64,000 bases of DNA from a virus (IMGVR_UViG_3300009503_000027:16835-80834); one strand, 5' to 3'. Positions 1 through 64,000 are shown, numbered from the stretch's first letter. A program made the numbers and translations. Notes: generated by a model from the sequence alone, not told the origin.

Positions 1-26
1 TTACCGCCGCAGTAGGAGGCGAGAAC

Positions 27-1046
27 ATGAGCATGGATACCGAAGAGCTGTGGGACGAGAATGAAGAGGCGGATGAGCTAGTCGTTGAGGGGCTAGAGGA
101 ACTTCCGCGGGATGCAGACATCGAAAAGGCAGACATTGAGGTCTCGAATAAGCCCTGGCGCACCATCGGGTATGCTAAGCGTCTGCCCAAGGAATGCTTC
201 CTCTATGTTCCGGATCCGGAGAAGAAGTCTACATGGAAGTTCCCCGTGTACGAGGGGAAGAACCCCGATTCGGATGGCAACTTCCAGGATCGTGGGCCGC
301 TCAACTGGCATGCTCTCCGCAACGCGGCAGCACGCCTCATCGCTATTAAGAACCGCCTCGCGTCCGGCCGTGGCTTCCGTGGCATGTCTGACGCGGAGGC
401 ACGCGACCTAGTATCCACGGTAGCACCCAAGATAGTAGAGCTGTATAAGAAGATCGGGAAGCCGATACCAGAAGCACTAGCAAGATATGATAAGACTGCT
501 GAGGAAGGTGGCATAATGGCCAAGACTTCCACGATTATCGAGGCGGTTAAAGAAGCAATTAGTGGCGTCATGGGCGAGCTGCTAGGCGCGCGTCAGCCAG
601 ATGCTGCACCCGCCGAGCCACCGGTAGCCGAACCCCCTGGTGACGATGTTGCCAAGACCGAGGAACCTCCGGAGGCAGCGCCTGCCGATGCTTCTGTTGC
701 CCCGGCACCCGGACCTTCTCTGGAAGAGCGCCTGGCAACGCTCGAGGCCATGTTCGCCGAGATGAAGGGCGTGCTCGAGCAGTTTGCCGCCGCCAGTGTC
801 GCCAAGACCGATGAACCCGAGGAAGAGCCTGCCGACATCGGCAAGGCTGTTGCCGAGGCTCTGCAGCCACTTGTGACTGAAGTGCGCACGCTTCAGGAGC
901 AGGTGGACAAGATTGCCAAGGCCCGTGGGGTTTCGCTGCAGGTGGAGAAGGCGTCGGAGCCTGTGAGCGAGCCGATAGGGCGGCGCATGGGCACCCTGGG
1001 GCCACTTGATGACTTCGAGGGTGTCCTTCGCGCACATGCTAAATAA
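27..1046 (+). CDS. Probable head scaffolding / capsid assembly protein
   Basis: Probable internal scaffold for procapsid assembly. It lies directly upstream of the major capsid gene, where scaffolds usually sit. The ATG is preceded by a good AGGAGG site. Residues 1-35 are very acidic. Residues about 45-115 form a compact block with WKFPVYEG and LNWHALRNAAARL, which resembles the segment seen in prohead-associated proteins of the XkdF type. The rest is a long Ala/Pro/Glu-rich, low-complexity tail with a predicted coiled coil near residues 230-300, typical of scaffolds. No protease active site is evident. A capsid decoration role is an alternative. Confidence 0.6.
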   Translation: MSMDTEELWDENEEADELVVEGLEELPRDADIEKADIEVSNKPWRTIGYAKRLPKECFLYVPDPEKKSTWKFPVYEGKNPDSDGNFQDRGPLNWHALRNAAARLIAIKNRLASGRGFRGMSDAEARDLVSTVAPKIVELYKKIGKPIPEALARYDKTAEEGGIMAKTSTIIEAVKEAISGVMGELLGARQPDAAPAEPPVAEPPGDDVAKTEEPPEAAPADASVAPAPGPSLEERLATLEAMFAEMKGVLEQFAAASVAKTDEPEEEPADIGKAVAEALQPLVTEVRTLQEQVDKIAKARGVSLQVEKASEPVSEPIGRRMGTLGPLDDFEGVLRAHAK

Positions 1047-1068
1047 CATAGAAAACCACATGTTTGTT

Positions 1069-1082
1069 GGGGCAGGTGCCCC
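1069..1082 (+). promoter_or_regulatory. Small hairpin just upstream of the capsid start
   Basis: A near-perfect inverted repeat (GGGGCA / TGCCCC) lies 10 bases before the GTG start of the capsid gene, in an intergenic gap with no clear Shine-Dalgarno sequence. It may mark an mRNA processing or translation-control site. Inference only. Confidence 0.3.
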
Positions 1083-1092
1083 GTGATACAAA

Positions 1093-2106
1093 GTGTCGAC
1101 TGAAATCGGAAAGACGGCTGTAACTATCACAGACCTGCAGACCAATGGTGTCTTGCAGGGCGAGCAGCTGGCACAGTTCATTGATCTCGTCGTTGACGAA
1201 ACGGTGATGATCAAGCTTGCCCGCAAGCTCATGACGAGCGGTGGCAAGGCATCGTGGAGCACCTTGGGCATCAGCGGCCCCGTCACCATCTGGGGCGGGC
1301 ATGCCTCTGACTGGCCCACCTATGGCGATACCTCGGTCACTGCTACCGACTATTCCATCCAGGCAGTGTCGGTAGAGGCCAAGGTGAAGCTTGACGATGT
1401 TGTGCTGCCAGCGTGGAATATCGAGGGTGAAGGCTTCCAGAACACGGCAACTGGCATGCTTGCCAAGGCCTTCGCCAACGACCTCGAGGATGCGGCAATC
1501 AATGCCGACAGCGATGGCTCTGACCCGTATTCAGGTCATAAGGGTGCGGGGATGCTGACGGCCTTCGATGGCTACTACGAGACCATCCGCACCTCGGGGA
1601 ACGTTTACGACCACGCTGGGGCGGGCGTCAATGCGGCTCTGTTCTACGAGATGTGGGAGACCTTGCCCACCAAGTATCGTTCCAATAGGGCCGATTGGCG
1701 CCTCTTCGTGAGTCCCAACGTCTTCGATGCTTGGGCACGCCATGCTGCAAGCGTTGCCCATACGGGCACCAGCGAAGCCTGGGTGACGAACACCGAGTCG
1801 GGGCTCGTGCTCTACGCAGCCGGCATCCAGCTCGTTAGCGTCCCCAAGATCCCCGAGAACAAGCCGGGCATCCTGAGCCAGTCCGAGGTTACTGAGGGCC
1901 AGTTCTCGTTCGCTATCCTGGCCCAGCCCGATAACCTCCTTGTGGCTTTCGACCCCGAACTCGAGTGGAAGATCGGTGTCGAGTCGGATATCCGGCGCAA
2001 GGTCCTCTACCTGAAGACTGGCTTCGCGGCGGGGATTCTCAATCCCGAAGCCTGCGTCGTTGCCGTGAACGTGCTGCCTGAGCCAGCCACAACGATCACG
2101 CCGTAG
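1093..2106 (+). CDS. Major capsid protein, HK97-fold type
   Basis: Main structural protein of the head. Its 337 residues begin at a GTG that follows the scaffold gene. The N-terminal part (TDLQTNGVLQGEQLAQFIDL, then a short Lys/Met-rich stretch) and the middle (AKAFANDLEDAAINAD) match the arm and long spine helix of HK97-type capsids. The C-terminal part (GIQLVSVPKIPE, LVAFDPELEWKIGVESDIRRKV) matches the P- and A-domain strands that end such proteins. It is followed at once by a strong double hairpin, consistent with a highly expressed separate transcript segment. The absence of a protease gene in the window leaves maturation unresolved. Confidence 0.85.
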   Translation: MSTEIGKTAVTITDLQTNGVLQGEQLAQFIDLVVDETVMIKLARKLMTSGGKASWSTLGISGPVTIWGGHASDWPTYGDTSVTATDYSIQAVSVEAKVKLDDVVLPAWNIEGEGFQNTATGMLAKAFANDLEDAAINADSDGSDPYSGHKGAGMLTAFDGYYETIRTSGNVYDHAGAGVNAALFYEMWETLPTKYRSNRADWRLFVSPNVFDAWARHAASVAHTGTSEAWVTNTESGLVLYAAGIQLVSVPKIPENKPGILSQSEVTEGQFSFAILAQPDNLLVAFDPELEWKIGVESDIRRKVLYLKTGFAAGILNPEACVVAVNVLPEPATTITP

Positions 2107-2128
2107 GGCGGTGGATAGGCAGCCTGCT

Positions 2129-2186
2129 GGAGGGGAGGGGCTTATTCCCCTCCCCTCCTAGGGCAATTGATGGCTTTCGCCATCAA
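2129..2186 (+). terminator. Double-hairpin terminator after the capsid gene
   Basis: A perfect 12-bp stem with a 6-base loop (2129-2158) is followed eight bases later by a perfect 8-bp stem with a TTTC loop (2167-2186). Both sit between the capsid stop and the next start. The lack of a long T run makes partial termination or mRNA 3'-end protection as likely as full termination. Confidence 0.65.
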
Positions 2187-2214
2187 ATAAACAGTGCGTA
2201 GGAGTGGTGTAGAA

Positions 2215-2637
2215 ATGTTGATCGTCGTAAACAAGCTAGCAGCTGAGCGCAAGCAGGTTCCCAGCAGGATGCGTATCACCAACACCCCATCGGGGCAAAC
2301 ATATGTCATCAGTAGTGACCCCATCAATGTCACCAACGAGGAAGACCTTGAGTTTCTCTTGGGGCTGAAGGTAAAAACTCCCTGGGGGCAAGAGATACCC
2401 TGTTGCATGGAATGGCAACCGGAGGGCTCTGCCCGCGAATGGTCAGAAGCCGATACGAAGGCCCTCAGCGAAGAACTGGAAGCCCTGCTCAATGCTAATA
2501 ATCAGCTGCAAGAGCGTGTTGCGCAGTTGGAAGCAGAAGTGGACAACCTCAAGGCGGCGGGTGCAAAGTACCCTTCTTCAGGACGCGGACGGCGCAACGC
2601 TGGCACATCCGACACGGCGGAAGAACCTACCGAATAG
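2215..2637 (+). CDS. Small coiled-coil protein after capsid, function unknown
   Basis: Not recognised as a named family. The ATG at 2215 is chosen over an in-frame GTG at 2194 because it has AGGAGTGGT at good spacing. Residues 1-75 look like a small beta-rich domain (ISSDPINVTNEEDLEFLLG, TPWGQEIPCCMEW). Residues 85-118 form a clear coiled coil (heptads of Leu and Ala with Glu/Gln). The tail is Arg/Gly/Thr-rich and disordered. Its place between capsid and connector suggests a head accessory or capsid-vertex protein. This is inference from synteny. Confidence 0.6.
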   Translation: MLIVVNKLAAERKQVPSRMRITNTPSGQTYVISSDPINVTNEEDLEFLLGLKVKTPWGQEIPCCMEWQPEGSAREWSEADTKALSEELEALLNANNQLQERVAQLEAEVDNLKAAGAKYPSSGRGRRNAGTSDTAEEPTE

Positions 2638-2708
2638 ACCGCACGTGGCAGCGTGTCCCCACGCCGCAGGCTACTTACCTGCTGCAGCAGATACATTGTG
2701 AGCTGGAA

Positions 2709-3623
2709 ATGGATCCGCCTGTGCGGTTCCTCAGCGCCGATGGATTATTGCTGCTACATGAGCTCCAGGGGCAACGCTTACAGCAGCGGTGGCAACCTCC
2801 ACACCTTGAAGATATTCCCCCCGGTAAGATGATGATAGTCCGCCGGGGTGGCATGGGAGATATTGTTCTCTTGCGTCCCGCCATTCAGACCTTCCGGAAC
2901 CGGCGCCCCGACGTTGAAACCATCCTAGTGACTGATTGGCCAACCCTGGGCAATGCACACCTTAACATTGATGAACTCATCCTTTGTGGGGATGAAAACA
3001 TATTGCTTCTCCAGGAGTATGTTGAGTGGCATGAAGGAAGGTATAAGATACATCGGAGCGATATATTTGCTTATGGCTTCGGCCTGGGGGGCTGCGACAG
3101 CTACGATATTACGCTGCCCTGGGATGGCCCCCGGCTGATTGAAGAAGACTACCTCGTAGTGCAGCTTTCGGGTAGTTCGAAGTACCGTTGCCCCTCGGTG
3201 GGATATATGTGGCGGCTAGCGGAGGCAGTTTCTAAGAGATATAACATTGCCATTGCCACCTTAGGCAACAGCCGGATTGACCTTGGCGACTTCAATTACA
3301 CGGGCCTACTTGCGGAGGCAACTGTGCTTTCTCTGCTCCGATATGCTCGCATTGTCATAGCAGGTGACAGCGGGCCATTCCATGTAGCAAGGGCCCTCGG
3401 CACCCCCTGCGTAGGCTTTTATGGCCCTATCCCCCCAGAGCTGCGTGTAGCGGGCTTGCCGGATTGCTATCGGATAATTCACGCTAAGTGCCTTTATGGG
3501 AGCCCTTGCCAAGAGGATGGCAATTGCAATAAAATAGACGTGGCCAAGTGCCTAGAGGGCGTTCCCTTAGAACACGCTCTGGCGGTTGTAGAGGAACTGA
3601 TGGAAACATGCCCACGGCGATAA
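2709..3623 (+). CDS. Glycosyltransferase family 9 (heptosyltransferase-like)
   Basis: GT-B enzyme that would transfer a sugar, classically ADP-heptose, to an acceptor. The N-terminal Rossmann half carries RRGGMGDIVLLRPAI at residues about 41-55, the GT9 hallmark. The C-terminal half carries AGDSGPFHVARALGTP and VGFYGP, the nucleotide-sugar site. A Cys-rich tail (CLYGSPCQEDGNC) is common in these proteins. It interrupts the head-gene series, so virion or capsid glycosylation is possible. The start is uncertain: ATG 2709 has a weak ribosome site, while the same frame stays open upstream through the end of the previous gene with protein-like sequence. Two further GT9 proteins occur at 19343 and 23489. 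Confidence 0.85.
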   Translation: MDPPVRFLSADGLLLLHELQGQRLQQRWQPPHLEDIPPGKMMIVRRGGMGDIVLLRPAIQTFRNRRPDVETILVTDWPTLGNAHLNIDELILCGDENILLLQEYVEWHEGRYKIHRSDIFAYGFGLGGCDSYDITLPWDGPRLIEEDYLVVQLSGSSKYRCPSVGYMWRLAEAVSKRYNIAIATLGNSRIDLGDFNYTGLLAEATVLSLLRYARIVIAGDSGPFHVARALGTPCVGFYGPIPPELRVAGLPDCYRIIHAKCLYGSPCQEDGNCNKIDVAKCLEGVPLEHALAVVEELMETCPRR

Positions 3624-4363
3624 TTACAAAGGCTTGGGATGACCTACGGACGGGCAACTATGATGAGGAAGGGGCCGTTGAAGAACTACTTACCGGGGTG
3701 CTCACAGATGCGGCGGGCACTACTCTAGCCCAAGTGCTCTCAGCCACTGAGAAGGCGACCATCGTTGAGCGCTACCGGGCGATGGCCGGTGATGAGATCC
3801 GGCGGCGGGCCGGGCGGGACTTTGCCTTCCATCAAGATGTAGAGGTATACGTCAATGGCTCGGGCACCCCATACCTAGACCTTGCCCAATATGGTTTCTG
3901 GCCGCTATATGAAGTTAGCCAGATGCTGGTTGAGGACACGGGGCAAGCCATTGATACGCTCATTGTAGAACCTTCAGGTCTTATTCACTTTGCCAATGAG
4001 TGGCAATTCCCCAAGGGGAACCGGAACATCCGGCTCACTATCAGCTGGGGCTTCAGCGATACAGTAGCGGGTGTCCGGCCGGTGCCCCAAGATGTCAAGG
4101 ATGCCCAGAGCATGTTGGCCGCCGCCAACATCCTGGAATACATACAGGCCACTAAGAATGTTGATGGCCTTGGTGGCATCAGCATCATCCAATACGGCGA
4201 GATGTCCATCCGGCAGTATCAGCGTGGCCGCTTCTCGCCTACGATTGATGCCTGGAAGGAGCGGGCTTATGCCACCTGCAACTTCTACCGGGGGGTGAAC
4301 TTCCATTACCTTGTGCCCGCTAATGTGCTAGAATATGGCGAGAAGATACAGGAAGCAAGATGA
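3608..4363 (+). CDS. Head-tail connector / adaptor protein (gp6-like)
   Basis: Probable head-completion protein that docks on the portal. The ATG at 3608 overlaps the end of the glycosyltransferase gene and gives 251 residues. An N-terminal helical region (ATIVERYRAMAGDEIRRR) is followed by a beta domain (YVNGSGTPYLDL, LIVEPSGLIHF, GNRNIRLTISWGF). A C-terminal helix-containing segment follows, beginning VPQDVKDAQSMLAAANILEY. This order is typical of gp6/gp15-type connectors. It overlaps the next gene by four bases (ATGA), so the joining genes are translationally coupled. Confidence 0.65.
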   Translation: MPTAIITKAWDDLRTGNYDEEGAVEELLTGVLTDAAGTTLAQVLSATEKATIVERYRAMAGDEIRRRAGRDFAFHQDVEVYVNGSGTPYLDLAQYGFWPLYEVSQMLVEDTGQAIDTLIVEPSGLIHFANEWQFPKGNRNIRLTISWGFSDTVAGVRPVPQDVKDAQSMLAAANILEYIQATKNVDGLGGISIIQYGEMSIRQYQRGRFSPTIDAWKERAYATCNFYRGVNFHYLVPANVLEYGEKIQEAR

Positions 4364-4947
4364 CAACCATCATTGCCTATACTAATCCGACACGCATCTA
4401 TCGTGCTTATCGCGAGCTACAGCACGACCTGGCAACGTATTTGCAGTATGCAGACATTTATGGCACCGATACATGGGCACGGGTAGGGGAAGTAAGCGAC
4501 AGTATGCTATTCTTGCCCGCACCGGGGGAGTACGTCCAGACGGAAGCCCCTGTGACACTCTGGTATCCACCCGATGTGGACGTAGACCTGGGCTATCTAA
4601 TAGAGGTCAAGCATGCGATGTATTATGATGGCCGGCTAGTGGCAGTGGAGACAACTCTTGCTGCCGATGCCGCCGCAGGTGACACATCCCTGCCTGTAGA
4701 GCGTGCCTACGGCTTCCATTCGGGAGATGTGGTACTCCTTTCTGCATCCAATACTATTGAACGCTGCCGTGTCCGGTTCGTTGACACCCGTAATCACGTA
4801 CTCACACTATATTCAGATACGCCATTGCAGAGTGATTGGGCCACAGGGAGCAGCATACGGGCTTCCGACTTCTATGAAGTGGTGGCCCTAGAGCGGGCAC
4901 AGATTATTCGGGCAACTTGTAACCGTGTGCATCCTAAGAACGAGTGA
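4360..4947 (+). CDS. Putative head-tail joining protein
   Basis: Not assignable to a named family. Its 195 residues start with ATGA coupling to the connector gene. Residues about 105-150 hold a beta-rich module (AGDTSLPVERAYGFHSGDVV, then RCRVRFVD and LTLYSDTPLQ) of a kind that recurs in phage structural proteins and may mediate contacts. Position between connector and tail genes suggests a neck or stopper role. No signal peptide or membrane segment is seen. Confidence 0.55.
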   Translation: MTTIIAYTNPTRIYRAYRELQHDLATYLQYADIYGTDTWARVGEVSDSMLFLPAPGEYVQTEAPVTLWYPPDVDVDLGYLIEVKHAMYYDGRLVAVETTLAADAAAGDTSLPVERAYGFHSGDVVLLSASNTIERCRVRFVDTRNHVLTLYSDTPLQSDWATGSSIRASDFYEVVALERAQIIRATCNRVHPKNE

Positions 4948-5702
4948 TGGCAATGGCACAGAAGATTGACCACTCGCCTGAGATTGCCGAAGGTATACGG
5001 AACTTGCTCCTGGGGCGTGTCCGGCTCAAGGCGGACTATGCCGCCGGCGACAGAGTTGTCAAAGTGGGCTACGAGAGTGGCTATTGGCCGAACTCTGAGC
5101 CTGTCCCCGGGGCGTATTTGTGGTTCAACAACACCGACGAGGCGCGCCTTGTGCAACCTACTGCTCAGCATATCGCTGGGGGCATAGAATACAGCGAAGA
5201 TGTTACGATTACTGATGCTAGCGGGTGCCATGCGATTATCTACCCCCCTGCCACGCATAACTATACCACGGCGCGGAAGGCCTACTTGTGCCTGCGCACC
5301 CCTCCTATCCCGGACTTGAAGGTTATCGCAACCGATCCGGAAAGTTTGCCACCTGATGAAATCCAAGAAAAATGGTTCCCATCAGTAACAATCATCCGGC
5401 GGCAATTTACTCCCACCTTCCGCCCATCAACCGCCGTTGAAGGCAAGTATAGATTTGTTATCCGGTACGCATGCCTTGTGACTTCCGGAGAAAGCAGCGG
5501 TGATAAGCTCCTACAGGATACGGCCACAATCGTTAACCTATTTGCTGAAGATCCCTACATAGGGGCGACGGTAGAGAACTGCGACATCGAGGGGGTAGAG
5601 AGTTTCCGTTTCCGGCGCATCTCGGCTAACCGTACTATGCTCTTGGGCGACATCTACCTGGCGATTGAGCGGACATCTGCCTATACCAAATTGGGGACTT
5701 GA
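4947..5702 (+). CDS. Putative neck / tail-completion protein
   Basis: Unrecognised 251-residue structural candidate. An in-frame GTG at 4944 and ATG at 4953 are alternative starts. ATG 4947 is chosen because it overlaps the preceding stop codon. It shares with its left neighbour a short module (LKADYAAGDRVVKVGYES, then PGAYLWFNNTDEARLV), suggesting related beta domains. The C-terminal half alternates strands and a helix (KYRFVIRYACLVT, KLLQDTATIVNLF, YLAIERTS) as in tail-terminator proteins. That assignment rests mostly on synteny. Confidence 0.5.
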   Translation: MAMAQKIDHSPEIAEGIRNLLLGRVRLKADYAAGDRVVKVGYESGYWPNSEPVPGAYLWFNNTDEARLVQPTAQHIAGGIEYSEDVTITDASGCHAIIYPPATHNYTTARKAYLCLRTPPIPDLKVIATDPESLPPDEIQEKWFPSVTIIRRQFTPTFRPSTAVEGKYRFVIRYACLVTSGESSGDKLLQDTATIVNLFAEDPYIGATVENCDIEGVESFRFRRISANRTMLLGDIYLAIERTSAYTKLGT

Positions 5703-5749
5703 CACAATAAGGACTTCTTGTAGAATATATCTTGTGGCAGGTTATGCCT

Positions 5750-6136
5750 ATGAGAACACCTATGGATGCGCCTAAAATCGAATATTACATTACGGCCGAC
5801 TTATGCGAAGCGGCCATATTGCTGATGCGGCCGCAGTGTATCCTGTGCCAATGCGAATGGGAAAGCGAAGCCGACAGGGTTGGCCGTTGGGTGATCTTGA
5901 TAAGGCCTAATTCGGGGTTCTCTCTAGCCGAACTGCGGCAGATCATCGAAGACCTGAAGACCGGGGATTACCTAGTGGAGCCTCGGGCGTTCATGAGTGC
6001 CCTCCGCAAGGCCCGCGTGGCTATGCAGGAGTTTCTACAGAGTAAAAATGTGGAGCCCCCTACTCCACGCCAGGTAAGAAACGTAGTAAATCCCAAGAGT
6101 AGGGAGAAAAACAATGCCAGTTCCAGCACTGTCTAA
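5750..6136 (+). CDS. Hypothetical protein before the tail tube
   Basis: Unrecognised protein of about 128 residues. The start is uncertain (TTG 5732, ATG 5744 or ATG 5750). The last is chosen because GGCAGG lies at better spacing. A mixed alpha/beta core (IEYYITADLCEAAILLM, VGRWVILIRP, LAELRQIIEDLKTGDY) is followed by a basic, disordered tail. It overlaps the tail tube start by 23 bases. By position it could be a tail-terminator or a small connector. Confidence 0.5.
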   Translation: MRTPMDAPKIEYYITADLCEAAILLMRPQCILCQCEWESEADRVGRWVILIRPNSGFSLAELRQIIEDLKTGDYLVEPRAFMSALRKARVAMQEFLQSKNVEPPTPRQVRNVVNPKSREKNNASSSTV

Positions 6137-7052
6137 GCACACCGCAGTGGGGATCGCCCTACAGACGGCTTATAACACTCCGAATGTTGCGGGGATTCAG
6201 TGGGCGGCAATAGATGCCGAAATGAACTTCCAAGAGCAGCTTAACTTTGCTGTCCTGGACCAAGGCGACATGTCCGACTGGGAATATGATGCCTGGACGC
6301 CTGGCACCCATTACCAGGGGAATATTCCCTTCTCGGCTATACCAAGCATGATGAGTACGTATGCCGCTTGGTGCCTTGAGCGCGACTCGTACAACCAGCC
6401 AACGTATGCCACCATTGCATTCTACGATGACAAGCGGGGCGGTCCTATCGCGGTCCAGGACTGCGTAGTGAGCCAGGTAACGTGGACGTTCAACAAACGG
6501 GCAGCAGTAACGCAGGCAATCACCGCATTTGGACGAAAGGAAGCATCTTCTGCTCCCAGCATACCTACCCCCGCCGACGTTGTCCGTGGCATGCCCTACG
6601 TGTGTAAGGAAATCACCGTCCAGGTGGACTTCGGTTCGGGCTACGTAACCGTGGCAGATTTCGAGTCGCTCACCATCGTGGTAGATACCCTTGCCGAAAA
6701 CCCCGATGAAGGTTTTCGCCTGGAATCCTCCGGGCATCCCCACACAATGTACACCCTCGGCGGCATCCGCGTGTCGGGCAACATGACCCGCGACTATGTA
6801 GATGACAGCTTCCGCGAGATAATATCCGCCATGCGTGACGGGGCAGTTGGAGACTTCAGCAGCCGTATCGCCATCAAGGTGACGGCCACACGCGGTGCTT
6901 CCTCCTGCACATGGGAGATGCCTTATGTGCAGTTCATGAACTGGGAGGCGCCGTTCCCGGGCAACTCGACCAGCCGGCGCCAGGAAGCAATCGAGTACCG
7001 CGCATTCACGGGCGCTGACGGCACGGAAGCCCCCCTGACAATCACGGCGTAG
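6114..7052 (+). CDS. Tail tube protein
   Basis: Major tail tube subunit, 312 residues, with a strong AGGGAG site. The N-terminal pattern (SKHTAVGIALQTAYNTPNVA) followed by a GDMSDWEYDAWTPGTHY segment, and the repeated beta hairpins in two halves (residues about 50-130 and 165-300), are typical of siphovirus tube proteins related to the baseplate hub fold. It is followed by a terminator and then by the tail-assembly chaperone pair, the canonical order. No sheath gene accompanies it, so the tail should be non-contractile. Confidence 0.75.
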   Translation: MPVPALSKHTAVGIALQTAYNTPNVAGIQWAAIDAEMNFQEQLNFAVLDQGDMSDWEYDAWTPGTHYQGNIPFSAIPSMMSTYAAWCLERDSYNQPTYATIAFYDDKRGGPIAVQDCVVSQVTWTFNKRAAVTQAITAFGRKEASSAPSIPTPADVVRGMPYVCKEITVQVDFGSGYVTVADFESLTIVVDTLAENPDEGFRLESSGHPHTMYTLGGIRVSGNMTRDYVDDSFREIISAMRDGAVGDFSSRIAIKVTATRGASSCTWEMPYVQFMNWEAPFPGNSTSRRQEAIEYRAFTGADGTEAPLTITA

Positions 7053-7083
7053 CAAGAGGGGCACCTGTGCCCCGTGGTATAGG

Positions 7084-7119
7084 GTGCCCCTGTCTGTAGC
7101 GGGCAGGGGCACTCGTTTT
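7084..7119 (+). terminator. Rho-independent terminator after tail tube
   Basis: A perfect 9-bp stem (GTGCCCCTG 7084-7092, CAGGGGCAC 7104-7112) is followed by TCGTTTTC. A second small hairpin (7058-7073) precedes it. Together with the structure after the capsid gene, it separates an abundant structural transcript from downstream genes. Confidence 0.7.
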
Positions 7120-7147
7120 CAGACACCATAGGATGGTGGTGATTAGA

Positions 7148-7699
7148 ATGACCGTTGAGGAACGACTGAAGCAGTTGGCAATGCGGCGTGGGCCGGAGAT
7201 CACGCGAGTGAACCTCTACGAGCGCGACATGCTCCGGTCGGCGGAGGATGATAGCTATGCCTCCGCAAAGGTAGACATCTCCGATGGTGGCAGGTTCTAT
7301 GTTTCATTCAGGACTGCCTCCGGAACGCAGATGGCGGCCCTGGAATCCGCTGCGGGCAGGGGCAAAATAATCAACGAAATAGACAGCACTGGCCGTGCCC
7401 GCCAGATCCTGGAATTCCACGACTGGGATATTGTGGAATGTGCTATACGGTTAGGGTTGATAGTGGATGCTTGCCTCCCCGCATTAGACGATGACGGCAG
7501 CTTGACAGAATTTGTCATTGAGAAGGGCGACGATCCGGCCAAGGTTTTGTCCAAGATCAACGAGGGCGGCGGCAAGCTCATTCCCGTCCTGGCCATGATG
7601 ATACGCGATAGGTATTTCGGAGACGAAGAGGGTGATATCGCGCTGAGTACGAAGGTGGTGGAAGAGGCGGGAAACTGCTTGAACGCCTGCTCCCAGTAG
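7148..7699 (+). CDS. Tail assembly chaperone, short form (gpG-like)
   Basis: Chaperone that wraps the tape measure during tail assembly. The ATG at 7148 is preferred to 7133 because of GGTGGTGAT at the right distance, giving 183 residues. The protein is mainly helical in its C-terminal half (LIPVLAMMIRDRYFGDEEGD). Near its 3' end the in-frame codons GCG GGA AAC form a G-GGA-AAC slippery heptamer (7669-7675). A fraction of ribosomes should shift by -1 and read into the next frame. Position between tail tube and tape measure is diagnostic. Confidence 0.75.
   Translation: MTVEERLKQLAMRRGPEITRVNLYERDMLRSAEDDSYASAKVDISDGGRFYVSFRTASGTQMAALESAAGRGKIINEIDSTGRARQILEFHDWDIVECAIRLGLIVDACLPALDDDGSLTEFVIEKGDDPAKVLSKINEGGGKLIPVLAMMIRDRYFGDEEGDIALSTKVVEEAGNCLNACSQ
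7669..7675 (+). promoter_or_regulatory. Programmed -1 ribosomal frameshift site GGGAAAC
   Basis: The heptamer is in the correct X-XXY-YYZ phase for the chaperone frame. Lambda uses GGGAAAG at the same place between G and T. The -1 frame is open well before the site and runs on to 8106, giving a fused product of about 319 residues. Confidence 0.8.
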
Positions 7700-8106
7700 G
7701 GCGTCTGGATGCAGTGAGTATTGCCCAGGCGCGGCGCGACATGCGTGCGGAGCAGCTTGATATGAAGTTGCCAGGTGAATCCGACCCGTGGGTGCAGGAA
7801 CACTTCCGGCGCCCCGATGGTAGTTTCGACGCGTTGCGGTATCATCGGTGGTTGCAGGAAGAGACCGCCCGGCTCCTTGGGCCTGTAACTGTGACAATGT
7901 ACGATTATTGGATGGAAGCATTGCTAAAACGTGTCGTAGAAGAAAGTAATATGTTCTACGGCGGCATGGTACCACTCCTACCAACCTACTTCCGGGGTTA
8001 CGACGAGGTACCGTGGGAAGAGGCCACCTTATGGGCACGTGTGGCGGCAATCAACGAACGCATCCGGGAGGAGCGAAGCCATGCCGGTCGGAGAAGTCCT
8101 CATTGA
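7675..8106 (+). CDS. Tail assembly chaperone frameshift extension (gpT-like)
   Basis: This reading frame is most likely expressed only as the C-terminal part of a gpG-gpT-type fusion made by -1 frameshifting at 7669-7675. It contributes about 143 residues, read as LLERLLPVGRLDAVSIAQA and so on. A GTG at 7714 could also start it independently, but no ribosome site precedes that codon. In lambda the extension binds the tube protein while the common part binds the tape measure, which would fit here. The sequence is polar and helical with Trp/Tyr-rich patches (PWVQEHFRRPDG, MYDYWMEALLKRVVEE). Confidence 0.7.
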   Translation: MLERLLPVGRLDAVSIAQARRDMRAEQLDMKLPGESDPWVQEHFRRPDGSFDALRYHRWLQEETARLLGPVTVTMYDYWMEALLKRVVEESNMFYGGMVPLLPTYFRGYDEVPWEEATLWARVAAINERIREERSHAGRRSPH

Positions 8107-8596
8107 ATGTAGGGCCCTCGGTGCGGGCGTCACCCTTGAGCGGATAGCCCGCGAAGTGTTGACCGAGGTGCTAAATGAGATTGCTAGCGCCCCTGATGTT
8201 CCCGAGTTTGAGGGTGCACTAAAGCACGGTTGGAGCATTGTTGCCAGCGGGGGCGGGGCGAACGAGGGTTGGGCAGTAGCCGAAAATCCTTCTACTGTCC
8301 TGCCACCTCGCGAGAGCCAAACCGGGCCAGCACCGTATGACTATGCCCGTGGTATAGAAGAAGGGCACCGGGGCCACTGGGTAGATTTGCGCCCCCGGAG
8401 AGCTCGCCGCCGCCACCGGCAGAAACTGATCCGCTGGATACAGACGAAAGGGCCCGAATGGATGCGCGAGCAGTTAGCAGATCGGAAGTTCGTTTGGATA
8501 CCGCGGTATCCCCCGCATCCCTTTGCGCAGCCCATCCTGGAGAGATGTGTCAACAACCCACGGCTCATCCGAGCGGTCTTGCGGCGCCTGGGGTGA
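8081..8596 (+). CDS. Hypothetical tail protein, weakly HK97 gp10-like
   Basis: Start at ATG 8081 (GGGAGGAG upstream), overlapping the chaperone extension by 26 bases, 171 residues. An N-terminal helix is followed by HGWSIVASGGGANEGWAVAEN and then YDYARGIEEGHRGHWVDLRP, which recalls the Y-A-x-x-E-x-G-T region of HK97 gp10-like tail-completion proteins. The C-terminal third is very basic (RRARRRHRQ). A gp10-like gene usually precedes the tail tube, so its place after the chaperones is atypical and the assignment is weak. Confidence 0.4.
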   Translation: MPVGEVLIECRALGAGVTLERIAREVLTEVLNEIASAPDVPEFEGALKHGWSIVASGGGANEGWAVAENPSTVLPPRESQTGPAPYDYARGIEEGHRGHWVDLRPRRARRRHRQKLIRWIQTKGPEWMREQLADRKFVWIPRYPPHPFAQPILERCVNNPRLIRAVLRRLG

Positions 8597-8601
8597 TCTA
8601 A

Positions 8602-11600
8602 ATGGCAATGAACGTCACTGTCCGTGTAATTCCCGATCGCACCACGCAGGAGCTTATGGCCATTCTGTCGGGGCGCCTCCAGCGTGCGTGGAGGATGAGC
8701 ATCTTTAGTCGGGGCGACCAACGCGCTATTGAGCAGACAATAGCGCGCATGGTACAGGCCCAGACGCAGATTGCGGAGCTTCAAGAGCGACTAATAAATG
8801 CCGAGAGCGATGAACACGATAGGATACGCAGCCGAATTGCCGGGATACGTGTGCTACTAAACCTAGAACGCCAGCACCTGCGCATCCTGCAGTTACAAGC
8901 ACAACAAGGAACGGTACTAGGCCGCATCTTCAGGGGCCTCAGGACAGTATGGCAGCGCACATGGGGAGTATTTTCATCCATCTACACGCCGATCATGCGT
9001 GCCTACTGGACATTGGTGTCCTTCTATTACATGGTAGGCCACCTTGTTAGGCCGATTGCCACACTTGAATATGCATTGTTAGGTCTTGCCCGCCGCGCCT
9101 TGTCTGAAGTCGTCCGTGGCATCCGGACAATGATTACCTCTGCCCAAGAGCTAGAGGGTGCTGTTGCGCGTTCCCGGGCCCTTTTTGGGCGGGGAGCAGG
9201 TACCCGGATGGTTCAATGGGCAATGGGCCTCTCCATTGGCACACCGTATCAAGCAGAACAGATCTTCGGCGCGGCCCGTATGGCCCAGGCCCTACAGCTA
9301 GGCAGGTACGCTAACATTCAGGACATCATCTTGCGTGCTGCTGGGCCATTGAGTGTTGTCTTCGCAGATCGTCTCCAACGGGGCATGGAAGATGCCATGT
9401 ACGGTATTGGCCGTGCTGTGGTAGGTGGCTACTGGCGTATCCTGCGCCGCCTCGGTATCACGCCCGAAGATCTAGCAGCTAAATATGGCACTCCCATGCC
9501 AGGAACGGAGGCTTCCCGTACAGAAGCGGGCCGTGCTGCTTTGCTCCGCGCCATCATGGCAGAAGTGATGGCCCGTTACGGGGGAGCCGTGCAAGAGTTC
9601 GCGGGCACATGGCAAGTCCTGCTAGCCGACCTCAAGGATATATGGCAGTACTTCGTGCTCCGGTATGACTGGAACGTCCAGGAGGACACGCAGAGGCAAG
9701 GGACAATTACATCTCTAATTAAGCAACTTGTGAAGGGCTTCCGCGATACATTCCTGTCCTGGATGCAAAGTGGCAAGCTCGACCGTTTCATTGAGTCATT
9801 GGTGGCACTAACAAGCTGGATGCAGCCCCTGGTCAGCTGGATAGTCCAGCATATGGAGCCATTGATTGACTATGCCACCCAAGTGCTAGACCGGCTCTAC
9901 AAATGGTTAGACGAGGCATTCCTACGGTTCTTTGGTGTAAGACTGAAGGACTTGAATACGCCTGAGGGCTTGGCCCTCTTCGGCAAGGGGCTCATGGCAA
10001 ACATTACTAGCATAGGCTCCGATATAATTGGTATTCTCCAGGCGGGCTTGGTCCTCCAGAAGGAAATGATGAATATAATGTTCTTGATAGCCGATATTCT
10101 GGCTCGCCTGACTGACTACTTCACGAAGGGCAAATACGGTGTAGCGCAGAAGGTCCAGGTGCTTTGGGGCGCCGCTACCCAGACGATGGGCAAAGTTATA
10201 GGCTGGGTAGGCGCCGCGGGCCAAAGGGTAGGGCAATGGAGTGTTTATTGGCGCCGCGAAGAGTTGCAAGAAGCATTGCGGCGCCTCGGCTATGATGAGC
10301 CGGAAATCCAGCAGATATTGGCGCGGGTAGACCAACAGGTAGCAAGTGATCGGAATATTGAGACGCCCCAGCAACAGGAGGCAGTCTACCGCCGGGCCGT
10401 TAACTGGGCGTTAGAAAGGTTGCGGGCAGGAGAGTTTCAGCCAGCGGTACCACAAAGCTTCCAGCGCGGTGGCAAGGTCGAACGTAGTGGTCTGGCATAT
10501 GTACATAGAGGGGAAGTGATAGTACCTACCCGGCCGGAGTGGGAGGAACTGTCGCCACGCGAGCGCGAGAGACAAGCACGGGCCTTGGAAGAGGCCATGG
10601 GCTGGCGCCGCCCCGCAGTCTGGGAACGTGCTATCGGATGGTTGCGTGGGCACAGGGATCTTCTCATGGGCGAAGCAAGCCTTATTCCTTGGCTCCTGCC
10701 CGCTGGAGCAGGGCAAGGGCGTATTCCAGAGGGGCTCACACGAGCCTGGAACTGGGCTAGGGGCTTGTGGGAACAGCGCAGGTTGGAAAGAGATATAGCG
10801 ACCGATCCCGAAAGCGTGCAACACAGACTAGGGGAGTATGTCGCCCGTTATGGGGGACCACGTGGCCAAGGCTTAAGTTGGGCGGACTGGCAAGATGCGC
10901 TCTTTATTCTCAGCTTTCTCTTCCCCATAGAGGGGGAGGTATCCAGTGCCATTGGAGTGCTTATGCGGATGGGCCGACTTAGCAGGGCTTGGCGCTGGGT
11001 ACAGCTAATTTTGGGTGGAGGTGAGGCTGGGGGAATTATGGGATTTGCAGAAGGCGCCCATAGGGAACCATGGCTCACACGCGCCTGGACTTGGCTCCGC
11101 CGCCTTGTAGGCGGGGCGGATGAGGCACAGATTAGACAATGGAAAAGACTTGCGTCTCAATTGGCGCGTGAACGCAAGTGGAGAGAGGCGCGGTTCTTTG
11201 GTAGGCGGGCCCGCCTAGCCGAACTTCGCCTGGATCAGCGTGCAGTTGAGGTGTTGCGTACGTGGCTGCGTGATAAATGGACCTGGTGGAGAAGGCACTT
11301 CGGTGATTTGGAACGTGAAGTGTTTCATCACAAAAGAGGAGTTAAGATGTTAAGAGAGGCGCGCCTAATTGAAGATGCGGAGGCCAGGAGGGGGGCGATC
11401 CTGCGGGCACGGCGTAGTGAGCTCGCAGAGGCAGCACAGGCCCACCGAAAGGCGCGTGCTGCACGAGAACGATCGATATGGAGAGCCATCTGGACTAGAT
11501 TCGCGAAGATCCGGGCTAGATTTGCAAAAGAGGCCTCCGAAGAAGCCCCACAAATCACAGACCCCGAGTTGCGGTGGATAGCAAATCAGCTAGAAGAATT

Positions 11601-12018
11601 AAAGCAGGGCCAGGTACAAGTGGGCAAGGCCATAAGACGTGGCCGCATACTGGCATGGTTAAAGTGGTTAATACCTGCCGCCGGTGTACCAATTATATGG
11701 CACTATGCGCACCGGCGGGGCGAAGAGGTAGCTAAAGGGGCGGGAGAGGCAGTCGGCGGTGGCTTCGAGGACTTACAGAGGATGCAAGAACAATACCAGC
11801 AGCAACCAGGTTGGGGCACTCCTGCCCAGCCTCCTGCTTGGGGTACTAGCCAGCCGCTGCCGCCGCCCACCGGCGGTGCCGCAGGAGGGGCGCCTAATAT
11901 CTATATAGGGGGGAATGTTATTGTGAACAATCCCAACCGCCGCTTCTTAGAGGACTTCTCGGAGGCTATCGGGATTGACCCATCAGAGCTTGACCAGAAG
12001 ATGGGGGCAAACTACTGA
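8602..12018 (+). CDS. Tail tape measure protein
   Basis: Longest gene in the window (1138 residues); its length sets tail length. It follows the chaperones directly, as in siphoviruses. An N-terminal helical coiled-coil region (residues about 30-110, AQTQIAELQERL) is followed by hydrophobic stretches around residues 130-170. A typical tape-measure signature, FQRGGKVERSGLAYVHRGEV, lies near residue 625. Residues about 840-1010 are Arg/Trp/Ala-rich helices. The C-terminus is a Pro/Gly-rich linker and a small ending IYIGGNVIVNNPNRRFLE. No lysozyme or peptidase motif is evident. By tape-measure scaling the tail would be roughly 170 nm, an estimate only. Confidence 0.85.
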   Translation: MAMNVTVRVIPDRTTQELMAILSGRLQRAWRMSIFSRGDQRAIEQTIARMVQAQTQIAELQERLINAESDEHDRIRSRIAGIRVLLNLERQHLRILQLQAQQGTVLGRIFRGLRTVWQRTWGVFSSIYTPIMRAYWTLVSFYYMVGHLVRPIATLEYALLGLARRALSEVVRGIRTMITSAQELEGAVARSRALFGRGAGTRMVQWAMGLSIGTPYQAEQIFGAARMAQALQLGRYANIQDIILRAAGPLSVVFADRLQRGMEDAMYGIGRAVVGGYWRILRRLGITPEDLAAKYGTPMPGTEASRTEAGRAALLRAIMAEVMARYGGAVQEFAGTWQVLLADLKDIWQYFVLRYDWNVQEDTQRQGTITSLIKQLVKGFRDTFLSWMQSGKLDRFIESLVALTSWMQPLVSWIVQHMEPLIDYATQVLDRLYKWLDEAFLRFFGVRLKDLNTPEGLALFGKGLMANITSIGSDIIGILQAGLVLQKEMMNIMFLIADILARLTDYFTKGKYGVAQKVQVLWGAATQTMGKVIGWVGAAGQRVGQWSVYWRREELQEALRRLGYDEPEIQQILARVDQQVASDRNIETPQQQEAVYRRAVNWALERLRAGEFQPAVPQSFQRGGKVERSGLAYVHRGEVIVPTRPEWEELSPRERERQARALEEAMGWRRPAVWERAIGWLRGHRDLLMGEASLIPWLLPAGAGQGRIPEGLTRAWNWARGLWEQRRLERDIATDPESVQHRLGEYVARYGGPRGQGLSWADWQDALFILSFLFPIEGEVSSAIGVLMRMGRLSRAWRWVQLILGGGEAGGIMGFAEGAHREPWLTRAWTWLRRLVGGADEAQIRQWKRLASQLARERKWREARFFGRRARLAELRLDQRAVEVLRTWLRDKWTWWRRHFGDLEREVFHHKRGVKMLREARLIEDAEARRGAILRARRSELAEAAQAHRKARAARERSIWRAIWTRFAKIRARFAKEASEEAPQITDPELRWIANQLEELKQGQVQVGKAIRRGRILAWLKWLIPAAGVPIIWHYAHRRGEEVAKGAGEAVGGGFEDLQRMQEQYQQQPGWGTPAQPPAWGTSQPLPPPTGGAAGGAPNIYIGGNVIVNNPNRRFLEDFSEAIGIDPSELDQKMGANY

Positions 12019-12269
12019 TGAAGATAGTCATTCTGCAGTGGGACGATCTGGCATATGTATTTAGGTCTGCCCCCGGCAGGCTTATCTTGGTTGACCGGTC
12101 AGACACACAGCCCAGCCTGCCCGTGGCAAAGTTTGTCAAGGACATCCAGCGCTGGGCCACAAATGTGGGGGCAGAGTGTGACGTGCGTAAGCTTGCCCCC
12201 GATGCGTCAATCCACGAGACGCTGGAGAAGCTTGCCGCCGAGTATGATGCACACTTGGTAGGGATATAA
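12018..12269 (+). CDS. Small conserved-position tail protein, unknown
   Basis: Unrecognised 83-residue alpha/beta protein whose ATG overlaps the tape-measure stop. It begins MKIVILQWDDLAYVFRSAPG and ends with a helix and a short strand (HETLEKLAAEYDAHLVGI). No membrane segment or Cys motif is present. Translational coupling to the tape measure suggests a tail-assembly or tail-tip role, which is inference from position. Confidence 0.5.
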   Translation: MKIVILQWDDLAYVFRSAPGRLILVDRSDTQPSLPVAKFVKDIQRWATNVGAECDVRKLAPDASIHETLEKLAAEYDAHLVGI

Positions 12270-12273
12270 GCAT

Positions 12274-15234
12274 ATGGGCTGGGCAAAGTCACAAGTGAGA
12301 ATGGACATTGCCTGGTCGGGTACGATACAGGCACTCAATCAGATCCTTATGCCGCCTAGCATAGGCCTTCTAACATTCAAGTCGGCAAGCCTTTCTGGTC
12401 CTGGTGGGAGCATATCTCTAGAGGGGCTGGGCATGAGGCTTCAGAAACGATCCGGTAATATCTATGCCGCCTACATGTACTTCAGATTAACCATACAGGC
12501 CTGGGGGAGCAGCATGCCCCCCCCGTCCTTAACCAAATACATTTGGCTCTACTTGGGCGAAATTGAGCTCCCCCCCCCTCCTGTCGAGCCTCCCCCGATA
12601 CCTCCTGATGACATTGTCGTGGATGGCCCCAATCTTACATATAGCATCTCAGTCCAAGTCACAAATGTTGACCTTTGGTTCAAAACGACCGAGGCAGCCC
12701 TAACCAAACGTGGCTTCCTTTGGTTTGGTGACCGCAATGCATCAGAGGGGTGGGGTATAGGTGAGGGGAGTACGACCACAGTGACAGCAACTGGCCCCGG
12801 CGGGCCATTCCAAGTACAGGGCAATCTCAATCCGGTAGAGCCTACAGGAGACTTAGGAATAGGGTGGGCCGTCACCGGAGGCCTCTCTTGCTACAGAGCA
12901 CCCGAAGAAGTAGTCGGCTTGCCCCTGGCGCGCGTCAGCGCAGTTAACTTCAACGGGATCGCAGTTGATTTCTCGCAGTGTGAGCTATACAATCCGGGGG
13001 CCAATGCCCCCGATCCGTACAACTCTGCGTGGGGCAGAACATCTACGCAGACTAATTGTTGGTGCATACGCCCCAGCACAGATGGTGCCGAAATGTACCG
13101 CCGGGGCAATAGCACAGGGTCTGAGGCCGTCTGGGGATTCACCATCTGGCAACCCATACATGCGAAGTTCATCAACCGGACAGGCAACTTCGGTGACGAT
13201 GCCACCCGTGATGATATTGTAGTGTGGGGTAGCCCTATCGAATGGTACCAAGAAGGCGGAGTATGGAAGTCGCGCCCGAAGAAATGGGCAGGGGACCTTG
13301 AAGTTATCCAACAGTACCGCTCTTGGCTATTCCATTATGAGTGGCAGACGCTATCCTCTCAGACAGTCTTTGTCAATGTTGATACGGAGTGGCGGGAGGC
13401 TAACAATGAAGACGTTGGGGGCACTAGCAATGGTGATCCCCAGAACGATATCCCTTGCCCCCTTATCCTACATCCCCTAAATGTAACAAACTTAGAGGGC
13501 GACCCAACGGCGGAATGGGGCAGCTGGATAACGGTTGCGCATTCAGAGCCTATTGCATTTTTCGACAAGGATGACAGTGACAGGCCTGCCGCCTGGACCG
13601 GGAGCAATGGCCTCACACCGGGGGAGTATCCCGATGACTACATCTGGCAGGTGGCGGCAAGGTCGAACAATCCCACCGCTACGCTCACAACCGTTTCGCG
13701 CAAGTGGCTAGAGCTTGATAGATTGCAAGAAAAACTAAATGATCCCGAGAGGCAGCACAATCACGACTGGGTAATACAGAACTACCCTAACCTGCCAATA
13801 GCGCAGAGCCAAGACGATCCCGAATGGCACGAACAGATACCTGTTGAAAACGAATGGCATTGGCAGAATCAAACCTGGCTAGAGATTGACCTTAATGCCC
13901 CGCGTGATGCTACAATACAAGTTGTGGTGACCTATTCGGAGATATACGTATACGATCCTTGGTACACCTGCTTCGAACACACGTTCGGCGCAGAGGGAGA
14001 GTGGGAATACAGCCGTACACAGAAGCAGGTTGTATATACTGCCACCGTCGAGAAGACACCGGCGGGGCAAGAATTCACGCCAGTCCTAATTGACCTTTGC
14101 AGCCCGGTATCGGGCGAACGGCCGCCGCGTCTCTGGCATGTTGACAAGGTAGACATTGTTATCATCGGAGAAAGCCCCGCAGAGGACGAAACATGGACGC
14201 TGCACTCCATCTGGCTTACTGGTATGTATTGGAAAGATGAGTGGGGGCCAGATCCACCCACATTCTTCAGCGTGCGGGAATATGACCCCTATGATTGGTT
14301 AAGTGACTATACTGGCTTCGCCAGTATCACGGATGGCAAGCCATGTTTCGACATAGTCTATGGGTATGAAGAGCATGAGTCGGTAGAGCGTAGTCTGAAG
14401 CAGCGGCAGAAGTATAGGCATTGCCCCGAATCGGAGGCGGAAGGCATCCTCGATTATGCCAAGCCCCTGGCCCGGCTGCTGGATGAGATCAACTGGCAGC
14501 GCGGTTGGGAGGCAGGTTGGACTAACGGCGACCCTCACCTCGGGCCTAAGAACCGCGACGCCGAGGGCAATACATTCGTCAGTACATTCCGTTGGTGGGA
14601 CTTGCTACGCTCACATGAATATAAGTTCTTGCAGTATGCCGAGCTAAAAGGAGCACCAATAGTACGTGGATGGTATCTTGCCGCCGGTATCAAGCACACA
14701 ATCTATTATGAGAAGTGGCCCCAGGGCCGCATCCACGGCATGGCCTACACGGGGAATAGCCGTGCACGGAACATGGGCACTGTTAGGCTCTACCGGCGGC
14801 CCGCCGAGGGTGGCGACTGGGCACTAATAGATACCACCACGACTGATGAGCACGGCAGGTTCAGGTTCGACCCCGTTCAGGAGAAGGGCTGGATATACCG
14901 GGTTAGTACGGGCGGCTCCATGCTCTACGCAAAGAACGCGCGCTACTCCTGGTCGTTGGGGGCGCTGGAGGCTGGGGCGGGAGTACTTGCCTGCAACATG
15001 TTCGGCAACATCTACCGATTTGAGTCGCAGGGCAATAGTGTGATATTCTATTGGGCACAGGGGTTAGGGGGCCCTTGGCATGGGCCGTATACCCTGGCGA
15101 CCTTTGATCAAAGCGTGGCAAAAGTAGCTGCCACCGAACTGTCAGGGTCTATCCAGGTGGTAGTGGTGTTGTCTGATAATACTACCAAGCTGGTACGTTG
15201 TACTAAGCTGGGGGCAGGGAAGATACTTGGCTAA
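12274..15234 (+). CDS. Large tail-tip structural protein
   Basis: A 986-residue beta-rich protein just after the tape measure, where distal-tail and tail-associated proteins lie. It is rich in Trp, Tyr, Gly and Pro, has a Pro-rich hinge at residues about 92-110 (PPPPVEPPPIPPDD), and then several beta-sandwich-like regions. Residues about 820-900 resemble a carboxypeptidase-regulatory-like fold (RIHGMAYTGNSRARNMGTVR and TDEHGRFRFDP), a common surface-display module. It probably forms part of the adhesion apparatus. Exact family not recognised. Confidence 0.6.
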   Translation: MGWAKSQVRMDIAWSGTIQALNQILMPPSIGLLTFKSASLSGPGGSISLEGLGMRLQKRSGNIYAAYMYFRLTIQAWGSSMPPPSLTKYIWLYLGEIELPPPPVEPPPIPPDDIVVDGPNLTYSISVQVTNVDLWFKTTEAALTKRGFLWFGDRNASEGWGIGEGSTTTVTATGPGGPFQVQGNLNPVEPTGDLGIGWAVTGGLSCYRAPEEVVGLPLARVSAVNFNGIAVDFSQCELYNPGANAPDPYNSAWGRTSTQTNCWCIRPSTDGAEMYRRGNSTGSEAVWGFTIWQPIHAKFINRTGNFGDDATRDDIVVWGSPIEWYQEGGVWKSRPKKWAGDLEVIQQYRSWLFHYEWQTLSSQTVFVNVDTEWREANNEDVGGTSNGDPQNDIPCPLILHPLNVTNLEGDPTAEWGSWITVAHSEPIAFFDKDDSDRPAAWTGSNGLTPGEYPDDYIWQVAARSNNPTATLTTVSRKWLELDRLQEKLNDPERQHNHDWVIQNYPNLPIAQSQDDPEWHEQIPVENEWHWQNQTWLEIDLNAPRDATIQVVVTYSEIYVYDPWYTCFEHTFGAEGEWEYSRTQKQVVYTATVEKTPAGQEFTPVLIDLCSPVSGERPPRLWHVDKVDIVIIGESPAEDETWTLHSIWLTGMYWKDEWGPDPPTFFSVREYDPYDWLSDYTGFASITDGKPCFDIVYGYEEHESVERSLKQRQKYRHCPESEAEGILDYAKPLARLLDEINWQRGWEAGWTNGDPHLGPKNRDAEGNTFVSTFRWWDLLRSHEYKFLQYAELKGAPIVRGWYLAAGIKHTIYYEKWPQGRIHGMAYTGNSRARNMGTVRLYRRPAEGGDWALIDTTTTDEHGRFRFDPVQEKGWIYRVSTGGSMLYAKNARYSWSLGALEAGAGVLACNMFGNIYRFESQGNSVIFYWAQGLGGPWHGPYTLATFDQSVAKVAATELSGSIQVVVVLSDNTTKLVRCTKLGAGKILG

Positions 15235-15517
15235 CTTGGCCTGCGTCTGGACAATGTACTATATTGTCGTCCTCGAACAGAAGAGTGACGGTATCTATTG
15301 CCGCCGATACAATCCCGTGAATGGCCAGCAATGTAAGTTCTCTGATAACAGCTACGAGAAGCGCGTTATACCGTACAGTTCGGAATTCGATGCCGTGCAG
15401 GATGGCTTTACCATAATTGTCTACCTGGCGAGCGAGCCGGGCTACTCGGGAGAGACCGCTACTCTTTATGTGTCCTACGACATGGGTGAGACCTTCGAGC
15501 GGAGGCCAAGGGAATAA
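15227..15517 (+). CDS. Small tail protein, unknown
   Basis: Unrecognised 96-residue beta-rich protein. TTG 15227 is chosen (AGGGAAGA upstream, overlapping the previous gene). ATG 15254 is an alternative. The C-terminal part (FTIIVYLASEPGYSGETATL, YVSYDMGETFERRP) looks like a BNR-type strand pattern (S-x-D-x-G-x-x-F). The tail-tip gene upstream ends with a similar beta pattern, so the two may have been one protein. It ends on the start of the next gene. Confidence 0.5.
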   Translation: MANLACVWTMYYIVVLEQKSDGIYCRRYNPVNGQQCKFSDNSYEKRVIPYSSEFDAVQDGFTIIVYLASEPGYSGETATLYVSYDMGETFERRPRE

Positions 15518-18162
15518 TGTCCGATACAAGGGCACGGGTTGCCGCACATTTCAGATTGTATGACCTGCCTCATCCACCATACTCGGTGAAGTATCAGTCC
15601 ATTGCCTTCTATGAGCGCATCTCAGATATATGGAACCGGGGCACAAGGGATAGACGTGGCTCAGAAGCGTGTATGAGTTATGTAGATGTTACGGAGATCT
15701 TCCCTCTCCATCCTGAAGGTGTTATTGTTGACACCGCCCAAGGCAAGCGCGTGTATGTCCCCGCGGTCACCTATGTTAGCTCCATTGGTAGCGCATTCCT
15801 GACGCCAATCCCCAATGGGGCAGTAAAGATGGACCTATCTTACTTCACCCCTGGTGGTGAGCATGCTGGCGACTGGATGGATGACGTTCCGTCCTTGCCG
15901 GGCGTCAAGAACCGCTGGCTGATCATGCCCAATGGCGATGCCCTTGAGCCGGGGCAATGGAATATACTTACTTCTAATTTTACACTGCCCCCCAACCCCA
16001 CCATCATCTTCCAGTTAGCGATGGCTAACCGCGTCCCCGAAGAGACAGAAGGAGAGGGCGAAGGGGAGCCCCAGCCGGAAACCCGCGACTTCCAGGGCGT
16101 AGTGGTAGACTTTGGCCGTAATGAGCGCCGCTACATTAGGTTGTGGTTTGCCATTGAGGGCGGCATTGCTGTGGAGTATTGTGACAATGTGCTCACGTCG
16201 GGGCAGGCGGTGTATGTGCAATTAGGTGGGGCAGGTTCGTATTATGCAGAGCTGCCGGCATTAATGAGTATCAACCGGGGCGAAGCACGCGGCGTACGGA
16301 TGATGGTACAGATAATGAAAACCGTTGGTGGCATCGCCATCACCACAAACTGGTGGCGCAACTGTATCCTCATAAACCTACCCCTGGAGAGCAATGATGA
16401 CTTTGCCCCGCCACACCTGTGGGGTATACCGTGGCAGATACCGGCATCGCCTATAACATTCATGGGGAATTGCGGCATCTGGGCGCTGTCATACTTTCCT
16501 ACTTGGATGCCCCGTGAGGGGGGCACTATTAACGGGCCCGTCCGCAACTGTGCCTATAACTGGGTAAACAATCCCAATCCGTGGGAGTTTCGTTCCCTCA
16601 TAATGGTTCCGACAGAGGGGGGCAGTATCACAGTCAGCCCCTGTTTCGACAATTCGGGCAATCCTATTCCGGGGCGTGCCACCATCCCATCCGTAGACGG
16701 CGGCAGTCCCGATGAGCGCTGGCGTTTCGAGTGGCAGGCGTGTCTGACACCCGCCGAGTGGACCTATGGTGAAACCCAACAGTTCAAAACATATACTTCG
16801 CCGCATCTTCTATCTGTTACTGCATACAAGCGGGCGTATGTAGAGCAAAACACCTCTACGTATCGCGACATCACGGCGGACGTCAAGTCGATCAACATAG
16901 ACGCGGCGGAGAGTGGTGCAGTGACGGGGGAGGTAGAGATAGACCGTAAGCCTTGGGAGGCAATGCTCAGCAACTGGACACGCTACCGACGCCGGACTGC
17001 CCAGCTAGCTCTTTGGTGGACCGACCCGCAGGGCAACCCCGTAGGCCTGGTGCCCGAAGGCCAGTACGACTTCGGCGGCATGGCCTCGCGTCCTCAAGCC
17101 ACCACGGGACGCGGCACTTCACCAATACTTTCCTTCCCTATCGCCGACTATTTGTCGGCATTGGGCAGCGATAACCGAGTAATAGACATCCCTCCCGGTG
17201 ATGCCTGGCCCCTCAAAGACTACCTGGAATATATCCTACAGTCGGCGGGCATAGGCCCCGCATTATATACCAGCGAAGATGTCGACAAGGGCCTGGAGGA
17301 CCTAGGGATAGTGATTCCAGCAGGTGACCTGACTGCCCCCGCCTTCAAGGGCTCAGCCGAAGCTACGGTAGCCGGCCTAGTAGACAGCCTGCGCCTCATT
17401 GGCCTAGGGGCACGGCTTTGGGTCAACGGCGGCATCGTTACATGGTCATGTCAATATTGTGGCTACAAGCGCAGCCCCGATCCGGAAGACCCTCACTTCT
17501 GGTACAACCACATTAGTGGAGGCTACCGTAGCCCCGGCTGCCTAGAATTCGATAAGCTACGGGGCACACTCTATGAGCCGGGCGATGGATATACTTACGG
17601 CTACGATATCGCGGTGTTCTTAGGGATCAAGAATGCTCCCCTGAGCCGGACAACCTCAGGGCTATATGGCGATGCCCTCGAACCCTTAGCGTTGCCCGAA
17701 CTGGACACAGAAGAGAACATATATTCCACCATCAAGACCTATGGGCAGTCCTACTATCTAGGGCAGGCAGGACAACGCGAAATCAGGGAGTACACCGTCG
17801 TTGCTACCAAATGGGACGCCCTCAATAATCCATACTCCGCAGACTATACCGGCCAAGATAAGATTTTTGCAATTGGTCCTGCCGCATGGCTCAAAGATCC
17901 CCGCTGGATCCGCGCCATCACGTTGATGGAATACTACCGCCGGTGCTTTTCTTGGCAACGGCTCAATGTGACCATTCCCTTCTGGCCGGGGGCCAAGGTA
18001 GGAAGGGTATTCTTAGTGCACGGCGGCAAGGATCTTGGGCTTGACGGTACTCTATGGCGCGTGATACGATATAGACACACCTTGCGCGCGGGGGCCAAGG
18101 ATGTGCGGAGCTATGCTGCAACACAGCTAACAGGTGTCAAAATAGGCCCCCTGACATCGTAG
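15517..18162 (+). CDS. Large tail / baseplate hub-like protein
   Basis: An 881-residue beta-rich tail protein. The N-terminal half contains lectin-like beta regions and a Glu/Gly spacer (EGEGEGEPQPE, about residue 175). The C-terminal half (from about residue 440) begins DITADVKSINIDAAESGAV and continues through a hub-like domain. That domain carries a small possible zinc knuckle, CQYCGYKR with a later GC, near residues 645-680. The last part (LNVTIPFWPGAKVGRVFLV, TLWRVIRYRHTL) resembles gp27-type hub strands. Probably the tail-tip hub that anchors receptor-binding parts. Confidence 0.55.
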   Translation: MSDTRARVAAHFRLYDLPHPPYSVKYQSIAFYERISDIWNRGTRDRRGSEACMSYVDVTEIFPLHPEGVIVDTAQGKRVYVPAVTYVSSIGSAFLTPIPNGAVKMDLSYFTPGGEHAGDWMDDVPSLPGVKNRWLIMPNGDALEPGQWNILTSNFTLPPNPTIIFQLAMANRVPEETEGEGEGEPQPETRDFQGVVVDFGRNERRYIRLWFAIEGGIAVEYCDNVLTSGQAVYVQLGGAGSYYAELPALMSINRGEARGVRMMVQIMKTVGGIAITTNWWRNCILINLPLESNDDFAPPHLWGIPWQIPASPITFMGNCGIWALSYFPTWMPREGGTINGPVRNCAYNWVNNPNPWEFRSLIMVPTEGGSITVSPCFDNSGNPIPGRATIPSVDGGSPDERWRFEWQACLTPAEWTYGETQQFKTYTSPHLLSVTAYKRAYVEQNTSTYRDITADVKSINIDAAESGAVTGEVEIDRKPWEAMLSNWTRYRRRTAQLALWWTDPQGNPVGLVPEGQYDFGGMASRPQATTGRGTSPILSFPIADYLSALGSDNRVIDIPPGDAWPLKDYLEYILQSAGIGPALYTSEDVDKGLEDLGIVIPAGDLTAPAFKGSAEATVAGLVDSLRLIGLGARLWVNGGIVTWSCQYCGYKRSPDPEDPHFWYNHISGGYRSPGCLEFDKLRGTLYEPGDGYTYGYDIAVFLGIKNAPLSRTTSGLYGDALEPLALPELDTEENIYSTIKTYGQSYYLGQAGQREIREYTVVATKWDALNNPYSADYTGQDKIFAIGPAAWLKDPRWIRAITLMEYYRRCFSWQRLNVTIPFWPGAKVGRVFLVHGGKDLGLDGTLWRVIRYRHTLRAGAKDVRSYAATQLTGVKIGPLTS

Positions 18163-18171
18163 GTGAGCCAT

Positions 18172-18360
18172 ATGCGATTAGAAGACTGGCTCTTACGGGA
18201 TCTCCGGCAGCGTATGTACAGGCCTCAGCAGCTAATTGACTTCGAGCGCCGCGACATCAGTCCATACATGACACCAGATGCGATACAGCTCATAGATCCG
18301 GAAACCAACCAAATATACCCCGACTTCTATGATTTTGGTGGCTATCAGGGGGAAGAGTAG
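18172..18360 (+). CDS. Small hypothetical protein in the tail region
   Basis: Unrecognised protein of 62 residues. ATG 18172 has a GGTGAG site. A GTG at 18163 directly abuts the preceding stop and is an alternative. It is acidic and aromatic with a short N-terminal helix (MRLEDWLLRDLRQRMY), and it may be a small tail-fibre accessory. Nothing else is recognisable. Confidence 0.45.
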   Translation: MRLEDWLLRDLRQRMYRPQQLIDFERRDISPYMTPDAIQLIDPETNQIYPDFYDFGGYQGEE

Positions 18361-18362
18361 CA

Positions 18363-19328
18363 ATGTCAAGCACAACTGATGGTTTATTGGGGATACCCAT
18401 CAGCCGGGAAGCGGGCGATGGGGGCATGGCGAGTGACCACAATAAGGATGCCCGATGGCTGAGCATTCTTTGCCGGACACTTATTGATGGCCCCCTGGAG
18501 CCGGGCTTCATGACAGACTATGCCCCCGAAGTTGACCTGGAGACTGCGCGGATAACACCTGCCACCCTCAAGGGCTTCGCAGGGGGCGTCCCCATTTACA
18601 TGACCACAGAGCTAGAGCATGGCGGCACGGCAAGTAGCGGCTCAACAACCTCACTAACCGATCCCAACCTTTACGGCGAAACCAACTTCTGGCAAGGGGC
18701 CTATATCGTTTTCACTTCAGGGAGCAATGCGGGCACGGCCCGCCAGGTGGCAAGCTATACCCCCTCCACCCATACCCTCACATGGGCAAACCCTCTACCG
18801 ACGGCGGTGCAAGCAGGCGATACATATGTTGTAACCTATTTCTACATCAAGGATGCACTCGTTACTGGTACGCGCTACCTATTCGCAAGCAGCATGCAGA
18901 AGTGCATCTACAATCCCAGTGGCACGACCAGTATCTTATATGCCCCCGCCAAGTTTGAAGCACGGGGCGCAGCTACACCTGCTTCTGGCGAAGTTTACAT
19001 CGGCAGCATGGAAGTCGCCGAGGGGGCCATCGTAAGCGTCAGCTACGTAGATGCCCAGATGTTGCTAGCTGCCCATATGGGCCGCTGGGAAACCCTCACC
19101 GGAGAAGTAGAGATTACAGAGCTGGGCGGCGATGAGCAGATAGAAGTCGAGATTACTCACGATCCTCTGATGCTCTTCGGGGGGATTGAAGTATCTGCCC
19201 CCCAACCACACAGCGTCACCGTTACACAACACTATCGCAACGACCGGTTCACCATCCTGGTGACGAATGGCACGAGCTATCCTGCCTCGTTCACTGTAAC
19301 GTGGACTCGTTGCGGCAGAACAATATAG
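18363..19328 (+). CDS. Tail fibre-like surface protein
   Basis: A 321-residue beta-rich protein that closes the structural block. Residues about 85-165 (GGTASSGSTTSLTDPNLYGE, AYIVFTSGSNAGTARQVASY) match a module frequent in phage fibre and host-adhesion proteins, where a strand-rich GSNAGTARQV segment recurs. Residues about 270-321 form a small beta sandwich ending TVTWTRCGRTI. It lies next to the sugar cassette, consistent with a role at the host surface. Receptor specificity cannot be inferred. Confidence 0.55.
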   Translation: MSSTTDGLLGIPISREAGDGGMASDHNKDARWLSILCRTLIDGPLEPGFMTDYAPEVDLETARITPATLKGFAGGVPIYMTTELEHGGTASSGSTTSLTDPNLYGETNFWQGAYIVFTSGSNAGTARQVASYTPSTHTLTWANPLPTAVQAGDTYVVTYFYIKDALVTGTRYLFASSMQKCIYNPSGTTSILYAPAKFEARGAATPASGEVYIGSMEVAEGAIVSVSYVDAQMLLAAHMGRWETLTGEVEITELGGDEQIEVEITHDPLMLFGGIEVSAPQPHSVTVTQHYRNDRFTILVTNGTSYPASFTVTWTRCGRTI

Positions 19329-19342
19329 GAGGTTCGATATAA

Positions 19343-21154
19343 GTGAAGGCCTTGCCTGCACGGCTACGGCGACTACCGGCAGGCCGCTCCGCTACTGTCT
19401 TCCGGCCCGCGCCGCCTCCCGACACCAGTCCTGATGCTATGGCATCAGGAGGTGCTGTTGCTGTCGGCTGCTACCCAGGCCTGGGGGATATGTTAGTGGC
19501 CTTGCCGGTAGCGTACGCTCTAACAGAAGCAGGCCGCACCGCTACTATCCACATTGTTGAGCCGCAGGCAGACCATAGGCTAACACGCCCTACTTTGGCA
19601 GATCTTCCTGCTCTCCCGCTGGTTTGCCACGATTTTGGCGCAAAGAAGGTAACAGATGTCTGCCGCGGATGGCACCTTGATGGTAGTCCTTTAGTAGATG
19701 ACGCCCTGGCCAGTGTAGGTATACACCGTGGCAGCACCCCGCCATATGCTGCCCTCCTAGAACCCCCCGATGCTGCTGCACGAGTACAAGAACTCGTTGG
19801 CAACCGTCCATATGTCCTGGTGGCAATTAGTGGGCATCATCGTAGCAAAGACAAAACATTGACGCCGGAGCAGATACACCGCATCGTTACAGTTTGTGCG
19901 CGGCGGGGCTTGCAGGCAGTGCTTGTGCACTCAGAGCAAGTGGAGGCGTCCTTGGAGGGGCTGCTGAATCTCTCCGACCAGACAACGATAACTGACCTCA
20001 TTGCATTGGCAGCGAAAGCCACAGCCGTTGTGGCGCCCGACTGTGGTGTCCTGCACTTAGCAGGCGCCTATGACCGGCCACTTCTGGGCATCCTAGGCAC
20101 GACTGTCGCACCGCGACGCCTGCCACCATATGTCCCGCATGTATACCTACGGGGTAGGACTGCTGCTGATGTATCACCGGACAACATTGAGCGTGGCCTA
20201 CGGCGGATACTAGATGCCGCCATGCTGATGCCGGTGTGGGCGGTGATACCGGCCTGGCCGTGTGGCGTCGTGGCAACGGCCCAACGGGTGGCCGAGCCAG
20301 TCGGGGGCCGCGTCTGTGACATGGATGAAGTACCGAAGGAGGCCCTTGCCATCGCAGAAGCGCACGATGCTCACCTAGTACGTTGGCAGAAATGGCTAGC
20401 GCGGCCCGGCGCGACGCTGGTATCCGTCCACGCCGGGGGGCCAGAAATCGCCACTGGCTGGCCCGCAGCCGTGCGCGGCGTAGGCCTACAGAAGGCCTGG
20501 GCTACGATGGGTATCAGCGTAGAGATGGTGCCATTGCCTGCCTGGTGGCCCCCCATAGAGCCCCGCGCTATACCACAAGGTCAAGTTATCGGCTGGCATG
20601 GAATGATACACAAGGCCAAACGCCTAGATACGTTGGTGGCAGCTTTCCGGGAAGTGCGTGCCCACATGCCAGGGGCACGGCTACTGCTAGTTGGTTCGCA
20701 GCCGCCCTTCGCAGCAAAGGAAGCAGATGAACTAGCAGCGTCGCTGAGCAAGGAGCCGGGCGTTGACTTAAAATATCGCCGCGCCTGGTCGGAGAAGGAC
20801 ATACGGGCGGCACTGGCCGAGGCAGATGTGCTAGCCTATACAGATGGTGGTGACCGCGAACAATCTGCCGCGGCATCCGATGCAACGGGATTGTCGCGGC
20901 CTATTATTGTGGGAACAGGGCGTCGGTATGCGGATTTAGCCCCGTGGGGGTGGCAAGTACGCCCCGAGTCCAGCGAGATCGCCCGCGCTATCATACGAAT
21001 ACTCGCCGATCCGACGGAATATGCCCGCCTATCAGTGCGTGCCTGGCAGGCGGCTTCCTATCGGCGGCCCGACCTGATAGGTAGACGCCTAGTGGCCCTG
21101 GCACGGCAGGCCTGGCTAGACAGGAGCGGAGATTCCGTCAATGACAGCCGATGA
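19343..21154 (+). CDS. Two-domain glycosyltransferase, GT9 fused to GT4-like
   Basis: A 603-residue protein from a GTG with AGGAGGT upstream. Residues about 30-300 are a GT9-type GT-B unit (VGCYPGLGDMLVALPVAYAL; later APDCGVLHLAGAYDRP and LGILGTT). Residues about 305-595 are a second GT-B unit like GT4 (GQVIGWHGMIHKAKRLDTLV; ARLLLVGSQPP; DVLAYTDGGDREQSAAASDA). The GT4 C-terminal motif normally has E-x7-E. Here the region reads Q-S-A-A-A-S-D, so the catalytic pair may be altered. It would add one or two sugars in a single chain. It overlaps the next gene by 14 bases. Confidence 0.8.
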   Translation: MKALPARLRRLPAGRSATVFRPAPPPDTSPDAMASGGAVAVGCYPGLGDMLVALPVAYALTEAGRTATIHIVEPQADHRLTRPTLADLPALPLVCHDFGAKKVTDVCRGWHLDGSPLVDDALASVGIHRGSTPPYAALLEPPDAAARVQELVGNRPYVLVAISGHHRSKDKTLTPEQIHRIVTVCARRGLQAVLVHSEQVEASLEGLLNLSDQTTITDLIALAAKATAVVAPDCGVLHLAGAYDRPLLGILGTTVAPRRLPPYVPHVYLRGRTAADVSPDNIERGLRRILDAAMLMPVWAVIPAWPCGVVATAQRVAEPVGGRVCDMDEVPKEALAIAEAHDAHLVRWQKWLARPGATLVSVHAGGPEIATGWPAAVRGVGLQKAWATMGISVEMVPLPAWWPPIEPRAIPQGQVIGWHGMIHKAKRLDTLVAAFREVRAHMPGARLLLVGSQPPFAAKEADELAASLSKEPGVDLKYRRAWSEKDIRAALAEADVLAYTDGGDREQSAAASDATGLSRPIIVGTGRRYADLAPWGWQVRPESSEIARAIIRILADPTEYARLSVRAWQAASYRRPDLIGRRLVALARQAWLDRSGDSVNDSR

Positions 21155-21800
21155 ACTACTAAAGCAGCTCTGGCGAGATTGGACACAGGGCATGCCACTG
21201 GTGGCAGCATGGCGATTACCCATTGCCACGGCTCCGGAGGATATGTTGCTGTTGTATGAAGCAGCGGCATCTGCCACCCTCCCAGAGGGGCATATCCTCG
21301 AAGTCGGCACCGGCTTGGCCGTCAGTACACTTGCCCTTGCGCGAGGCAATGCCGCACGCAGGCGCGGGGAGATGGTACTGACGTTGGACACCCTTGTTGA
21401 GGCCCGCAAAACTGCCCTAGCCGGAGCAGCCTGCGCACTTTTAGCTATTCACGCGACTGGACGATACGGCATTGTATACATGCAAGGTGATACGGCGCAT
21501 CTGCGCTGGTTAATTGGAGAGCGTAACCGGCGCTTCCGGATAGCATTCATAGATGGCGACCATACATACGATGGCCTGGCTAATGACCTGGCTATTGTTG
21601 CCCCATTGATGACCAGTGGCGGCGTGATATTCGTGCATGACACTGGTGAGTGGGAAAGGTGGGCAGATAAGGAACCAGGATGCTGCCGCTTGTGGAGATC
21701 CCTGAGGGAGGCAGGAATGTATGCTGCCCCCGATGGTCGCATTTGGAAGCCCATTGACGTTTCAGCAGCAATGGGCCGGATGGACCTGATGTCGGAATAG
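21141..21800 (+). CDS. Class I SAM-dependent methyltransferase (Methyltransf_24 type)
   Basis: Probable sugar O-methyltransferase, 219 residues, translationally coupled to the glycosyltransferase. The SAM site is HILEVGTGLAVSTLALARG at residues about 52-70. The acidic post-strand is TLDTLVEARK. The family hallmark FIDGDHTYDGLANDL appears near residue 137 and the strand GGVIFVHD near residue 161. These metal-binding DGDH enzymes methylate hydroxyl groups of sugars or small molecules. Location inside a glycosyltransferase cassette supports sugar modification. No acceptor can be predicted. Confidence 0.75.
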   Translation: MTADELLKQLWRDWTQGMPLVAAWRLPIATAPEDMLLLYEAAASATLPEGHILEVGTGLAVSTLALARGNAARRRGEMVLTLDTLVEARKTALAGAACALLAIHATGRYGIVYMQGDTAHLRWLIGERNRRFRIAFIDGDHTYDGLANDLAIVAPLMTSGGVIFVHDTGEWERWADKEPGCCRLWRSLREAGMYAAPDGRIWKPIDVSAAMGRMDLMSE

Positions 21801-21822
21801 AGGATTATCTGCCCCCCGCAAT

Positions 21823-21832
21823 GGGTGTAATA
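21823..21832 (+). promoter_or_regulatory. Putative -10 element upstream of the epimerase gene
   Basis: GGGTGTAATA differs by one base from the GGGTATAATA element found four times on the minus strand. It lies in the only real gap (71 bases) of the sugar cassette, 40 bases before the next ATG. No good -35 box is visible. Confidence 0.35.
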
Positions 21833-21871
21833 TCAACAGAGCATCATACCACTCCTTGGGAGGAATAGAAG

Positions 21872-22921
21872 ATGCTTCACTTAATAATTGACGCCAACAA
21901 CTGCCTCGGGCGCCACCTGATACCCAACTTATTGGGCTATGGCGAGCACATCATTATCTGGGACAGCCGCATAACACAGCAAGCACAGGAAAGCCTGCGC
22001 ATTCTCCCTGGTATCAGGGGCATATATACTGCCCCCATAATTCCCTGCGCTGCAACTGGAGCTACATGGCGAGAGCATGGGGAGGATCTGCCACCATTCG
22101 CAGGGGTAGATGTGCTATGGTATCTTGCCGCCAGCACTAGCTCCATACCACAGCCAGAAGGCCCGTCTGAAGCCGCGGATCCCGCCATGCAGGGGACATC
22201 CCAGTTCGCCCTCACAGCATTGCAAACTGTGTGGCAGATTGTAGAAATCGCCCTCAACAACAATATCCCTAGGATAATCTTCTTCTCGTCAGATGCCGTC
22301 TATGGTTCTGCCACCTGCGCAACAGAAGAAGATCGGTTGCGGCCTATGTCGGTATATGGCGCAGTTGCAGCAGGCAGCGAAATGATACTCCACGCGGCAG
22401 CTAGCTACGGCCTCGATGTCACCATATTGCGGCTTGGCAATGTTATAGGCCTGCCACTGCGATACAAAGGAGAAACGGAACTCCTTGCCCCCGGCATCCT
22501 TGGGAGCATCATAGAACAGATACGCCAACATCCTGACCATATTACAATCCGCAACGATGGTACTCCTCTGAAAAACTACATACATGTGACTGAGGTAGTG
22601 GAGGCAGTAATGTATGCCCGCCACGGAGCAAGGTTCAACAATCCTGAGATCTACAACGTTGGCCGGCCCGATACTGTCAACATCCGGGAAGTGGTGGGGC
22701 TTTTCCAGGACATAACAGGCTTGACACCATACGTGCAGTACGGTAGCCAGCCGTACGATTGGCCGGGCGAACCTTACGAGATAGGATTGGATAACGCTAA
22801 GCTGCTCAGTCTTGGCTGGAAGCCACGCTTCAAGAGCAGTACCGGGGCAGTACGCTATGCGATCCAGGAGTGGTGGCGCATTGAAGGCCGTGATCTTATG
22901 CAGCGCGCAAGCAACACATAG
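21872..22921 (+). CDS. NAD-dependent epimerase/dehydratase-like protein (altered active site)
   Basis: Extended SDR fold of the GalE/HldD type, 349 residues, with a strong GGGAGGA site. Family segments are visible: VDVLWYLAA (about 88), IIFFSSDAVYGS (about 133-144), LRLGNVIG (about 190), and the late IYNVGRPDTVNIREVV. Two signatures are changed. The Rossmann glycine motif reads IDANNCLGRHL instead of GxxGxxG, and the catalytic YxxxK reads Y162-G-A-V-A166, so lysine is replaced by alanine. It may therefore bind but not turn over nucleotide sugars. Overlaps the following gene by 41 bases. Confidence 0.75.
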   Translation: MLHLIIDANNCLGRHLIPNLLGYGEHIIIWDSRITQQAQESLRILPGIRGIYTAPIIPCAATGATWREHGEDLPPFAGVDVLWYLAASTSSIPQPEGPSEAADPAMQGTSQFALTALQTVWQIVEIALNNNIPRIIFFSSDAVYGSATCATEEDRLRPMSVYGAVAAGSEMILHAAASYGLDVTILRLGNVIGLPLRYKGETELLAPGILGSIIEQIRQHPDHITIRNDGTPLKNYIHVTEVVEAVMYARHGARFNNPEIYNVGRPDTVNIREVVGLFQDITGLTPYVQYGSQPYDWPGEPYEIGLDNAKLLSLGWKPRFKSSTGAVRYAIQEWWRIEGRDLMQRASNT

Positions 22922-23504
22922 GCTGCTAGCAGAGGTAGCAGGAGTGCCCCTCATAGATTGGCTGTTGGCCTCCTTGCCGCTGGATAGGAGCAAGCCATGG
23001 GGTTGCGAGGCTATTGTGCTTATAGCTGGAAGTGAGTGCACAGAGGTACAGAAATATATTGCCGCCCACCACGATAGAACGCCCTTTAAGGAAGTGCCCA
23101 TCAAGGTGCAATACTCAGCAGGCACGAAAGCGGAACAGCTATTGTCGGTACGTGAGGAAGTACTGGGCACAACGGCACTAATCAATAGCGACGTACTGGC
23201 CGAGTTTTCGTGGCATGATTTGTGGCAATTCCATACCAGGAACAAGAATATAATTACCAGTGTCACTTGCCGCCACACAGACACAGGCATATACCTGCTA
23301 GAGCCGCACTTCCTGGAATATCTTGCCAGGGGCAACAACGATTTCGACCTCGCGGCTTCGCGACTTTGCATTGCATTCCACAAGTGTGACCAATACATTG
23401 ACCTGAGTGACCCCGATGGACTTTCTATGCTTGGGCAATATATCGCAGAAGCTATCCATATAGGAGGTCAACAGGGCAGCGAGGAGCCATGTATACCAAG
23501 GTGA
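22881..23504 (+). CDS. Sugar nucleotidyltransferase-like protein (degenerate signature)
   Basis: Probable GT-A fold nucleotidyltransferase, 207 residues from TTG 22881 (CCAGGAG upstream). It begins MKAVILCSAQATHRLLAEV and continues VPLIDWLLASL. This mirrors the start of NDP-sugar pyrophosphorylases, in which MKAVILAGG-x-GTR and a PK pair are expected. Here the glycine-rich loop and the catalytic Lys are absent. The later segments fit: ALINSDVLAEF (metal Asp) and TDTGIYLLEPHFLEYL. It lies deep inside the end of the epimerase gene. An inactive or regulatory relative is possible. Confidence 0.6.
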   Translation: MKAVILCSAQATHRLLAEVAGVPLIDWLLASLPLDRSKPWGCEAIVLIAGSECTEVQKYIAAHHDRTPFKEVPIKVQYSAGTKAEQLLSVREEVLGTTALINSDVLAEFSWHDLWQFHTRNKNIITSVTCRHTDTGIYLLEPHFLEYLARGNNDFDLAASRLCIAFHKCDQYIDLSDPDGLSMLGQYIAEAIHIGGQQGSEEPCIPR

Positions 23505-24442
23505 AGCTACGCTACAAGGGGCAGGTTAAAGAAGTCTTCTGCGAAGTACAGAAGACGTGGCGGGATACTGTTTTGGCCTTACCATCGGATTATGTTGCCG
23601 CCCGCACGGTAGCTATCAAGCGCGACGGCGGCCTAGGCGATATTGTTATGCTAACGGCGGCAATCCATCGCCTAGTGGAACTATATCCCCACTTGGCCGT
23701 GGATGTCTACACGAGCGAAGCGTTTATACCGCTCTTGAAGACAGACCCATACATCATGGACGTCCGGCCCATGAACGAACTGAACAAGTGGGCCTACGAT
23801 ATAGTCCTGAATTGCGTCGGCTTAGTAGAGCGTTCGCGGCACGATACTACTATAGACAGGGTCACGCTTTTCTCGATGAAGATCTGTGGAGAACCGCCTT
23901 CAGAGGGCCCGCTTGTGTTCTTGCCGCCGTACGAAACCGTTGCGGAGGCAGTTCAGCCATTGTTAGAGATGCAAGAATATCGCGTAGGGATTGCCCCCTG
24001 GGCGGCACGCGTGCACAATGACTGGCCCCATACACAGGCACTAGTAGATACTCTGCGCGCCAATGGGATAACTCCATACCTGATACACAACAATGCACAA
24101 AGGATGGCCACAATCGAAGGCGCCATACCGGTGACGCTAGATCTCATCTCTCTTGCCCATTTTCTTGGGCATCTTAACGTATTGGTGGCAGTAGACTCCG
24201 GCGTCCTGCATCTCGCAGCGGCCAATGGCTACAAGCAGCCCTACATCATAGGCCTCTTCGGCATGGTACACCCACGTCTCCGTATCCGCTGGTACCACAA
24301 CATAGTAGGCTTGGCAGATGAAAGTCTACAATGCTTCCCATGTAACATGGCACCACAATGTAGTCTGCCGTCGCCATGTATGGTGAATTTGCGGCCCCAG
24401 CAGATCGCTCCAATGATCCTACAAAGGCGTGCAAGATATTAA
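23489..24442 (+). CDS. Glycosyltransferase family 9 (heptosyltransferase-like)
   Basis: Third GT9 protein, 317 residues. GT9 motifs are KRDGGLGDIVMLTAAIHRL (residues about 47-65) and VAVDSGVLHLAAANGYKQP with IIGLFGMVHP (about 233-262). A Cys-rich tail, CFPCNMAPQC, resembles that of the copy at 2709. About 45 extra N-terminal residues form a small strand-rich lead. It closes the carbohydrate cassette. Its last codons overlap an out-of-frame recombinase fragment. Confidence 0.85.
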   Translation: MYTKVKLRYKGQVKEVFCEVQKTWRDTVLALPSDYVAARTVAIKRDGGLGDIVMLTAAIHRLVELYPHLAVDVYTSEAFIPLLKTDPYIMDVRPMNELNKWAYDIVLNCVGLVERSRHDTTIDRVTLFSMKICGEPPSEGPLVFLPPYETVAEAVQPLLEMQEYRVGIAPWAARVHNDWPHTQALVDTLRANGITPYLIHNNAQRMATIEGAIPVTLDLISLAHFLGHLNVLVAVDSGVLHLAAANGYKQPYIIGLFGMVHPRLRIRWYHNIVGLADESLQCFPCNMAPQCSLPSPCMVNLRPQQIAPMILQRRARY

Positions 24443-24536
24443 GGGGAGCTTCTATGGCCGGCTGACCACGACCGAGCTGTACCTGAACCTGTCGCCCGAA
24501 GACGCCATCCGCGAGTTCATGGAGATTGGCCTTTGA
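24429..24536 (+). pseudogene. C-terminal remnant of a tyrosine recombinase
   Basis: A 35-codon stretch, out of frame with the end of the GT9 gene, reads VQDIKGSFYGRL, then TTTELYLNLSPEDAIREF and a stop. This matches the end of tyrosine recombinases: a G-x-x-x-x-DIQ helix, an LGH-like turn (here FYG), and TT-x-x-Y with the nucleophilic Tyr followed by a terminal helix. A stop lies nine codons before TTTELY's block start upstream at 24417, so nothing longer survives. It sits at the switch between plus and minus blocks and looks like a relic of an earlier integrase or an exchange junction. Confidence 0.55.
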
Positions 24537-24732
24537 TAAGGCGTTCATATTCTGGATATTTTTCGGGCCAGGCAGGCAAAACTGCCTCCTCAAAGTAGGA
24601 GCACCGCTTTCCGGTAAAAATGTAGCAAGGATGCCCCCAAACGCAGCTCCTGCCAACCCAATTGGCACACTCCTCGCGCACTAGCTGCCCTATTTTCATA
24701 GTTCTTGGGAAGGATTTCCTTATTTTAGCCAT
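24517..24732 (-). CDS. Small cysteine-rich protein
   Basis: Unnamed small protein of 71 residues. The ATG at 24732 has GGGAGGGT upstream and overlaps the stop of the preceding minus gene. Four cysteines are spaced CANWVGRSC ... HPCYIFTGKRC, followed by SYFEEAVLPAW, a pattern suggesting a metal-binding fold. It is the last gene of the leftward block and its end overlaps the recombinase remnant. Confidence 0.6.
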   Translation of the reverse strand: MAKIRKSFPRTMKIGQLVREECANWVGRSCVWGHPCYIFTGKRCSYFEEAVLPAWPEKYPEYERLIKGQSP

Positions 24733-25391
24733 TCTTGCCACCCTCCCCAGGGGCGTCCTATTACCTTGCGGCCAGCCGCATGGGCAATCAATGCCCATAG
24801 CGTTGGCCCCCAAGTACTTTGTAGCTCAATGTACATCTTCCCGCTACAGATATGGCTGATGATATCTTCGAAAGCCACAGGCCGGACTATACTCGCTTGG
24901 GGGCAAATCCGTACCATCTTGATATGGGGCGTTTCTCCAAGCTGGTCAGTAAGTTCAACTAGGAGGACATTATTGCCCCCATAAGTGGAAGGTTGCCTAC
25001 AGATTTCCTGTTCAAGCCGGAAGTCAACAGGGCGATTGGGTTCCACTACCATGACAAGGTCGTATTCCGGTGTCGGGGCCGATATGTTGTCCAGTTTAGG
25101 GAAGCCCACGCGCACACTTTCCCAAAGGGAGCCTAGGCCGCCTCCCGTCTTGCCTAGCAGCCAGCCCATCTCGGAATATGTACAAAAGCGTAGGATAGCA
25201 CCGCTCTCCACAGCCCGTAAGAGACTCTCCCAGTCGGGGACAAGGTCCTGATGAGGCCGCCCAATGAAGGGCACCTCCCAGGCATAGATAGCGGGCCATA
25301 TGATATCGTATTCCTCTGGGCATTCAGGAGGTTGCCAAGCACCTTCTATGCCTAGATATGTTGCAACCAACATCCCGAATGGTGTGCTCAC
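24720..25391 (-). CDS. Hypothetical protein, possible glycosyltransferase relative
   Basis: A 223-residue alpha/beta protein not firmly recognised. The C-terminal region SGKMYIELQSTWGPTLWALI followed by AHAAGRKVIGRPWGG resembles the nucleotide-binding half of GT-B enzymes, in which an acidic residue, a helix and an A-x-G-x-x-VIG strand follow in that order. Strands such as YDLVMVVEPNRP and VLLVELTDQLG support a Rossmann-like fold. It faces the sugar cassette across the convergent junction. Assignment is tentative. Confidence 0.45.
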   Translation of the reverse strand: MSTPFGMLVATYLGIEGAWQPPECPEEYDIIWPAIYAWEVPFIGRPHQDLVPDWESLLRAVESGAILRFCTYSEMGWLLGKTGGGLGSLWESVRVGFPKLDNISAPTPEYDLVMVVEPNRPVDFRLEQEICRQPSTYGGNNVLLVELTDQLGETPHIKMVRICPQASIVRPVAFEDIISHICSGKMYIELQSTWGPTLWALIAHAAGRKVIGRPWGGWQEWLK

Positions 25392-25400
25392 AGTCCGCTC

Positions 25401-25790
25401 CTATAGGTGACGGCTCATGAGTGCCACCAAGCCCCAGCCAGTACAGAAGGCCGTCAGCAACTCAACTATCTCAAATGAGGCCTTCCAGTATGCGGCGCGC
25501 CAAGCATCAGCGGCCATTGTCTTGTCTTTTGCCACATCAGGCCGGTAACTGACTAGCGTAGCCCAGAATACTCCTTCCACCCAGAGGGCAGCTCCCGCCA
25601 TCAGCACAATGTCAGGCCAATATAGACCTAGATGCCACACGCCAATGACAAGCCCGTATAATGCCAATACCATGACAGCACCGGGCGTGCACAGCCAGAC
25701 TATCCCTACCACCAACAGCATGACGCGCGCCAGCACCGTAGCAAGCAGGGTGAAAACAAGGGTTATGGCTTGCCCACAGCAGCGTATCAT
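25401..25790 (-). CDS. Small integral membrane protein
   Basis: A 129-residue protein with about three to four hydrophobic segments (residues 5-25, 25-55 and 58-82, plus a weaker one near 108-125). A short basic/charged loop (YRPDVAKDKT) lies between the third and fourth. No family recognised. It overlaps its upstream neighbour by four bases. It could be a superinfection-exclusion or membrane-anchoring protein. There is no direct evidence. Confidence 0.5.
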   Translation of the reverse strand: MIRCCGQAITLVFTLLATVLARVMLLVVGIVWLCTPGAVMVLALYGLVIGVWHLGLYWPDIVLMAGAALWVEGVFWATLVSYRPDVAKDKTMAADAWRAAYWKASFEIVELLTAFCTGWGLVALMSRHL

Positions 25791-26023
25791 TTGCTATCAC
25801 TCTCCGTTGGTTCTTGTTGCCAGTCAACGGTGGCCAATGACTTTTGCCACCGCCGGGCCGCGTCTACATAACCCGCCAGGAGACCTACTGCTATCAGGAC
25901 CCTCGGATCTTCAAGGCCCTTCAACGCCCGTGCAAGCAGGTAGCTCTGTTCCTGGAAGTACCTTGTGGCGGCAGGATCTTCCAGCAACAAGATCATCTGG
26001 GCTATGAGTTCTTGTGTATCCAT
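25787..26023 (-). CDS. Small helical hypothetical protein
   Basis: Unrecognised 78-residue protein, mostly helical (TQELIAQMILLLEDPAATRY; YLLARALKGLEDPRVLIAVG), with an acidic polar tail. A mild hydrophobic stretch occurs at residues 42-52 but probably does not span the membrane. It overlaps both neighbours, so it is part of a tightly packed operon. Confidence 0.5.
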   Translation of the reverse strand: MDTQELIAQMILLLEDPAATRYFQEQSYLLARALKGLEDPRVLIAVGLLAGYVDAARRWQKSLATVDWQQEPTESDSK

Positions 26024-26745
26024 GAGGTCCTCTGTGGTCGGCGGGGCCGCTCGAATTCCACTTCGGGGAGGCCTAAGGCGCGGCGGCGCCGGTTAACCGT
26101 ATGTTCATATTTTTTGTCTAGGGATGCCCACCAAAGATCAAAGCCCAGCTCGTATCCCTCAGGCCATGAAAGATAAAGCTGGTTGGCCGCATTAGCCCAG
26201 GCCCTGACCATCTGGGCAGCAGCAAAGGCCATAACAATAGCATATGCCCGTCCAGCTTTCTGGAACAGATCATCTGCCTCAGCGGGCCATAGACAGCGCA
26301 CAACATCTTCCACCCGTGCTTGGGTGCGGTCCCGATACAGGGCATAGTAGTCACCGGCCGTTTCGGCAGGTGGTGATACTTGCCACAACCAGCTCCGCAG
26401 ACGCTCCCGTATAATATGCACGTAAGGTATCGCCAGGGTGTCATATGCTACTGCGATCTGCCCGACGACCGCATTACGGACAAAGTACCAGCGGTCACAT
26501 CCTGGTAATAAGGTGACAATTGCCCCCAGCCCGGTTTGGTATTTGTCTATAATGGACGTAAAGAATTCCAAGAGGGCAGTAACTACCTTATCTGCCCGGC
26601 GATACTCTATCTGCACGTTACATACCTCCACGCCACCAGGCGTCAGGGCTACTGCCACCGCATAGTCATGGGCTGGCCAGCAGCCCAAGAAGCTCTGGGG
26701 CACTTCCTTAGGCAACTGAATTGTCACGAAATTAGGTGCATTCAT
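26002..26745 (-). CDS. Hypothetical protein, unknown fold
   Basis: The ATG at 26745 (GGAGAG upstream) overlaps the end of the phosphatase gene and gives 247 residues. Alternating strands and helices at residues 15-110 (DYAVAVALTPGGVEVCNVQI, LGAIVTLLP, VAYDTLAIPYVHII) and a helical second half are loosely reminiscent of an RNase H-like fold. The four acidic catalytic residues of that fold cannot be placed. The C-terminus is basic (RRRRALG, RPRRPQR), which could bind nucleic acid. Confidence 0.4.
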   Translation of the reverse strand: MNAPNFVTIQLPKEVPQSFLGCWPAHDYAVAVALTPGGVEVCNVQIEYRRADKVVTALLEFFTSIIDKYQTGLGAIVTLLPGCDRWYFVRNAVVGQIAVAYDTLAIPYVHIIRERLRSWLWQVSPPAETAGDYYALYRDRTQARVEDVVRCLWPAEADDLFQKAGRAYAIVMAFAAAQMVRAWANAANQLYLSWPEGYELGFDLWWASLDKKYEHTVNRRRRALGLPEVEFERPRRPQRTSWIHKNS

Positions 26746-27307
26746 TGATAATTCTCTCCGTGATTGCTTCCCAGTTGCCGTAAGGCCAGCCCACATAGAG
26801 AGATGCCCGCACACCTGCCTGCAACCCCGCCAGTATATCAGAAGGAGTATCGCCTAGCATATAGGAATGGCGGATGTCGACTTCATTTGCCTGGGAGAGG
26901 ATAAGCCCTGGGGCGGGCTTCCTACATGGGCAGCCTGCTGCCGCCCCGTGGGGGCAGACTAAGAACTTCATGCGCACCTGGCCACGCTGAGTGATGAGCT
27001 GCTGGATATAGCTAAAATCTGCCCCCATGGGCAAGTAGGCGAACTCCATATCGCAATTCCCTAGGATGGATTCTGCCACCGCCAGATTGACATCCAAAAC
27101 ACCTGCAAGCGCAGAAGCATCCCGCGCTACTATTGGCTGGTTGGTGACGCAGATGAGCCGCAAGCCAGCCTGGTCAAGCTGCCGGAGAGCATTGACAGCA
27201 TTGAGCCAGATACGTATCTGGGAAGGGTCAAGGTAGTACTGCCCCCGCGGTAGCGGCTCCAGCACTGGCCCATCTCGGTCGAAAAATACTGCCCTACTCA
27301 AGAGCAT
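26732..27307 (-). CDS. gmhB: D,D-heptose 1,7-bisphosphate phosphatase-type HAD enzyme
   Basis: HAD-superfamily phosphatase of the GmhB/HisB-N class, 191 residues. All family signatures are present: D10-R-D12-G nucleophile motif, T55-N-Q, the zinc loop C118-P-H120 ... C126-x-C128, the following RKPAPG, and G152-D153-x-x-S-D157. GmhB removes the C7 phosphate from heptose bisphosphate on the way to ADP- or GDP-heptose. Specificity between heptose and histidinol substrates cannot be read with certainty. The GT9 enzymes and HldE-like gene elsewhere favour heptose. Overlaps rusA by 14 bases. Confidence 0.75.
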   Translation of the reverse strand: MLLSRAVFFDRDGPVLEPLPRGQYYLDPSQIRIWLNAVNALRQLDQAGLRLICVTNQPIVARDASALAGVLDVNLAVAESILGNCDMEFAYLPMGADFSYIQQLITQRGQVRMKFLVCPHGAAAGCPCRKPAPGLILSQANEVDIRHSYMLGDTPSDILAGLQAGVRASLYVGWPYGNWEAITERIINECT

Positions 27308-27683
27308 GGACAGACACCTCTACACCTGCCGGTGCCTCGTAGACCTTTGATACATGTAGCACCGCTATCTGAGAATCATCACGATAGGCGATACCCGTCA
27401 GGGCATCTTCAACGGGCTTGGCAAGGTTACCTGCATCCGGGCGCCGGATATGCCACTTGCCGGGGCGCATCTTCTTAGGCCGGGGCATATGGAACCGGAG
27501 TTCGAGATGTACTGCCCCCGTCGGGAAGGCAGGGTGCGGCTTAGGTACCATTGCCTCGGCCACCATCCGTATGACTGTCTGCCAAGCACAAACATCCTCC
27601 GCACGCACGTGGAACACCCTACCATGCGCGATGACGCGCTTCCGGCGCTCAGGCTTCGGCTGGCCCGGCACAAAAAAACTCAT
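27294..27683 (-). CDS. rusA: RusA-like Holliday junction resolvase
   Basis: Cuts four-way junctions formed during recombination-dependent replication. It has 129 residues from ATG 27683. It begins with the FFVPGQPKP strand of the family and has the signature RRPDAGNLAKPVEDALTG followed by IAYRDDSQI, matching the RusA pattern D-x-DN-x-x-K-x-x-x-D-x-L-x-G...DD. One aspartate of the usual PDxDNL is glycine here (PDAGNL), so one metal ligand may be missing. It lies among SSB, annealing and nuclease genes. Confidence 0.75.
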   Translation of the reverse strand: MSFFVPGQPKPERRKRVIAHGRVFHVRAEDVCAWQTVIRMVAEAMVPKPHPAFPTGAVHLELRFHMPRPKKMRPGKWHIRRPDAGNLAKPVEDALTGIAYRDDSQIAVLHVSKVYEAPAGVEVSVHALE

Positions 27684-27864
27684 CTGCGCAGTCCGGACAC
27701 ACATCCTTGACTATATCCCCATCACGCTCATATGTCCAGCCCATCGCCTCCATTTGCCACTCCGCATCATTGAACGAGTGGCAATCCTCTATATACTCCT
27801 CGCGTCCACAATAGTCGCACTTGGCAAGGTACAATCCATGCTCAAGTTGCTCAATCACGGCCAT
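27649..27864 (-). CDS. Small zinc-ribbon protein (paralogue 1)
   Basis: A 71-residue protein with CDYCGREEYIEDC near residues 16-28 and CPDC near 56-59, a zinc-ribbon arrangement. It is clearly related to the next gene upstream: both share the plan LEHG/IDRG, C-D-x-CG-R-x-x-YI, F-x-A/W-E, GWTYE, and CP-x-C. Adjacent duplicates of this kind often act as small nucleic-acid or protein adaptors. No function is assigned. Confidence 0.6.
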   Translation of the reverse strand: MAVIEQLEHGLYLAKCDYCGREEYIEDCHSFNDAEWQMEAMGWTYERDGDIVKDVCPDCADEFFCAGPAEA

Positions 27865-28068
27865 CTACTCTCCTCTCAAAACATAGTGCCTAATCTCACA
27901 TTCCGGGCATACAAGAATGCTCAAATCGTCGTCCTGTTCGTAGGTCCAGCCCATCTTGCTGGCCTCCCAGAAGGCATCATACCAGGAACCACAGCCGTCT
28001 ATGTACCTGCGCCGGCCGCAGATGTCACAAGTGACGCAATATACTCCCCGGTCAATCTCCTCCAGCAC
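27865..28068 (-). CDS. Small zinc-ribbon protein (paralogue 2)
   Basis: A 67-residue protein from GTG 28068 (AGGAGG upstream), overlapping the annealing-protein gene. It has CDICGRRRYIDGC and CPEC in zinc-ribbon spacing and is a tandem duplicate of its neighbour downstream. GWTYEQDDD corresponds to GWTYERDGD in the neighbour. The pair separates the recombination genes from rusA. Confidence 0.6.
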   Translation of the reverse strand: MLEEIDRGVYCVTCDICGRRRYIDGCGSWYDAFWEASKMGWTYEQDDDLSILVCPECEIRHYVLRGE

Positions 28069-28897
28069 CGGACTGTTCCTCCTCGCTGGGCTTGGCACCC
28101 TTTTTGTGTTGCCACTTAGTCCATGCCTCAGCGATCTTGGCAAGCAGGTCATCTTCGCTAAGCTTAGACCATTCCTCAAAGTGGCGCGGATTCTGCAAGT
28201 ACTTGGTCGTAGCAGCAGCGAACTCGGCATTCCCTACAGTCATTGCGATTTGGTTGACACGGGCAATGAACTCATTAGCAACGAGAGTTTTCTCTGCTTT
28301 TGCCGCCCCTGGGGTCTTGCCGGGGCTGGTTTCCGCTTGCGCTTCGCGCCGCCGCGCCTCCATTATCTCTTCATATGTGGTTCCCGCCAGGACCTCTACG
28401 CCCAAGGCACGCAGGGCACGCCCTAATGCTGACGTGGCGGCATTCTCGATACAATGATGTACATCGGCGCCATATTCGCGCCGGAGCTGCCCAGGGTGCT
28501 CAGCTTCTGCGATGTCGCGCGGAGTGAGCACCACGCCGGTGGCAATACCCTCTGCCTCACCTACAAGGTCACTGCTAACGGTGACCTTGACGGTGATAAA
28601 GCGCTTGTCAAGGATTTCATTGCCCGTGGGTATGATCTCCGTCCGGACGGAATAGCGGACCGGGCGCTTGAGGGCTTCGGCGGCACGGCCGTGGGCATCA
28701 GCAAACATCCGCAGAAGGCCGCTGACCTTCATATACGGGACAGACGCTCCCCGGTCACTAATTGAGACGGCGAACTCACTGTAGTCCTTGACACGGACGC
28801 GCACGGGGCCAATGTAGATTTCCCGGTCTGCCCCCGCCTGGGGGGTAAAATCGTCAATATTTTCCGTCCACAGCTTATTCTGCTCCAAAGAAGTCAT
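28052..28897 (-). CDS. Putative single-strand annealing protein (Rad52/ERF-like)
   Basis: A 281-residue protein probably promoting annealing of complementary single strands. Strands at residues 80-120 (RYSVRTEIIPTG, RFITVKVTVSSD) lead to HCIENAATSALGRALRALGV at about 147-166. The A-T-S-A-x-G-R-A-L motif recurs in phage Rad52/ERF-type annealing proteins. The C-terminal third is charged and helical, with an acidic end. Overlap with ssb and proximity to a Cas4-like nuclease fit an exonuclease-annealase-SSB recombination set. Confidence 0.6.
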   Translation of the reverse strand: MTSLEQNKLWTENIDDFTPQAGADREIYIGPVRVRVKDYSEFAVSISDRGASVPYMKVSGLLRMFADAHGRAAEALKRPVRYSVRTEIIPTGNEILDKRFITVKVTVSSDLVGEAEGIATGVVLTPRDIAEAEHPGQLRREYGADVHHCIENAATSALGRALRALGVEVLAGTTYEEIMEARRREAQAETSPGKTPGAAKAEKTLVANEFIARVNQIAMTVGNAEFAAATTKYLQNPRHFEEWSKLSEDDLLAKIAEAWTKWQHKKGAKPSEEEQSGAGGD

Positions 28898-29231
28898 CTA
28901 TATCACTCTCCTCTTCATGCGCCATACTGAATGGCCGTGCCGTCGTCACGGAAATGATCGTCCTCCACTGGTCGTTCACCTTCTCGGTATCGAGACGCCC
29001 CTCAATATACATAAGGGTGCCTTCTTTGACCTTGGCAATTGCCTCTGCAGCATTGCCCCAAGCCCGCGCCCAATGGAAGGACCTTTGTGGCTGTCCTTGG
29101 CGCGACCGATCTTCCTCGATGACGAGGACGCACCTCACTACGGGCCTACCGGAGGTAGTATACTCCAGCCGTATACCGCCCTCCTTCGCTCTACTTTTTA
29201 CCCTTGCCACTGCCATGACCTTGTTTATCAT
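28875..29231 (-). CDS. ssb: Single-stranded DNA-binding protein
   Basis: OB-fold protein of 118 residues from ATG 29231 (AGGGGGAA upstream). Recognisable SSB strands: MINKVMAVARV, then GRPVVRCVLVIEE, SFHWARAWGNAAEAIAKV (the W-x-x-x-x-G-x-x-A-E region), and GTLMYIEGRLDTEKV. The tail is acidic (ESDIDDFFGAE) and resembles the DDIPF docking tip of bacterial SSBs, with FF in place of PF. It would coat replication intermediates and recruit partners. Confidence 0.8.
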   Translation of the reverse strand: MINKVMAVARVKSRAKEGGIRLEYTTSGRPVVRCVLVIEEDRSRQGQPQRSFHWARAWGNAAEAIAKVKEGTLMYIEGRLDTEKVNDQWRTIISVTTARPFSMAHEEESDIDDFFGAE

Positions 29232-29982
29232 GCTGCTTCCCCCTGCTAAGTTCCTGGCGGACAATCCGCCGTATCCAGGCCTCCAGGAGGCCCTGAGCCG
29301 CCCAGACATACGGCGGCACATACACATCTGCAAGGTTCACTGCTTGCGCTATTGCCCTTTCGCGTTCTACTGCTTCTTCGGGTGCATCTGCGCTAACATA
29401 ATAATACCCATCTGGGTCGCGCCATAAACCATAACCCTCCTTGCGCAAAACCCGTGCAGCATTGATCAGCCACTCCGCATCATATACCTGCCCGCTACGC
29501 ACAGACGTGCGCTGCATATAGCTAAGCAGGTCGCGTTCCGATATACGCCCCGTGGCCCTGACGATCATCATCAAGGCGGCATAATCCTCGCGGGGGCCAT
29601 GATACTCAGTGAGGAACGGCCCAACCACAAGATTGGTCCCTACGGTATCAAGGACTTTCAGGGCTTCGGGCAGCTTGTAGAAGGTATACTCTTCGGTCAC
29701 ACGGGCAGTAATGGGCACCTGGAGGAGGACATCTTCGAGGGGCACAAATGTACTGGGGACATCATACCGGATGCCCCGCCATCCTTTGGGCACCCGCAAC
29801 TTGGGCACAAACAGGAAGACATCCGTGACGGTTGCCCCGTTCTCGGCCTGCTCTTCAAGGATAACCGTGTAGAGTTGCCCCGCCTGGGGCTCAGTCTCGG
29901 CTTCTACAAAACCCCAAGTGCGCACAACTCCTACTCTGCTATCCTGGTATGATGAGTCTGCCGCGCCCGTCGTGGCCGGCAT
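29191..29982 (-). CDS. Hypothetical protein in recombination cluster
   Basis: Unrecognised 263-residue protein, start ATG 29982 with GGGAGGAT. The N-terminal half is beta-rich (GQLYTVILEEQAENG, VFLFVPKLRVPKGW). Residues about 135-205 look like a winged-helix region (ALMMIVRATGRISERDLLSY, EWLINAARVLRKEG, WRDPDGYYYVSAD). The tail is basic and Gly/Lys-rich. DNA binding is plausible. It overlaps ssb by 41 bases. Confidence 0.5.
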   Translation of the reverse strand: MPATTGAADSSYQDSRVGVVRTWGFVEAETEPQAGQLYTVILEEQAENGATVTDVFLFVPKLRVPKGWRGIRYDVPSTFVPLEDVLLQVPITARVTEEYTFYKLPEALKVLDTVGTNLVVGPFLTEYHGPREDYAALMMIVRATGRISERDLLSYMQRTSVRSGQVYDAEWLINAARVLRKEGYGLWRDPDGYYYVSADAPEEAVERERAIAQAVNLADVYVPPYVWAAQGLLEAWIRRIVRQELSRGKQHDKQGHGSGKGKK

Positions 29983-30163
29983 GGATCTTATCCTCCCAAA
30001 ATTCTAGGATGTCAACGAGCTTCCCGCACTCGTCACCTGTTAGGTCACGCACCCGCGGCTTACCGAAGTGATAGTAGATTAGGTCGTGCAGATACTGGTC
30101 GACAACCTTGCCGGCAATCTCACGCCCTAATCCGTATATGAGCCGATGCTGCTCATCCGTCAT
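29939..30163 (-). CDS. Small helical protein, recombination-associated
   Basis: A 74-residue protein from ATG 30163 with a GGTGG site. It reads TDEQHRLIYGLGREI, HDLIYYHFGKPRVRDLTGDE, CGKLVDILEFWED. This helix-turn pattern, with L-T-x-x-E-x-x-K-L-x-D-x-L, is frequent in small proteins next to phage annealing and nuclease genes. Precise role unknown. Overlaps both flanking genes. Confidence 0.5.
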   Translation of the reverse strand: MTDEQHRLIYGLGREIAGKVVDQYLHDLIYYHFGKPRVRDLTGDECGKLVDILEFWEDKIHAGHDGRGRLIIPG

Positions 30164-30893
30164 TGTCTTCCACCACCCTGGGTTCTGTCCAGTCCCCACA
30201 GATTGTATCATACTCGCAGACAATTTTGGCCTCTGGCCCACAGGGGCATTCCATGACAGCAGGCAGAAGATGCTGCTGAGCGAGTTCCACTACCAAAGAG
30301 ATCCGTCCGCGGACTGCCTCCCATACCGTATCATTCCAGTAGACTACGTACTCGCCCACAAACTCTTCTTCTCCACGCCGTACCACATGAATATAGCCCT
30401 CGTTCACGGGATAACCCGCAGAACGCGCCAGGTGGATATAACAATGTACCTGCTCGCTCCATTTGGTCTCATAGTATCCCAGGTCTTTCACCCACGGGCT
30501 GATGGACTTGCACTCGCAAAGGTACCATGTATTCTCTATGCGCACGAGTGCATCCGCAGTACCCTGCAGGTGCAGCTCTTCGTCTACCATCGGCACCTCA
30601 GTATGCAGTTCGTCTATCCGGCCTTGCTCTAACGCATTGGCTAAGAGAATATGGTAGCGGCTATGCATTTCAGTACCTGCCTCGGCGAAGCGAACCTCCG
30701 TAAAGTTCATGGGCCGCGCAGGGATACCTAGGAAGGCCATCACCTGCCGCCGGAGGCAAGACGTCACCATCGAGGGTGAAATGTACCCCGGCTTCCTGCG
30801 GGGCAGATATTGCGTTGCCAGGAGCTTATTCAGCACGAGGGCCCTTTCGGGTTCGGCGAAGGGTGTACCGTCACTCACTTGTATTTTGCGCAT
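30153..30893 (-). CDS. Cas4/RecB-like PD-(D/E)XK nuclease with Fe-S-type cysteines
   Basis: Probable 5'-3' exonuclease, 246 residues from ATG 30893 (GGAGG upstream). Motifs in order: SCLRRQ near residue 47, GTEMHSRYH (motif with catalytic His), QGTADALVRIENTWYLCECKS (the D and E-x-K of the active site), Q-x-H-C-Y in the helix after it, and a C-terminal set CPCGPEAKIVCEYDTIC. One N-terminal and several C-terminal cysteines fit the Fe-S clamp of Cas4/AddB-type nucleases. With the Rad52-like protein it could replace an Exo/Beta pair. Confidence 0.75.
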   Translation of the reverse strand: MRKIQVSDGTPFAEPERALVLNKLLATQYLPRRKPGYISPSMVTSCLRRQVMAFLGIPARPMNFTEVRFAEAGTEMHSRYHILLANALEQGRIDELHTEVPMVDEELHLQGTADALVRIENTWYLCECKSISPWVKDLGYYETKWSEQVHCYIHLARSAGYPVNEGYIHVVRRGEEEFVGEYVVYWNDTVWEAVRGRISLVVELAQQHLLPAVMECPCGPEAKIVCEYDTICGDWTEPRVVEDNDG

Positions 30894-31173
30894 TTTGTGC
30901 CTCCAGTTTATGCATCCTATGCAAGATACCTGCATACTGCCGGATGTTGGCTATCAGGGCCGCATCCCTTAGCGCTGGATCAATAGCCACAAGGTACCGT
31001 GGATACGCCTCAAGGGCCTCTTCGTACGAGCAGCCATGCTCTTGGGCAATTATACGGGCGGCCTTCTTGACATGCCAGATGTACTTCTTGGGGGCAATGA
31101 AGCCCGACTCTGAGGCCAGCAGCATCTCCTTAAACTCATCTAGCAGCTCCTTCTTCTCGTCACTGATCGGCAC
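30871..31173 (-). CDS. Hypothetical helical protein
   Basis: Unrecognised 100-residue protein. GTG 31173 with GGGAGG upstream is preferred; TTG 31182 is possible. Almost entirely helical (DEKKELLDEFKEMLLAS, WHVKKAARIIAQEHG, EEALEAYPRYLVAI). It overlaps both neighbours in the recombination operon. No metal or nucleotide motif is visible. Confidence 0.5.
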   Translation of the reverse strand: MPISDEKKELLDEFKEMLLASESGFIAPKKYIWHVKKAARIIAQEHGCSYEEALEAYPRYLVAIDPALRDAALIANIRQYAGILHRMHKLEAQNAQNTSE

Positions 31174-31459
31174 TGCCACCAACCTCCCGTGCCCAGTCTT
31201 CGGGACTCATACAGACAAGTTCGAGAGTGCCCCCGGGGCCTAGAAAACGCAGAAGCAATAAGGGACGCTTGCCCTCTTGTAGCGCCTCGGCGGCAATCTT
31301 CTCCCACCAAGCACGCTTCACGGCGATCTGCTTGCCCCCCGTTGCCTTTTCTTCAATGAGCCAGTGCTTATCGTAATGGTCTCCCTTCCAGAAACCAGCA
31401 CCGCTGGCATATTGTTCATACACCTTCAGGGGCCCGATTATGCGTGTTCTTCTGCCCAC
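31160..31459 (-). CDS. Putative PD-(D/E)XK nuclease, Holliday-junction-resolvase-like
   Basis: A 99-residue protein from a GTG with GGGGGAG upstream. The pattern GDHYDKHWLIEEKATGGKQI gives a possible D...E-x-K active site. It is followed by a helix with AVKRAWWEKIAAEAL and a strand PLLLLRFLG, the order seen in small Hjc/Hjr-like phage endonucleases. If active, the phage has two candidate junction resolvases, this and RusA. Overlaps the RecA-like gene by 22 bases. Confidence 0.55.
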   Translation of the reverse strand: MGRRTRIIGPLKVYEQYASGAGFWKGDHYDKHWLIEEKATGGKQIAVKRAWWEKIAAEALQEGKRPLLLLRFLGPGGTLELVCMSPEDWAREVGGSADQ

Positions 31460-32475
31460 GGTGGCAACTCCCCCGTCTCCAGAAGCCGCCGGATGTCCTG
31501 GTAGTACTTATGTATGAGCACCAGTACACTGGACTCCCCTTGGCATTTCTTGCCCAACAGGTTGTACCAACTGCCCGACTTGGTCAGCAAGCGCCTCTTC
31601 TCAAACAGCCGCATGAGCATAACCGCATCCGTGATGAACGGGGCGCGCATCACGCTCTCCTTATCTTCCGGGTCAGGCACATCGGCGAAGTATATGGCAT
31701 ACATGCCCTTTCGCCCCATGGCGGGCATGTACTTGCACCTATCACACCGCCACTCCACGACAACCCCCCTAACTACCTCTGCGTCATCCTCTTTCGCCTT
31801 GATAGCGTATCCGCCTTGGGCGAGGCGTACCTGCAGTATGAGGGATGAATTGAACCTTTGCGCGTGCCCCCCAGGGAGTACATATGCTCCCGTCTGCGGG
31901 TCGCGGTAGGTCTGTTGGATAATCACCAGGGCTATCTTGGCCTTGGCGATGATATGTGTGACACGCCGGATCAAGGCATTGAGCGCTTTCGGGACATGGG
32001 CATAGCTTGTAGATTCCAGCATGGATCTGCCCGCGTCGTGGTGGCTAACGAGCGCCGTCGGGCCATCAATAACTATAAGGCTGACGGGTGGATTAACGGT
32101 AGCCGCCTCATAGACCACGTCCGCCGCAGCCTCGATCGTCTCCACGCTCTCCACGATACCAATCCTGTCAGGATTGACGCCCCAGGCCTGCACCCAAGGA
32201 GCCTGAAGACGCTTCTCGCAATCTATCCAGATGGCCTCTGCCTCTGGATTGGCCGCAAGAGCGTTAAGGACGAGGCTTGTCTTCCCGGTATCGGGGGGCC
32301 CGTAGATGACGGTTATACGCCCGCGGGGAATGCCCCCGAAGCTCTCGTCAAGGGTAACCAGTCCCCAGGAGAGGAACTCCAGCGGGGGCAGATCCGCCAT
32401 CCGCTTGACAACTCCACGCTTTATCAGATCATCCAGCGGCAGTGTTGTCACCTTCTCTGACTGAGGACTGCCCAA
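31438..32475 (-). CDS. RecA/UvsX-like recombinase ATPase
   Basis: A 345-residue RecA-fold ATPase for strand exchange. Walker A is G59-P-P-D-T-G-K-T-S67. Walker B is VSLIVIDGPTALV. IPRGRITVIYG precedes Walker A as in RecA/RadA. A late CDRC pair (W-R-C-D-R-C) near residue 240 may bind metal. TTG 32475 (GGTGG upstream) is the assumed start; GTG 32454 is an alternative. It is shorter and more divergent than bacterial RecA. Clustered with helicase-primase and nucleases. Confidence 0.75.
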   Translation of the reverse strand: MGSPQSEKVTTLPLDDLIKRGVVKRMADLPPLEFLSWGLVTLDESFGGIPRGRITVIYGPPDTGKTSLVLNALAANPEAEAIWIDCEKRLQAPWVQAWGVNPDRIGIVESVETIEAAADVVYEAATVNPPVSLIVIDGPTALVSHHDAGRSMLESTSYAHVPKALNALIRRVTHIIAKAKIALVIIQQTYRDPQTGAYVLPGGHAQRFNSSLILQVRLAQGGYAIKAKEDDAEVVRGVVVEWRCDRCKYMPAMGRKGMYAIYFADVPDPEDKESVMRAPFITDAVMLMRLFEKRRLLTKSGSWYNLLGKKCQGESSVLVLIHKYYQDIRRLLETGELPPWAEEHA

Positions 32476-32713
32476 TCTGCCACCGTTCCCCGGTCTTCGG
32501 ATCCTCCACGCTGAACGTCACCGTAAATCCCAAGGCCCCGGCGATAACGCACAGTTCTTGCAGCCGGATGAGGGTAGGCTTGCGTACCAGCTTGCTTAGG
32601 CGCGACCGGGTGAGCCCGGTCCGGCGGCAAAGTTCGTCGTGGCCCATCTGCTGCACGCGCTCATGGCGTAGCAGGCCCTCGGCTAGCTGAGCCGTCTTTG
32701 TTCGATACTGCAT
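32429..32713 (-). CDS. XRE-type helix-turn-helix regulator
   Basis: A 94-residue protein from ATG 32713 with GGAGG at ideal spacing. The HTH is at residues about 25-50: MGHDELCRRTGLTRSRLSKLV, then LIRLQELCVIAGALGFTVTF, a lambda-repressor-like domain. The C-terminal strand segment VEDPKTGERWQIG is short. It is embedded between primase-helicase and recombinase genes and overlaps both, so it may autoregulate the replication block. Confidence 0.65.
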   Translation of the reverse strand: MQYRTKTAQLAEGLLRHERVQQMGHDELCRRTGLTRSRLSKLVRKPTLIRLQELCVIAGALGFTVTFSVEDPKTGERWQIGQSSVREGDNTAAG

Positions 32714-34814
32714 AATCGTTCCTCCGGCCTTCTGCCAGGCCCCGCGCCTGACGCTCGAGGCGCTGGTCCTCAATGATGTACTGCGCTTCCAGTTCTACGC
32801 CAACGGGCAACGGCCCGGGTTCCACCCAATAGACAGCAGGCGTATAGAGCATAGACTGGGCGGGGGCGAGGGGCCACTCTTCCCCGTAGCGGTTCTTGGT
32901 GATCTTTGCTACGATCTCCAGTGGCTGCCCGGGCTTAGGATACCGCCTCCGGAGGGTGACCTCGTAATCCGTTTGCGCCTCGCCCCCGAACATCGCCCCT
33001 GCCTCGCCGATATCGGCTATGCGGCTAGAAGCGCGATGGCGGGCCACCTGGCGCAGGACTACCACAAAGGTGTTGAGGACGCCCGCCATCGTCTGGGCAT
33101 CCTTAATGACCTCCATCATATGCATGAAGCTTTCCTTCTGCTGAGACCTTGCCAGTTCGAGGTAGTCCACGAAGACGAAGTCTACTTTCCGGCCGATATG
33201 ATCAACCTCTATTTGCCGGACTGCCGCCTCAACCTCCTGAACCGTTGTTGGGCCGTGCAGGAAATAGACATTCGTGCGCATCATATCGGCCACCAAGTCA
33301 TGCGTTACCGTCCAGGCTTCCTCATTCTCTCTCAGTTTAGATAGTACCCGCGCCGGCGTCGTACAAACATCTTTTTCTACGTACCCTGCACGGGCGGCAA
33401 TATTGATTGCAGCCCGCAGGATGATATCGGCCGGCGAAGGCTCGAAGCCGACGACGACTATGCCCGGCGGAGATGCAGTCCCCAGTAGGTTGAGCACCAA
33501 CTGCACCATGAGCGCCGTTTTGCCGATGCCTGCCCGGCCGACAATATGCATGATCTTCCCAGGGATCAAGTCGATATGTTCATCAAGTACAGGGAAGCCG
33601 AGGGAGTAAGGGGCGCGGGTGGCAAAGCTATCAACAATTGCTTCCAGGCTCTGCCAAGCGTCATCAACGCTATATACCGGGAGGCTGCTTCTGCCACGGG
33701 CAGTGAGAAATTGCCGGGCTACAACTGGCTCGATCTTCCACGCCTCGGCTACGATTTGTTCTATCTGGCCCCGTAGCGCGGGACTCGCAGAGGCATAGAC
33801 ATGCCGAAGGGAGCGTTCGGCTTCCTCTCTAGGGCGCTCTAGTAAGGACCTGGTCTGCCACAGTTCGAGTGGCATGACGGAGGATATTTGCTCTTTAAGC
33901 GTCCCTGCCACCAACGACTCGTTCGCGTCCTTCTCCCGCAAGACGAGCACAGACACCGGCCCGGAGTACTCCTTGCGGAGCACAGCTGCATTACGATGGG
34001 CCTTTTCAATGCCTTCACCGGTTGTATCGGGGCAGAGGATGATATGCGGGTCTTTGAAGATGTGAAGGATTGCCGCAACCTGGGAGACACCCAGGAAGCC
34101 CATGTGGGCAACCGCCGCTACCCCGCACTGCCAGAGTGAGATCGCATCATAGGGCCCCTCGACCAGGTACAGCTTGCCATCATAACGAAGCCGGGCTTGC
34201 GCCAGGCCCCAGACGGCTTCGCTACGCTTGAAATACTCCGTTGCTTTAGTTTCATACTTAGGACCGTCTTCGGGCGACTTGCCACGGGACAGGCGGTAAG
34301 CCGCAGCCCGACGAAGGTCATCATTCCAGTTGTGGAACTGCCACCCAATGTGGTGACCGTACCTGTCCGTCACGGGCAGGACAATCTGCCCGGTGCGGAA
34401 GACACCTACATGATAGGCCTTCAGCGCATCGTCAGAAATCCCACGCGAACGCAGGTACTCGAGAACCGCGTTGTTCTCCCAAAGGGCGGCATGCCATTGG
34501 TGTGCCGCCGCCTCCAGCTGCTGGTACCGATTGAACCGCCGCTGGGCCTCTTCTGCATTCAGCTCAACTCCCACGGTGGGGGCAAGCTGGACCAAGGCCT
34601 CATAAGGCGAGATGCCCCGGACATGGGCTACCCAGTCGAAGACGTCACCTGACTTGCCGCAGCCGAAACAATAGAAATGGTCCTGATAGATATGGCAGGA
34701 TGGTGTCTTTTCCGTATGGAATGGGCAGAGGACCTTATCACGCTTTAGCTCATGAGACTGGGCAACAACCTGCCGCAAGTCGAGACGTAAACGTACCTCA
34801 TCCCAAGGAAGCAT
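32661..34814 (-). CDS. Bifunctional DNA primase-helicase
   Basis: T7 gp4-like replicative primase and DnaB-type helicase, 717 residues, strong AGGAGG. The zinc domain has C30-P-F-H33 and C49-F-G-C52. The TOPRIM region has LYLVEGPYDAISLWQCG (about residues 215-231) and the acidic CPDTTGEG. The RecA-like helicase domain starts near residue 390 with Walker A GRAGIGKTA at about 425 and Walker B VDFVFVDYLEL. A late RQ pair (VVVLRQVARH) fits the DnaB H4 region. It primes and unwinds at the fork. No phage polymerase is visible to extend its primers. Confidence 0.9.
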   Translation of the reverse strand: MLPWDEVRLRLDLRQVVAQSHELKRDKVLCPFHTEKTPSCHIYQDHFYCFGCGKSGDVFDWVAHVRGISPYEALVQLAPTVGVELNAEEAQRRFNRYQQLEAAAHQWHAALWENNAVLEYLRSRGISDDALKAYHVGVFRTGQIVLPVTDRYGHHIGWQFHNWNDDLRRAAAYRLSRGKSPEDGPKYETKATEYFKRSEAVWGLAQARLRYDGKLYLVEGPYDAISLWQCGVAAVAHMGFLGVSQVAAILHIFKDPHIILCPDTTGEGIEKAHRNAAVLRKEYSGPVSVLVLREKDANESLVAGTLKEQISSVMPLELWQTRSLLERPREEAERSLRHVYASASPALRGQIEQIVAEAWKIEPVVARQFLTARGRSSLPVYSVDDAWQSLEAIVDSFATRAPYSLGFPVLDEHIDLIPGKIMHIVGRAGIGKTALMVQLVLNLLGTASPPGIVVVGFEPSPADIILRAAINIAARAGYVEKDVCTTPARVLSKLRENEEAWTVTHDLVADMMRTNVYFLHGPTTVQEVEAAVRQIEVDHIGRKVDFVFVDYLELARSQQKESFMHMMEVIKDAQTMAGVLNTFVVVLRQVARHRASSRIADIGEAGAMFGGEAQTDYEVTLRRRYPKPGQPLEIVAKITKNRYGEEWPLAPAQSMLYTPAVYWVEPGPLPVGVELEAQYIIEDQRLERQARGLAEGRRNDYAVSNKDGSASRGPATP

Positions 34815-34845
34815 GTAGTGCCTCCTGCTTCAATTCACTAGATAC

Positions 34846-34862
34846 GGAGGCCGGGGGCCTCC
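34846..34862 (-). terminator. Hairpin between small holin-like gene and primase
   Basis: Perfect 7-bp stem GGAGGCC / GGCCTCC with a 3-base loop in the 64-base gap. No T run follows, so it may be a weak or attenuating terminator. Confidence 0.4.
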
Positions 34863-34878
34863 AGGTGAGCGAGCAGCC

Positions 34879-35193
34879 TCAGCCGATAAGCCCGTCGGCC
34901 TTCAGGCGGGCAAGGATAGCCTCTACTTGTGCTTCATCTACTGTGCAACCCAGGAGCTCTTCTGCTTTGGCGACTGCCAGCCGCAGCTTCTGCTTCCCCT
35001 GCACTTCCGCCTGGGCTTCGGCCCAAAAGATAGCCGCCTCAATCGCCTGCCGCACCGCGTCATTCTGGACGTTCGCTGCAGCAGCCTTGGCCTTAGCGAA
35101 CACCCACTGGACAGCGGCAACGATCAGCACGAGCACCCCTAGCAGGGCCCCTGCCTCAAGCAAGTGTAATGCCTCCTGCAACGCGGCTTGCAT
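34879..35193 (-). CDS. LLH-family holin-like protein
   Basis: A 104-residue protein (ATG 35193; TTG and ATG alternatives just upstream). One N-terminal membrane segment (GALLGVLVLIVAAVQWVF, about residues 16-33) is followed by a long helical, Lys/Glu/Ala-rich region. It ends KLRLAVAKAEELLGCTVDEA and ILARLKADGLIG, closely like the C-terminus of phage LL-H-type holins. It would permeabilise the membrane at lysis. A promoter-like GGGTATAATA element sits just upstream. Confidence 0.6.
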   Translation of the reverse strand: MQAALQEALHLLEAGALLGVLVLIVAAVQWVFAKAKAAAANVQNDAVRQAIEAAIFWAEAQAEVQGKQKLRLAVAKAEELLGCTVDEAQVEAILARLKADGLIG

Positions 35194-35213
35194 CATCAAT
35201 CACCTCGATGATC

Positions 35214-35223
35214 TATTATACCC
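35214..35223 (-). promoter_or_regulatory. Promoter -10 element GGGTATAATA with hairpin spacer
   Basis: Read leftward: TTGTGT, a 16-base spacer that is itself a CCCCG/CGGGG hairpin, then TATAAT. It lies 15-20 bases before the holin-like start, so the leader would be very short. Same GGGTATAATA element as at 40461, 41579 and 48867. Confidence 0.6.
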
Positions 35224-35249
35224 CGGAGCGCGGGGAACACAACACGTAT

Positions 35250-35756
35250 TTACAGCCGCTCCTCCGGATCTAGGGCGCCCTGGCCACAGAGGGCGGCCCG
35301 TTCGCCTTCGGCACGCCCCAGTAGGTACATCATGGCGGCATAATACTGGGATATACAGACTGCTACCTCGGCCATCTCTAGCTCTTCCTCTGTCACCTCG
35401 GTGTCATTCCGGTGCGAGGCCCACAAGAGGAAGGGCCACATGATTACATTCAGTTCGGGGCAATTCTCCAGGACAGGATTAATGGCCTTTTGCAGCTTCT
35501 CCAGGGGCAGTCCACCCCATGAGTCACGGATAGCTTCCATGACAGCTTCGGGGCTATAGCCCTCCAGCGCCAGGCGTGCATCGAACTCCTCTATGCTGCG
35601 GCGGGTTGCTTTCGCCCAACGCTCAGCGTAGGCCAGCGCACGCCGTGGCGGGCAAAACTGTACCCTCCTGAGCCACCGCTCCTCAACCCAAGTAGCCAAG
35701 GAAGCCCCTACCACAACTATACCCATGCCTATCAACATACCCCAAAGAAGCATCAT
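35250..35756 (-). CDS. Membrane-anchored hypothetical protein
   Basis: A 168-residue protein with one N-terminal membrane segment (LLWGMLIGMGIVVVGASLA) and a soluble helical remainder (YAERWAKATRRSIEEF, EKLQKAINPVLENCPE). Its start overlaps the preceding stop by four bases (ATGA). No enzymatic motif seen. Part of a run of small membrane proteins that may serve lysis or envelope functions. Confidence 0.5.
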   Translation of the reverse strand: MMLLWGMLIGMGIVVVGASLATWVEERWLRRVQFCPPRRALAYAERWAKATRRSIEEFDARLALEGYSPEAVMEAIRDSWGGLPLEKLQKAINPVLENCPELNVIMWPFLLWASHRNDTEVTEEELEMAEVAVCISQYYAAMMYLLGRAEGERAALCGQGALDPEERL

Positions 35757-36160
35757 TGCCCAGTCTCCTCGTCGTGGAAGTCCACGCCATCTACACTCGG
35801 GCGCAATAGCTCCCCTGCAAAGAACGCAGAGGTACGCAGCCCATCCCTACATACAGGCGCGACTGGCGTGTAATAAAGCCTAGGATGGGTTCGCATGGCA
35901 TACCGGCAATGGCAAAGCTTTACTAGCACGACACCGGTCTTGCCGGTCAGGTAGACGTCTGAGTGCACCGGGTCCCAGCCATCGGACAGCCGGCCAGAGA
36001 CAACCAGTACGGGATGCGACTCGCCACCTGCCTCCACATACCGAAGCATTATTATATCAGGCCGAGCATACTTATCAACCGCACCATAGACGAGGACAAA
36101 TAAGAGCCAAGGTGCTGCCAGGAGCGCAACTATGCCTACTCTACGTGCCCGCTCACTCAT
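35753..36160 (-). CDS. Membrane-anchored or secreted hypothetical protein
   Basis: A 135-residue protein with a basic N-terminus and a hydrophobic segment (VGIVALLAAPWLLFVLVYGA), likely an uncleaved anchor or signal. The rest is beta-rich and contains three Cys (LCHCRY, PVCRD). An acidic tail ends the protein. It is unrecognised and coupled to the previous gene by a four-base overlap. Confidence 0.45.
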   Translation of the reverse strand: MSERARRVGIVALLAAPWLLFVLVYGAVDKYARPDIIMLRYVEAGGESHPVLVVSGRLSDGWDPVHSDVYLTGKTGVVLVKLCHCRYAMRTHPRLYYTPVAPVCRDGLRTSAFFAGELLRPSVDGVDFHDEETGQ

Positions 36161-36172
36161 CTGCCCTCGCCC

Positions 36173-36418
36173 CTACACGGACGTATTAGAGCGCTCACGC
36201 GCGCGCTCTTCTGCTTGGAGGCTATTCCAGAGTGCTATGCGCAAGTCAGCTACCTGACGCTTCCGTTCTACATTCTCGCGCTCTAGCTCCCCGACACGCG
36301 CCGCTAGACGTGAGACCTGGGCAATATATTGTGCCTCCTGGGAGCGCCAGGCGAACACTAAAAGCAGCATCCCCCAGATAATGCCACCGATGAACGCAAG
36401 AACGTATCCATAGATCAC
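36173..36418 (-). CDS. Small membrane coiled-coil protein, possible i-spanin
   Basis: An 81-residue protein from GTG 36418 (GAGGTGAT upstream). An N-terminal membrane segment (YVLAFIGGIIWGMLLLVFAW) is followed by a coiled coil (VSRLAARVGELERENVERKR). This is the layout of Rz-like inner-membrane spanins, which join inner and outer membrane at lysis. No partner lipoprotein was found, so a general membrane-anchored coiled coil is the safe reading. Confidence 0.45.
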   Translation of the reverse strand: MIYGYVLAFIGGIIWGMLLLVFAWRSQEAQYIAQVSRLAARVGELERENVERKRQVADLRIALWNSLQAEERARERSNTSV

Positions 36419-36431
36419 TTGCCAATCACCT

Positions 36432-36629
36432 CTACTTGGCAGGGCTCCACCAATGAAAGACGTCCACTACTAGGCAGTATAGCAGCAGGAACCAAATGGC
36501 TAACACCACCGTGGAGATAATGCCCACAGTGAGCACCCACAAAACTGCGCCAACGATAGCAGCCAGGGCCCCGAGGACTGTCTCGAGGAAGATGACGATC
36601 TTGCCCAACCAGGGCCATATACCTTTCAT
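36432..36629 (-). CDS. Small two-span membrane protein, possible holin
   Basis: A 65-residue, very hydrophobic protein with two membrane segments (about residues 8-32 and 34-55) and short polar ends, the plan of class II holins. Start overlaps the upstream stop. Together with the LLH-like gene and the spanin-like gene it may form the lysis set. An endolysin was not recognised nearby. Confidence 0.45.
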   Translation of the reverse strand: MKGIWPWLGKIVIFLETVLGALAAIVGAVLWVLTVGIISTVVLAIWFLLLYCLVVDVFHWWSPAK

Positions 36630-37561
36630 TGTAGGTCCCAGAGATCCGAGGTGCTCTCTCTAGTCCATTGTACCCACTGGTCTTCGTCTTTACACAGGTC
36701 GCGGCAAAAATATTTCGTCAACTGGCAGCCGAAGAGAGGCCCGTAATCTGCTACACGGACGCAGTTTTCGGGCCGTATATGTTGCTTCCAGAGAAGGTAG
36801 CGGGGAGCAAGAGTGCCCCGACGCGCATGACAGACAGCTATCAGGTCGGGCATCCCTAGGCCACTATAAGTGCCCGCCTGGACAACCTGTACAGGAATGA
36901 TAGCCCCACAAGCCTGGGGGGCAGTCGTTATCCATGCCCAGGGGTCATCGCGACTACTAATGTAATCAACTGCCCGCCGGGCAATTTCATCCAGGGGGGC
37001 ATTGCGCCAGTCGGTGACACGTAGACGCAGAAAGAAGCCCGCTATCCACTCGTCGGGTACGTCTCCCCACCAGGGACCTTCTAGGAGACGTACAGCAGCA
37101 AACATCCGCCGCATCATCTCCGGCCATAAGGCATGCCTATGCGATAGGCAGTCGAGACCATACCGGCGCTGCATCTCCTTGACAACATCCTGCCACGTCC
37201 GGGGGGCAGTAATCGTATCCCCTGCATCCTGCCCCGCCTCCGCCACCACCTCAAAGGCATCTGCATATCCAAGAAATGCAGAACCTTCCCCCCGCCGGTA
37301 CTCGGTATAACGCTCATCTACATCTACTATACACAATGCCCGCTGGATGACATTACGCACCTCGTCGGGGCCGAGCCCTAGCTTGTTGTGCCAGAACACT
37401 AGGCGAACGTCCCGCTCGGTAGGCGGAACGAAGGTGTTATAGTACCTGCCCACCGTCTCCTGCCAAGCCGCAAGAAGCGGGTTAATCCTCAGCTTGACGG
37501 CGGCACTACGCTTCTTCTTCGGCGCTTCCTCTACTTCGTGCCACCCGGGGATGTCTTCCAT
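36626..37561 (-). CDS. Hypothetical protein of 311 residues
   Basis: Not recognised. A basic start (KKKRSAAVKLR) leads into a mainly helical protein with many Trp and Arg (ERDVRLVFWHNKLGLGPDE, WWGDVPDEWIAGFFLRLRV). A C-terminal Cys cluster (CQLTKYFCRDLC) may bind metal. It overlaps the winged-helix gene upstream by 31 bases, so both belong to one transcript and may share a replication role. No catalytic motif is clear. Confidence 0.45.
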   Translation of the reverse strand: MEDIPGWHEVEEAPKKKRSAAVKLRINPLLAAWQETVGRYYNTFVPPTERDVRLVFWHNKLGLGPDEVRNVIQRALCIVDVDERYTEYRRGEGSAFLGYADAFEVVAEAGQDAGDTITAPRTWQDVVKEMQRRYGLDCLSHRHALWPEMMRRMFAAVRLLEGPWWGDVPDEWIAGFFLRLRVTDWRNAPLDEIARRAVDYISSRDDPWAWITTAPQACGAIIPVQVVQAGTYSGLGMPDLIAVCHARRGTLAPRYLLWKQHIRPENCVRVADYGPLFGCQLTKYFCRDLCKDEDQWVQWTRESTSDLWDLQ

Positions 37562-39387
37562 AAGTATCCCTCGCTGAAAATCGCCGCGTCACCTACAGAG
37601 TCTACCCATTCGCGGAGCTCCCAAAACGTGTCATCGTAATCATCACAATCCGCCAGTTCGCACAAATGTTCGACCGCGGCGGATATCGTCCACGGGCCGA
37701 GATCCTTCGTCGCGGCCTTCTCGGCCCAATAGTGTATCAGCGTGCGGACCGAAGCACTATGACCTGCATAATACGGTACCCGGTCTTGCCAATCCTCTTC
37801 GGGGGCCCACTTCGCGCTGCGTCGAACTAATGTTCGACGCGCGGCGAGTATATACTTGACCATGCGATATACGTGCCGGCACTTCCCACCGAAGGCGCGG
37901 CAATGACACGCACCGGCGGCACCAAGACGTAGGTAGCAATGACGAGGTAGGTAGCGTACCCTCTGGTACATCAGTAGGTCCGCAAAGGGGCAGCCCCAAT
38001 CCGGTAAGCTGCCATCATCATCCAGTACCCACTTAGCCATGAACCGGGCCTCTGCCAACGGTAGGGGTTGACGCCCAACGGAACGGTGAGGCCCGGCCGT
38101 TGCGCCCCCCGGTGCCCCTCCCAACCCCCGGCGGCATGTACTTACCAACCCCTCTAAACATACGGGGACGTCAGTCCCCGATAGTGCACGATCACTTGTG
38201 TGCTCTAGGACTGTTTTTTCTGTTCTATTATTACCCACGTCCCGGTGGGCTCCCACGCGACTATAATTAACCCCTAAACTACTCTTTAAATACGTATTGG
38301 TCAATACAGTATAGTAGGTCTTTTTTGGTTGCTGTCGTGATTGGGAGACCAAAGAAAAGAGCGGGTTCCATTGCCACCGGGCGTATTCCTCCTCACGTTC
38401 TGCCAGGGCCAGCCGCAAGGGCATGTCCGTTGCGATATGGAAGAGCATGTTCTGTACGCGGCACATGTAGGGGGAGGAGATGTCGACTGCCGCCCGTGGC
38501 AAGCCTATCCCGTAGGCGGTCCGTTCCTTCGGGAGGGGTATCGGCTGGTATTGCCTCTTAGGCCTGTGCGGGAAGGCATCGTAGCGGAGTTTGCGGCAGC
38601 GGGCGGCAAGAACCTGAGCAGGCCGGTGGCCGCTCAGCGCGGGGCACTCGCCGGAAGATGGGGCGGGGGAGGTTCCCGCCACGGAGGACCCACGGGAGGG
38701 GGATGGGTCCTGAACGACGCGTTGCCGGCGCCGCCGCCGCAACTCCAAAGATTCCTTCTTCATCTTACGAGCCTGCTCTTTGACCTCCTGGGGGAGGTTC
38801 TCTAGCCGGCTCCTGCGCCTTTCATACCAACCCCGGTCGTAAAGGGGCTTTGGGCCCTTGTTGATCCAGTAGGCGTACCGCTTGCGCCCCGTGATGGGGT
38901 TGGTGACGCGTTCCCTATGCAGATAGCCCCGGTTGGTGAGCTTGAGCAGTATAAGCCGGGCCGCCTTGACTGGTATGTTAAGGTAGTCTGCCACCCGGGC
39001 GGCAGTACAGTAATTCTTCTTGCTAAGGAAGCGAACCGATATGTAGACTGCCGCCGTGCAGCCGCGTAGCCCCGGTGGCCGGGTGGGCTTCTTCCGGCGC
39101 CTGTAGAAACGTGCACGCCAGTTGAGACACACAGGCTCTTGTAAAGGAGCGTCGCATTCTACCTGTTCCGGCGGCAAGACCTCATACTGTGTCTTCTGGG
39201 CATGTATGCGCTTAGTGCCGCTGATGACACCTTGCTTCTTTAGACGCTTGAAGGCGTATTCTGCCTCCGACTTCGAGACACCTAGGTACCGCGCACAGTC
39301 CCGTATGGAGGGCTGGTCGTGCAGCAACGTGAATAGAAGCTGATAAACTTGCGCATCAATACCCTGTAGGTAGATTTTATCGCTCAC
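37531..39387 (-). CDS. Winged-helix and SWIM zinc-finger protein, possible replication initiator
   Basis: A 618-residue protein from a GTG. Two N-terminal winged-helix units are visible (residues about 10-65, SIRDCARYLGVSKSEAEYAF; and 105-165, CTAARVADYLNIPVKAARLI). A long basic, low-complexity middle follows. Near residue 505 lies a SWIM finger, CHCRAFGGKCRH (C-x-C-x6-C-x-H), in a helical C-terminal domain. The central codons are unusually AT-rich and hold a hairpin, as in initiator genes that contain their own origin (lambda O). Initiator function is inferred. Confidence 0.5.
   Translation of the reverse strand: MSDKIYLQGIDAQVYQLLFTLLHDQPSIRDCARYLGVSKSEAEYAFKRLKKQGVISGTKRIHAQKTQYEVLPPEQVECDAPLQEPVCLNWRARFYRRRKKPTRPPGLRGCTAAVYISVRFLSKKNYCTAARVADYLNIPVKAARLILLKLTNRGYLHRERVTNPITGRKRYAYWINKGPKPLYDRGWYERRRSRLENLPQEVKEQARKMKKESLELRRRRRQRVVQDPSPSRGSSVAGTSPAPSSGECPALSGHRPAQVLAARCRKLRYDAFPHRPKRQYQPIPLPKERTAYGIGLPRAAVDISSPYMCRVQNMLFHIATDMPLRLALAEREEEYARWQWNPLFSLVSQSRQQPKKTYYTVLTNTYLKSSLGVNYSRVGAHRDVGNNRTEKTVLEHTSDRALSGTDVPVCLEGLVSTCRRGLGGAPGGATAGPHRSVGRQPLPLAEARFMAKWVLDDDGSLPDWGCPFADLLMYQRVRYLPRHCYLRLGAAGACHCRAFGGKCRHVYRMVKYILAARRTLVRRSAKWAPEEDWQDRVPYYAGHSASVRTLIHYWAEKAATKDLGPWTISAAVEHLCELADCDDYDDTFWELREWVDSVGDAAIFSEGYLWKTSPGGTK
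38163..38345. other. Candidate replication origin inside the winged-helix gene
   Basis: A perfect 7-bp hairpin (CGGGGAC GTCA GTCCCCG, 38163-38180) is followed by a locally AT-rich stretch at about 38200-38345 (runs such as TTAACCCCTAAAC, CTCTTTAAATACG and GGTCTTTTTTGG) in an otherwise GC-rich gene. No clear iterons were found. Placement within a probable initiator gene is the main argument. Confidence 0.3.
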
Positions 39388-39390
39388 ATC

Positions 39391-39855
39391 CTACCGCCCC
39401 TCAAGGAAGGCTTGTTGTTCCTCCGGCGGCAATGCCAAGAACCGCCGGATTATCTCGCGTAGCAAGTCCGTTGTATGGACTGGCCCCGCGTCTATGAATT
39501 CTATCATAGTGCCGAGTTCTATGCAAGTACTTTTTTCTGGAATATTTTTGCCCTTCCAGTCGGCGCCCTTGACGAACACATCCGGCCGGAGGCGTCGTAT
39601 AAGCTCAGTGGGCGTAGGCTCTTCGAAGATGATTACATCTGCCACGGCACGGTGGGCACTGAGGGCTGCTGCCCGCGCCTCTGCAGGGAGGCAAGCATAC
39701 CACTTCAACCGGCGGGTGACTTCATCGCCATTGATGCCTACCAGGAGGTCATGCTCGGGATAAAGGGCACTAATCGTGCTTAGTAGCGCAAAGTGATGTG
39801 CGGTGGGCAATGCGAACACCCCGGTTGTAAGAACCCTTTTACGGCCTGTCATCAT
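39391..39855 (-). CDS. HldE/RfaE C-terminal-type nucleotidylyltransferase
   Basis: A 154-residue protein from ATG 39855, similar to the adenylyltransferase half of HldE, which makes ADP-heptose from heptose-1-phosphate. Family segments: VLTTGVFALPTAHHFALL near residue 8, LLVGINGDEVTRRLK near 41, VADVIIFEEPTPTELIRRLR near 75, RPDVFVKGADWKG, and GPVHTTDLLREII. The (H/T)xGH site reads T18-A-H-H21, so the glycine is replaced. The kinase half is absent. With the GmhB-like gene it suggests a phage heptose pathway. Confidence 0.7.
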   Translation of the reverse strand: MMTGRKRVLTTGVFALPTAHHFALLSTISALYPEHDLLVGINGDEVTRRLKWYACLPAEARAAALSAHRAVADVIIFEEPTPTELIRRLRPDVFVKGADWKGKNIPEKSTCIELGTMIEFIDAGPVHTTDLLREIIRRFLALPPEEQQAFLEGR

Positions 39856-39876
39856 AGATGCTCCATGAGTGCAGTT

Positions 39877-39944
39877 GGGGAGAGCCCCCGGCTGCTGGGC
39901 AGTAGATGGGGCGCGCATTATGTTGTCTGCGGGGGACTCTCCCC
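39877..39944 (-). repeat. Long inverted repeat in intergenic leader
   Basis: Arms 39877-39890 and 39930-39944 are complementary over 14 of 15 positions (one bulge) and enclose about 39 bases. It precedes the HldE-like gene on the minus strand, in a 172-base gap, and could be a terminator for the upstream gene or a translation-control leader. Confidence 0.45.
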
Positions 39945-40027
39945 GTGTCATTCCAGGTGTCCGCGTTGACTAAAAGCGTTTGGACGCGAAATGCGCCCGA
40001 AGAACGGCGTTACCACGCCGGTTCTTC

Positions 40028-40378
40028 CTAGTCCCAACCCCTGCAGCCACAATAGAAGCCATCGTATTCGGCGGGGCCGCGGGGCACAAAATGGTCGCAG
40101 TACTTGTTGGGATGGGCCTCGATGTACATGCCACATTTGCACTTCTTTGTTGCGTATGGGCTGCCCGGCCCGCGCCACTCGAAGAATGGCAGGTCGAAGC
40201 TACTTGGGCGCAGCTTGCCGCAGTACTTGCATTGGGCCTGCCGGCCACTAAGATCCGGAAGCTCTGCTACCTCCATTGCGCCCGAGTCAAGCCCTAGGCA
40301 GATTGGGCATGCCGGCCGGCCTGTCTTCGTGTCGGTGGCTATCCCAAGGTGGCCACATTTCATCATCGGTGCTATCAT
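40028..40378 (-). CDS. Multi-zinc-ribbon protein
   Basis: A 116-residue protein from ATG 40378 (AGGAGA upstream) with four Cys pairs: KCGHLG with PACPIC, QCKYCGK, KCKCGM, and YCDHFV with YCGC. It probably binds two or three zinc ions and acts as an adaptor or nucleic-acid binder. It follows a promoter element and a hairpin leader, so it may be separately controlled. No family name recognised. Confidence 0.6.
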   Translation of the reverse strand: MIAPMMKCGHLGIATDTKTGRPACPICLGLDSGAMEVAELPDLSGRQAQCKYCGKLRPSSFDLPFFEWRGPGSPYATKKCKCGMYIEAHPNKYCDHFVPRGPAEYDGFYCGCRGWD

Positions 40379-40399
40379 TGTACCGTCTCCTCTGCCCTA

Positions 40400-40434
40400 G
40401 GGGGAGAGGGGAATGGGCCACTCTCCTCTCCCCC
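40400..40434 (-). terminator. Strong hairpin in the leader of the zinc-ribbon gene
   Basis: A perfect 10-bp stem (GGGGGAGAGG / CCTCTCCCCC) with a 15-base loop. It lies between the GGGTATAATA element at 40461 and the start of the zinc-ribbon gene, so it would be transcribed as a 5' leader and could act as attenuator, or terminate the phosphoesterase transcript. Confidence 0.55.
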
Positions 40435-40460
40435 ATTAGGCTTCCTATCACTTCTAGGGT

Positions 40461-40470
40461 TATTATACCC
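40461..40470 (-). promoter_or_regulatory. Promoter -10 element GGGTATAATA
   Basis: Leftward element just after the stop of the phosphoesterase gene, about 83 bases before the zinc-ribbon start. No convincing -35 box; identity with three other elements is the support. Confidence 0.5.
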
Positions 40471-40473
40471 AAC

Positions 40474-41550
40474 TTAGCGCCGAACATGCACACTATGTTT
40501 GTCTACGCCTAGCCAAATGCTGATAGCCCCCAGGTCTGCAGGGGGCAAGCCCATCTCCGCTGGATAGCCCCTGTGCTTGAGAAAGGATGGTAACAATACC
40601 CTGTGTTGGCCATAGGCTACTACGAGGCCCTGTTCGTTGGGGCCGAAGCGGATGTCGCGCCAAGCCATCTCTTGATGCAAGTGCCCCACCGTCACGATAT
40701 CTGCGTTTGTGGTTGCAGCTATCCGGTCGGCACGGGAGACTTTTGCGCCCCGCGTCTGGGAAGCTCCCGCCCCATGATGGTGGTAATGGGTGTACATCTG
40801 CTTGACCTTGCCATTGATGATTAGCTTATATGTGAGATGGCCCTCGTAGCCCCAGAAAGGCAGGCCGAGCCGGTTGGCAAGCTCCTCCGAAGGATCCAGG
40901 TTTGCTTGTAAGAGGCGTGTGATGCGGCGGTCGTGGTTTCCTGTGAAGATGGCGATACCCTGGCTGGTGATAGGCCGTAGCCGCATGGTTAGTAGGTCTA
41001 GGGCTTCATTGAGTTCGCAGAACTGTTCGCGTAGGAGGCCTGGGCTTCCTGTTGTGGCCAGGTCGAAGTTGTCCCCGCCCAGGAACCATCGTGCTGTTGG
41101 GGTAGCGGCTATCCATTCCACCAGTTCGACGAACCGCTTGTAGTCGCAGTGCTTGCTGCCCAGATGTAGGTCTGAGATGGGAACGAGGCAGACTTCCTTT
41201 GTCCCACGGGGCACTTTCCATTCATATTCCAGGACTCTTTCTTGGGCTTCTGATTGTTCGAGGTACTCCGCATCGAGGTCTTCCACCGTGCGTGCATCCG
41301 AGAAACGCTCGTTGCGCTGGAACATTATGGACTTCCGCCCTGTATGCTTCCCATGGCAGCCTAGCCCCAGCTTCCGGAAACAGTGCTGCATTGTGGAGGG
41401 CGAGAGGCCCACCCATTCGGCGGCAAGTTTAGCATTCCCATGGAAGCGCTGATGGAGAAGCAAGCCGCCTATCTCGTAGCCTCCTAGCATCTGCCATACT
41501 TGCCCCCCAACCCCGCGTAGTGCATCCCAATCTATCTTGTCGGCTTTCAT
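40474..41550 (-). CDS. Calcineurin-like metallophosphoesterase with N-terminal HTH
   Basis: A 358-residue protein. An N-terminal region (KLAAEWVGLSPSTMQHCFRK) looks like a helix-turn-helix. The phosphoesterase core has all metal motifs: PISDLHLGSKH (D-x-H), FLGGDNFD (GD), IFTGNHDRR (GNHD), YTHYHHHGAG and VTVGHLHQE (GH-x-H). Such phage enzymes relate to Mre11/SbcD-type nucleases or to lambda-type protein phosphatases. The DNA-binding N-terminus favours a nuclease. Its start overlaps the methylase stop by four bases. Confidence 0.8.
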   Translation of the reverse strand: MKADKIDWDALRGVGGQVWQMLGGYEIGGLLLHQRFHGNAKLAAEWVGLSPSTMQHCFRKLGLGCHGKHTGRKSIMFQRNERFSDARTVEDLDAEYLEQSEAQERVLEYEWKVPRGTKEVCLVPISDLHLGSKHCDYKRFVELVEWIAATPTARWFLGGDNFDLATTGSPGLLREQFCELNEALDLLTMRLRPITSQGIAIFTGNHDRRITRLLQANLDPSEELANRLGLPFWGYEGHLTYKLIINGKVKQMYTHYHHHGAGASQTRGAKVSRADRIAATTNADIVTVGHLHQEMAWRDIRFGPNEQGLVVAYGQHRVLLPSFLKHRGYPAEMGLPPADLGAISIWLGVDKHSVHVRR

Positions 41551-42497
41551 GGCTCTACCTCGGCGGCAAGATCTTCCTTATTATACCCCGCTTCGCTATC
41601 GGATACACTATCCCATAGGCTGAGCTGGCCAACTTTCTCCTGTGCTGTTTGTGGGTCAATCCATAGGGATTCTATTCGGGGCTGCATGGTTGATCTTGCC
41701 CCGTTGCCCCGGATACCGGTGGCCCTTGTACAAGCTGCTGCTAAGCACGTCCTATTGAAGTCAAGGCGTACCCACCCGGCCTCTTCCAGGGGAGCATAGA
41801 CCTCGTGCTTGTATCCCGACAAGGCAAACTTCCCCGGTAACCCTAGGATAGTGCGAACAAGCTCTGCATGGTCCTCCACCGTCATTTCGTGCATATATAC
41901 ATCGGGCGACCGTCGGACATCGGGGACGTATGGTGGGTCAAGATAACAGAACGAGTGCGGAGAACAGTATTGTTGCAAGACTTCAATGGCGGGACGCGAC
42001 TCTATGTGCGCTCCATGGAGGCGGGAGGCACATGCGGGCAATACCCTAATCGTGCTCAACAGACGTGCACAGGTGCCAGCCATGTGGCGGGAGGTAGTCT
42101 CAACTGCAAGCGACCAGCTGGCCCCCCAGTAGCCCGAAAAGGACTGCTTGGCAACTACCCACCAACGCCACGCCCTACGCACTGGGTCAGTTTCGTTGTT
42201 CCATTCGCGGCGGCACTCCTCATACAGTTCCCGGCTGTGTAAGGTGAAGTATGCTAGATGCATAAACTCATCCGGGTGATCGCGTAGGACACGAAAGAAT
42301 TCCACCAAGGGCTGGTGGATATCATTGATGACCTCGAAGCGGGCTGGTGCTTTAGCAAAAAACAGGGCGGCAGAACCACAGAATGGCTCAATGTATACAT
42401 CATGGGCTGGCATCAATGAAAGCAGTTGTCGCAGGAAGGGCGTTTTGCCGCCATACCAGAAGAATGGCGCTGGTATCCTTGGTCCATTACTGGTCAT
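41547..42497 (-). CDS. D12-class DNA adenine methyltransferase (copy 1)
   Basis: Dam-type N6-adenine methylase, 316 residues. The SAM motif is FFWYGGKTPFLRQLLSLMP near residue 13 and YIEPFCGSAALFFAK near 35. The catalytic motif is CYLDPPYVPD near 193. A helical recognition region lies between. It would methylate host or phage DNA and may protect against restriction or control packaging and regulation. Two paralogues follow at 42494 and 44799; this copy overlaps the second by four bases. Confidence 0.85.
   Translation of the reverse strand: MTSNGPRIPAPFFWYGGKTPFLRQLLSLMPAHDVYIEPFCGSAALFFAKAPARFEVINDIHQPLVEFFRVLRDHPDEFMHLAYFTLHSRELYEECRREWNNETDPVRRAWRWWVVAKQSFSGYWGASWSLAVETTSRHMAGTCARLLSTIRVLPACASRLHGAHIESRPAIEVLQQYCSPHSFCYLDPPYVPDVRRSPDVYMHEMTVEDHAELVRTILGLPGKFALSGYKHEVYAPLEEAGWVRLDFNRTCLAAACTRATGIRGNGARSTMQPRIESLWIDPQTAQEKVGQLSLWDSVSDSEAGYNKEDLAAEVEP
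41579..41588 (-). promoter_or_regulatory. Promoter -10 element GGGTATAATA inside methylase 3' end
   Basis: Lies within the last codons of the first Dam gene (coding for Gly-Tyr-Asn), 29 bases before the phosphoesterase start. It could drive that gene separately. Identical core to the intergenic copies. Confidence 0.4.
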
Positions 42498-43378
42498 GCC
42501 TCTTCTCCTATTAATTGCGTCTGTGCCCGGACCAGCTTGGCAGTTTCGGGGTCAAGCCAGACGGACTCAACCCGCGCTTGTTTTTCCAAGACAGTGCCGT
42601 CGCCCAGGAGCCCCGTTCGGCGCGACCGTGCGGCGGCATAGCATCCCGTGGGGAAGTCTATCCGTACCCATCCTGCCTCTTCCAATGGTTTGTATACTTC
42701 GTGGTTATATCCTGATAGCATGAAGCGCCCAGGCAAGGATAAGAGGACCTCAACTAATTCTTTATGCTCTTCTACAGACATTTCGTGGTCATATACGGTA
42801 CTACTGCGGCGTGTGTCAGGAATATATGGCGGGTCGCAGTAGCAGAACGAGTTTGGTGTGCAGTATTGCTGCATGACTTTGATAGCGGGGCCGCACTCTA
42901 TCTGGGTACGTTTGAGACGCTCTACACAATCGGGCAGGTGTTCAACTGCTGAAAGCAGAGCACTACAGGACATCGCCATGCCACGGCGTGATAATGTGAT
43001 GTTAGATCTCCATCCTGCTCCCCAGTTGCCGGAGAAGGACTGGCGCGCCACTACCCACCAGCGCCATGCTTTGCGGACCGGGTCTGTTTCTTCGCGCCAT
43101 TTGGCCCTGCATTCTTCGAATAACTCGCGGCTATGGATTGTCAGCCTGGCGAGTTCTATGAACTCTTGGGGATAATCGCGGAGAACCCGGAAGAACTCCA
43201 TCACGGCATGGTCAATGTCGTTAATGGTTTCAACCAGGGCCGGCTCCTTGGCAAAGAAGAGTGCTCCACTGCCAAAGTACGGTTCAACATACTCCCTGTG
43301 TGGGGGCACTAGGCGTAGTAGCCTTCCTATCATGTTGCCTTTACCTCCGTAGCGGCAAATGGGCGAGTGCAAGTGCAT
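42494..43378 (-). CDS. D12-class DNA adenine methyltransferase (copy 2)
   Basis: Dam-type enzyme of 294 residues. CRYGGKGNMIGRLLRLVP near residue 8, YVEPYFGSGALFFAK near 31 and CYCDPPYIPDTRR near 190 give the full SAM and DPPY motifs. Closely related to copies 1 and 3, sharing the long block V-x-x-FFRVLRD and TDPVRKAWRWWVVARQSFSG. The tail segment VESVWLDPETAKL is also common to all three. Different target sites are likely but not predictable. Confidence 0.85.
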   Translation of the reverse strand: MHLHSPICRYGGKGNMIGRLLRLVPPHREYVEPYFGSGALFFAKEPALVETINDIDHAVMEFFRVLRDYPQEFIELARLTIHSRELFEECRAKWREETDPVRKAWRWWVVARQSFSGNWGAGWRSNITLSRRGMAMSCSALLSAVEHLPDCVERLKRTQIECGPAIKVMQQYCTPNSFCYCDPPYIPDTRRSSTVYDHEMSVEEHKELVEVLLSLPGRFMLSGYNHEVYKPLEEAGWVRIDFPTGCYAAARSRRTGLLGDGTVLEKQARVESVWLDPETAKLVRAQTQLIGEEA

Positions 43379-43388
43379 GTTCGGTTGC

Positions 43389-43679
43389 TCACCTTAGGGA
43401 CTCTAGCGTAATGCGTGGCCTAAGATGCAATGCGGCGGCTATCTTGGCGATGGTCATTATGCTACATCGCCTGCCGCGCAGTATTCCACGGATTCCCCTA
43501 GGATTTTCGCCTATCCGGGTGGCAAGATCCTCAATACTCATCTGCCTATCTTGGAGGTGCTTCAGTATTTCTTCTGCCAATGACAGGACTAGGCATTCAG
43601 CTATGTATTCCGGATCGTGCTGTAATTCCCGGATATGCTCTTCTACTGTCCGCACAGTACGCCCCCCTAGAAGCGGCAT
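43389..43679 (-). CDS. XRE-type helix-turn-helix regulator or antitoxin-like
   Basis: A 96-residue protein with a C-terminal HTH (MSIEDLATRIGENPRGIRGI, then LRGRRCSIMTIAKIAAALHL) at about residues 47-86. The N-terminal part is helical and acidic. The layout of a helical N-terminus with an HTH and a final hydrophobic strand recalls HigA-type antitoxins or small repressors. No toxin gene is evident beside it. It sits between methylase copies. Confidence 0.6.
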   Translation of the reverse strand: MPLLGGRTVRTVEEHIRELQHDPEYIAECLVLSLAEEILKHLQDRQMSIEDLATRIGENPRGIRGILRGRRCSIMTIAKIAAALHLRPRITLESLR

Positions 43680-43681
43680 TC

Positions 43682-44257
43682 TTACTTGAGCCGGATTGTG
43701 CCCTGCCGGCTTCTGTCTGTTATCCAGACATGGATGCTAAAGCCCCGGATACCTAGGTCAGACAGGAGTGCCTGTACATGCATTGCCTCATCGCCACGGT
43801 AAAGATCGAATAGGATATATCCTTCGTGCCCGCAAGAGCCAGTAGTATTTATACCCTCATTGCGGAGAGCGTAAACCACCGGCCGGATGCATTCGTCTAT
43901 TGCCTGGTAGAAGGACGTTTCGGGCGGCGTGGGCAATGGTCTACTTCCCGCAACTACCTCAATCCCACATGCACGGAGCTTTTGTACCATCTGTTGTTGG
44001 CGCACGGCTTCTCTTACATCCTGCAGGTATGCTTTGGTCGCCGGGGCAGAGTCCAGCCAGTCTGCCCCTTCCCAGGTTACCCAACTTGCAAAGTGGCATA
44101 GGAAATGTTCAGCCGGCCAAGCCTCCTCGAGGGTGCGCGCCTGGCGAAGAGCAAAGTCGGCAAAACTTTGTGCTATCTGGTGGCAAGCTCCTTGCCTCAC
44201 GGCGAAGCTGTAAAGCTCGCTTCTCAATACGTCCCATGTTGTTGATGGGCCAACCAT
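43682..44257 (-). CDS. Hypothetical protein of 191 residues
   Basis: Not firmly recognised. It is helical in the first half (QIAQSFADFALRQARTLEEA). It has a later segment, IRPVVYALRNEGINTTGSCG followed by HEGYILFDL, which resembles a fold found in small phage proteins that contain a T-x-x-SC-x-GH pattern. No membrane or nucleotide motif. Start ATG has only a weak ribosome site. It lies just downstream of the tmRNA-like RNA. Confidence 0.45.
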   Translation of the reverse strand: MVGPSTTWDVLRSELYSFAVRQGACHQIAQSFADFALRQARTLEEAWPAEHFLCHFASWVTWEGADWLDSAPATKAYLQDVREAVRQQQMVQKLRACGIEVVAGSRPLPTPPETSFYQAIDECIRPVVYALRNEGINTTGSCGHEGYILFDLYRGDEAMHVQALLSDLGIRGFSIHVWITDRSRQGTIRLK

Positions 44258-44314
44258 TACTGTTGTGCTTTTCCCCTGTGCCTCTTGGTCATTAGGGCGC
44301 CCCTCATGCTGTTA

Positions 44315-44391
44315 GGTGGAGGCGGCGGGAGTTGAACCCGCGTCCGGTGGCAAGCTCAATCCGCTTGCACATCGTCGAGCCCATCGCCCCC
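44315..44391 (-). ncRNA. tmRNA-like tRNA-domain RNA without mRNA part
   Basis: A 77-base structure on the minus strand. The acceptor stem is a perfect 7-bp GGGGGCG with CGCCTCC, including a G3-U70 wobble, the alanine identity signal. After it comes GGGCTCGACGATG, like the D-loop of tmRNA (GGATTCGACGG in E. coli). A helix GTGCAAGC / GCTTGCCAC with one bulge follows, then a GGATTGA loop. Then GACGCGGGTTCAACTCCCGC, the T arm almost identical to E. coli tmRNA, and ACC before a T. The mRNA-like domain is missing. It overlaps the last codons of the 44356 gene. It may be a real small RNA or the tmRNA-derived core of an attachment site. Confidence 0.6.
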
Positions 44392-44784
44392 AACGAATGG
44401 TACATCTTCTATCTGCCTGTAGATGATTTTACCATGTTGCTGGGCATGTGCCAACTCCATGTCTGCTCCCTTTGAGGGAGCAAGATACAAAAGTGCATCC
44501 ACCATCTCAACTATCCGGAGGTCCATCCGCATGAAGTCTTCCCACTTAAGTTTATACCCAGAGAGAAGTGGCATCCAGCAAGTCATGCTATGAGGGACTA
44601 TGACTGCCCAGCCTTTCTGCATCAGCTGTACACCCGCGCGGACTGCCCTATATATGTTCCAGACCTGTTTGATGAAAGACAGGGGCCAGGGCCACCCGCG
44701 GCCCATGTATGGCCCTGCAATGTAAATGATTGGCAGTTTTCCCTGTTCTTGAGCGCACCCTAGCGGGGGGCGGCAGAATCTCAT
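44356..44784 (-). CDS. Nucleoside 2-deoxyribosyltransferase-like protein (DUF4406 type)
   Basis: A 142-residue protein from ATG 44784 (AGGAGG upstream). LPIIYIAGPYMGRGW at about residue 16 is the start of the family. Later features are NIYRAVRAGVQLMQKGWAVI with PHS, WEDFMRMDLRIVEMVDALLYL, and SKGADMELAHAQQHGK. This Rossmann-like fold hydrolyses or transfers nucleoside bonds and is frequent in phages, perhaps for nucleotide salvage. Its stop codon and final 11 codons lie inside the tmRNA-like structure. Confidence 0.65.
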   Translation of the reverse strand: MRFCRPPLGCAQEQGKLPIIYIAGPYMGRGWPWPLSFIKQVWNIYRAVRAGVQLMQKGWAVIVPHSMTCWMPLLSGYKLKWEDFMRMDLRIVEMVDALLYLAPSKGADMELAHAQQHGKIIYRQIEDVPFVGGDGLDDVQAD

Positions 44785-44798
44785 TCGTACTTTACCTC

Positions 44799-45716
44799 CT
44801 ACAGTTCTGAGTGGCCGAACAACTTGCCACTTTGTATTCCTAGCTCTTTGGCTGTTCTGGGGTCGAGCCACACCGACTCGATGCGTGGCTGCATAGCCGT
44901 AGCGGCGCCCTTGCCTAGTATGCCGGTGCCGACTGTCCGGCCAGCCGCATGGCAGGCTGTCCGGAAGTCCACGCGTGCCCAGCCCGCCTCTTCTAGGCGG
45001 GCATACAGCGGATTGGCATACCCGGATAGTAAGACCTTCCCCTTGACCTCCCCTGACAGGAGGAAGTCAATAAGACGTACGTGGTCCTCCTCCGACATCT
45101 CATATGTGTACACTTTGGGTTGAATTCGCGTACTCGGCAGATATGGCGGGTCTAGATAGTGCAAGCAATCTGGCGTATCTGTCCGCATAACAGCCCTCTG
45201 CCAATCCGTGCAAGAAATCTGAACACCTTGTAAGCGCGCAACTACTTGCGGAAGGCTCTCTACGCAAGACAAGAGGCTGGCCACTCCTTTGGGCATTGCG
45301 CCAGCAGTTTGTGTGCGCGTATGTCCCCACGCTGCTCCCCAATTGGCCGCGAAGCTCATCCTTGCGACTACCCACCAGCGCCACGCCTTGCGGACAGGGT
45401 CTGTTTCTTCGCGCCATCTGGCCCGGCACTCGCGCCAGAGTGCTTCACTATACTCTGTGAGGGCGGCAAGTTGAATGAATTCCTCTCCGTGGTCGCGAAG
45501 CACGCGGAAAAACGTGGTCACGGCCTCATCTATGTCATTGATGGTTTCGTGGGGCGCCGGGGCCTTGGCGAAGAACAAGGAGCCGCCGCCAAAGAACGGT
45601 TCGCAGTATTGCTGATGAGAAGGCACCAGCCGTAGAAGTCTTCCCACCATGTTGCCCTTACCTCCACGGCGCTGGATGGGCGAGCGGAGCCGACGTTTCC
45701 TTTTGTCGGGTGCCAT
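44799..45716 (-). CDS. D12-class DNA adenine methyltransferase (copy 3)
   Basis: Dam-type enzyme, 305 residues. QRRGGKGNMVGRLLRLVP near residue 15 (the usual aromatic before GGK is Arg here), YCEPFFGGGSLFFAK near 38 and HYLDPPYLPSTR near 193. It shares long blocks with copies 1 and 2, such as DPVRKAWRWWVVAR. It is separated from them by a regulator, an unknown gene and the tmRNA-like RNA, suggesting insertion after gene duplication. Confidence 0.85.
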   Translation of the reverse strand: MAPDKRKRRLRSPIQRRGGKGNMVGRLLRLVPSHQQYCEPFFGGGSLFFAKAPAPHETINDIDEAVTTFFRVLRDHGEEFIQLAALTEYSEALWRECRARWREETDPVRKAWRWWVVARMSFAANWGAAWGHTRTQTAGAMPKGVASLLSCVESLPQVVARLQGVQISCTDWQRAVMRTDTPDCLHYLDPPYLPSTRIQPKVYTYEMSEEDHVRLIDFLLSGEVKGKVLLSGYANPLYARLEEAGWARVDFRTACHAAGRTVGTGILGKGAATAMQPRIESVWLDPRTAKELGIQSGKLFGHSEL

Positions 45717-45739
45717 GCTTGCCCTCCTGTTATAGCGGC

Positions 45740-46873
45740 TTACTGCTGCTGGCCTGTCACCCTCATAGGCATCACAATGTATATGTAACCACCTAGGTCA
45801 CTAGGCCGGAGCATGGCCGCCTTGTCGTAGCCATTGAGATGGAACTGCCACGTCTGTGATGGCCCCAGGGCCTCCAACGGCTCCAAGAGGTATTGCCCAT
45901 TGAACGCGAAGGTTCCCGGCCGGCCGTCCAAGGTGGCAGGAACTTCCTCGCGGAACTCACCTATCTCTGTTTCTGCGGTTTGCACACAAATAGCGTTGTC
46001 TGTGACCTCTAAAACGACGCGGTTGACGCTATGCTGAGCGATGGGCAGGGCGCGCCGTAGGGCATTGGCAAAATGATCGCCCTGGAAGGTGACAACATGC
46101 TCAAAGCTTTCTGGTATCACCCGGCTATAATCGGGAAACCGTGCATCGATTAGCAAACTGGTGAGCACACTATTGCCTGTGCTGAACTCCACGGTGGCAT
46201 CACTTACACATACATGGAAACGCGCCTCTTCGTCTTGGTATTCTGTGCACTTCAGTAGCTCGCGGATGCACTTTGTTGGTATTAGCGCGGCGGCATCGCC
46301 TGGGCCCTGTTCATATGTTATGCCCTGTAGTTTCACTTGCGCCAGGCGGTAGGAGTCACTTGCGGTCAATAGTATGCCATCGTCAGCGGCCTGTAGAAAC
46401 ACGCCTCCGAGGGCAGGGCGTGTTGCGTCGCGGCTAACGGCGAATGCCACCGCTTGCAAGCCTTGGCGCAGGGCATCCATAGGAACGGTGAACGTCAAGC
46501 CCTCTGGTGTCTGCAGGCGCTCAAGGGCTTGGGGGTCAATGCCACGAAGTTGGTAGCGTGTCGCTCCGGCGGCAATGGTCAGTCCAGCATCGCTGCCTTC
46601 CAAGACCACTTGGCCAGTCAGCTTCTTGGTGGCCTGGTCTAGCAGTTGTGCCCACACGGCGACGGCCCCCTCTTGCTCTACGGTTGCGGGCACTACCTGC
46701 TGCATCTGTACTTCCCCGTCGAATGCAGATACACGTAGACTGTCTGTCTCGGCTTCAAGTAGTATGCAGTTGCGGGTTGTCATGCCTACACTTAGTATGT
46801 TGGCGCGTGCTGCCGTCCGTGCGCAGCTCGTGACTGCCCTCGATAGTAGCTTGGCGTCTATCGTCAGTCGCAT
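45740..46873 (-). CDS. dnaN: DNA polymerase III beta sliding clamp
   Basis: Beta clamp, 377 residues with three repeated domains, close to bacterial length. It starts MRLTIDAKLLSRAVTSCART and ends YIYIVMPMRV, both family hallmarks. FPDYSRVIPE (near residue 242) and LIPTKCIRELLK are also diagnostic. It encircles DNA and tethers polymerase. No DNA polymerase gene is seen, so it may capture host polymerase III for phage forks. AGGGAGGAG precedes the ATG. Confidence 0.9.
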   Translation of the reverse strand: MRLTIDAKLLSRAVTSCARTAARANILSVGMTTRNCILLEAETDSLRVSAFDGEVQMQQVVPATVEQEGAVAVWAQLLDQATKKLTGQVVLEGSDAGLTIAAGATRYQLRGIDPQALERLQTPEGLTFTVPMDALRQGLQAVAFAVSRDATRPALGGVFLQAADDGILLTASDSYRLAQVKLQGITYEQGPGDAAALIPTKCIRELLKCTEYQDEEARFHVCVSDATVEFSTGNSVLTSLLIDARFPDYSRVIPESFEHVVTFQGDHFANALRRALPIAQHSVNRVVLEVTDNAICVQTAETEIGEFREEVPATLDGRPGTFAFNGQYLLEPLEALGPSQTWQFHLNGYDKAAMLRPSDLGGYIYIVMPMRVTGQQQ

Positions 46874-46896
46874 TTTATATGCTCCCTCCTAGGGAC

Positions 46897-47064
46897 TTAT
46901 GGCTGGGTTGCGTTTTCTATTGCCGCCGTTGCATTCTGGACTACATTGCGAACGGTCTGTCCCAGCTGTGACCAGACTGCTAGCCCCGCAACTACTACTA
47001 TGGCCAGCAGCAATGCATACTCAACGCTTGTTACTGCTGTTTCGTCCTTCCACAGGGTCCTCAT
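46897..47064 (-). CDS. Flp-type pilin-like protein
   Basis: A 55-residue protein from ATG 47064 (GGAGGAG upstream). It reads RTLWKDETAVTSVEYALLLA, then IVVVAGLAVWSQLG and a short polar tail. This is the Flp/Fap (Tad) pilin plan: short charged leader, an E-Y pair at the start of a hydrophobic helix (the class III signal recognised by the prepilin peptidase), then a small tail. It overlaps the end of the gene upstream. A role in host pili, attachment or superinfection immunity is open. Confidence 0.65.
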   Translation of the reverse strand: MRTLWKDETAVTSVEYALLLAIVVVAGLAVWSQLGQTVRNVVQNATAAIENATQP

Positions 47065-47371
47065 CGTTCATCATCTCCTCCGGGATAATCTCCCACCAGA
47101 GGGCTTGTATGGCCTGCCGCAAGGCAGACCAATGAAGCTTCCCGTCCTCGCCGCGCGCCCTTGCGATTGCGAGGTAGCCTATGATGTCGCGGAGCTCGTC
47201 AGCAAGCTCCTGTTTCCAGTTGAAGTCCTGCCGCCAACAATCGGCGGCATGTAGAGTATGCCCAAGGCTCATCTTCGCTATGACAGAGGCGGTAGCGGCG
47301 GCAGGTAAGCCTAGCTCCTCAATCACCTCCGAAGCTGCCTCCATCAGCCTTACGAACCCGTAGTCTTCCAT
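47021..47371 (-). CDS. Possible all-alpha NTP pyrophosphohydrolase-like protein
   Basis: A 116-residue helical protein. The segment NWKQELADELRDIIGYLAIA resembles the E-x-x-D-E-x-x-D helix of MazG/dUTPase-type all-alpha NTP pyrophosphatases, although the other metal-binding helix is less clear (ASEVIEELGLPAAATASVIA). It could cleanse nucleotide pools during replication. It overlaps the helicase stop upstream and the pilin-like gene downstream. Confidence 0.4.
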   Translation of the reverse strand: MEDYGFVRLMEAASEVIEELGLPAAATASVIAKMSLGHTLHAADCWRQDFNWKQELADELRDIIGYLAIARARGEDGKLHWSALRQAIQALWWEIIPEEMMNDEDPVEGRNSSNKR

Positions 47372-48843
47372 ACTATCTCACCTCCCATGCGCTTATACTC
47401 GCTGAAGCGAGCATGGGAATGCTCATGTAGAAAAGGCGGCAGGTCTTCGAAGTCATGAATGTAGACAGTATTGTCACCCTCCTTTGGCCGTAAGCCACGC
47501 CCCACCCTCTGGACGGTGTTGATGTTGCTTTTGCCCCCGGCGGCAATTATCACACTCGCAAACGTAGGTACGTCCATACCTTCTCCAAGAACGGGCGAGC
47601 CTACTACGATCAATGCTTCTCCGGCACGTACACGGTCAAGGATCTCCTGAATGTTCTTGCTGCGCATCTTGGCGGTTACCAGGACCGCATTCGCGCCCAG
47701 TTGCTCTAATGCCTCCATGATCAATTCGCCATGTTCGATGTATTGGACAAGCACTAAGCATGGCCGCCCCGCTTGTTGTTCCTGTACTGCCAGGCGGGCA
47801 ATCAACGCATTCCGCCGGTCATTATACAAAATATTTTCTCTGTATGCAAACTGGAATGCTTCCACTTCGGTCTCGGCGCGCTTGGGGGGAAGCCAGGGGA
47901 CGCGTGGCCGGGGTGCCTTGTGGATATAAAAGATAGGCCGTGCTATTTGCCCCTCGGATACAAGGGAGGCCACCGGGAGCTTATATAGCACCGGCCCTGT
48001 AGCTGCTTCGAGGTAAAGGTCGCGGCCATCGGGCCGTGTCAGGGTAGCCGACTGTAGGTAGCGATAGTAGGCCGGGCAGGACATGGTGATGCCGTACCAG
48101 CTTAGGGCTGCATCATGGTGGGCTTCATCTACGCCGATGAAGTCAATGGATTGCATCAGCTCTTGATACTGCGGCGTGTCGGCGTAGCGCCACAGTTGGG
48201 CAGCGGTGGCAATTGTCAACTCCCTTATCTCCCAACTACCCTCGCCTATATAGCCCACTTCTATACCGAAGAACTTAGCCGCTGCTTGCCTGAACTGCCG
48301 CAGGATAACACGCGTGGGGACGAGTATTAGTCCTCGTGTATTGGTCTCATACCATCGTGCTAGCATGAGGAGGGTCTTGCCGCCACTGGGGGGCACTTCC
48401 CATTGGCCCCGTGGCGCACTCCGGGCCGCCTGGAGGACTTCCAGCTGGTGTGCGCGCCAGCTAATGGCGGGTAGCTGTCGTGGCTGGGCAACAGGTGGCC
48501 GACGGCGGTCATCAATGTGGATACTGAAGCCATTTTGCTGGAGGATGCCTATTACATGAGGGAGCAGTCCTGAAGGCCAACGGTTGCCATCGTTGAGGTG
48601 CTCGATACCGAAGCGGCCCGACTGTAGGGCCTGGCACATACGACACCAATGTTCCGGCTTGGGATGTTTCCGCTTATGTGCCCGGGCACGATATTTAGCC
48701 GTTGGGTCATGCACGATACATACACTGGCGGCTAGGGCGGCAGCACTTTCATTGTCACACCATGCCCAGTTGTTGGTGATTGTGATGGTAGTCTCCCGCT
48801 CCCTCGGGAGTTGCATGTTGCCTAGTCCCATAATTGTTTCCAT
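47350..48843 (-). CDS. Superfamily 2 DNA helicase (UvsW/DEAD-like)
   Basis: A 497-residue helicase from ATG 48843 (AAGGAGC). N-terminal residues about 60-110 contain a possible substrate domain. Helicase motifs: WEVPPSGGKTLLML (motif I), LILVPTRVIL (Ia), FIGVDEAHHD (II, DEAH), QSATLTRPDG (III), CLVLVQYIEHG (IV), IVVGSPVLGEGMDVPTFASV (V) and VQRVGRGLRPKEGD (VI). It resembles T4 UvsW and would remodel recombination intermediates and R-loops. A GGGTATAATA promoter element lies 24 bases upstream. Confidence 0.85.
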   Translation of the reverse strand: METIMGLGNMQLPRERETTITITNNWAWCDNESAAALAASVCIVHDPTAKYRARAHKRKHPKPEHWCRMCQALQSGRFGIEHLNDGNRWPSGLLPHVIGILQQNGFSIHIDDRRRPPVAQPRQLPAISWRAHQLEVLQAARSAPRGQWEVPPSGGKTLLMLARWYETNTRGLILVPTRVILRQFRQAAAKFFGIEVGYIGEGSWEIRELTIATAAQLWRYADTPQYQELMQSIDFIGVDEAHHDAALSWYGITMSCPAYYRYLQSATLTRPDGRDLYLEAATGPVLYKLPVASLVSEGQIARPIFYIHKAPRPRVPWLPPKRAETEVEAFQFAYRENILYNDRRNALIARLAVQEQQAGRPCLVLVQYIEHGELIMEALEQLGANAVLVTAKMRSKNIQEILDRVRAGEALIVVGSPVLGEGMDVPTFASVIIAAGGKSNINTVQRVGRGLRPKEGDNTVYIHDFEDLPPFLHEHSHARFSEYKRMGGEIVWKTTGS

Positions 48844-49427
48844 AGAATGCTCCTTAGCTGCAAGGCTATTATACCCGCTCTGCCAATATTCAAACATCGG
48901 ATATGTTTGATGGGATAGTTCTGCCCCCAGAGTTGCATGCAGCGCCTGGCAACAACATCAAAGGGTTCCAGGCGGCTAGCCTCCCTACAGTAGTGAGGAC
49001 GGTAGTACTCATCGGCGGTGGCAATATCTTCTGGTGTCCGGCCAAATGCGATGGCCAACTTGAACACGGACTTGCACCGGGGCCAGTACTTGCGCCAGGC
49101 GGCAATCTCTGCCTCAGTGATGGGATGGTGGCCCCGCCAGGGCAGGCGGGCCCGTGATGATACAAACGGGCACTTCGGCGGGGCGCTTCCATCGAGAATG
49201 CACGTTAAGACACGCAGCCGATATGCTGGCGGCACGAGAATATACTCCGCCTCTGCTAGGCCTAGCAGCCAGGCCTTGTAAAGTCCTTCATGGCTGATAT
49301 GGGGCGGCAGGCTAGCAGGATCGAACCCCAAGATACGCTTCAGGAACCACCGGGGCCAGCGGTGCCGCCGGGCCCAATCAGCTAGAAGGATTTGTATTGG
49401 TGTCGTTGTTGCCAAGAATGTTGACAT
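48822..49427 (-). CDS. Hypothetical protein downstream of integrase
   Basis: Unrecognised 201-residue protein from ATG 49427, overlapping the integrase end by 50 bases. Arg/Trp-rich and helical (LADWARRHRWPRWFLKRILG; AAWRKYWPRCKSVFKLAIAF), with a segment SAPPKCPFVSSRARLPWRG. No metal cluster or catalytic motif stands out. The basic composition suggests DNA contact. The last part overlaps the helicase start and contains its promoter. Confidence 0.45.
   Translation of the reverse strand: MSTFLATTTPIQILLADWARRHRWPRWFLKRILGFDPASLPPHISHEGLYKAWLLGLAEAEYILVPPAYRLRVLTCILDGSAPPKCPFVSSRARLPWRGHHPITEAEIAAWRKYWPRCKSVFKLAIAFGRTPEDIATADEYYRPHYCREASRLEPFDVVARRCMQLWGQNYPIKHIRCLNIGRAGIIALQLRSILWKQLWD
48867..48876 (-). 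promoter_or_regulatory. Promoter -10 element GGGTATAATA before helicase
   Basis: Leftward element, 24 bases before the helicase ATG and inside the 3' end of the upstream gene. TGTTTG stands 17 bases upstream as a possible -35 box. Same core as at 35214, 40461 and 41579. Confidence 0.6.
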
Positions 49428-50364
49428 TGATCCGGAAGGCTGGGTTATTCTTTGCCGCCTCGACAATGCGGGCATAAACCCGCGTTGTATCAAGACTCTT
49501 ATGCCCTAGCATGTCCTGGACTTCTTCCAGGCGCGCTCCCCCGCTAAGAGCCAGGGTGGCCACCGTATGGCGCAAGCCGTGGGGCGTGATATCGGTTAGC
49601 CCGGCACGATCTAGATACCGCCGGAGCAGGTAATTGATAGACCGTCGCGCCATACGTCCTCCTGGCGGGCGGCCGGGCGGCAAGGCAATAAACAATGCCT
49701 CTTCCCGGTCAGTCCTGAACGAGAGATACCGTTGGATTGTTGCCATCACATCAGGACGCAAGAAGATCACACGGGGCCCCCGTTTACCCTGGAGGATGGC
49801 TATCGGGGAATCTCCACGATACTGAATATCTTGTTTGTTCAGGCGATGCAGTTCAATCTGGCGCACGCCATGGATGGCGGCTAGTGCCAAGATGGCCCGG
49901 TCACGCCAAGCCGTGATGTCGTTGCCCTTCACGGCGGCAAGGAGTGCTTGTAACCCCTGCTCCGTCGTGTAGCGTATCTTTTCCTCGCGGCCACGTATAG
50001 TGACACGTACGCCGGCTGCCGGGTTATCCCGCCGGATGCCGCGCCACACTGCAGCTGTGTACAGCCGCCGGACAGCCGACAGGTAACCAGCCACTGTCGA
50101 GTCTGCCATGCCGGCTTCCCGCATGGCCTGCCGGTACCGCCGGATGTCATCGGGCGTGGCCGCTGCGGCATCAATACCGTTCTGGGCACACCACGTCAAG
50201 AAATATGCAGCTGCCCGCCTATACATGCGCTTTGTATCGTCGGATGGTGCGCCTTCTGCCACGTCATACTGGAAGAACTCTTCCAGGGTTGCTAGCCAGT
50301 CGAAGGGCATGGGCGTCGGGGCAAGTTCTGCCTCTTCTTTCACAGGCACAATATCCACGCTCAT
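49378..50364 (-). CDS. int: Tyrosine-type site-specific integrase
   Basis: Phage integrase of 328 residues. ATG 50364 with AGGAGGCCC is preferred to upstream ATGs. The N-terminal SAM-like core-binding domain is at residues about 40-120 (DTKRMYRRAAAYFLTWCAQN). The catalytic domain follows, with the first Arg in AIHGVRQIELHRL, the H-x-x-R in TPHGLRHTVATLAL, and LGHKSLDTTRVYARI with the nucleophilic Tyr. It would insert and excise the phage genome. No attachment site is obvious next to it. The tmRNA-like sequence at 44315 is a candidate. Confidence 0.85.
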   Translation of the reverse strand: MSVDIVPVKEEAELAPTPMPFDWLATLEEFFQYDVAEGAPSDDTKRMYRRAAAYFLTWCAQNGIDAAAATPDDIRRYRQAMREAGMADSTVAGYLSAVRRLYTAAVWRGIRRDNPAAGVRVTIRGREEKIRYTTEQGLQALLAAVKGNDITAWRDRAILALAAIHGVRQIELHRLNKQDIQYRGDSPIAILQGKRGPRVIFLRPDVMATIQRYLSFRTDREEALFIALPPGRPPGGRMARRSINYLLRRYLDRAGLTDITPHGLRHTVATLALSGGARLEEVQDMLGHKSLDTTRVYARIVEAAKNNPAFRINVNILGNNDTNTNPSS

Positions 50365-50431
50365 CTTTGGGCCTCCTGCGTTTGCGATATTATTATCCTT
50401 CTCCCCCATGGGAAGTGCGGCTCCTTCTTGG

Positions 50432-51868
50432 TCAGCTTGCAAGTTCTGCATAGCGGTTCACCCACATTGCTGCTTCTTCGATATGCTCCGTGAGGATTTC
50501 CTCGCTACCCGCCAGGTCAGCGATTGTGCGGGCAACAAATACACATTGGTGCACGGATCTGCCCGTCCACTGGTCGCCTATCTCGACCAGCCTGTCCTCA
50601 GCGGCAGATGATAACCTCACTCTCCCCGTCATAATGTCCTCGGGCGTGAGGAACGCATTGCGCTTGCCCCGCTCTCTCTGTGCCCTAATAGCCCGTATCA
50701 CGCGCTGACGCACAGTTGCCGAGGGCTCCGCTTCCGATGATTTGAGTAGCTCCCGCGTATCGGTTGGGCCGACATAGGCTGTAATGTGTATACGGTCCAT
50801 GATGGGGCCGCTCAAGCGGCGGCTGTAGCGCCGCTTCTCGGCAGGTGTACAGACACACCCACCGGGGCGCGGGCCGCAGGGGCACATATTCGCGGTGGCA
50901 AGTAGCTGGAACCGCGCCGGGAAGGTTTTCGACCAGTTAGCCCTGTTTATCACCGCAATGCCTTCCTGCATGGCCGTCCTTAGACTTTCCTTGGCGGAGG
51001 CAGGCCAGTACGGGAACTCATCAGCTACCAAGAGGCCCCGGTGGGCAAGCGATACCAGTCCCGGATAGGGCACTTCATATCCTCCGCCGGCGATACTTTG
51101 TCTTGTCGGCGAGGGGGAAGCGAACACCACGGGCCGTTCTGTCAGTCCTTGGCCGGGCCGCAGGGCCCCACTCAGTACCCAGATTTGTGTCACTTCTTTC
51201 TTTTCGTTCTCTGTGAGGGGCGGTGTGATGGTAGGGAAAGCCTTGGCAAGCAGGGTCTTACCTGTGCCGGGCGGGCCGATAAACATCAGGTGATGTCCCC
51301 CGGCGGCGGCAATCTCCAAAGCACGCTTCGCCTCTCTCTGCCCCGCAATGTATCTGAGATCCACCAGCTCAAATGGTAAGCGTTGCGGGGCCTGTGCTGG
51401 TTCCACCGGTGTTGCTCTCCTGGGATCGTCCAGTATCTGCTCAAGTTCATGCCGCGTCCGGGCGGCATAGGCACGGATGCCTAAAGTTGCGGCCAATGCC
51501 GCTACTTCAGGCGTGCTGACGAGGGCTACCCCTGCGGGCCAGTCTTTCAGGTAGACCATCGGGTCCGGCGGGCCATATAAATTACCTGCGGGATCGGCTT
51601 TGGCCAATGCTAAGATTTCAGGCGGGGGCACTCGTCTCATCATGACATCATATGGTTGGAACTTGTGCTCACAATAGTACCTTAGCCCAAGCTCATAGTA
51701 ATCATTAGTGACCCTCCTGCCATCAAGGTCGAGGATATGTGGCCAATATACAATGCCGCCGATGCTATAGACGCAAGAAGCAGACAATGGCCCCCTGGGC
51801 GACGGCAATCCGCTAATAGCAACTTCCCAAAGCTGTTCTCTCATTGCTTCCTCTACAGTCACTTGCAT
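50432..51868 (-). CDS. comM: ComM/YifB-like Mg-chelatase-type AAA+ ATPase
   Basis: A 478-residue AAA+ protein of the ComM/YifB family, whose bacterial members aid branch migration during natural transformation. Features: GQREAKRALEIAAAGGHHLM, Walker A GPPGTGKTLLAKAF, LAHRGLLVADEFP (Walker B), LRTAMQEGIAVINRANWSKTF, ANMCPCGPRPGGCVC, and SGPIMDRIHI. The N-terminal LonB-like region is only partly conserved (LPSPRGPLSASC). Start ATG with AAAGGAGATG. A phage-encoded ComM is unusual and fits the rich recombination set here. Confidence 0.8.
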   Translation of the reverse strand: MQVTVEEAMREQLWEVAISGLPSPRGPLSASCVYSIGGIVYWPHILDLDGRRVTNDYYELGLRYYCEHKFQPYDVMMRRVPPPEILALAKADPAGNLYGPPDPMVYLKDWPAGVALVSTPEVAALAATLGIRAYAARTRHELEQILDDPRRATPVEPAQAPQRLPFELVDLRYIAGQREAKRALEIAAAGGHHLMFIGPPGTGKTLLAKAFPTITPPLTENEKKEVTQIWVLSGALRPGQGLTERPVVFASPSPTRQSIAGGGYEVPYPGLVSLAHRGLLVADEFPYWPASAKESLRTAMQEGIAVINRANWSKTFPARFQLLATANMCPCGPRPGGCVCTPAEKRRYSRRLSGPIMDRIHITAYVGPTDTRELLKSSEAEPSATVRQRVIRAIRAQRERGKRNAFLTPEDIMTGRVRLSSAAEDRLVEIGDQWTGRSVHQCVFVARTIADLAGSEEILTEHIEEAAMWVNRYAELAS

Positions 51869-51890
51869 AACGGCATCTCCTTTGTTTGCT

Positions 51891-51927
51891 GCTCCCCAGC
51901 CTGGGGAGCGGCAACTTGCCCCCGGTC
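51891..51927 (-). terminator. Two adjacent hairpins before ComM
   Basis: A 7-bp stem GCTCCCC / GGGGAGC (51891-51909) and, just beside it, a GCCC-CCGGTCAA-GGGC hairpin (about 51916-51931). They lie between the stop of the 51971 gene and the ComM ribosome site. The loop sequence GGTCA recurs in hairpins at 53823, 62737 and 63806. Confidence 0.5.
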
Positions 51928-51970
51928 AAGGGCCGACTTGGATCCATTCGGGCTAACTGCTCGGCCCCGC

Positions 51971-52261
51971 CTATGCGCTGGCTTGGCTCAGTATGGGGCT
52001 TAGTATTCCGGTGTCTTGATCCTGCGCCCGGTAGTACCGCACGCGGCTGGTATCGCTGGTCCAAGGTATCCACTTCCTGCGCCCACCTACGTCAATAGCG
52101 CAGGCCACCAGGCCCGTGCGGAACCGCGTCACGTAGGGCTGGCGCGGGTGACGCGGGTGGGGCAGTACCCGCCCCGTGATCCACCGCTTGTGCGGTGGCT
52201 GTGCAAGATCCTCGACCGTAACCAGGTCGCCTACTTCCGGATATCCCTTGATCGGTTGCAT
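51971..52261 (-). CDS. Small beta-rich hypothetical protein
   Basis: A 96-residue protein from ATG 52261 (GGGGGAGCG). Pattern EVGDLVTVEDLAQPPHKRWI, TGRVLPHPRH, VTRFRTGLVACAIDV and a final YYRAQDQDTG suggests a small SH3-like or Tudor-like barrel with aromatic residues. No family name. It lies at the start of the leftward region, where many small host-takeover proteins are found. Confidence 0.5.
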   Translation of the reverse strand: MQPIKGYPEVGDLVTVEDLAQPPHKRWITGRVLPHPRHPRQPYVTRFRTGLVACAIDVGGRRKWIPWTSDTSRVRYYRAQDQDTGILSPILSQASA

Positions 52262-52319
52262 CTTCGCTCCCCCCGTACTCTTCCTTCTCGTGCGTAATGA
52301 TACCACCCGCATCCTCGAA

Positions 52320-52736
52320 CTAACAGGTATGCGCCTCAGGGCCCTCGTGATATACCCAACCCAGGAGCGTCTGCCTGATCACATCCCTAGCCACGTCATC
52401 GGGTTTCCCATAGGGGTCGACCAGGAGAGGGCGTACCTCAATGGCCTCAGCTTCTGTAACGCCGTGACGGGTCAGCCACCGTTCCACGGCATCTTTGTAC
52501 TGCCCGAGGGCATCGAGCAGGCCATCGGCTAGTTCGCCCAAGTTGACGTCCAGCTTGCGCCAGAGCACCAAGATGCCTAGGACCCAGACTGCTGGGCGCT
52601 CGAAAAATAGGGCCAGCAGTTGGGGCTTGATCTCCGGATGCGCCCGTACCGCGCGCTTGATAACGTCTTCTAGCGGCGCGAACACGCCACACAGATCCTC
52701 CGCGGCCTCCACTGCTATCTGTTCAATCCGTTCCAT
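52320..52736 (-). CDS. Helical hypothetical protein
   Basis: A 138-residue protein from ATG 52736 (AAGGAGGCT). Mostly amphipathic helices (ERIEQIAVEAAEDLCGVFAP, LADGLLDALGQYKDAVERWL). No cysteine cluster or catalytic pattern. It is the second gene read leftward from the divergent intergenic region, so it may be an early gene. Confidence 0.45.
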   Translation of the reverse strand: MERIEQIAVEAAEDLCGVFAPLEDVIKRAVRAHPEIKPQLLALFFERPAVWVLGILVLWRKLDVNLGELADGLLDALGQYKDAVERWLTRHGVTEAEAIEVRPLLVDPYGKPDDVARDVIRQTLLGWVYHEGPEAHTC

Positions 52737-52840
52737 CGGACAGCCTCCTTTTGGTTTTTCAGCAGTGGGCACTGCCCACCATTGTCTATTCTACCCAGCC
52801 CGGCGGCAACATAAACATTGGCGCAGAAAATTTTTCTGCC

Positions 52841-53788
52841 CTACCTAGCAATGCGCTTGGCGATATACTCCGCGATGGCCTGAGGAATGGGATCAGAGTA
52901 GATCCTAGGGTTATGCACTGTCACGGAGATTAGGCCACTTAGCGTTGTCTTAAGGGGGCAATCTGCCGCCGGCTGGAAGCATCCCAAGCAACTATGGCAT
53001 GAGCGCACGTTGAAATAGAACCACATCTTCATCGCGCCCTGTTCGAGGCCGCGTTCGGGAGCAGTTGGGCCATATCCGATCCTTATGCCCACAGGAATAC
53101 AGAGCATGTCCTGTACGCCCCAGTCAGGCTGCATCATGAGTGCTTCCACGGCCACGTCTACATCCTCTGCGCCTGTTCGCTTTGCAACGAGCTCGCGGAG
53201 TTCGCCGCTGCACTGAGCACCTGGCAGTCTAGGCATAAGAGGGAATGCAATGGGATGAAGTTGAATGCCCGCCGGGGCTAGTGTCAGGCGGGCAATTTCC
53301 TGGATAATATAGAATCGCTGCGCAATGGATTCTGCATCCGCTGTGGTACTCGCGAACTGTTGTATATTTTGCAAATTAATATATTGAAGTAAGCTCACTT
53401 TGGGAGGATTTGCTTTAATGCGCAGAACTTCATCGCTATTGGCAGGCCGATGATACCAAGGTCTATCAGTAGGATAGCAATACCATGGCCCCATAGCCAG
53501 AACTAAATAGCCTTCATCCTGAGATCGGATGCAAATATCAATGTTGCCGGGCAAAGGTACTATTTCTCCCAAATGTTCGGAGGGCGGTATGGCCGGTTCG
53601 AATGATATCTTCTGGACTTCTCCGCGGATCTGCATGAATATGCCGGCCCTATAATAATAAAGGTCGGCTATTCCGGCCATATTTTCATCTAGATCCAATG
53701 AGACCAGAACTGGCGAACACTTATCATCTCGAATTTGAGGAGGCATCATGCTAAAGCGTTGTTGGCAATACCATATTTGATCGGCCAT
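52841..53788 (-). CDS. Hypothetical protein with C-terminal cysteine cluster
   Basis: First leftward gene after the divergent region, 315 residues (ATG 53788 favoured for AAAGGATG spacing; ATG 53797 alternative). The N-terminal half is beta-rich (CSPVLVSLDLDENMAGIADL, ICIRSQDEGYLVLAMGPWYC). The C-terminal part has SCHSCLGCFQPAADC, a compact metal-binding or Fe-S pattern. Its position suggests early expression and perhaps regulation. Family unknown. Confidence 0.5.
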   Translation of the reverse strand: MADQIWYCQQRFSMMPPQIRDDKCSPVLVSLDLDENMAGIADLYYYRAGIFMQIRGEVQKISFEPAIPPSEHLGEIVPLPGNIDICIRSQDEGYLVLAMGPWYCYPTDRPWYHRPANSDEVLRIKANPPKVSLLQYINLQNIQQFASTTADAESIAQRFYIIQEIARLTLAPAGIQLHPIAFPLMPRLPGAQCSGELRELVAKRTGAEDVDVAVEALMMQPDWGVQDMLCIPVGIRIGYGPTAPERGLEQGAMKMWFYFNVRSCHSCLGCFQPAADCPLKTTLSGLISVTVHNPRIYSDPIPQAIAEYIAKRIAR

Positions 53789-54181
53789 TTCAATCATCCT
53801 TTACCTGGGGGATGCTTTATCTGCCCCTGGTCAGCAGGGGCTTCCCCTCCATTGGCATTTCTGCCCCCGCAACTGTGTGCCGGCTTGAAGTGCTCTTGTC
53901 CCCTGGAGATGGGCAAGTTGGACGGTGTTGCTATGCCATGTGGGGGCAGATCCGCTCACCTGGTCTTCCATCAGGATCGCTCGGCGCAAGTGTTCGTGCT
54001 TCACACCATTGTTGTACCCAGGCGCATCGCAAGCTAAACAAGAATTTTTGCACACTGCGCAGCGGGCGAACTTTTTTCTTGTACTACCGAAAAATTCCGG
54101 TTTGCGTCACGGCATGGCGGGAATAATAATAATGGCCATGGGGCCCGTGGGCCACCGTGGCCTCTCCCGAGGAGGCATGCC
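53789..54181. promoter_or_regulatory. Divergent intergenic control region
   Basis: A 393-base gap between the leftward block and the rightward MoxR operon with no credible gene. It holds a perfect 7-bp hairpin GCCCCTG-GTCAG-CAGGGGC (53823-53841) beside the leftward start. A locally AT-rich tract (54035-54100) with TTTTTTCTTGT and AAAAATTCCGG lies on the right. A rightward promoter candidate, TTGCGT (54102-54107) and TAATAAT (54124-54130), is spaced 16 bases. GAGGAGG lies before the ATG at 54182. Confidence 0.5.
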
Positions 54182-55189
54182 ATGGTGCCGTGGCGATACT
54201 ATGCGCTCACCCCAGGCAGGCTTATCCTGCTCGTCAGCGATCCTCACGATCTCCAGGGCGACGATGAAGAAGTCATCCAGGGTAGCATGGACGCCCTGCA
54301 GATCTCGCATAGCGGCCCGATCGTGGCCGCACGGGTCGCCAACGCACTGCTCGTTGGCGACCCGTTTGCTTTGCGGGGGGGGCTGGAACTGCCCCCAGGC
54401 GGCACCGCCTGGGCGGCAGTTGAGCCCGGGCAGTGGATACCACTCTGCTGGCAGTGCCCGCAGTACATGGGTGCCTGTGACGGCACTGCCAGCGACAGAG
54501 ATGTGATTGACTGCTGGCGAGCGGCCGGACTAACCCGGCCGCATTCCTCGGACCCGGAGCTACGGGTCCGGAACCTGCCGGGCAGGCGCGCCCGGTGGGA
54601 GGATCTGGCGGTGTGGCAGGGCACAGTCGTGATACAGCAGGGCGACAAAGGGCAGGCTGTACGTGATGCGGTCCTGCCCCTCAAGGCGATATGCGAGCTC
54701 GTCGGCGATGACCGACGGCTCGCTTCCATTTTTCTAGGGGACTACTGCCCCCTCGATGAGCTCCATGTGCTCCGGGGTGGGCAGTGGGTTCCGTACTGGG
54801 TCCCGCGCGTACCGCATGAGTGGCGGGACCCGACCGGGCGGGACTGTCCCACCGTGAGGGCCTGGCAGTACATCGTTAGTCATTGGGCCCGAGCGGTAGA
54901 ACCAAACTTCGGCCCCACGACAAGGGCCGAAGTGTTTGCGGTAGCGGAGATGGTAGCTGCAGGACAGTCCCACTGGCGGGGATGTGGGCGCGGTCTGTGC
55001 TGGCTGAGTGCCCTGCTGGACGCGGGCTCAGTCCGCGGCAGGGCACTCAGCCAGTTTATTTTATCGCTCTGGGTGGACGAGTTCGCTCAGGAGGTAGCTG
55101 CCGCCCTGGGCGTCCCGGTTGAAGACGTGGTCGAGATTCACCGGGGCGTCTGGGGCGAGCTGATGAGTATACTTAAGGAGGGCGAATGA
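54182..55189 (+). CDS. Hypothetical first gene of the MoxR-vWA operon
   Basis: A 335-residue protein with GAGGAGG at ideal distance. The first 120 residues are a beta-rich region with GSMDALQISHSGPIVAARVA and a possible metal pair in CWQCPQYMGAC. The middle is Arg-rich. The C-terminal third is helical and ends VPVEDVVEIHRGVWGELMSI. Not recognised. It is coupled to the ATPase by an ATGA overlap, so it may be a substrate or regulator of the MoxR unit. Confidence 0.5.
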   Translation: MVPWRYYALTPGRLILLVSDPHDLQGDDEEVIQGSMDALQISHSGPIVAARVANALLVGDPFALRGGLELPPGGTAWAAVEPGQWIPLCWQCPQYMGACDGTASDRDVIDCWRAAGLTRPHSSDPELRVRNLPGRRARWEDLAVWQGTVVIQQGDKGQAVRDAVLPLKAICELVGDDRRLASIFLGDYCPLDELHVLRGGQWVPYWVPRVPHEWRDPTGRDCPTVRAWQYIVSHWARAVEPNFGPTTRAEVFAVAEMVAAGQSHWRGCGRGLCWLSALLDAGSVRGRALSQFILSLWVDEFAQEVAAALGVPVEDVVEIHRGVWGELMSILKEGE

Positions 55190-56268
55190 TGGTCACGCTG
55201 ACAACCGACCAGTACAGGAGTCTGCTAACGCATTTTTTAGGAGCTGAGTCTGTCGACGATCAGCTCCTTGGCCTGCTGGTTATTGGGCCAGCAGGGGTGG
55301 GCAAGACCAGTATCTCCAGGGATGTGGCGCGCGAGTTGGGATGGGATGTGAGAGAGGTCTACTTGGGCAATATGGCGGATCCCGGCGACGTCCGGGGTCT
55401 GCCAGTGGCGGGGGAGGGGAGGACGGACTGGTTGGTGTCGGCGGAGTTTGTGCCGCCGGCGCGGCCTACTGTCCTCCTCCTGGATGAGATAACTCGTGCT
55501 CCGGTCTATCTCCACTCTATCATTGTTACGCTGATCACCTCGTGCTCAGTGGGGCCGGGCCATAAACTGGACCCGGCCCTGGTCAAGGTGATCGCGACGG
55601 GGAACCCGAGTACGGAAGAGTACTCGGGCTGTTACGAGTTGGACCTGGCCGTCAGGTCCAGGTTCTACCAAGTTGGCCTGGTGGCGGACTGGACCGCGTG
55701 GTTCAAGTGGGTCCAGTCCAGGACCCAGGAGCCATTCCGGCTCCACGTGGCCGGCGCCGTGGCCACGGCGCCGGAGCTGCAGAATGCCGCCAGTCCGCGG
55801 GACTGGTGGCACGTCGTCCGGCTGGCGACGCCAGATCGCGAGCTGCTCCAGTGGATTGTCGAATCGAAGGTCCCGGGCGCGGCGGCTCCACTGCAGGAGC
55901 TGCTGCAATCAGGCGACCAGTTGCCGCCTGTCGAGCAGCTGGCGGGCGATCCTGAGGCCGCAGTCAGGATAATAGAGGGGTTGCCCGTCCTGCTCCAGGG
56001 CTGGGCAGTAAAGCGGGCGGCTACTGTGATGAGTAGCCTGCCCGTCGAAAAAGCGGCTGCTCTGGTCGCTGCCCTGTTGACCTCGGGCATTAGGCCCGAG
56101 CTCAAGGCGCAGGCCCTGCGGCTTGCGCCGCAGGCCGCACTGGCGGCCGCCGCAAAGCAGAACAAGGGGCTGGTCCAGGAGGTCCAGAAGGCTCACCTGG
56201 ACCAGATGGCTGAGGTTCGAGAGTTCATCGCGGAGAGGGTGAACGAACGTGACCAGAGCCGAGGCTGA
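55186..56268 (+). CDS. MoxR-type AAA+ ATPase
   Basis: A 360-residue AAA+ protein. Walker A G34-P-A-G-V-G-K-T-S42; the segment GDVRGLPVAGEG; Walker B VLLLDEITRAP with D100-E101; sensor 1 in KVIATGNPSTEEY; and an arginine stretch at LAVRSRFYQV. These are hallmarks of MoxR/CbbQ/CobS-like ATPases, which act as chaperones paired with vWA proteins, here the next gene, overlapping by 20 bases. The C-terminal helical domain (residues 230-345) is Ala/Leu-rich. Substrate unknown. Confidence 0.85.
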   Translation: MMVTLTTDQYRSLLTHFLGAESVDDQLLGLLVIGPAGVGKTSISRDVARELGWDVREVYLGNMADPGDVRGLPVAGEGRTDWLVSAEFVPPARPTVLLLDEITRAPVYLHSIIVTLITSCSVGPGHKLDPALVKVIATGNPSTEEYSGCYELDLAVRSRFYQVGLVADWTAWFKWVQSRTQEPFRLHVAGAVATAPELQNAASPRDWWHVVRLATPDRELLQWIVESKVPGAAAPLQELLQSGDQLPPVEQLAGDPEAAVRIIEGLPVLLQGWAVKRAATVMSSLPVEKAAALVAALLTSGIRPELKAQALRLAPQAALAAAAKQNKGLVQEVQKAHLDQMAEVREFIAERVNERDQSRG

Positions 56269-57724
56269 GAAAGTACACTCCGCGTTGATCCAGACGATTT
56301 TGCGGCGGCTGGACTACCACACCGCACTGGTAGCCCAGCTGCTCACCGGGGTAGAGGTCGCGGCCTTCAGTGAGGGGGACGAATGCCCCACTGTGGCCGT
56401 TGAACTCTGCCCCAGCGGCCGGGTGAGGATGCTGTACGGCGATGCCGTGTGGGACTTACTGACGCCGTCGCGATGGGAGCAGGAGATGCAGTACCTCGCT
56501 CAGCACGAGGTACTGCATATCCTGCTCGGGCACACTCTCCGCATAGCAGAGATGTGTGCTAAGTATGGCGCCCAGGTAGCGCGGGTGGCGGCGGACTGCG
56601 TGGTGGATGACTTCCTGCCGGCGCCACAGTCGATGGCGCCGAAATTGGCGCTTACTCGCGCCAAGGAGGCGCTCAGTCGGCAGGGACTGCTCCCGCCGCC
56701 GGGGGCGAGCTGGGATCAGTACTGCGCGGCTTTAGCCGCGCTGGGCGATCTCAGCGACTCCGGCAGCGGTATGCAGTCCCCCGGTGGCGGTGCGCAGTCC
56801 CCCGGCGGATCATCTCAGTCTTCCTCTCAGTCTTCCTCTCAGTCTCCCTCTCAGTCTTCCTCGCAGTCTCCCTCGCCGCAGCCGGAGGCAGGGTCTGCAG
56901 AGCAGGCGAGTTCTGCAGGACAGCGGCCGACTGACGGCGGCGCTGCTGCCGATGGGGCTGGCTCTGCAGGGCAGAGTCAGAATGGGGGAGGTAGTGCCAC
57001 CGAAGGGCAAAATGGGAAGAGCACCGAACTGGACGGCTACGTCCAGAAAGTGCCGGGGGAGGGTCTCCCGGACACCCTGATCTCGGAGGCGGCTGAGAAG
57101 TTTGCCGCCCAGGTCCGGGAGCTAGACCGACAACTACGGTCCCGGGGCGTTAACCCCGGGGGGATGCAGGAAGTGATTGACAACTTCCTGCGTCCCCGGC
57201 CAGTGCCGCTACGCCTGTTGCAGCAGATGCTGTCAACGCGGCGGCAGCGGCCCTCGTACAGTAAGCCCAACAAGCGGCGCGGCCCTGGCTACCCGGGTCT
57301 GCGCCGCGAGAGGTGTCAAGGGCAACTGGTTGTTGCCTACGACACCTCCGCTAGCATGGGTAAAGAGGACCTGGGTCTGGCCTTGGGCCAGATCCAAGAA
57401 ATACTGAAGGAAGTTGAGGGTGACCTCGACTTTCTTCAGTTCGACGCGGACATCCAGGGGGTGAAGACTGTCCGCGTCGGGCAGTTGGCTGGACTACGCG
57501 ACTGGCTGCGCGTAGTCCAGGGCCGGGGTGGGACTGATTACCGGCCGGTGATCGAGTGGTGGCAGTCGCACCGGCCGGGATATAGGCTCGTAGTCATCAC
57601 CGATGGCTACGCGCCGATCCCGCCTCTCTTCGCGCGGCTGGTCTGGCTGATCACGGACCAGGAGCGCGTGGAAGAGTTCAGGGCGGCGGGGCACCGGGCG
57701 TACTATCTTGTCCCGGAGAGGTGA
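56249..57724 (+). CDS. HExxH metallopeptidase-like and von Willebrand A protein
   Basis: A 491-residue partner of the MoxR ATPase. The N-terminal domain has Q-H86-E-V-L-H90-I-L-L-G-H95, a zincin-like HExxH motif as in DUF2201-type proteins. A low-complexity Ser/Gln/Pro/Gly linker follows (about residues 175-260, with several SQSSSQS units). The C-terminal vWA domain has the MIDAS D365-T-S-A-S, the later GGTDY and VVITDGYAP. Such vWA proteins bind targets that the ATPase remodels. In a phage this pairing is uncommon, and it leads a family of related genes downstream. Confidence 0.85.
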   Translation: MTRAEAEKVHSALIQTILRRLDYHTALVAQLLTGVEVAAFSEGDECPTVAVELCPSGRVRMLYGDAVWDLLTPSRWEQEMQYLAQHEVLHILLGHTLRIAEMCAKYGAQVARVAADCVVDDFLPAPQSMAPKLALTRAKEALSRQGLLPPPGASWDQYCAALAALGDLSDSGSGMQSPGGGAQSPGGSSQSSSQSSSQSPSQSSSQSPSPQPEAGSAEQASSAGQRPTDGGAAADGAGSAGQSQNGGGSATEGQNGKSTELDGYVQKVPGEGLPDTLISEAAEKFAAQVRELDRQLRSRGVNPGGMQEVIDNFLRPRPVPLRLLQQMLSTRRQRPSYSKPNKRRGPGYPGLRRERCQGQLVVAYDTSASMGKEDLGLALGQIQEILKEVEGDLDFLQFDADIQGVKTVRVGQLAGLRDWLRVVQGRGGTDYRPVIEWWQSHRPGYRLVVITDGYAPIPPLFARLVWLITDQERVEEFRAAGHRAYYLVPER

Positions 57725-57730
57725 GGGACA

Positions 57731-58000
57731 GTGAAGGTGTGGTTTACTCCACATGCCCTTCGGCGGGCGGCGCAACGCGGCGCCGACGTTGAACATATAC
57801 GGCAGCGCCTGGAGAACTACCAAGGCACTGCCGACAGAGTCCCGGTAGGCCTGTGGGAGTGCGTGGTGAAGCGTGCCCCAGGCACTGGGGACCTGATAGT
57901 AGTGACGATACTTTACAATTCAACGCTTTTTGCGCCGTGTAGGCGCAAACCGAGGAAGAGCAGGGATCTGCGGGTGTATGCCCGCGCCCTGCGTAAGTAA
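57731..58000 (+). CDS. Small DUF4258-like protein
   Basis: An 89-residue protein from a GTG directly after the vWA gene. It begins MKVWFTPHALRRAAQRGADV, the F-T-x-HA-x-x-R-x-x-x-RG pattern of DUF4258-type proteins, and continues with a strand region LIVVTILYNSTLF and a basic tail. Members of that group can resemble RelE-like folds. A toxin role is not demonstrated. It may be an accessory of the operon. Confidence 0.5.
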   Translation: MKVWFTPHALRRAAQRGADVEHIRQRLENYQGTADRVPVGLWECVVKRAPGTGDLIVVTILYNSTLFAPCRRKPRKSRDLRVYARALRK

Positions 58001-58013
58001 AGGAGGCGAAGGT

Positions 58014-58601
58014 GTGTATAAGCTCGCGTTTCGCGGGGAGCAGGAAGGTTTGGAACAGTTGCACCGACTGCTGCCCCAGTTCAGCGCTAAGCTGGACGGG
58101 GGGGTCCTGTATCTGGACGCGGTCGTTGTGGATGGAGTTGAGCGCGGCCTGCAGATGGCCCAGGCCAGTGACGTTGCGGCCCTGGGCCAGGCAGTGCGCG
58201 ACCTACTGCAGGCCGGGGCGGAACTGGAGTTCGCTCCAGTCGTTCCCTGGCCGGCCAGGGTAGGGAATATTCTCTTCCCCTGGCCACTACCCGGCCAGGG
58301 CACAGTGCCAGCCAACGGCTACGTTCTCCTCAGCTCGCTGGCGTCTCGAGACTGGCAGCGGCTGGTCCTGCCGCCAGCAGTCCCCCGGCCGCCTAAGCCC
58401 CTGGTGATTGTCCAGGGGCCGAACTGGTCGAGCGTGAGCTCCCATGACATTACTGTCATCGGGGGCGACTGTCTCGCGTTCAGCGGGGCAGGCGGTACTA
58501 GGCCACTATCAGTGCTATCGCTATCGTGGGAGGATGCCTGCGGTATTCCCCCTGTTTTCGAGTACGTGCAGTATCTGTACCTGATAGTGGGAGGATGGTA
58601 G
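58014..58601 (+). CDS. Hypothetical protein in the MoxR operon
   Basis: A 195-residue protein from GTG 58014 with AAAGGAGG. A first half with alpha/beta pattern (LEQLHRLLPQFSAKLDGGVL, LDAVVVDGVERGLQMAQ) leads to a Pro/Trp-rich middle (PWPARVGNILFPWPLPGQG) and a beta-rich end. Not recognised and not visibly related to the five-member family downstream. Confidence 0.45.
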   Translation: MYKLAFRGEQEGLEQLHRLLPQFSAKLDGGVLYLDAVVVDGVERGLQMAQASDVAALGQAVRDLLQAGAELEFAPVVPWPARVGNILFPWPLPGQGTVPANGYVLLSSLASRDWQRLVLPPAVPRPPKPLVIVQGPNWSSVSSHDITVIGGDCLAFSGAGGTRPLSVLSLSWEDACGIPPVFEYVQYLYLIVGGW

Positions 58602-58602
58602 C

Positions 58603-59520
58603 GTGATGGTAGTGTACAGGGACTGCCTCCGGGGAGCGCTGTTCAAGTCGGTTGCTGAGTATATCAGCAACTGCATTGTGTGGGTGGACTACTGTTGCGT
58701 GCATTGGCCCGACAGTGCCACCCACGACGGGACCGTCTACGGACCGGCGACAGACTCCCCCTACTGCCCCGGGGTTGGGCAGTACTGGGGGACCGGAGGC
58801 AGGCTATGGCCCCACGTCCCGGTGCAGCGGCCATGCCCTAACTGTGGCATGGTGCACTGGTGGGTGGCCTATCACGTCAATGGTGAGTATGAGTCGTACG
58901 TGATGTGGCCGCTCCCTGATCCGCTGAACTGGTGCCCTGCGGAGGGGCCTGTCCCTGTGAGCGATACTATCGTCGCAGAGGAGTCTGATCTAGCGCGGTT
59001 TTACAACCAGGTGCTTCAGTACATTGAGCACCTGGATGAATTTTACAGGTTGCCGGTGCCGCTTCGCGAGATGATCGCGCGGCACTGGTATGATGATTCC
59101 GGGCCGGTTGACTTTCGGCCCGCGCGGCCGCTCGGGGATCACTCCTACCCTCCGCTGAGAGATGCTTACTACCGCTGGCAGGCGCGGGCCGTCATCGACA
59201 CTGCACGCCTGACCTACAAACCGGGCGTGAGTGTCAACTACCCGATCGCTATTGCGTATCGGGGCCGCACTTATTTCTATTTGGCCCGTCCGCCGAAGCG
59301 CACTGCCAAAACGCTGGCGGTGCGGCCCCTCTACTGTATGCCGCCGGAACTGACGCCGTGGCGGGGTAGCCCTACGCCGCTGTGGCCCGATGGCCGGTGG
59401 CTGACGTGGCCATACCGGCTGCACGAACAGCGCGGCCCGACATGGCGGCTAAGCCTTGAGTACGTGCCCGATCTGCGGGAAGCTGTAGACCGGGCATTCG
59501 AGGAGGGGGCGGCACTATGA
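58603..59520 (+). CDS. Member 1 (divergent) of a five-gene paralogous family
   Basis: A 305-residue protein from GTG 58603 (GGGAGGAT; ATG 58606 alternative). The core PCPNCGMVHWWVAYHVNGEY equals the C-x-C-G-x-x-x-Y-W-x-x-Y block of genes 60580, 61290 and 61997. FYNQVLQYIEHLDEFYRL matches their helix, and PGVSVNYPIAIAYRGRTYFY matches their PVMV...PLLIAYD...YCIIPW block. An N-terminal extension with extra Cys and a longer, Pro-rich C-terminus are unique. Function unknown. Confidence 0.55.
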   Translation: MMVVYRDCLRGALFKSVAEYISNCIVWVDYCCVHWPDSATHDGTVYGPATDSPYCPGVGQYWGTGGRLWPHVPVQRPCPNCGMVHWWVAYHVNGEYESYVMWPLPDPLNWCPAEGPVPVSDTIVAEESDLARFYNQVLQYIEHLDEFYRLPVPLREMIARHWYDDSGPVDFRPARPLGDHSYPPLRDAYYRWQARAVIDTARLTYKPGVSVNYPIAIAYRGRTYFYLARPPKRTAKTLAVRPLYCMPPELTPWRGSPTPLWPDGRWLTWPYRLHEQRGPTWRLSLEYVPDLREAVDRAFEEGAAL

Positions 59521-59816
59521 TAAGGATTACTATTCACGGAGCCCTACCAGACCGGATCCGCGACAGTATCTGGGACTTCGCGGAGGCCCTGGGGCAGCGC
59601 GGTACGCCTGAGGAAGTACTGGCGGCCGCGATCCTGGAGGAGCTGGGGGGGCAGGGTAAGCCGCGGATCAGGTTGGTCGGCGATGCCAATGCGTGGCGCC
59701 CTTCGTGCGTGATCGAGCTCCCGGCGCGGGTCAGTCCCGCTCACGCCCGATTTATCGCCAGTTGCGTGCTGAGCTGTCTCGGGTTCCGCGGCCAAGTGGA
59801 GGCGGAGGAGGTGTGA
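59517..59816 (+). CDS. Small hypothetical protein
   Basis: A 99-residue alpha/beta protein coupled by ATGA to the gene before. Strand, helix, helix, strand order (MIRITIHGALPDRIRDSIW, EEVLAAAILEELG, RIRLVGD, ARFIASCVLSCLG). Not recognised. It separates member 1 from member 2 of the paralogous family. Confidence 0.5.
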   Translation: MIRITIHGALPDRIRDSIWDFAEALGQRGTPEEVLAAAILEELGGQGKPRIRLVGDANAWRPSCVIELPARVSPAHARFIASCVLSCLGFRGQVEAEEV

Positions 59817-59818
59817 AA

Positions 59819-60583
59819 ATGAAGCACATACCACTGAAGTTTGAAGTATGGCATGACGCCGTGGTCCGGGCATTCCGTGGCCACGGCGATATAGTCGTCG
59901 TGCCTGGGCCGTGCGGCGAGATGCACTACTGGTTCCGTCTGCGCGGAACCAATGCACTCTCGCATCTCCTGGAGGGGGTGGAGTGCACTTGCCCTGCGAC
60001 CTTTGAAGTCGAGGGCGCAGAAGCTGCCCCCATTGAGGCATGGTGGGGGCAGTTCATGACATACCTTCAGGCATGGCGTCAGGAGGCGTATCCGCAGGAT
60101 GACCTGCGGTACGTGAAGGCCCTAGAGCGGTACTGGTGGCCGCTCGCTCAGCATGCCCTGACGTCATGCATGGCGCCACGGAGCTGGCCATGCTACCCTG
60201 TGGCCAGCCTCCCGCTGGTCCTCTGGTTCAGTAAGGAGATCATTCGGGTCCTGTCCATGCAGGGCTTCCCCTGTATGGTGTACGGGACTGACCCTGTTGT
60301 CCTGGCGTACACTGGCAAGGAGGGCAACCACGCGGCTCAGCAGCCGGATCTGCACTACTGTATTGTCCCCTGGGTGATATATCCCGGGCTGCTGGGGACG
60401 ATCGAGCTGAGCCGGGTTGGGGAGGCGCCGTATGTTGTGGACGACTGGATCCCCGGCTCGACTGGCATTACGCCGCCTGCACTCACGGCGGAGAATCAGC
60501 GGCTTGCCGGGTTACTAACGCGGCAGATCATGTCCGCACAAGTGTTCTCAAACGGTACACTGCTGATAGGGCCACCGTCATGA
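59819..60583 (+). CDS. Member 2 of the paralogous family
   Basis: A 254-residue protein from ATG 59819 (GGAGGAGG). It retains GPCGEMHYWFRLRGTNALSH and ECTCPATF at the N-terminal metal-like region. The block LPLVLWFSKEIIRVLSMQGF leads to PCMVYGTDPVVLAYTG and LHYCIVPWVIY. The conserved end TAENQRLAGLLTRQIM corresponds to T-x-ANRRLA-x-x-LAR-x-IL in members 3-5. Overlaps member 3 by four bases. Confidence 0.6.
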   Translation: MKHIPLKFEVWHDAVVRAFRGHGDIVVVPGPCGEMHYWFRLRGTNALSHLLEGVECTCPATFEVEGAEAAPIEAWWGQFMTYLQAWRQEAYPQDDLRYVKALERYWWPLAQHALTSCMAPRSWPCYPVASLPLVLWFSKEIIRVLSMQGFPCMVYGTDPVVLAYTGKEGNHAAQQPDLHYCIVPWVIYPGLLGTIELSRVGEAPYVVDDWIPGSTGITPPALTAENQRLAGLLTRQIMSAQVFSNGTLLIGPPS

Positions 60584-61272
60584 AGCCAGTGGATGACATA
60601 CTGACAAACATTCGTACATGGATGTGGCAGATTCACAGGGTCCACACCCGGACGGCTAAGGTACTGCGGACCAGGTGCCAGTGTGGCACCGCTTACTACT
60701 GGGTGGTATACCCACCGGCCCCAACGCAGTACATGCTGCCCAGCCGTAGGTGCCCACACAGTGGGCCGCACTTTGTGGAGGGCGCGCCCACCATGAAGGA
60801 GTTATATGAGCAGTTGTGGCTATGGATCCACGAGCTGGACGAACCCCTGGCTAACGTGCGAGATCTTAGCATGGCCCTGTCCTTCCTCAGTGAATGGGCA
60901 GGCGCGCTGATAGGCTATCCGATGCTCCAGTCGAAGAACATTCGCCATTCTTTTCAGTACACCCGGGCAGCACTGCCCGTCATGTTGTGGGCCTCACAGT
61001 GGGCCATCAAACTACTGGAGGGCCAGCCCGTGATGGTGTTCTGCGTGTCCCCGTTACTGATCGCCTATGACGTGCGGAAGATCAATGACTGGCGGTACTG
61101 CATTATCCCCTGGCCGCTAGCCGGAGGGCAGGTCACTCACGGACATATGCGGACATGTACGATTGATGATGCGAATATACCAAGGAGGATCACAGCCGCC
61201 AACAGGCGGCTGGCTACTGTCTTGGCTCGTCAGATCCTCCGAACGGAGGTCCGGGACATAATAGGCTGCTAA
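60580..61272 (+). CDS. Member 3 of the paralogous family
   Basis: A 230-residue protein. Order of conserved blocks: WMWQIHRVHTRTAKVLRTRC with QCGTAYYWVVYPP; RRCPHSGPHF; MKELYEQLWLWIHELDEPL; the helix RAALPVMLWASQWAIKLLEG; QPVMVFCVSPLLIAYDVRKI; WRYCIIPWPL; and ITAANRRLATVLARQIL. No known catalytic signature. It is closest to member 4, sharing KELYEQLWLWI and IAYDVRKI. Confidence 0.6.
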   Translation: MKPVDDILTNIRTWMWQIHRVHTRTAKVLRTRCQCGTAYYWVVYPPAPTQYMLPSRRCPHSGPHFVEGAPTMKELYEQLWLWIHELDEPLANVRDLSMALSFLSEWAGALIGYPMLQSKNIRHSFQYTRAALPVMLWASQWAIKLLEGQPVMVFCVSPLLIAYDVRKINDWRYCIIPWPLAGGQVTHGHMRTCTIDDANIPRRITAANRRLATVLARQILRTEVRDIIGC

Positions 61273-61289
61273 CGAGGTAGACAGTCATA

Positions 61290-62000
61290 ATGGTAGCGAA
61301 TAATGTGTTTCACGACGTTATATTTCCGTGGGTATGGCAGATCCATGCCCACCTGCGTGGAGACCGCACAACACTCCGGGTCAAGTGCCCGTGCGGATAC
61401 GTCCACTACTGGCGGGCGTATCCGGATGGCTCGCCGCAGTATGAGCTGGCCAGTCAGGTAAGTTGCCCCCATGATTATCAGTTCCTGGACGGCGGCGAGC
61501 CGGCCACTGTCAAGGAACTATATGAACAGCTGTGGCTATGGATCTATGACCTCGATCAGCACTGGAATCAAGAAGTTGACGATCTCAGCCAGGCTCTGTC
61601 GTTACTTAATGACTGGGCGTATAAGTTGCTAGGCATGGAGATCCTGCAAACAGCGACTCCTCGTTTCTCCTGCTACTACGCCCGGGCAACGTTGCCACTC
61701 ATGTTGTGGATGTCTCAGCGGGCAATCAAGCAACTGGACGGCCAGCCTGTGATGGTGCTCGGCACCGATCCCATACTCATCGCCTATGACGTGCGGAAGA
61801 TCACGGGCTGGCAGTACTGCATCATTCCCTGGCCGATGTCGCGGAAGCAGATCAAGCGTGGACTTACATGGCGGGTTGTACTCGATGAGGCCGACTTGCC
61901 GCGAAAGGTCACACCTGCTAACAGGCGGCTAGCGGCTGTTCTAGCCCGCACTATCCTGGGCATGCAGCCCAGTGAACTGAATGAGGCCATCACACAATGA
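61290..62000 (+). CDS. Member 4 of the paralogous family
   Basis: A 236-residue protein: FPWVWQIHAHLRGD; CPCGYVHYWRAYPDGSPQYE; VKELYEQLWLWIYDLDQHW; RATLPLMLWMSQRAIKQLDG; QPVMVLGTDPILIAYDVRKI; WQYCIIPWPM; VTPANRRLAAVLARTILG. Very close to member 3 in plan and words, consistent with a recent tandem duplication. The ribosome site is weak (ACGAGGTAG). Confidence 0.6.
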   Translation: MVANNVFHDVIFPWVWQIHAHLRGDRTTLRVKCPCGYVHYWRAYPDGSPQYELASQVSCPHDYQFLDGGEPATVKELYEQLWLWIYDLDQHWNQEVDDLSQALSLLNDWAYKLLGMEILQTATPRFSCYYARATLPLMLWMSQRAIKQLDGQPVMVLGTDPILIAYDVRKITGWQYCIIPWPMSRKQIKRGLTWRVVLDEADLPRKVTPANRRLAAVLARTILGMQPSELNEAITQ

Positions 62001-62716
62001 CCAGTAAGCAAGTGATTGACGCCATAGTAAAATGGACCCGTGCCGTGGCGCATTATACCGCCGGCAAGGGCAGGATAGTACAAAGGACATGCCACCGCGG
62101 GCATGTCCATTACTATAGCACTTATCCCCAAGCTTTCGTCCGGTTGCCCGATGAATATGACTGCACCGCAGGTCACTATCCTGGTGAACACTATGACCTT
62201 GACGCCATGCCCATTCGGGAAGGATACGAGCAGTTGACGTATTGGGTGCAGCGCCTCGACAGGCACTTGCGTCCAGTTCGCGGTCTCGAGCAGAAGTTGA
62301 AGCAACTATCAACGTGGCTGGCGCAAACTACCTACTGGTACATCTTGCACTCCACTCGCGCCCAGCGGCAATTCTTCTATTCTGATGTTCATTTGCCCAT
62401 GATGCTATGGACGGCCCGCAAAGTGGTCAAATTACTCTCTGACTTTCCCGTGGGAATAGTAACGGACCACCCGGTCATGATCGCATATGACATTCAACAG
62501 CTGGATCTACACTTGGATGTTAAGTACTGCCTCGTTCCCTGGCCAATTGGTGACTATCCTGGCACACAGGTCACCATCAGCTCGTTTTCGACAGTTTCAG
62601 TTGACCTGTGTTGGCCTAATGAGTACACGGCCGCGAACAGGCGGCTAGCTAGTATTCTTGCCCGCCGGATCCTCCAGACTGAGATAGCCTATGATCCGCC
62701 GGGCGGCAGTACGTAA
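61997..62716 (+). CDS. Member 5 of the paralogous family
   Basis: A 239-residue protein overlapping member 4 by four bases. CHRGHVHYYSTYPQAFVRLP corresponds to the Cys/Tyr block with one Cys replaced by His. It then has REGYEQLTYWVQRLDRHLRP, VHLPMMLWTARKVVKLLSD, FPVGIVTDHPVMIAYDIQQL, VKYCLVPWPIGDY and YTAANRRLASILARRILQTE. It ends the operon before a strong terminator. Confidence 0.6.
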   Translation: MTSKQVIDAIVKWTRAVAHYTAGKGRIVQRTCHRGHVHYYSTYPQAFVRLPDEYDCTAGHYPGEHYDLDAMPIREGYEQLTYWVQRLDRHLRPVRGLEQKLKQLSTWLAQTTYWYILHSTRAQRQFFYSDVHLPMMLWTARKVVKLLSDFPVGIVTDHPVMIAYDIQQLDLHLDVKYCLVPWPIGDYPGTQVTISSFSTVSVDLCWPNEYTAANRRLASILARRILQTEIAYDPPGGST

Positions 62717-62736
62717 CTGCTACCTGGGGATCAAAA

Positions 62737-62766
62737 AAAGAGGCGCCCGGTCAAGGGCGCCTCTTT
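62737..62766. terminator. Bidirectional rho-independent terminator
   Basis: Perfect 12-bp stem (AAAGAGGCGCCC / GGGCGCCTCTTT) with loop GGTCAA, flanked by an A7 run on the left and TTT on the right. It closes the rightward operon and would also stop leftward transcripts from the three small genes beyond. Confidence 0.85.
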
Positions 62767-62800
62767 GTCATTCGGGACTACTGTTTCCCCTGTTATCGCA

Positions 62801-63007
62801 TCACCTCCAGTGGTTTCTCTTCAGATCCTCAAGCACTGCGCGGGCCTCTACTAGCCCGCGCGGGCTGAGGACCTCCAGGACCTCAGCTGGGTCACTGGTC
62901 AGCACGGCCCTCGGCGGCCCTTGCCGCCGGTCAACGATCACAACAGTGCCGCCCACCACATAGACCTCGGTGAGCGGCAGGCGCGCGAGGTATGTTAGGG
63001 TTTCCAT
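62801..63007 (-). CDS. Small hypothetical protein
   Basis: A 68-residue beta-rich protein from ATG 63007. Strands TLTYLARLPLTEVYVVGGTV and VIVDRRQGPPRAVLTSDPAE are followed by a helix, ARAVLEDLKRNHW. Not recognised. It ends a three-gene leftward operon of short proteins near the right edge. Confidence 0.5.
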   Translation of the reverse strand: METLTYLARLPLTEVYVVGGTVVIVDRRQGPPRAVLTSDPAEVLEVLSPRGLVEARAVLEDLKRNHWR

Positions 63008-63011
63008 GCGC

Positions 63012-63311
63012 CTACCAGGCCCTCCTCCGGGAGGAGGCCCGCCTGATGCGGGCCTCCTCCGAAAGCATAAACTTCTCGAGCCGCCTGGCGGCCCGCCAGG
63101 CCGCCAGAGCGCTTTCGGGGATGGCCTCGATCTCGGCCGGCAGTATGCCGGCCAAGACCAGCCCAATGTACACCAGCGGCCGCCCTTCGCGGACGGCCTT
63201 CGCTACTGCCGGCCCGGCCCGGCGCGGGTCCACTTCCCGCGCCGTCCTGCGCAGGGCCTCGATCGCAGTGAGATCGAGGCCCTGCGCGATGAGAGCTTCG
63301 ACGATCTTCAT
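63012..63311 (-). CDS. Small helical protein
   Basis: A 99-residue, mainly helical protein rich in Ala, Arg and Glu (KIVEALIAQGLDLTAIEALR, LVLAGILPAEIEAIPESALA), with a basic end, RRASSRRRAW. Not recognised. Overlaps the gene upstream by four bases. Confidence 0.5.
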   Translation of the reverse strand: MKIVEALIAQGLDLTAIEALRRTAREVDPRRAGPAVAKAVREGRPLVYIGLVLAGILPAEIEAIPESALAAWRAARRLEKFMLSEEARIRRASSRRRAW

Positions 63312-63643
63312 CGCTCTCCCTCCTTCCGCTTGCGCCGGGTCAGGTCAATCTCCGTTTCTCCCTTTCCATCGAGGAGCGCCGGGTCCAGTCCCAGGCGCTC
63401 CAGCACAGCCGCCACAGCTGCCCTGTCGAGCACCCGGTAGCCCGGGCACTCTTCAGGGCACTCCCAACACCTCTGCCAGGTCCCGTGGACCTGGCAGAAG
63501 CCGTCGGAGAGTGGGTGCGCGGTCAGTAGCCGCGCCTCCCACTCCAGACCGTCGCTCGAGAGGAACTCCGTCCAGAGGGCGTACTCGCCCTCTGGGATGT
63601 ACGTCTTCTGCCAAATGATTTTAATCCGTGAGCCCGATCTCAT
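63308..63643 (-). CDS. Small protein with paired cysteines
   Basis: A 111-residue protein from ATG 63643 (AAGGAGGAG at ideal distance). An in-frame GTG at 63775 would extend it through two hairpins and is disfavoured. It has CQVHGTWQRCWECPEECPG, four to five Cys in a short span, perhaps binding zinc. The tail is basic (RRKRKEGER). It heads the leftward three-gene operon. Confidence 0.55.
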   Translation of the reverse strand: MRSGSRIKIIWQKTYIPEGEYALWTEFLSSDGLEWEARLLTAHPLSDGFCQVHGTWQRCWECPEECPGYRVLDRAAVAAVLERLGLDPALLDGKGETEIDLTRRKRKEGER

Positions 63644-63705
63644 GACTGTCTCCTCCTTTCTCCTGCCCGGGGAGCAGTCCGCTTGCCCCGGGTCAGTAGT
63701 TTCCC

Positions 63706-63737
63706 GCGCCTGGGGGCAATACTGATCCCCCAGGCGC
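63706..63737 (-). terminator. Strong hairpin upstream of small leftward operon
   Basis: Perfect 11-bp stem GCGCCTGGGGG / CCCCCAGGCGC with a 10-base loop. A second stem, CGGGG / CCCCG, lies at 63668-63690. Both precede the ribosome site of the 63643 gene. They may be leader attenuators or end a transcript from the right. Confidence 0.55.
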
Positions 63738-63805
63738 AGCCCCCGGCGACTACTCGGACAAGCCAAGTACCTCACGCCAGCCTTTCACCTCCTTCCGGGG
63801 AACTG

Positions 63806-63839
63806 ATCGCAGGGCCCCCGGTCAGTAGGGGCCTGCGAT
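63806..63839 (-). promoter_or_regulatory. Bulged hairpin with GGTCAG loop
   Basis: ATCGCAG-G-GCCCC pairs with GGGGC-CTGCGAT (12 bp, one bulge) around a CGGTCAGTA loop. GGAAGGAGGTGA follows in the leftward direction. It shares the loop word with four other intergenic hairpins. Confidence 0.4.
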
Positions 63840-63848
63840 TGCGGCCGG

Positions 63849-64000
63849 CCCCATGGGCGGCCGCATGGCGGCCCCATGGGCGGCCCCATGGCGGCCCCAT
63901 GGGCGGCCCCATGGCGGCCCCATGGGCGGCCCCATGGCGGCCCCATGGGCGGCCGCATGGCGGCCCCATGGGCGGCCGCATGGCGGCCCCATGGGCGGCC
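63849..64000. repeat. 23-bp GC-rich tandem repeat reaching the window end
   Basis: About 6.6 units of CCCCATGGGCGG followed by CCCCATGGCGG, with a few C-to-G changes at one position. Each unit holds two CATGG cores. The repeat is cut off by the window edge. All frames are open through it, so the ORFs across it are not credible genes. Confidence 0.9.

Follow-up and report, generated by a model that had tools for sequence, protein, structure and literature searches.

Characterised pairs of a MoxR ATPase and a vWA protein act on dedicated partner complexes, as in the Midasin, RavA-ViaA, MoxR and CoxD-CoxE systems and in an archaeal virus tail-assembly system (PMC7159879). Pairs of MoxR with a metallopeptidase-vWA protein are found in hundreds of phages, for which the only role that we found in the literature is a proposal: virion assembly with peptidolytic processing in jumbo phages, for which the two-tailed Acidianus virus served as the analogue (PMC7824862). 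In the MoxR-vWA ternary conflict systems, which involve VMAP or iSTAND components, the two genes share one operon with one or more further genes (PMC7159879).

The locus described here belongs to an uncultured, probably temperate phage. It lies in a window of 64,000 bases, which spans positions 16835-80834 of a virus record 80,834 bases long. An operon of ~8.5 kb (54182-62716) carries at its 3' end five paralogues of an orphan family, hereafter m1 to m5, with a terminator after m5 (Table 1). Upstream of them, an AAA_5 ATPase with homologues in N4-like phages and a protein with DUF2201_N and DUF2201 domains correspond to the N4 gp24/gp25-type pair. The latter protein keeps HEVLHILLGH (HExxH) and DTSAS (the DxSxS vWA motif), aligned with those of the phiFa, PEV2 and At2 proteins. 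ATGA overlaps are found at 55186, 59517, 60580 and 61997, and the other neighbouring genes overlap or almost touch. The 335-aa product of the first gene has no match in Pfam, PHROGs or phages. This MoxR/vWA neighbourhood, which the initial annotation did not mention, is the most informative context for m1-m5. In phrog_1314 and in many phage records, proteins of this HExxH-vWA DUF2201 type bear the widespread label "HNH endonuclease"; because their domain content points to a metallopeptidase-vWA protein, this label looks like a propagated error.

Table 1. Features of the operon and of the rest of the phage genome. Positions are those of the window unless marked as record positions.
Feature	Position	Strand	Remarks
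335-aa orphan	54182..55189	+	First operon gene; stop overlaps MoxR start (ATGA)
MoxR-type AAA+ ATPase	55186..56268	+	AAA_5 8e-9, AAA_3 4e-8 (Pfam); phrog_1297 2e-21
HExxH metallopeptidase-like domain fused to vWA	56249..57724	+	DUF2201 1e-15, DUF2201_N 1e-8 (Pfam); N4 gp25-like
Small protein	57731..58000	+	Weak DUF4258-like Pfam match under cut-off
195-aa orphan	58014..58601	+	Start revised to GTG 58014 from the preceding ribosome-binding-like AAAGGAGGCGAAGGT
m1	58603..59520	+	305 aa; divergent, longer family member
99-aa gene	59517..59816	+	m1/m2 interval; no Pfam match
m2	59819..60583	+	254 aa; family member, first Cys of block lost
m3	60580..61272	+	230 aa; family member closest to m4
m4	61290..62000	+	236 aa; family member
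m5	61997..62716	+	239 aa; family member, final gene of operon
Bidirectional intrinsic terminator	62737..62766	.	12-bp stem-loop, A and T runs either side; predicted on - strand
Tyrosine integrase	49378..50451
ComM/YifB-like Mg-chelatase ATPase	50432..51868	-	Directly adjoins the integrase; Pfam 1e-59
Dam-like adenine methylases	41547..42497, 42494..43378, 44799..45716	-	Three similar genes
78-nt RNA	44314..44391	-	tmRNA match (RF00023, 59 bits, model 1-374), tRNA-like domain only
GxGDxxxxxPA motif	2709..3623, 19343..21154, 23489..24442		By eye, resembles glycosyltransferase family 9; among structural genes
Caspase-fold protein	record 2931..3704	-	Outside the window; Peptidase_C14 E 5.5e-6, GHG and DACHAAG motifs
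23-bp repeat array	record 1..260; window 63846..64000		Both record ends

The phage encodes a terminase, a portal, a capsid protein of a family known from Streptomyces phages and others, a DnaG-DnaB fusion, a beta clamp and a RecA-like protein. Its structural genes occupy record positions 4.6-40 kb, and the replication and integration block, with its tyrosine integrase, sits between them and the m1-m5 operon. A search for the host based on the ComM-like gene gave no result. Both record ends fall in the same GC-rich 23-bp repeat array (GGCCCCATGG-type; CGGCCCCATGGGCGGCCCCATGG), from which we infer that, leaving this array aside, the genome is probably complete or circular; it probably closes through the array. 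The sole close record found, IMGVR_UViG_3300027863_000216, is 99.9% identical and covers the structural region only.

Several other features of the genome were observed. The Dam-like methylase genes form another paralogue set, sharing by eye the motif YGGKxxFxxxLLxLxPxHxxYxEPFxGxAALFFAKxP. The 78-nt RNA has about 20 nt in place of the 314-nt tag and pseudoknot part of tmRNA; read by hand, its acceptor stem keeps G3:U70 and it ends in CCACCU, not CCACCA. It may be a tmRNA mimic that has no tag, or the remnant of an integration site; a full tmRNA with tag called by ARAGORN at 44018-44408 is doubtful.

All five ORFs are present where they were initially annotated and show coding GC periodicity (GC3 0.61-0.74, well over GC2), most of them with a ribosome-binding-like sequence upstream. 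In all-against-all BLASTP, m2-m5 align across their full length (28-53% identity, E 1e-13 to 4e-72) as clear paralogues. The closest pair is m3/m4, as proposed initially (53%, E 4e-72); m3/m5 share 34% identity (E 4e-40), m4/m5 30% (E 3e-30), and m2 shares 28-32% with m3, m4 and m5 (E 1e-13 to 5e-21). Leave-one-out HMMs recover m2 (1.8e-25), m3 (2e-65), m4 (1e-63) and m5 (1e-45). BLASTP against the other members did not pick up m1 (best E 0.08). The m2-m5 HMM, run on 73 window ORFs, matches it (E 3e-5) and scores it above 2000 of 2000 m1 shuffles, and hhalign aligns it over 139 columns with a probability of 94% (E 1e-7, score 56.4), against a top score of 30.8 in controls made of 60 shuffles and other larger ORFs. 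On this profile evidence m1 is a remote but genuine relative, and pairwise or profile comparison makes m1-m5 a single homologous family, with homology beyond chance. The count of five members with a divergent, longer m1 is therefore correct, but their description as tandem applies only in part, m1 and m2 being split by the 99-aa gene. The 80.8-kb record contains no sixth copy; the 335-aa and 195-aa orphans of the operon were considered as extra members and rejected on comparison, the latter being unrelated.

The initial annotation had listed a series of motif blocks common to all five proteins. These blocks are shared in part, but several are only partial and not all occur in every member. Invariant positions in m2-m5 include a single G and a single C in the N-terminal block, LP and LW of LPxxLW, P...P..AY, YC..PW and T..N.RLA..L.R.I. 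The core blocks are retained across m2-m5 and to some extent in m1. Variability is greatest in the N-terminal part. m1 carries CPNCG (C-x-x-C) and lacks both LPLMLW and the TxANRRLA end. The Cys pair is incomplete in m2 and m5, which read GPCG and CHRG respectively.

Searches of Pfam, PHROGs, NCBIfam and PADLOC gave no family match for m1-m5 (curated cut-off or E < 1e-3). No match was found by tblastn of m4 and m1 against 50,697 phage records or of m3 against 72,556 plasmid records. Scans of IMG/VR and of 84,980 GTDB genomes with alignment patterns detected no relatives; these scans are non-exhaustive and require short exact peptide patterns, so that distant relatives could be missed. Within IMG/VR, a close-relative scan with m4 found none, nor did a scan with a TAANRRLA DNA pattern that does detect m3-m5 in the window. 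The family HMM found no relative in 28 phage records reached by terminase, nor among the ORFs of all fetched loci. The PDB yielded no accepted match for m1-m5; a profile match to the phosphoethanolamine transferase EptA (E 0.007, 110 of 335 residues) was judged to be due to chance. Within the collections searched, where no described family matched, the family is thus novel, as initially claimed. Two AlphaFold models built with 4-5 sequences predict an N-terminal helix, a beta-hairpin bearing the Cys block, and then helices (pLDDT about 80-89), followed by a second half of low confidence that holds the PVMV/IAYD/YCIIPW strands (mean pLDDT 59 and 66). Foldseek on both models (viral library: first model only) gave a best E of 0.08; because the C-terminal halves of both models are of low confidence, the absence of a match is uninformative and is no proof of a new fold.

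The repeated duplication that had been proposed is upheld, and the origin of the members would most simply be stepwise tandem duplication. For m3/m4, dS is 1.38 and dN 0.43, giving a dN/dS of 0.31 (bootstrap 95% CI 0.19-0.46), with pN below pS in every 45-codon window; dS is saturated in all other pairs. Over m3 residues 121-205, pS falls to 0.37-0.5, compared with 0.6-0.7 in the remainder; this dip would be in keeping with gene conversion of part of the gene or with a local constraint. Because of this ratio, of the absence of any window with pN > pS and of the conserved core blocks, the copies appear old and constrained: as far as codon comparison can tell, which for dN/dS means m3/m4, m1-m5 are old duplicates under purifying selection.

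The same two neighbour proteins are found in N4-like phages (Schitoviridae; gp24 AAA_5 and gp25) and in the MoxR-vWA pairs of jumbo phages, but none of the N4-like loci fetched has an m1-m5 homologue. Pseudomonas phage PEV2 has the pair without a paralogue array, and the genes around its pair carry an early-transcript annotation. A closer parallel is Thermus phage phiFa (MH673672.2, phiFa_34 to phiFa_22), in which orphan paralogues of ~250-360 aa form an array after the MoxR and vWA genes (phiFa_27, 26, 25 and 23 at 13278-17296, unannotated as such). Unlike in our operon, extra genes lie between the phiFa MoxR and vWA genes; the possibility that this array and m1-m5 are homologous was rejected (hhalign prob 0.1). 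The phiFa pair region adjoins replication and recombination genes. phiFa_28 and phiFa_29 are also related to each other, and the phiFa vWA protein is matched by 556 records. As in the ternary conflict systems, MoxR and vWA genes are adjacent here and share an operon with further genes; the vWA domain is, however, fused to HExxH and not to an effector, and Pfam and PADLOC, as general profile sets, gave no match to a VMAP or iSTAND component in the operon. In a survey of viral loci, limited to fetched flanks and including some pairs that are very large ORFs at locus edges, a paralogue pair was found in 13 of 80 vWA loci (1 per 100 kb) vs 3 of 79 terminase loci (1 per 238 kb), a comparison confounded by accessory versus structural regions. 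This enrichment is weak and confounded, and does not establish a general rule that MoxR-vWA loci carry paralogue arrays.

We tentatively propose, from the operon context, that m1-m5 may serve the co-encoded pair as its dedicated third component, in the role of clients or adaptors. The vWA cofactor would bind the m proteins, and the ATPase would remodel, or the peptidase process, either these proteins or a target that they carry. Each copy would keep the shared core and, through its variable N-terminal region and its C-terminal linker, be specialised for a different partner, with an action more likely during infection or lysogeny than in the virion. Several observations are consistent with this proposal: the compact operon, in which ATGA overlaps mark four of the gene junctions and a strong terminator comes immediately after m5, the metal-site motifs kept by the HExxH and vWA domains, the purifying selection on m3/m4, the phiFa parallel, the early annotation in PEV2 and the dedicated partners of characterised pairs. 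Against it count the survey result, the unrelatedness of the phiFa array and the absence of an array in PEV2. Because the enrichment among the 80 vWA loci is so slight and confounded, the link between m1-m5 and the pair is one that we infer.

Nearly as likely as this role as clients or adaptors is that m1-m5 are independent accessory proteins, active in host takeover, anti-defence or lysogenic conversion, each copy against a different host factor, and merely share the transcript. The phage has an integrase, the operon lies next to the integrase side of the genome and at a distance from the structural genes, a position in which accessory genes are often found, and the family is lineage-specific, like many accessory genes; on the other hand, PADLOC, NCBIfam and Pfam offer no match, and slow purifying evolution is atypical of fast arms-race genes. 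It is rather doubtful that m1-m5 are minor virion or tail-assembly proteins serving as clients of a MoxR-vWA virion-assembly chaperone. The role proposed for the jumbo-phage pairs would suggest it, but the replication and integration block separates the operon from the structural genes, and both the early annotation around the PEV2 pair and the replication and recombination genes beside the phiFa pair make a takeover role fit better than assembly.

Features of the proteins themselves suggest two further readings. The initial annotation took repeated duplication as a sign of selection for diversity, as for effectors, adhesins or decoys. The N-terminal part does vary most, but the dN/dS of m3/m4 stays, even at its upper limit, below the value above 1 expected of a diversifying array; together with the conservation of the blocks, it does not support selection for diversity, and an adhesin is unlikely because the array sits in a MoxR/vWA operon far from the structural genes, and not close to tail genes; diversifying decoys or adhesins are thus very improbable. 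We also consider it unlikely that m1-m5 bind nucleic acids through a zinc ribbon or act in restriction alleviation as Lar-like proteins. A C-x-C-G ... C-P-H set is kept in m3 and m4 and a C-x-x-C knuckle in m1, and m2 alone weakly matches Lar (NCBIfam TIGR03655, E 0.085); the resemblance to this family lies in a short C-P-x-C-G type block. However, the m2 score of 13.2 bits is far under the family cut-off of 39.6 bits, the m proteins are four times longer than Lar/Ral proteins with two thirds of their length outside the Cys block, and a zinc ribbon would need four metal ligands in all members, whereas C-x-C plus C-P-H occurs only in m3 and m4, and m2 and m5 have lost part of the set.

m1-m5 are a real orphan paralogue family, ordinary as a lineage-specific expansion and interesting mainly through its MoxR-vWA context. 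A broader scheme, which we regard as a long shot, is that some phages combine a MoxR-vWA-metalloprotease core with an array of lineage-specific, mutually diverged adaptors, by which this one core could be directed to several targets in the host or the phage, an arrangement evolved independently here and in phiFa; if true, this would be the phage counterpart of chaperones or proteases whose adaptors can be exchanged. The operon offers five concrete candidate partners of the pair. If m1-m5 do not bind it, they would be an ordinary lineage-specific orphan expansion; if they do, they would reveal the targets of such pairs.
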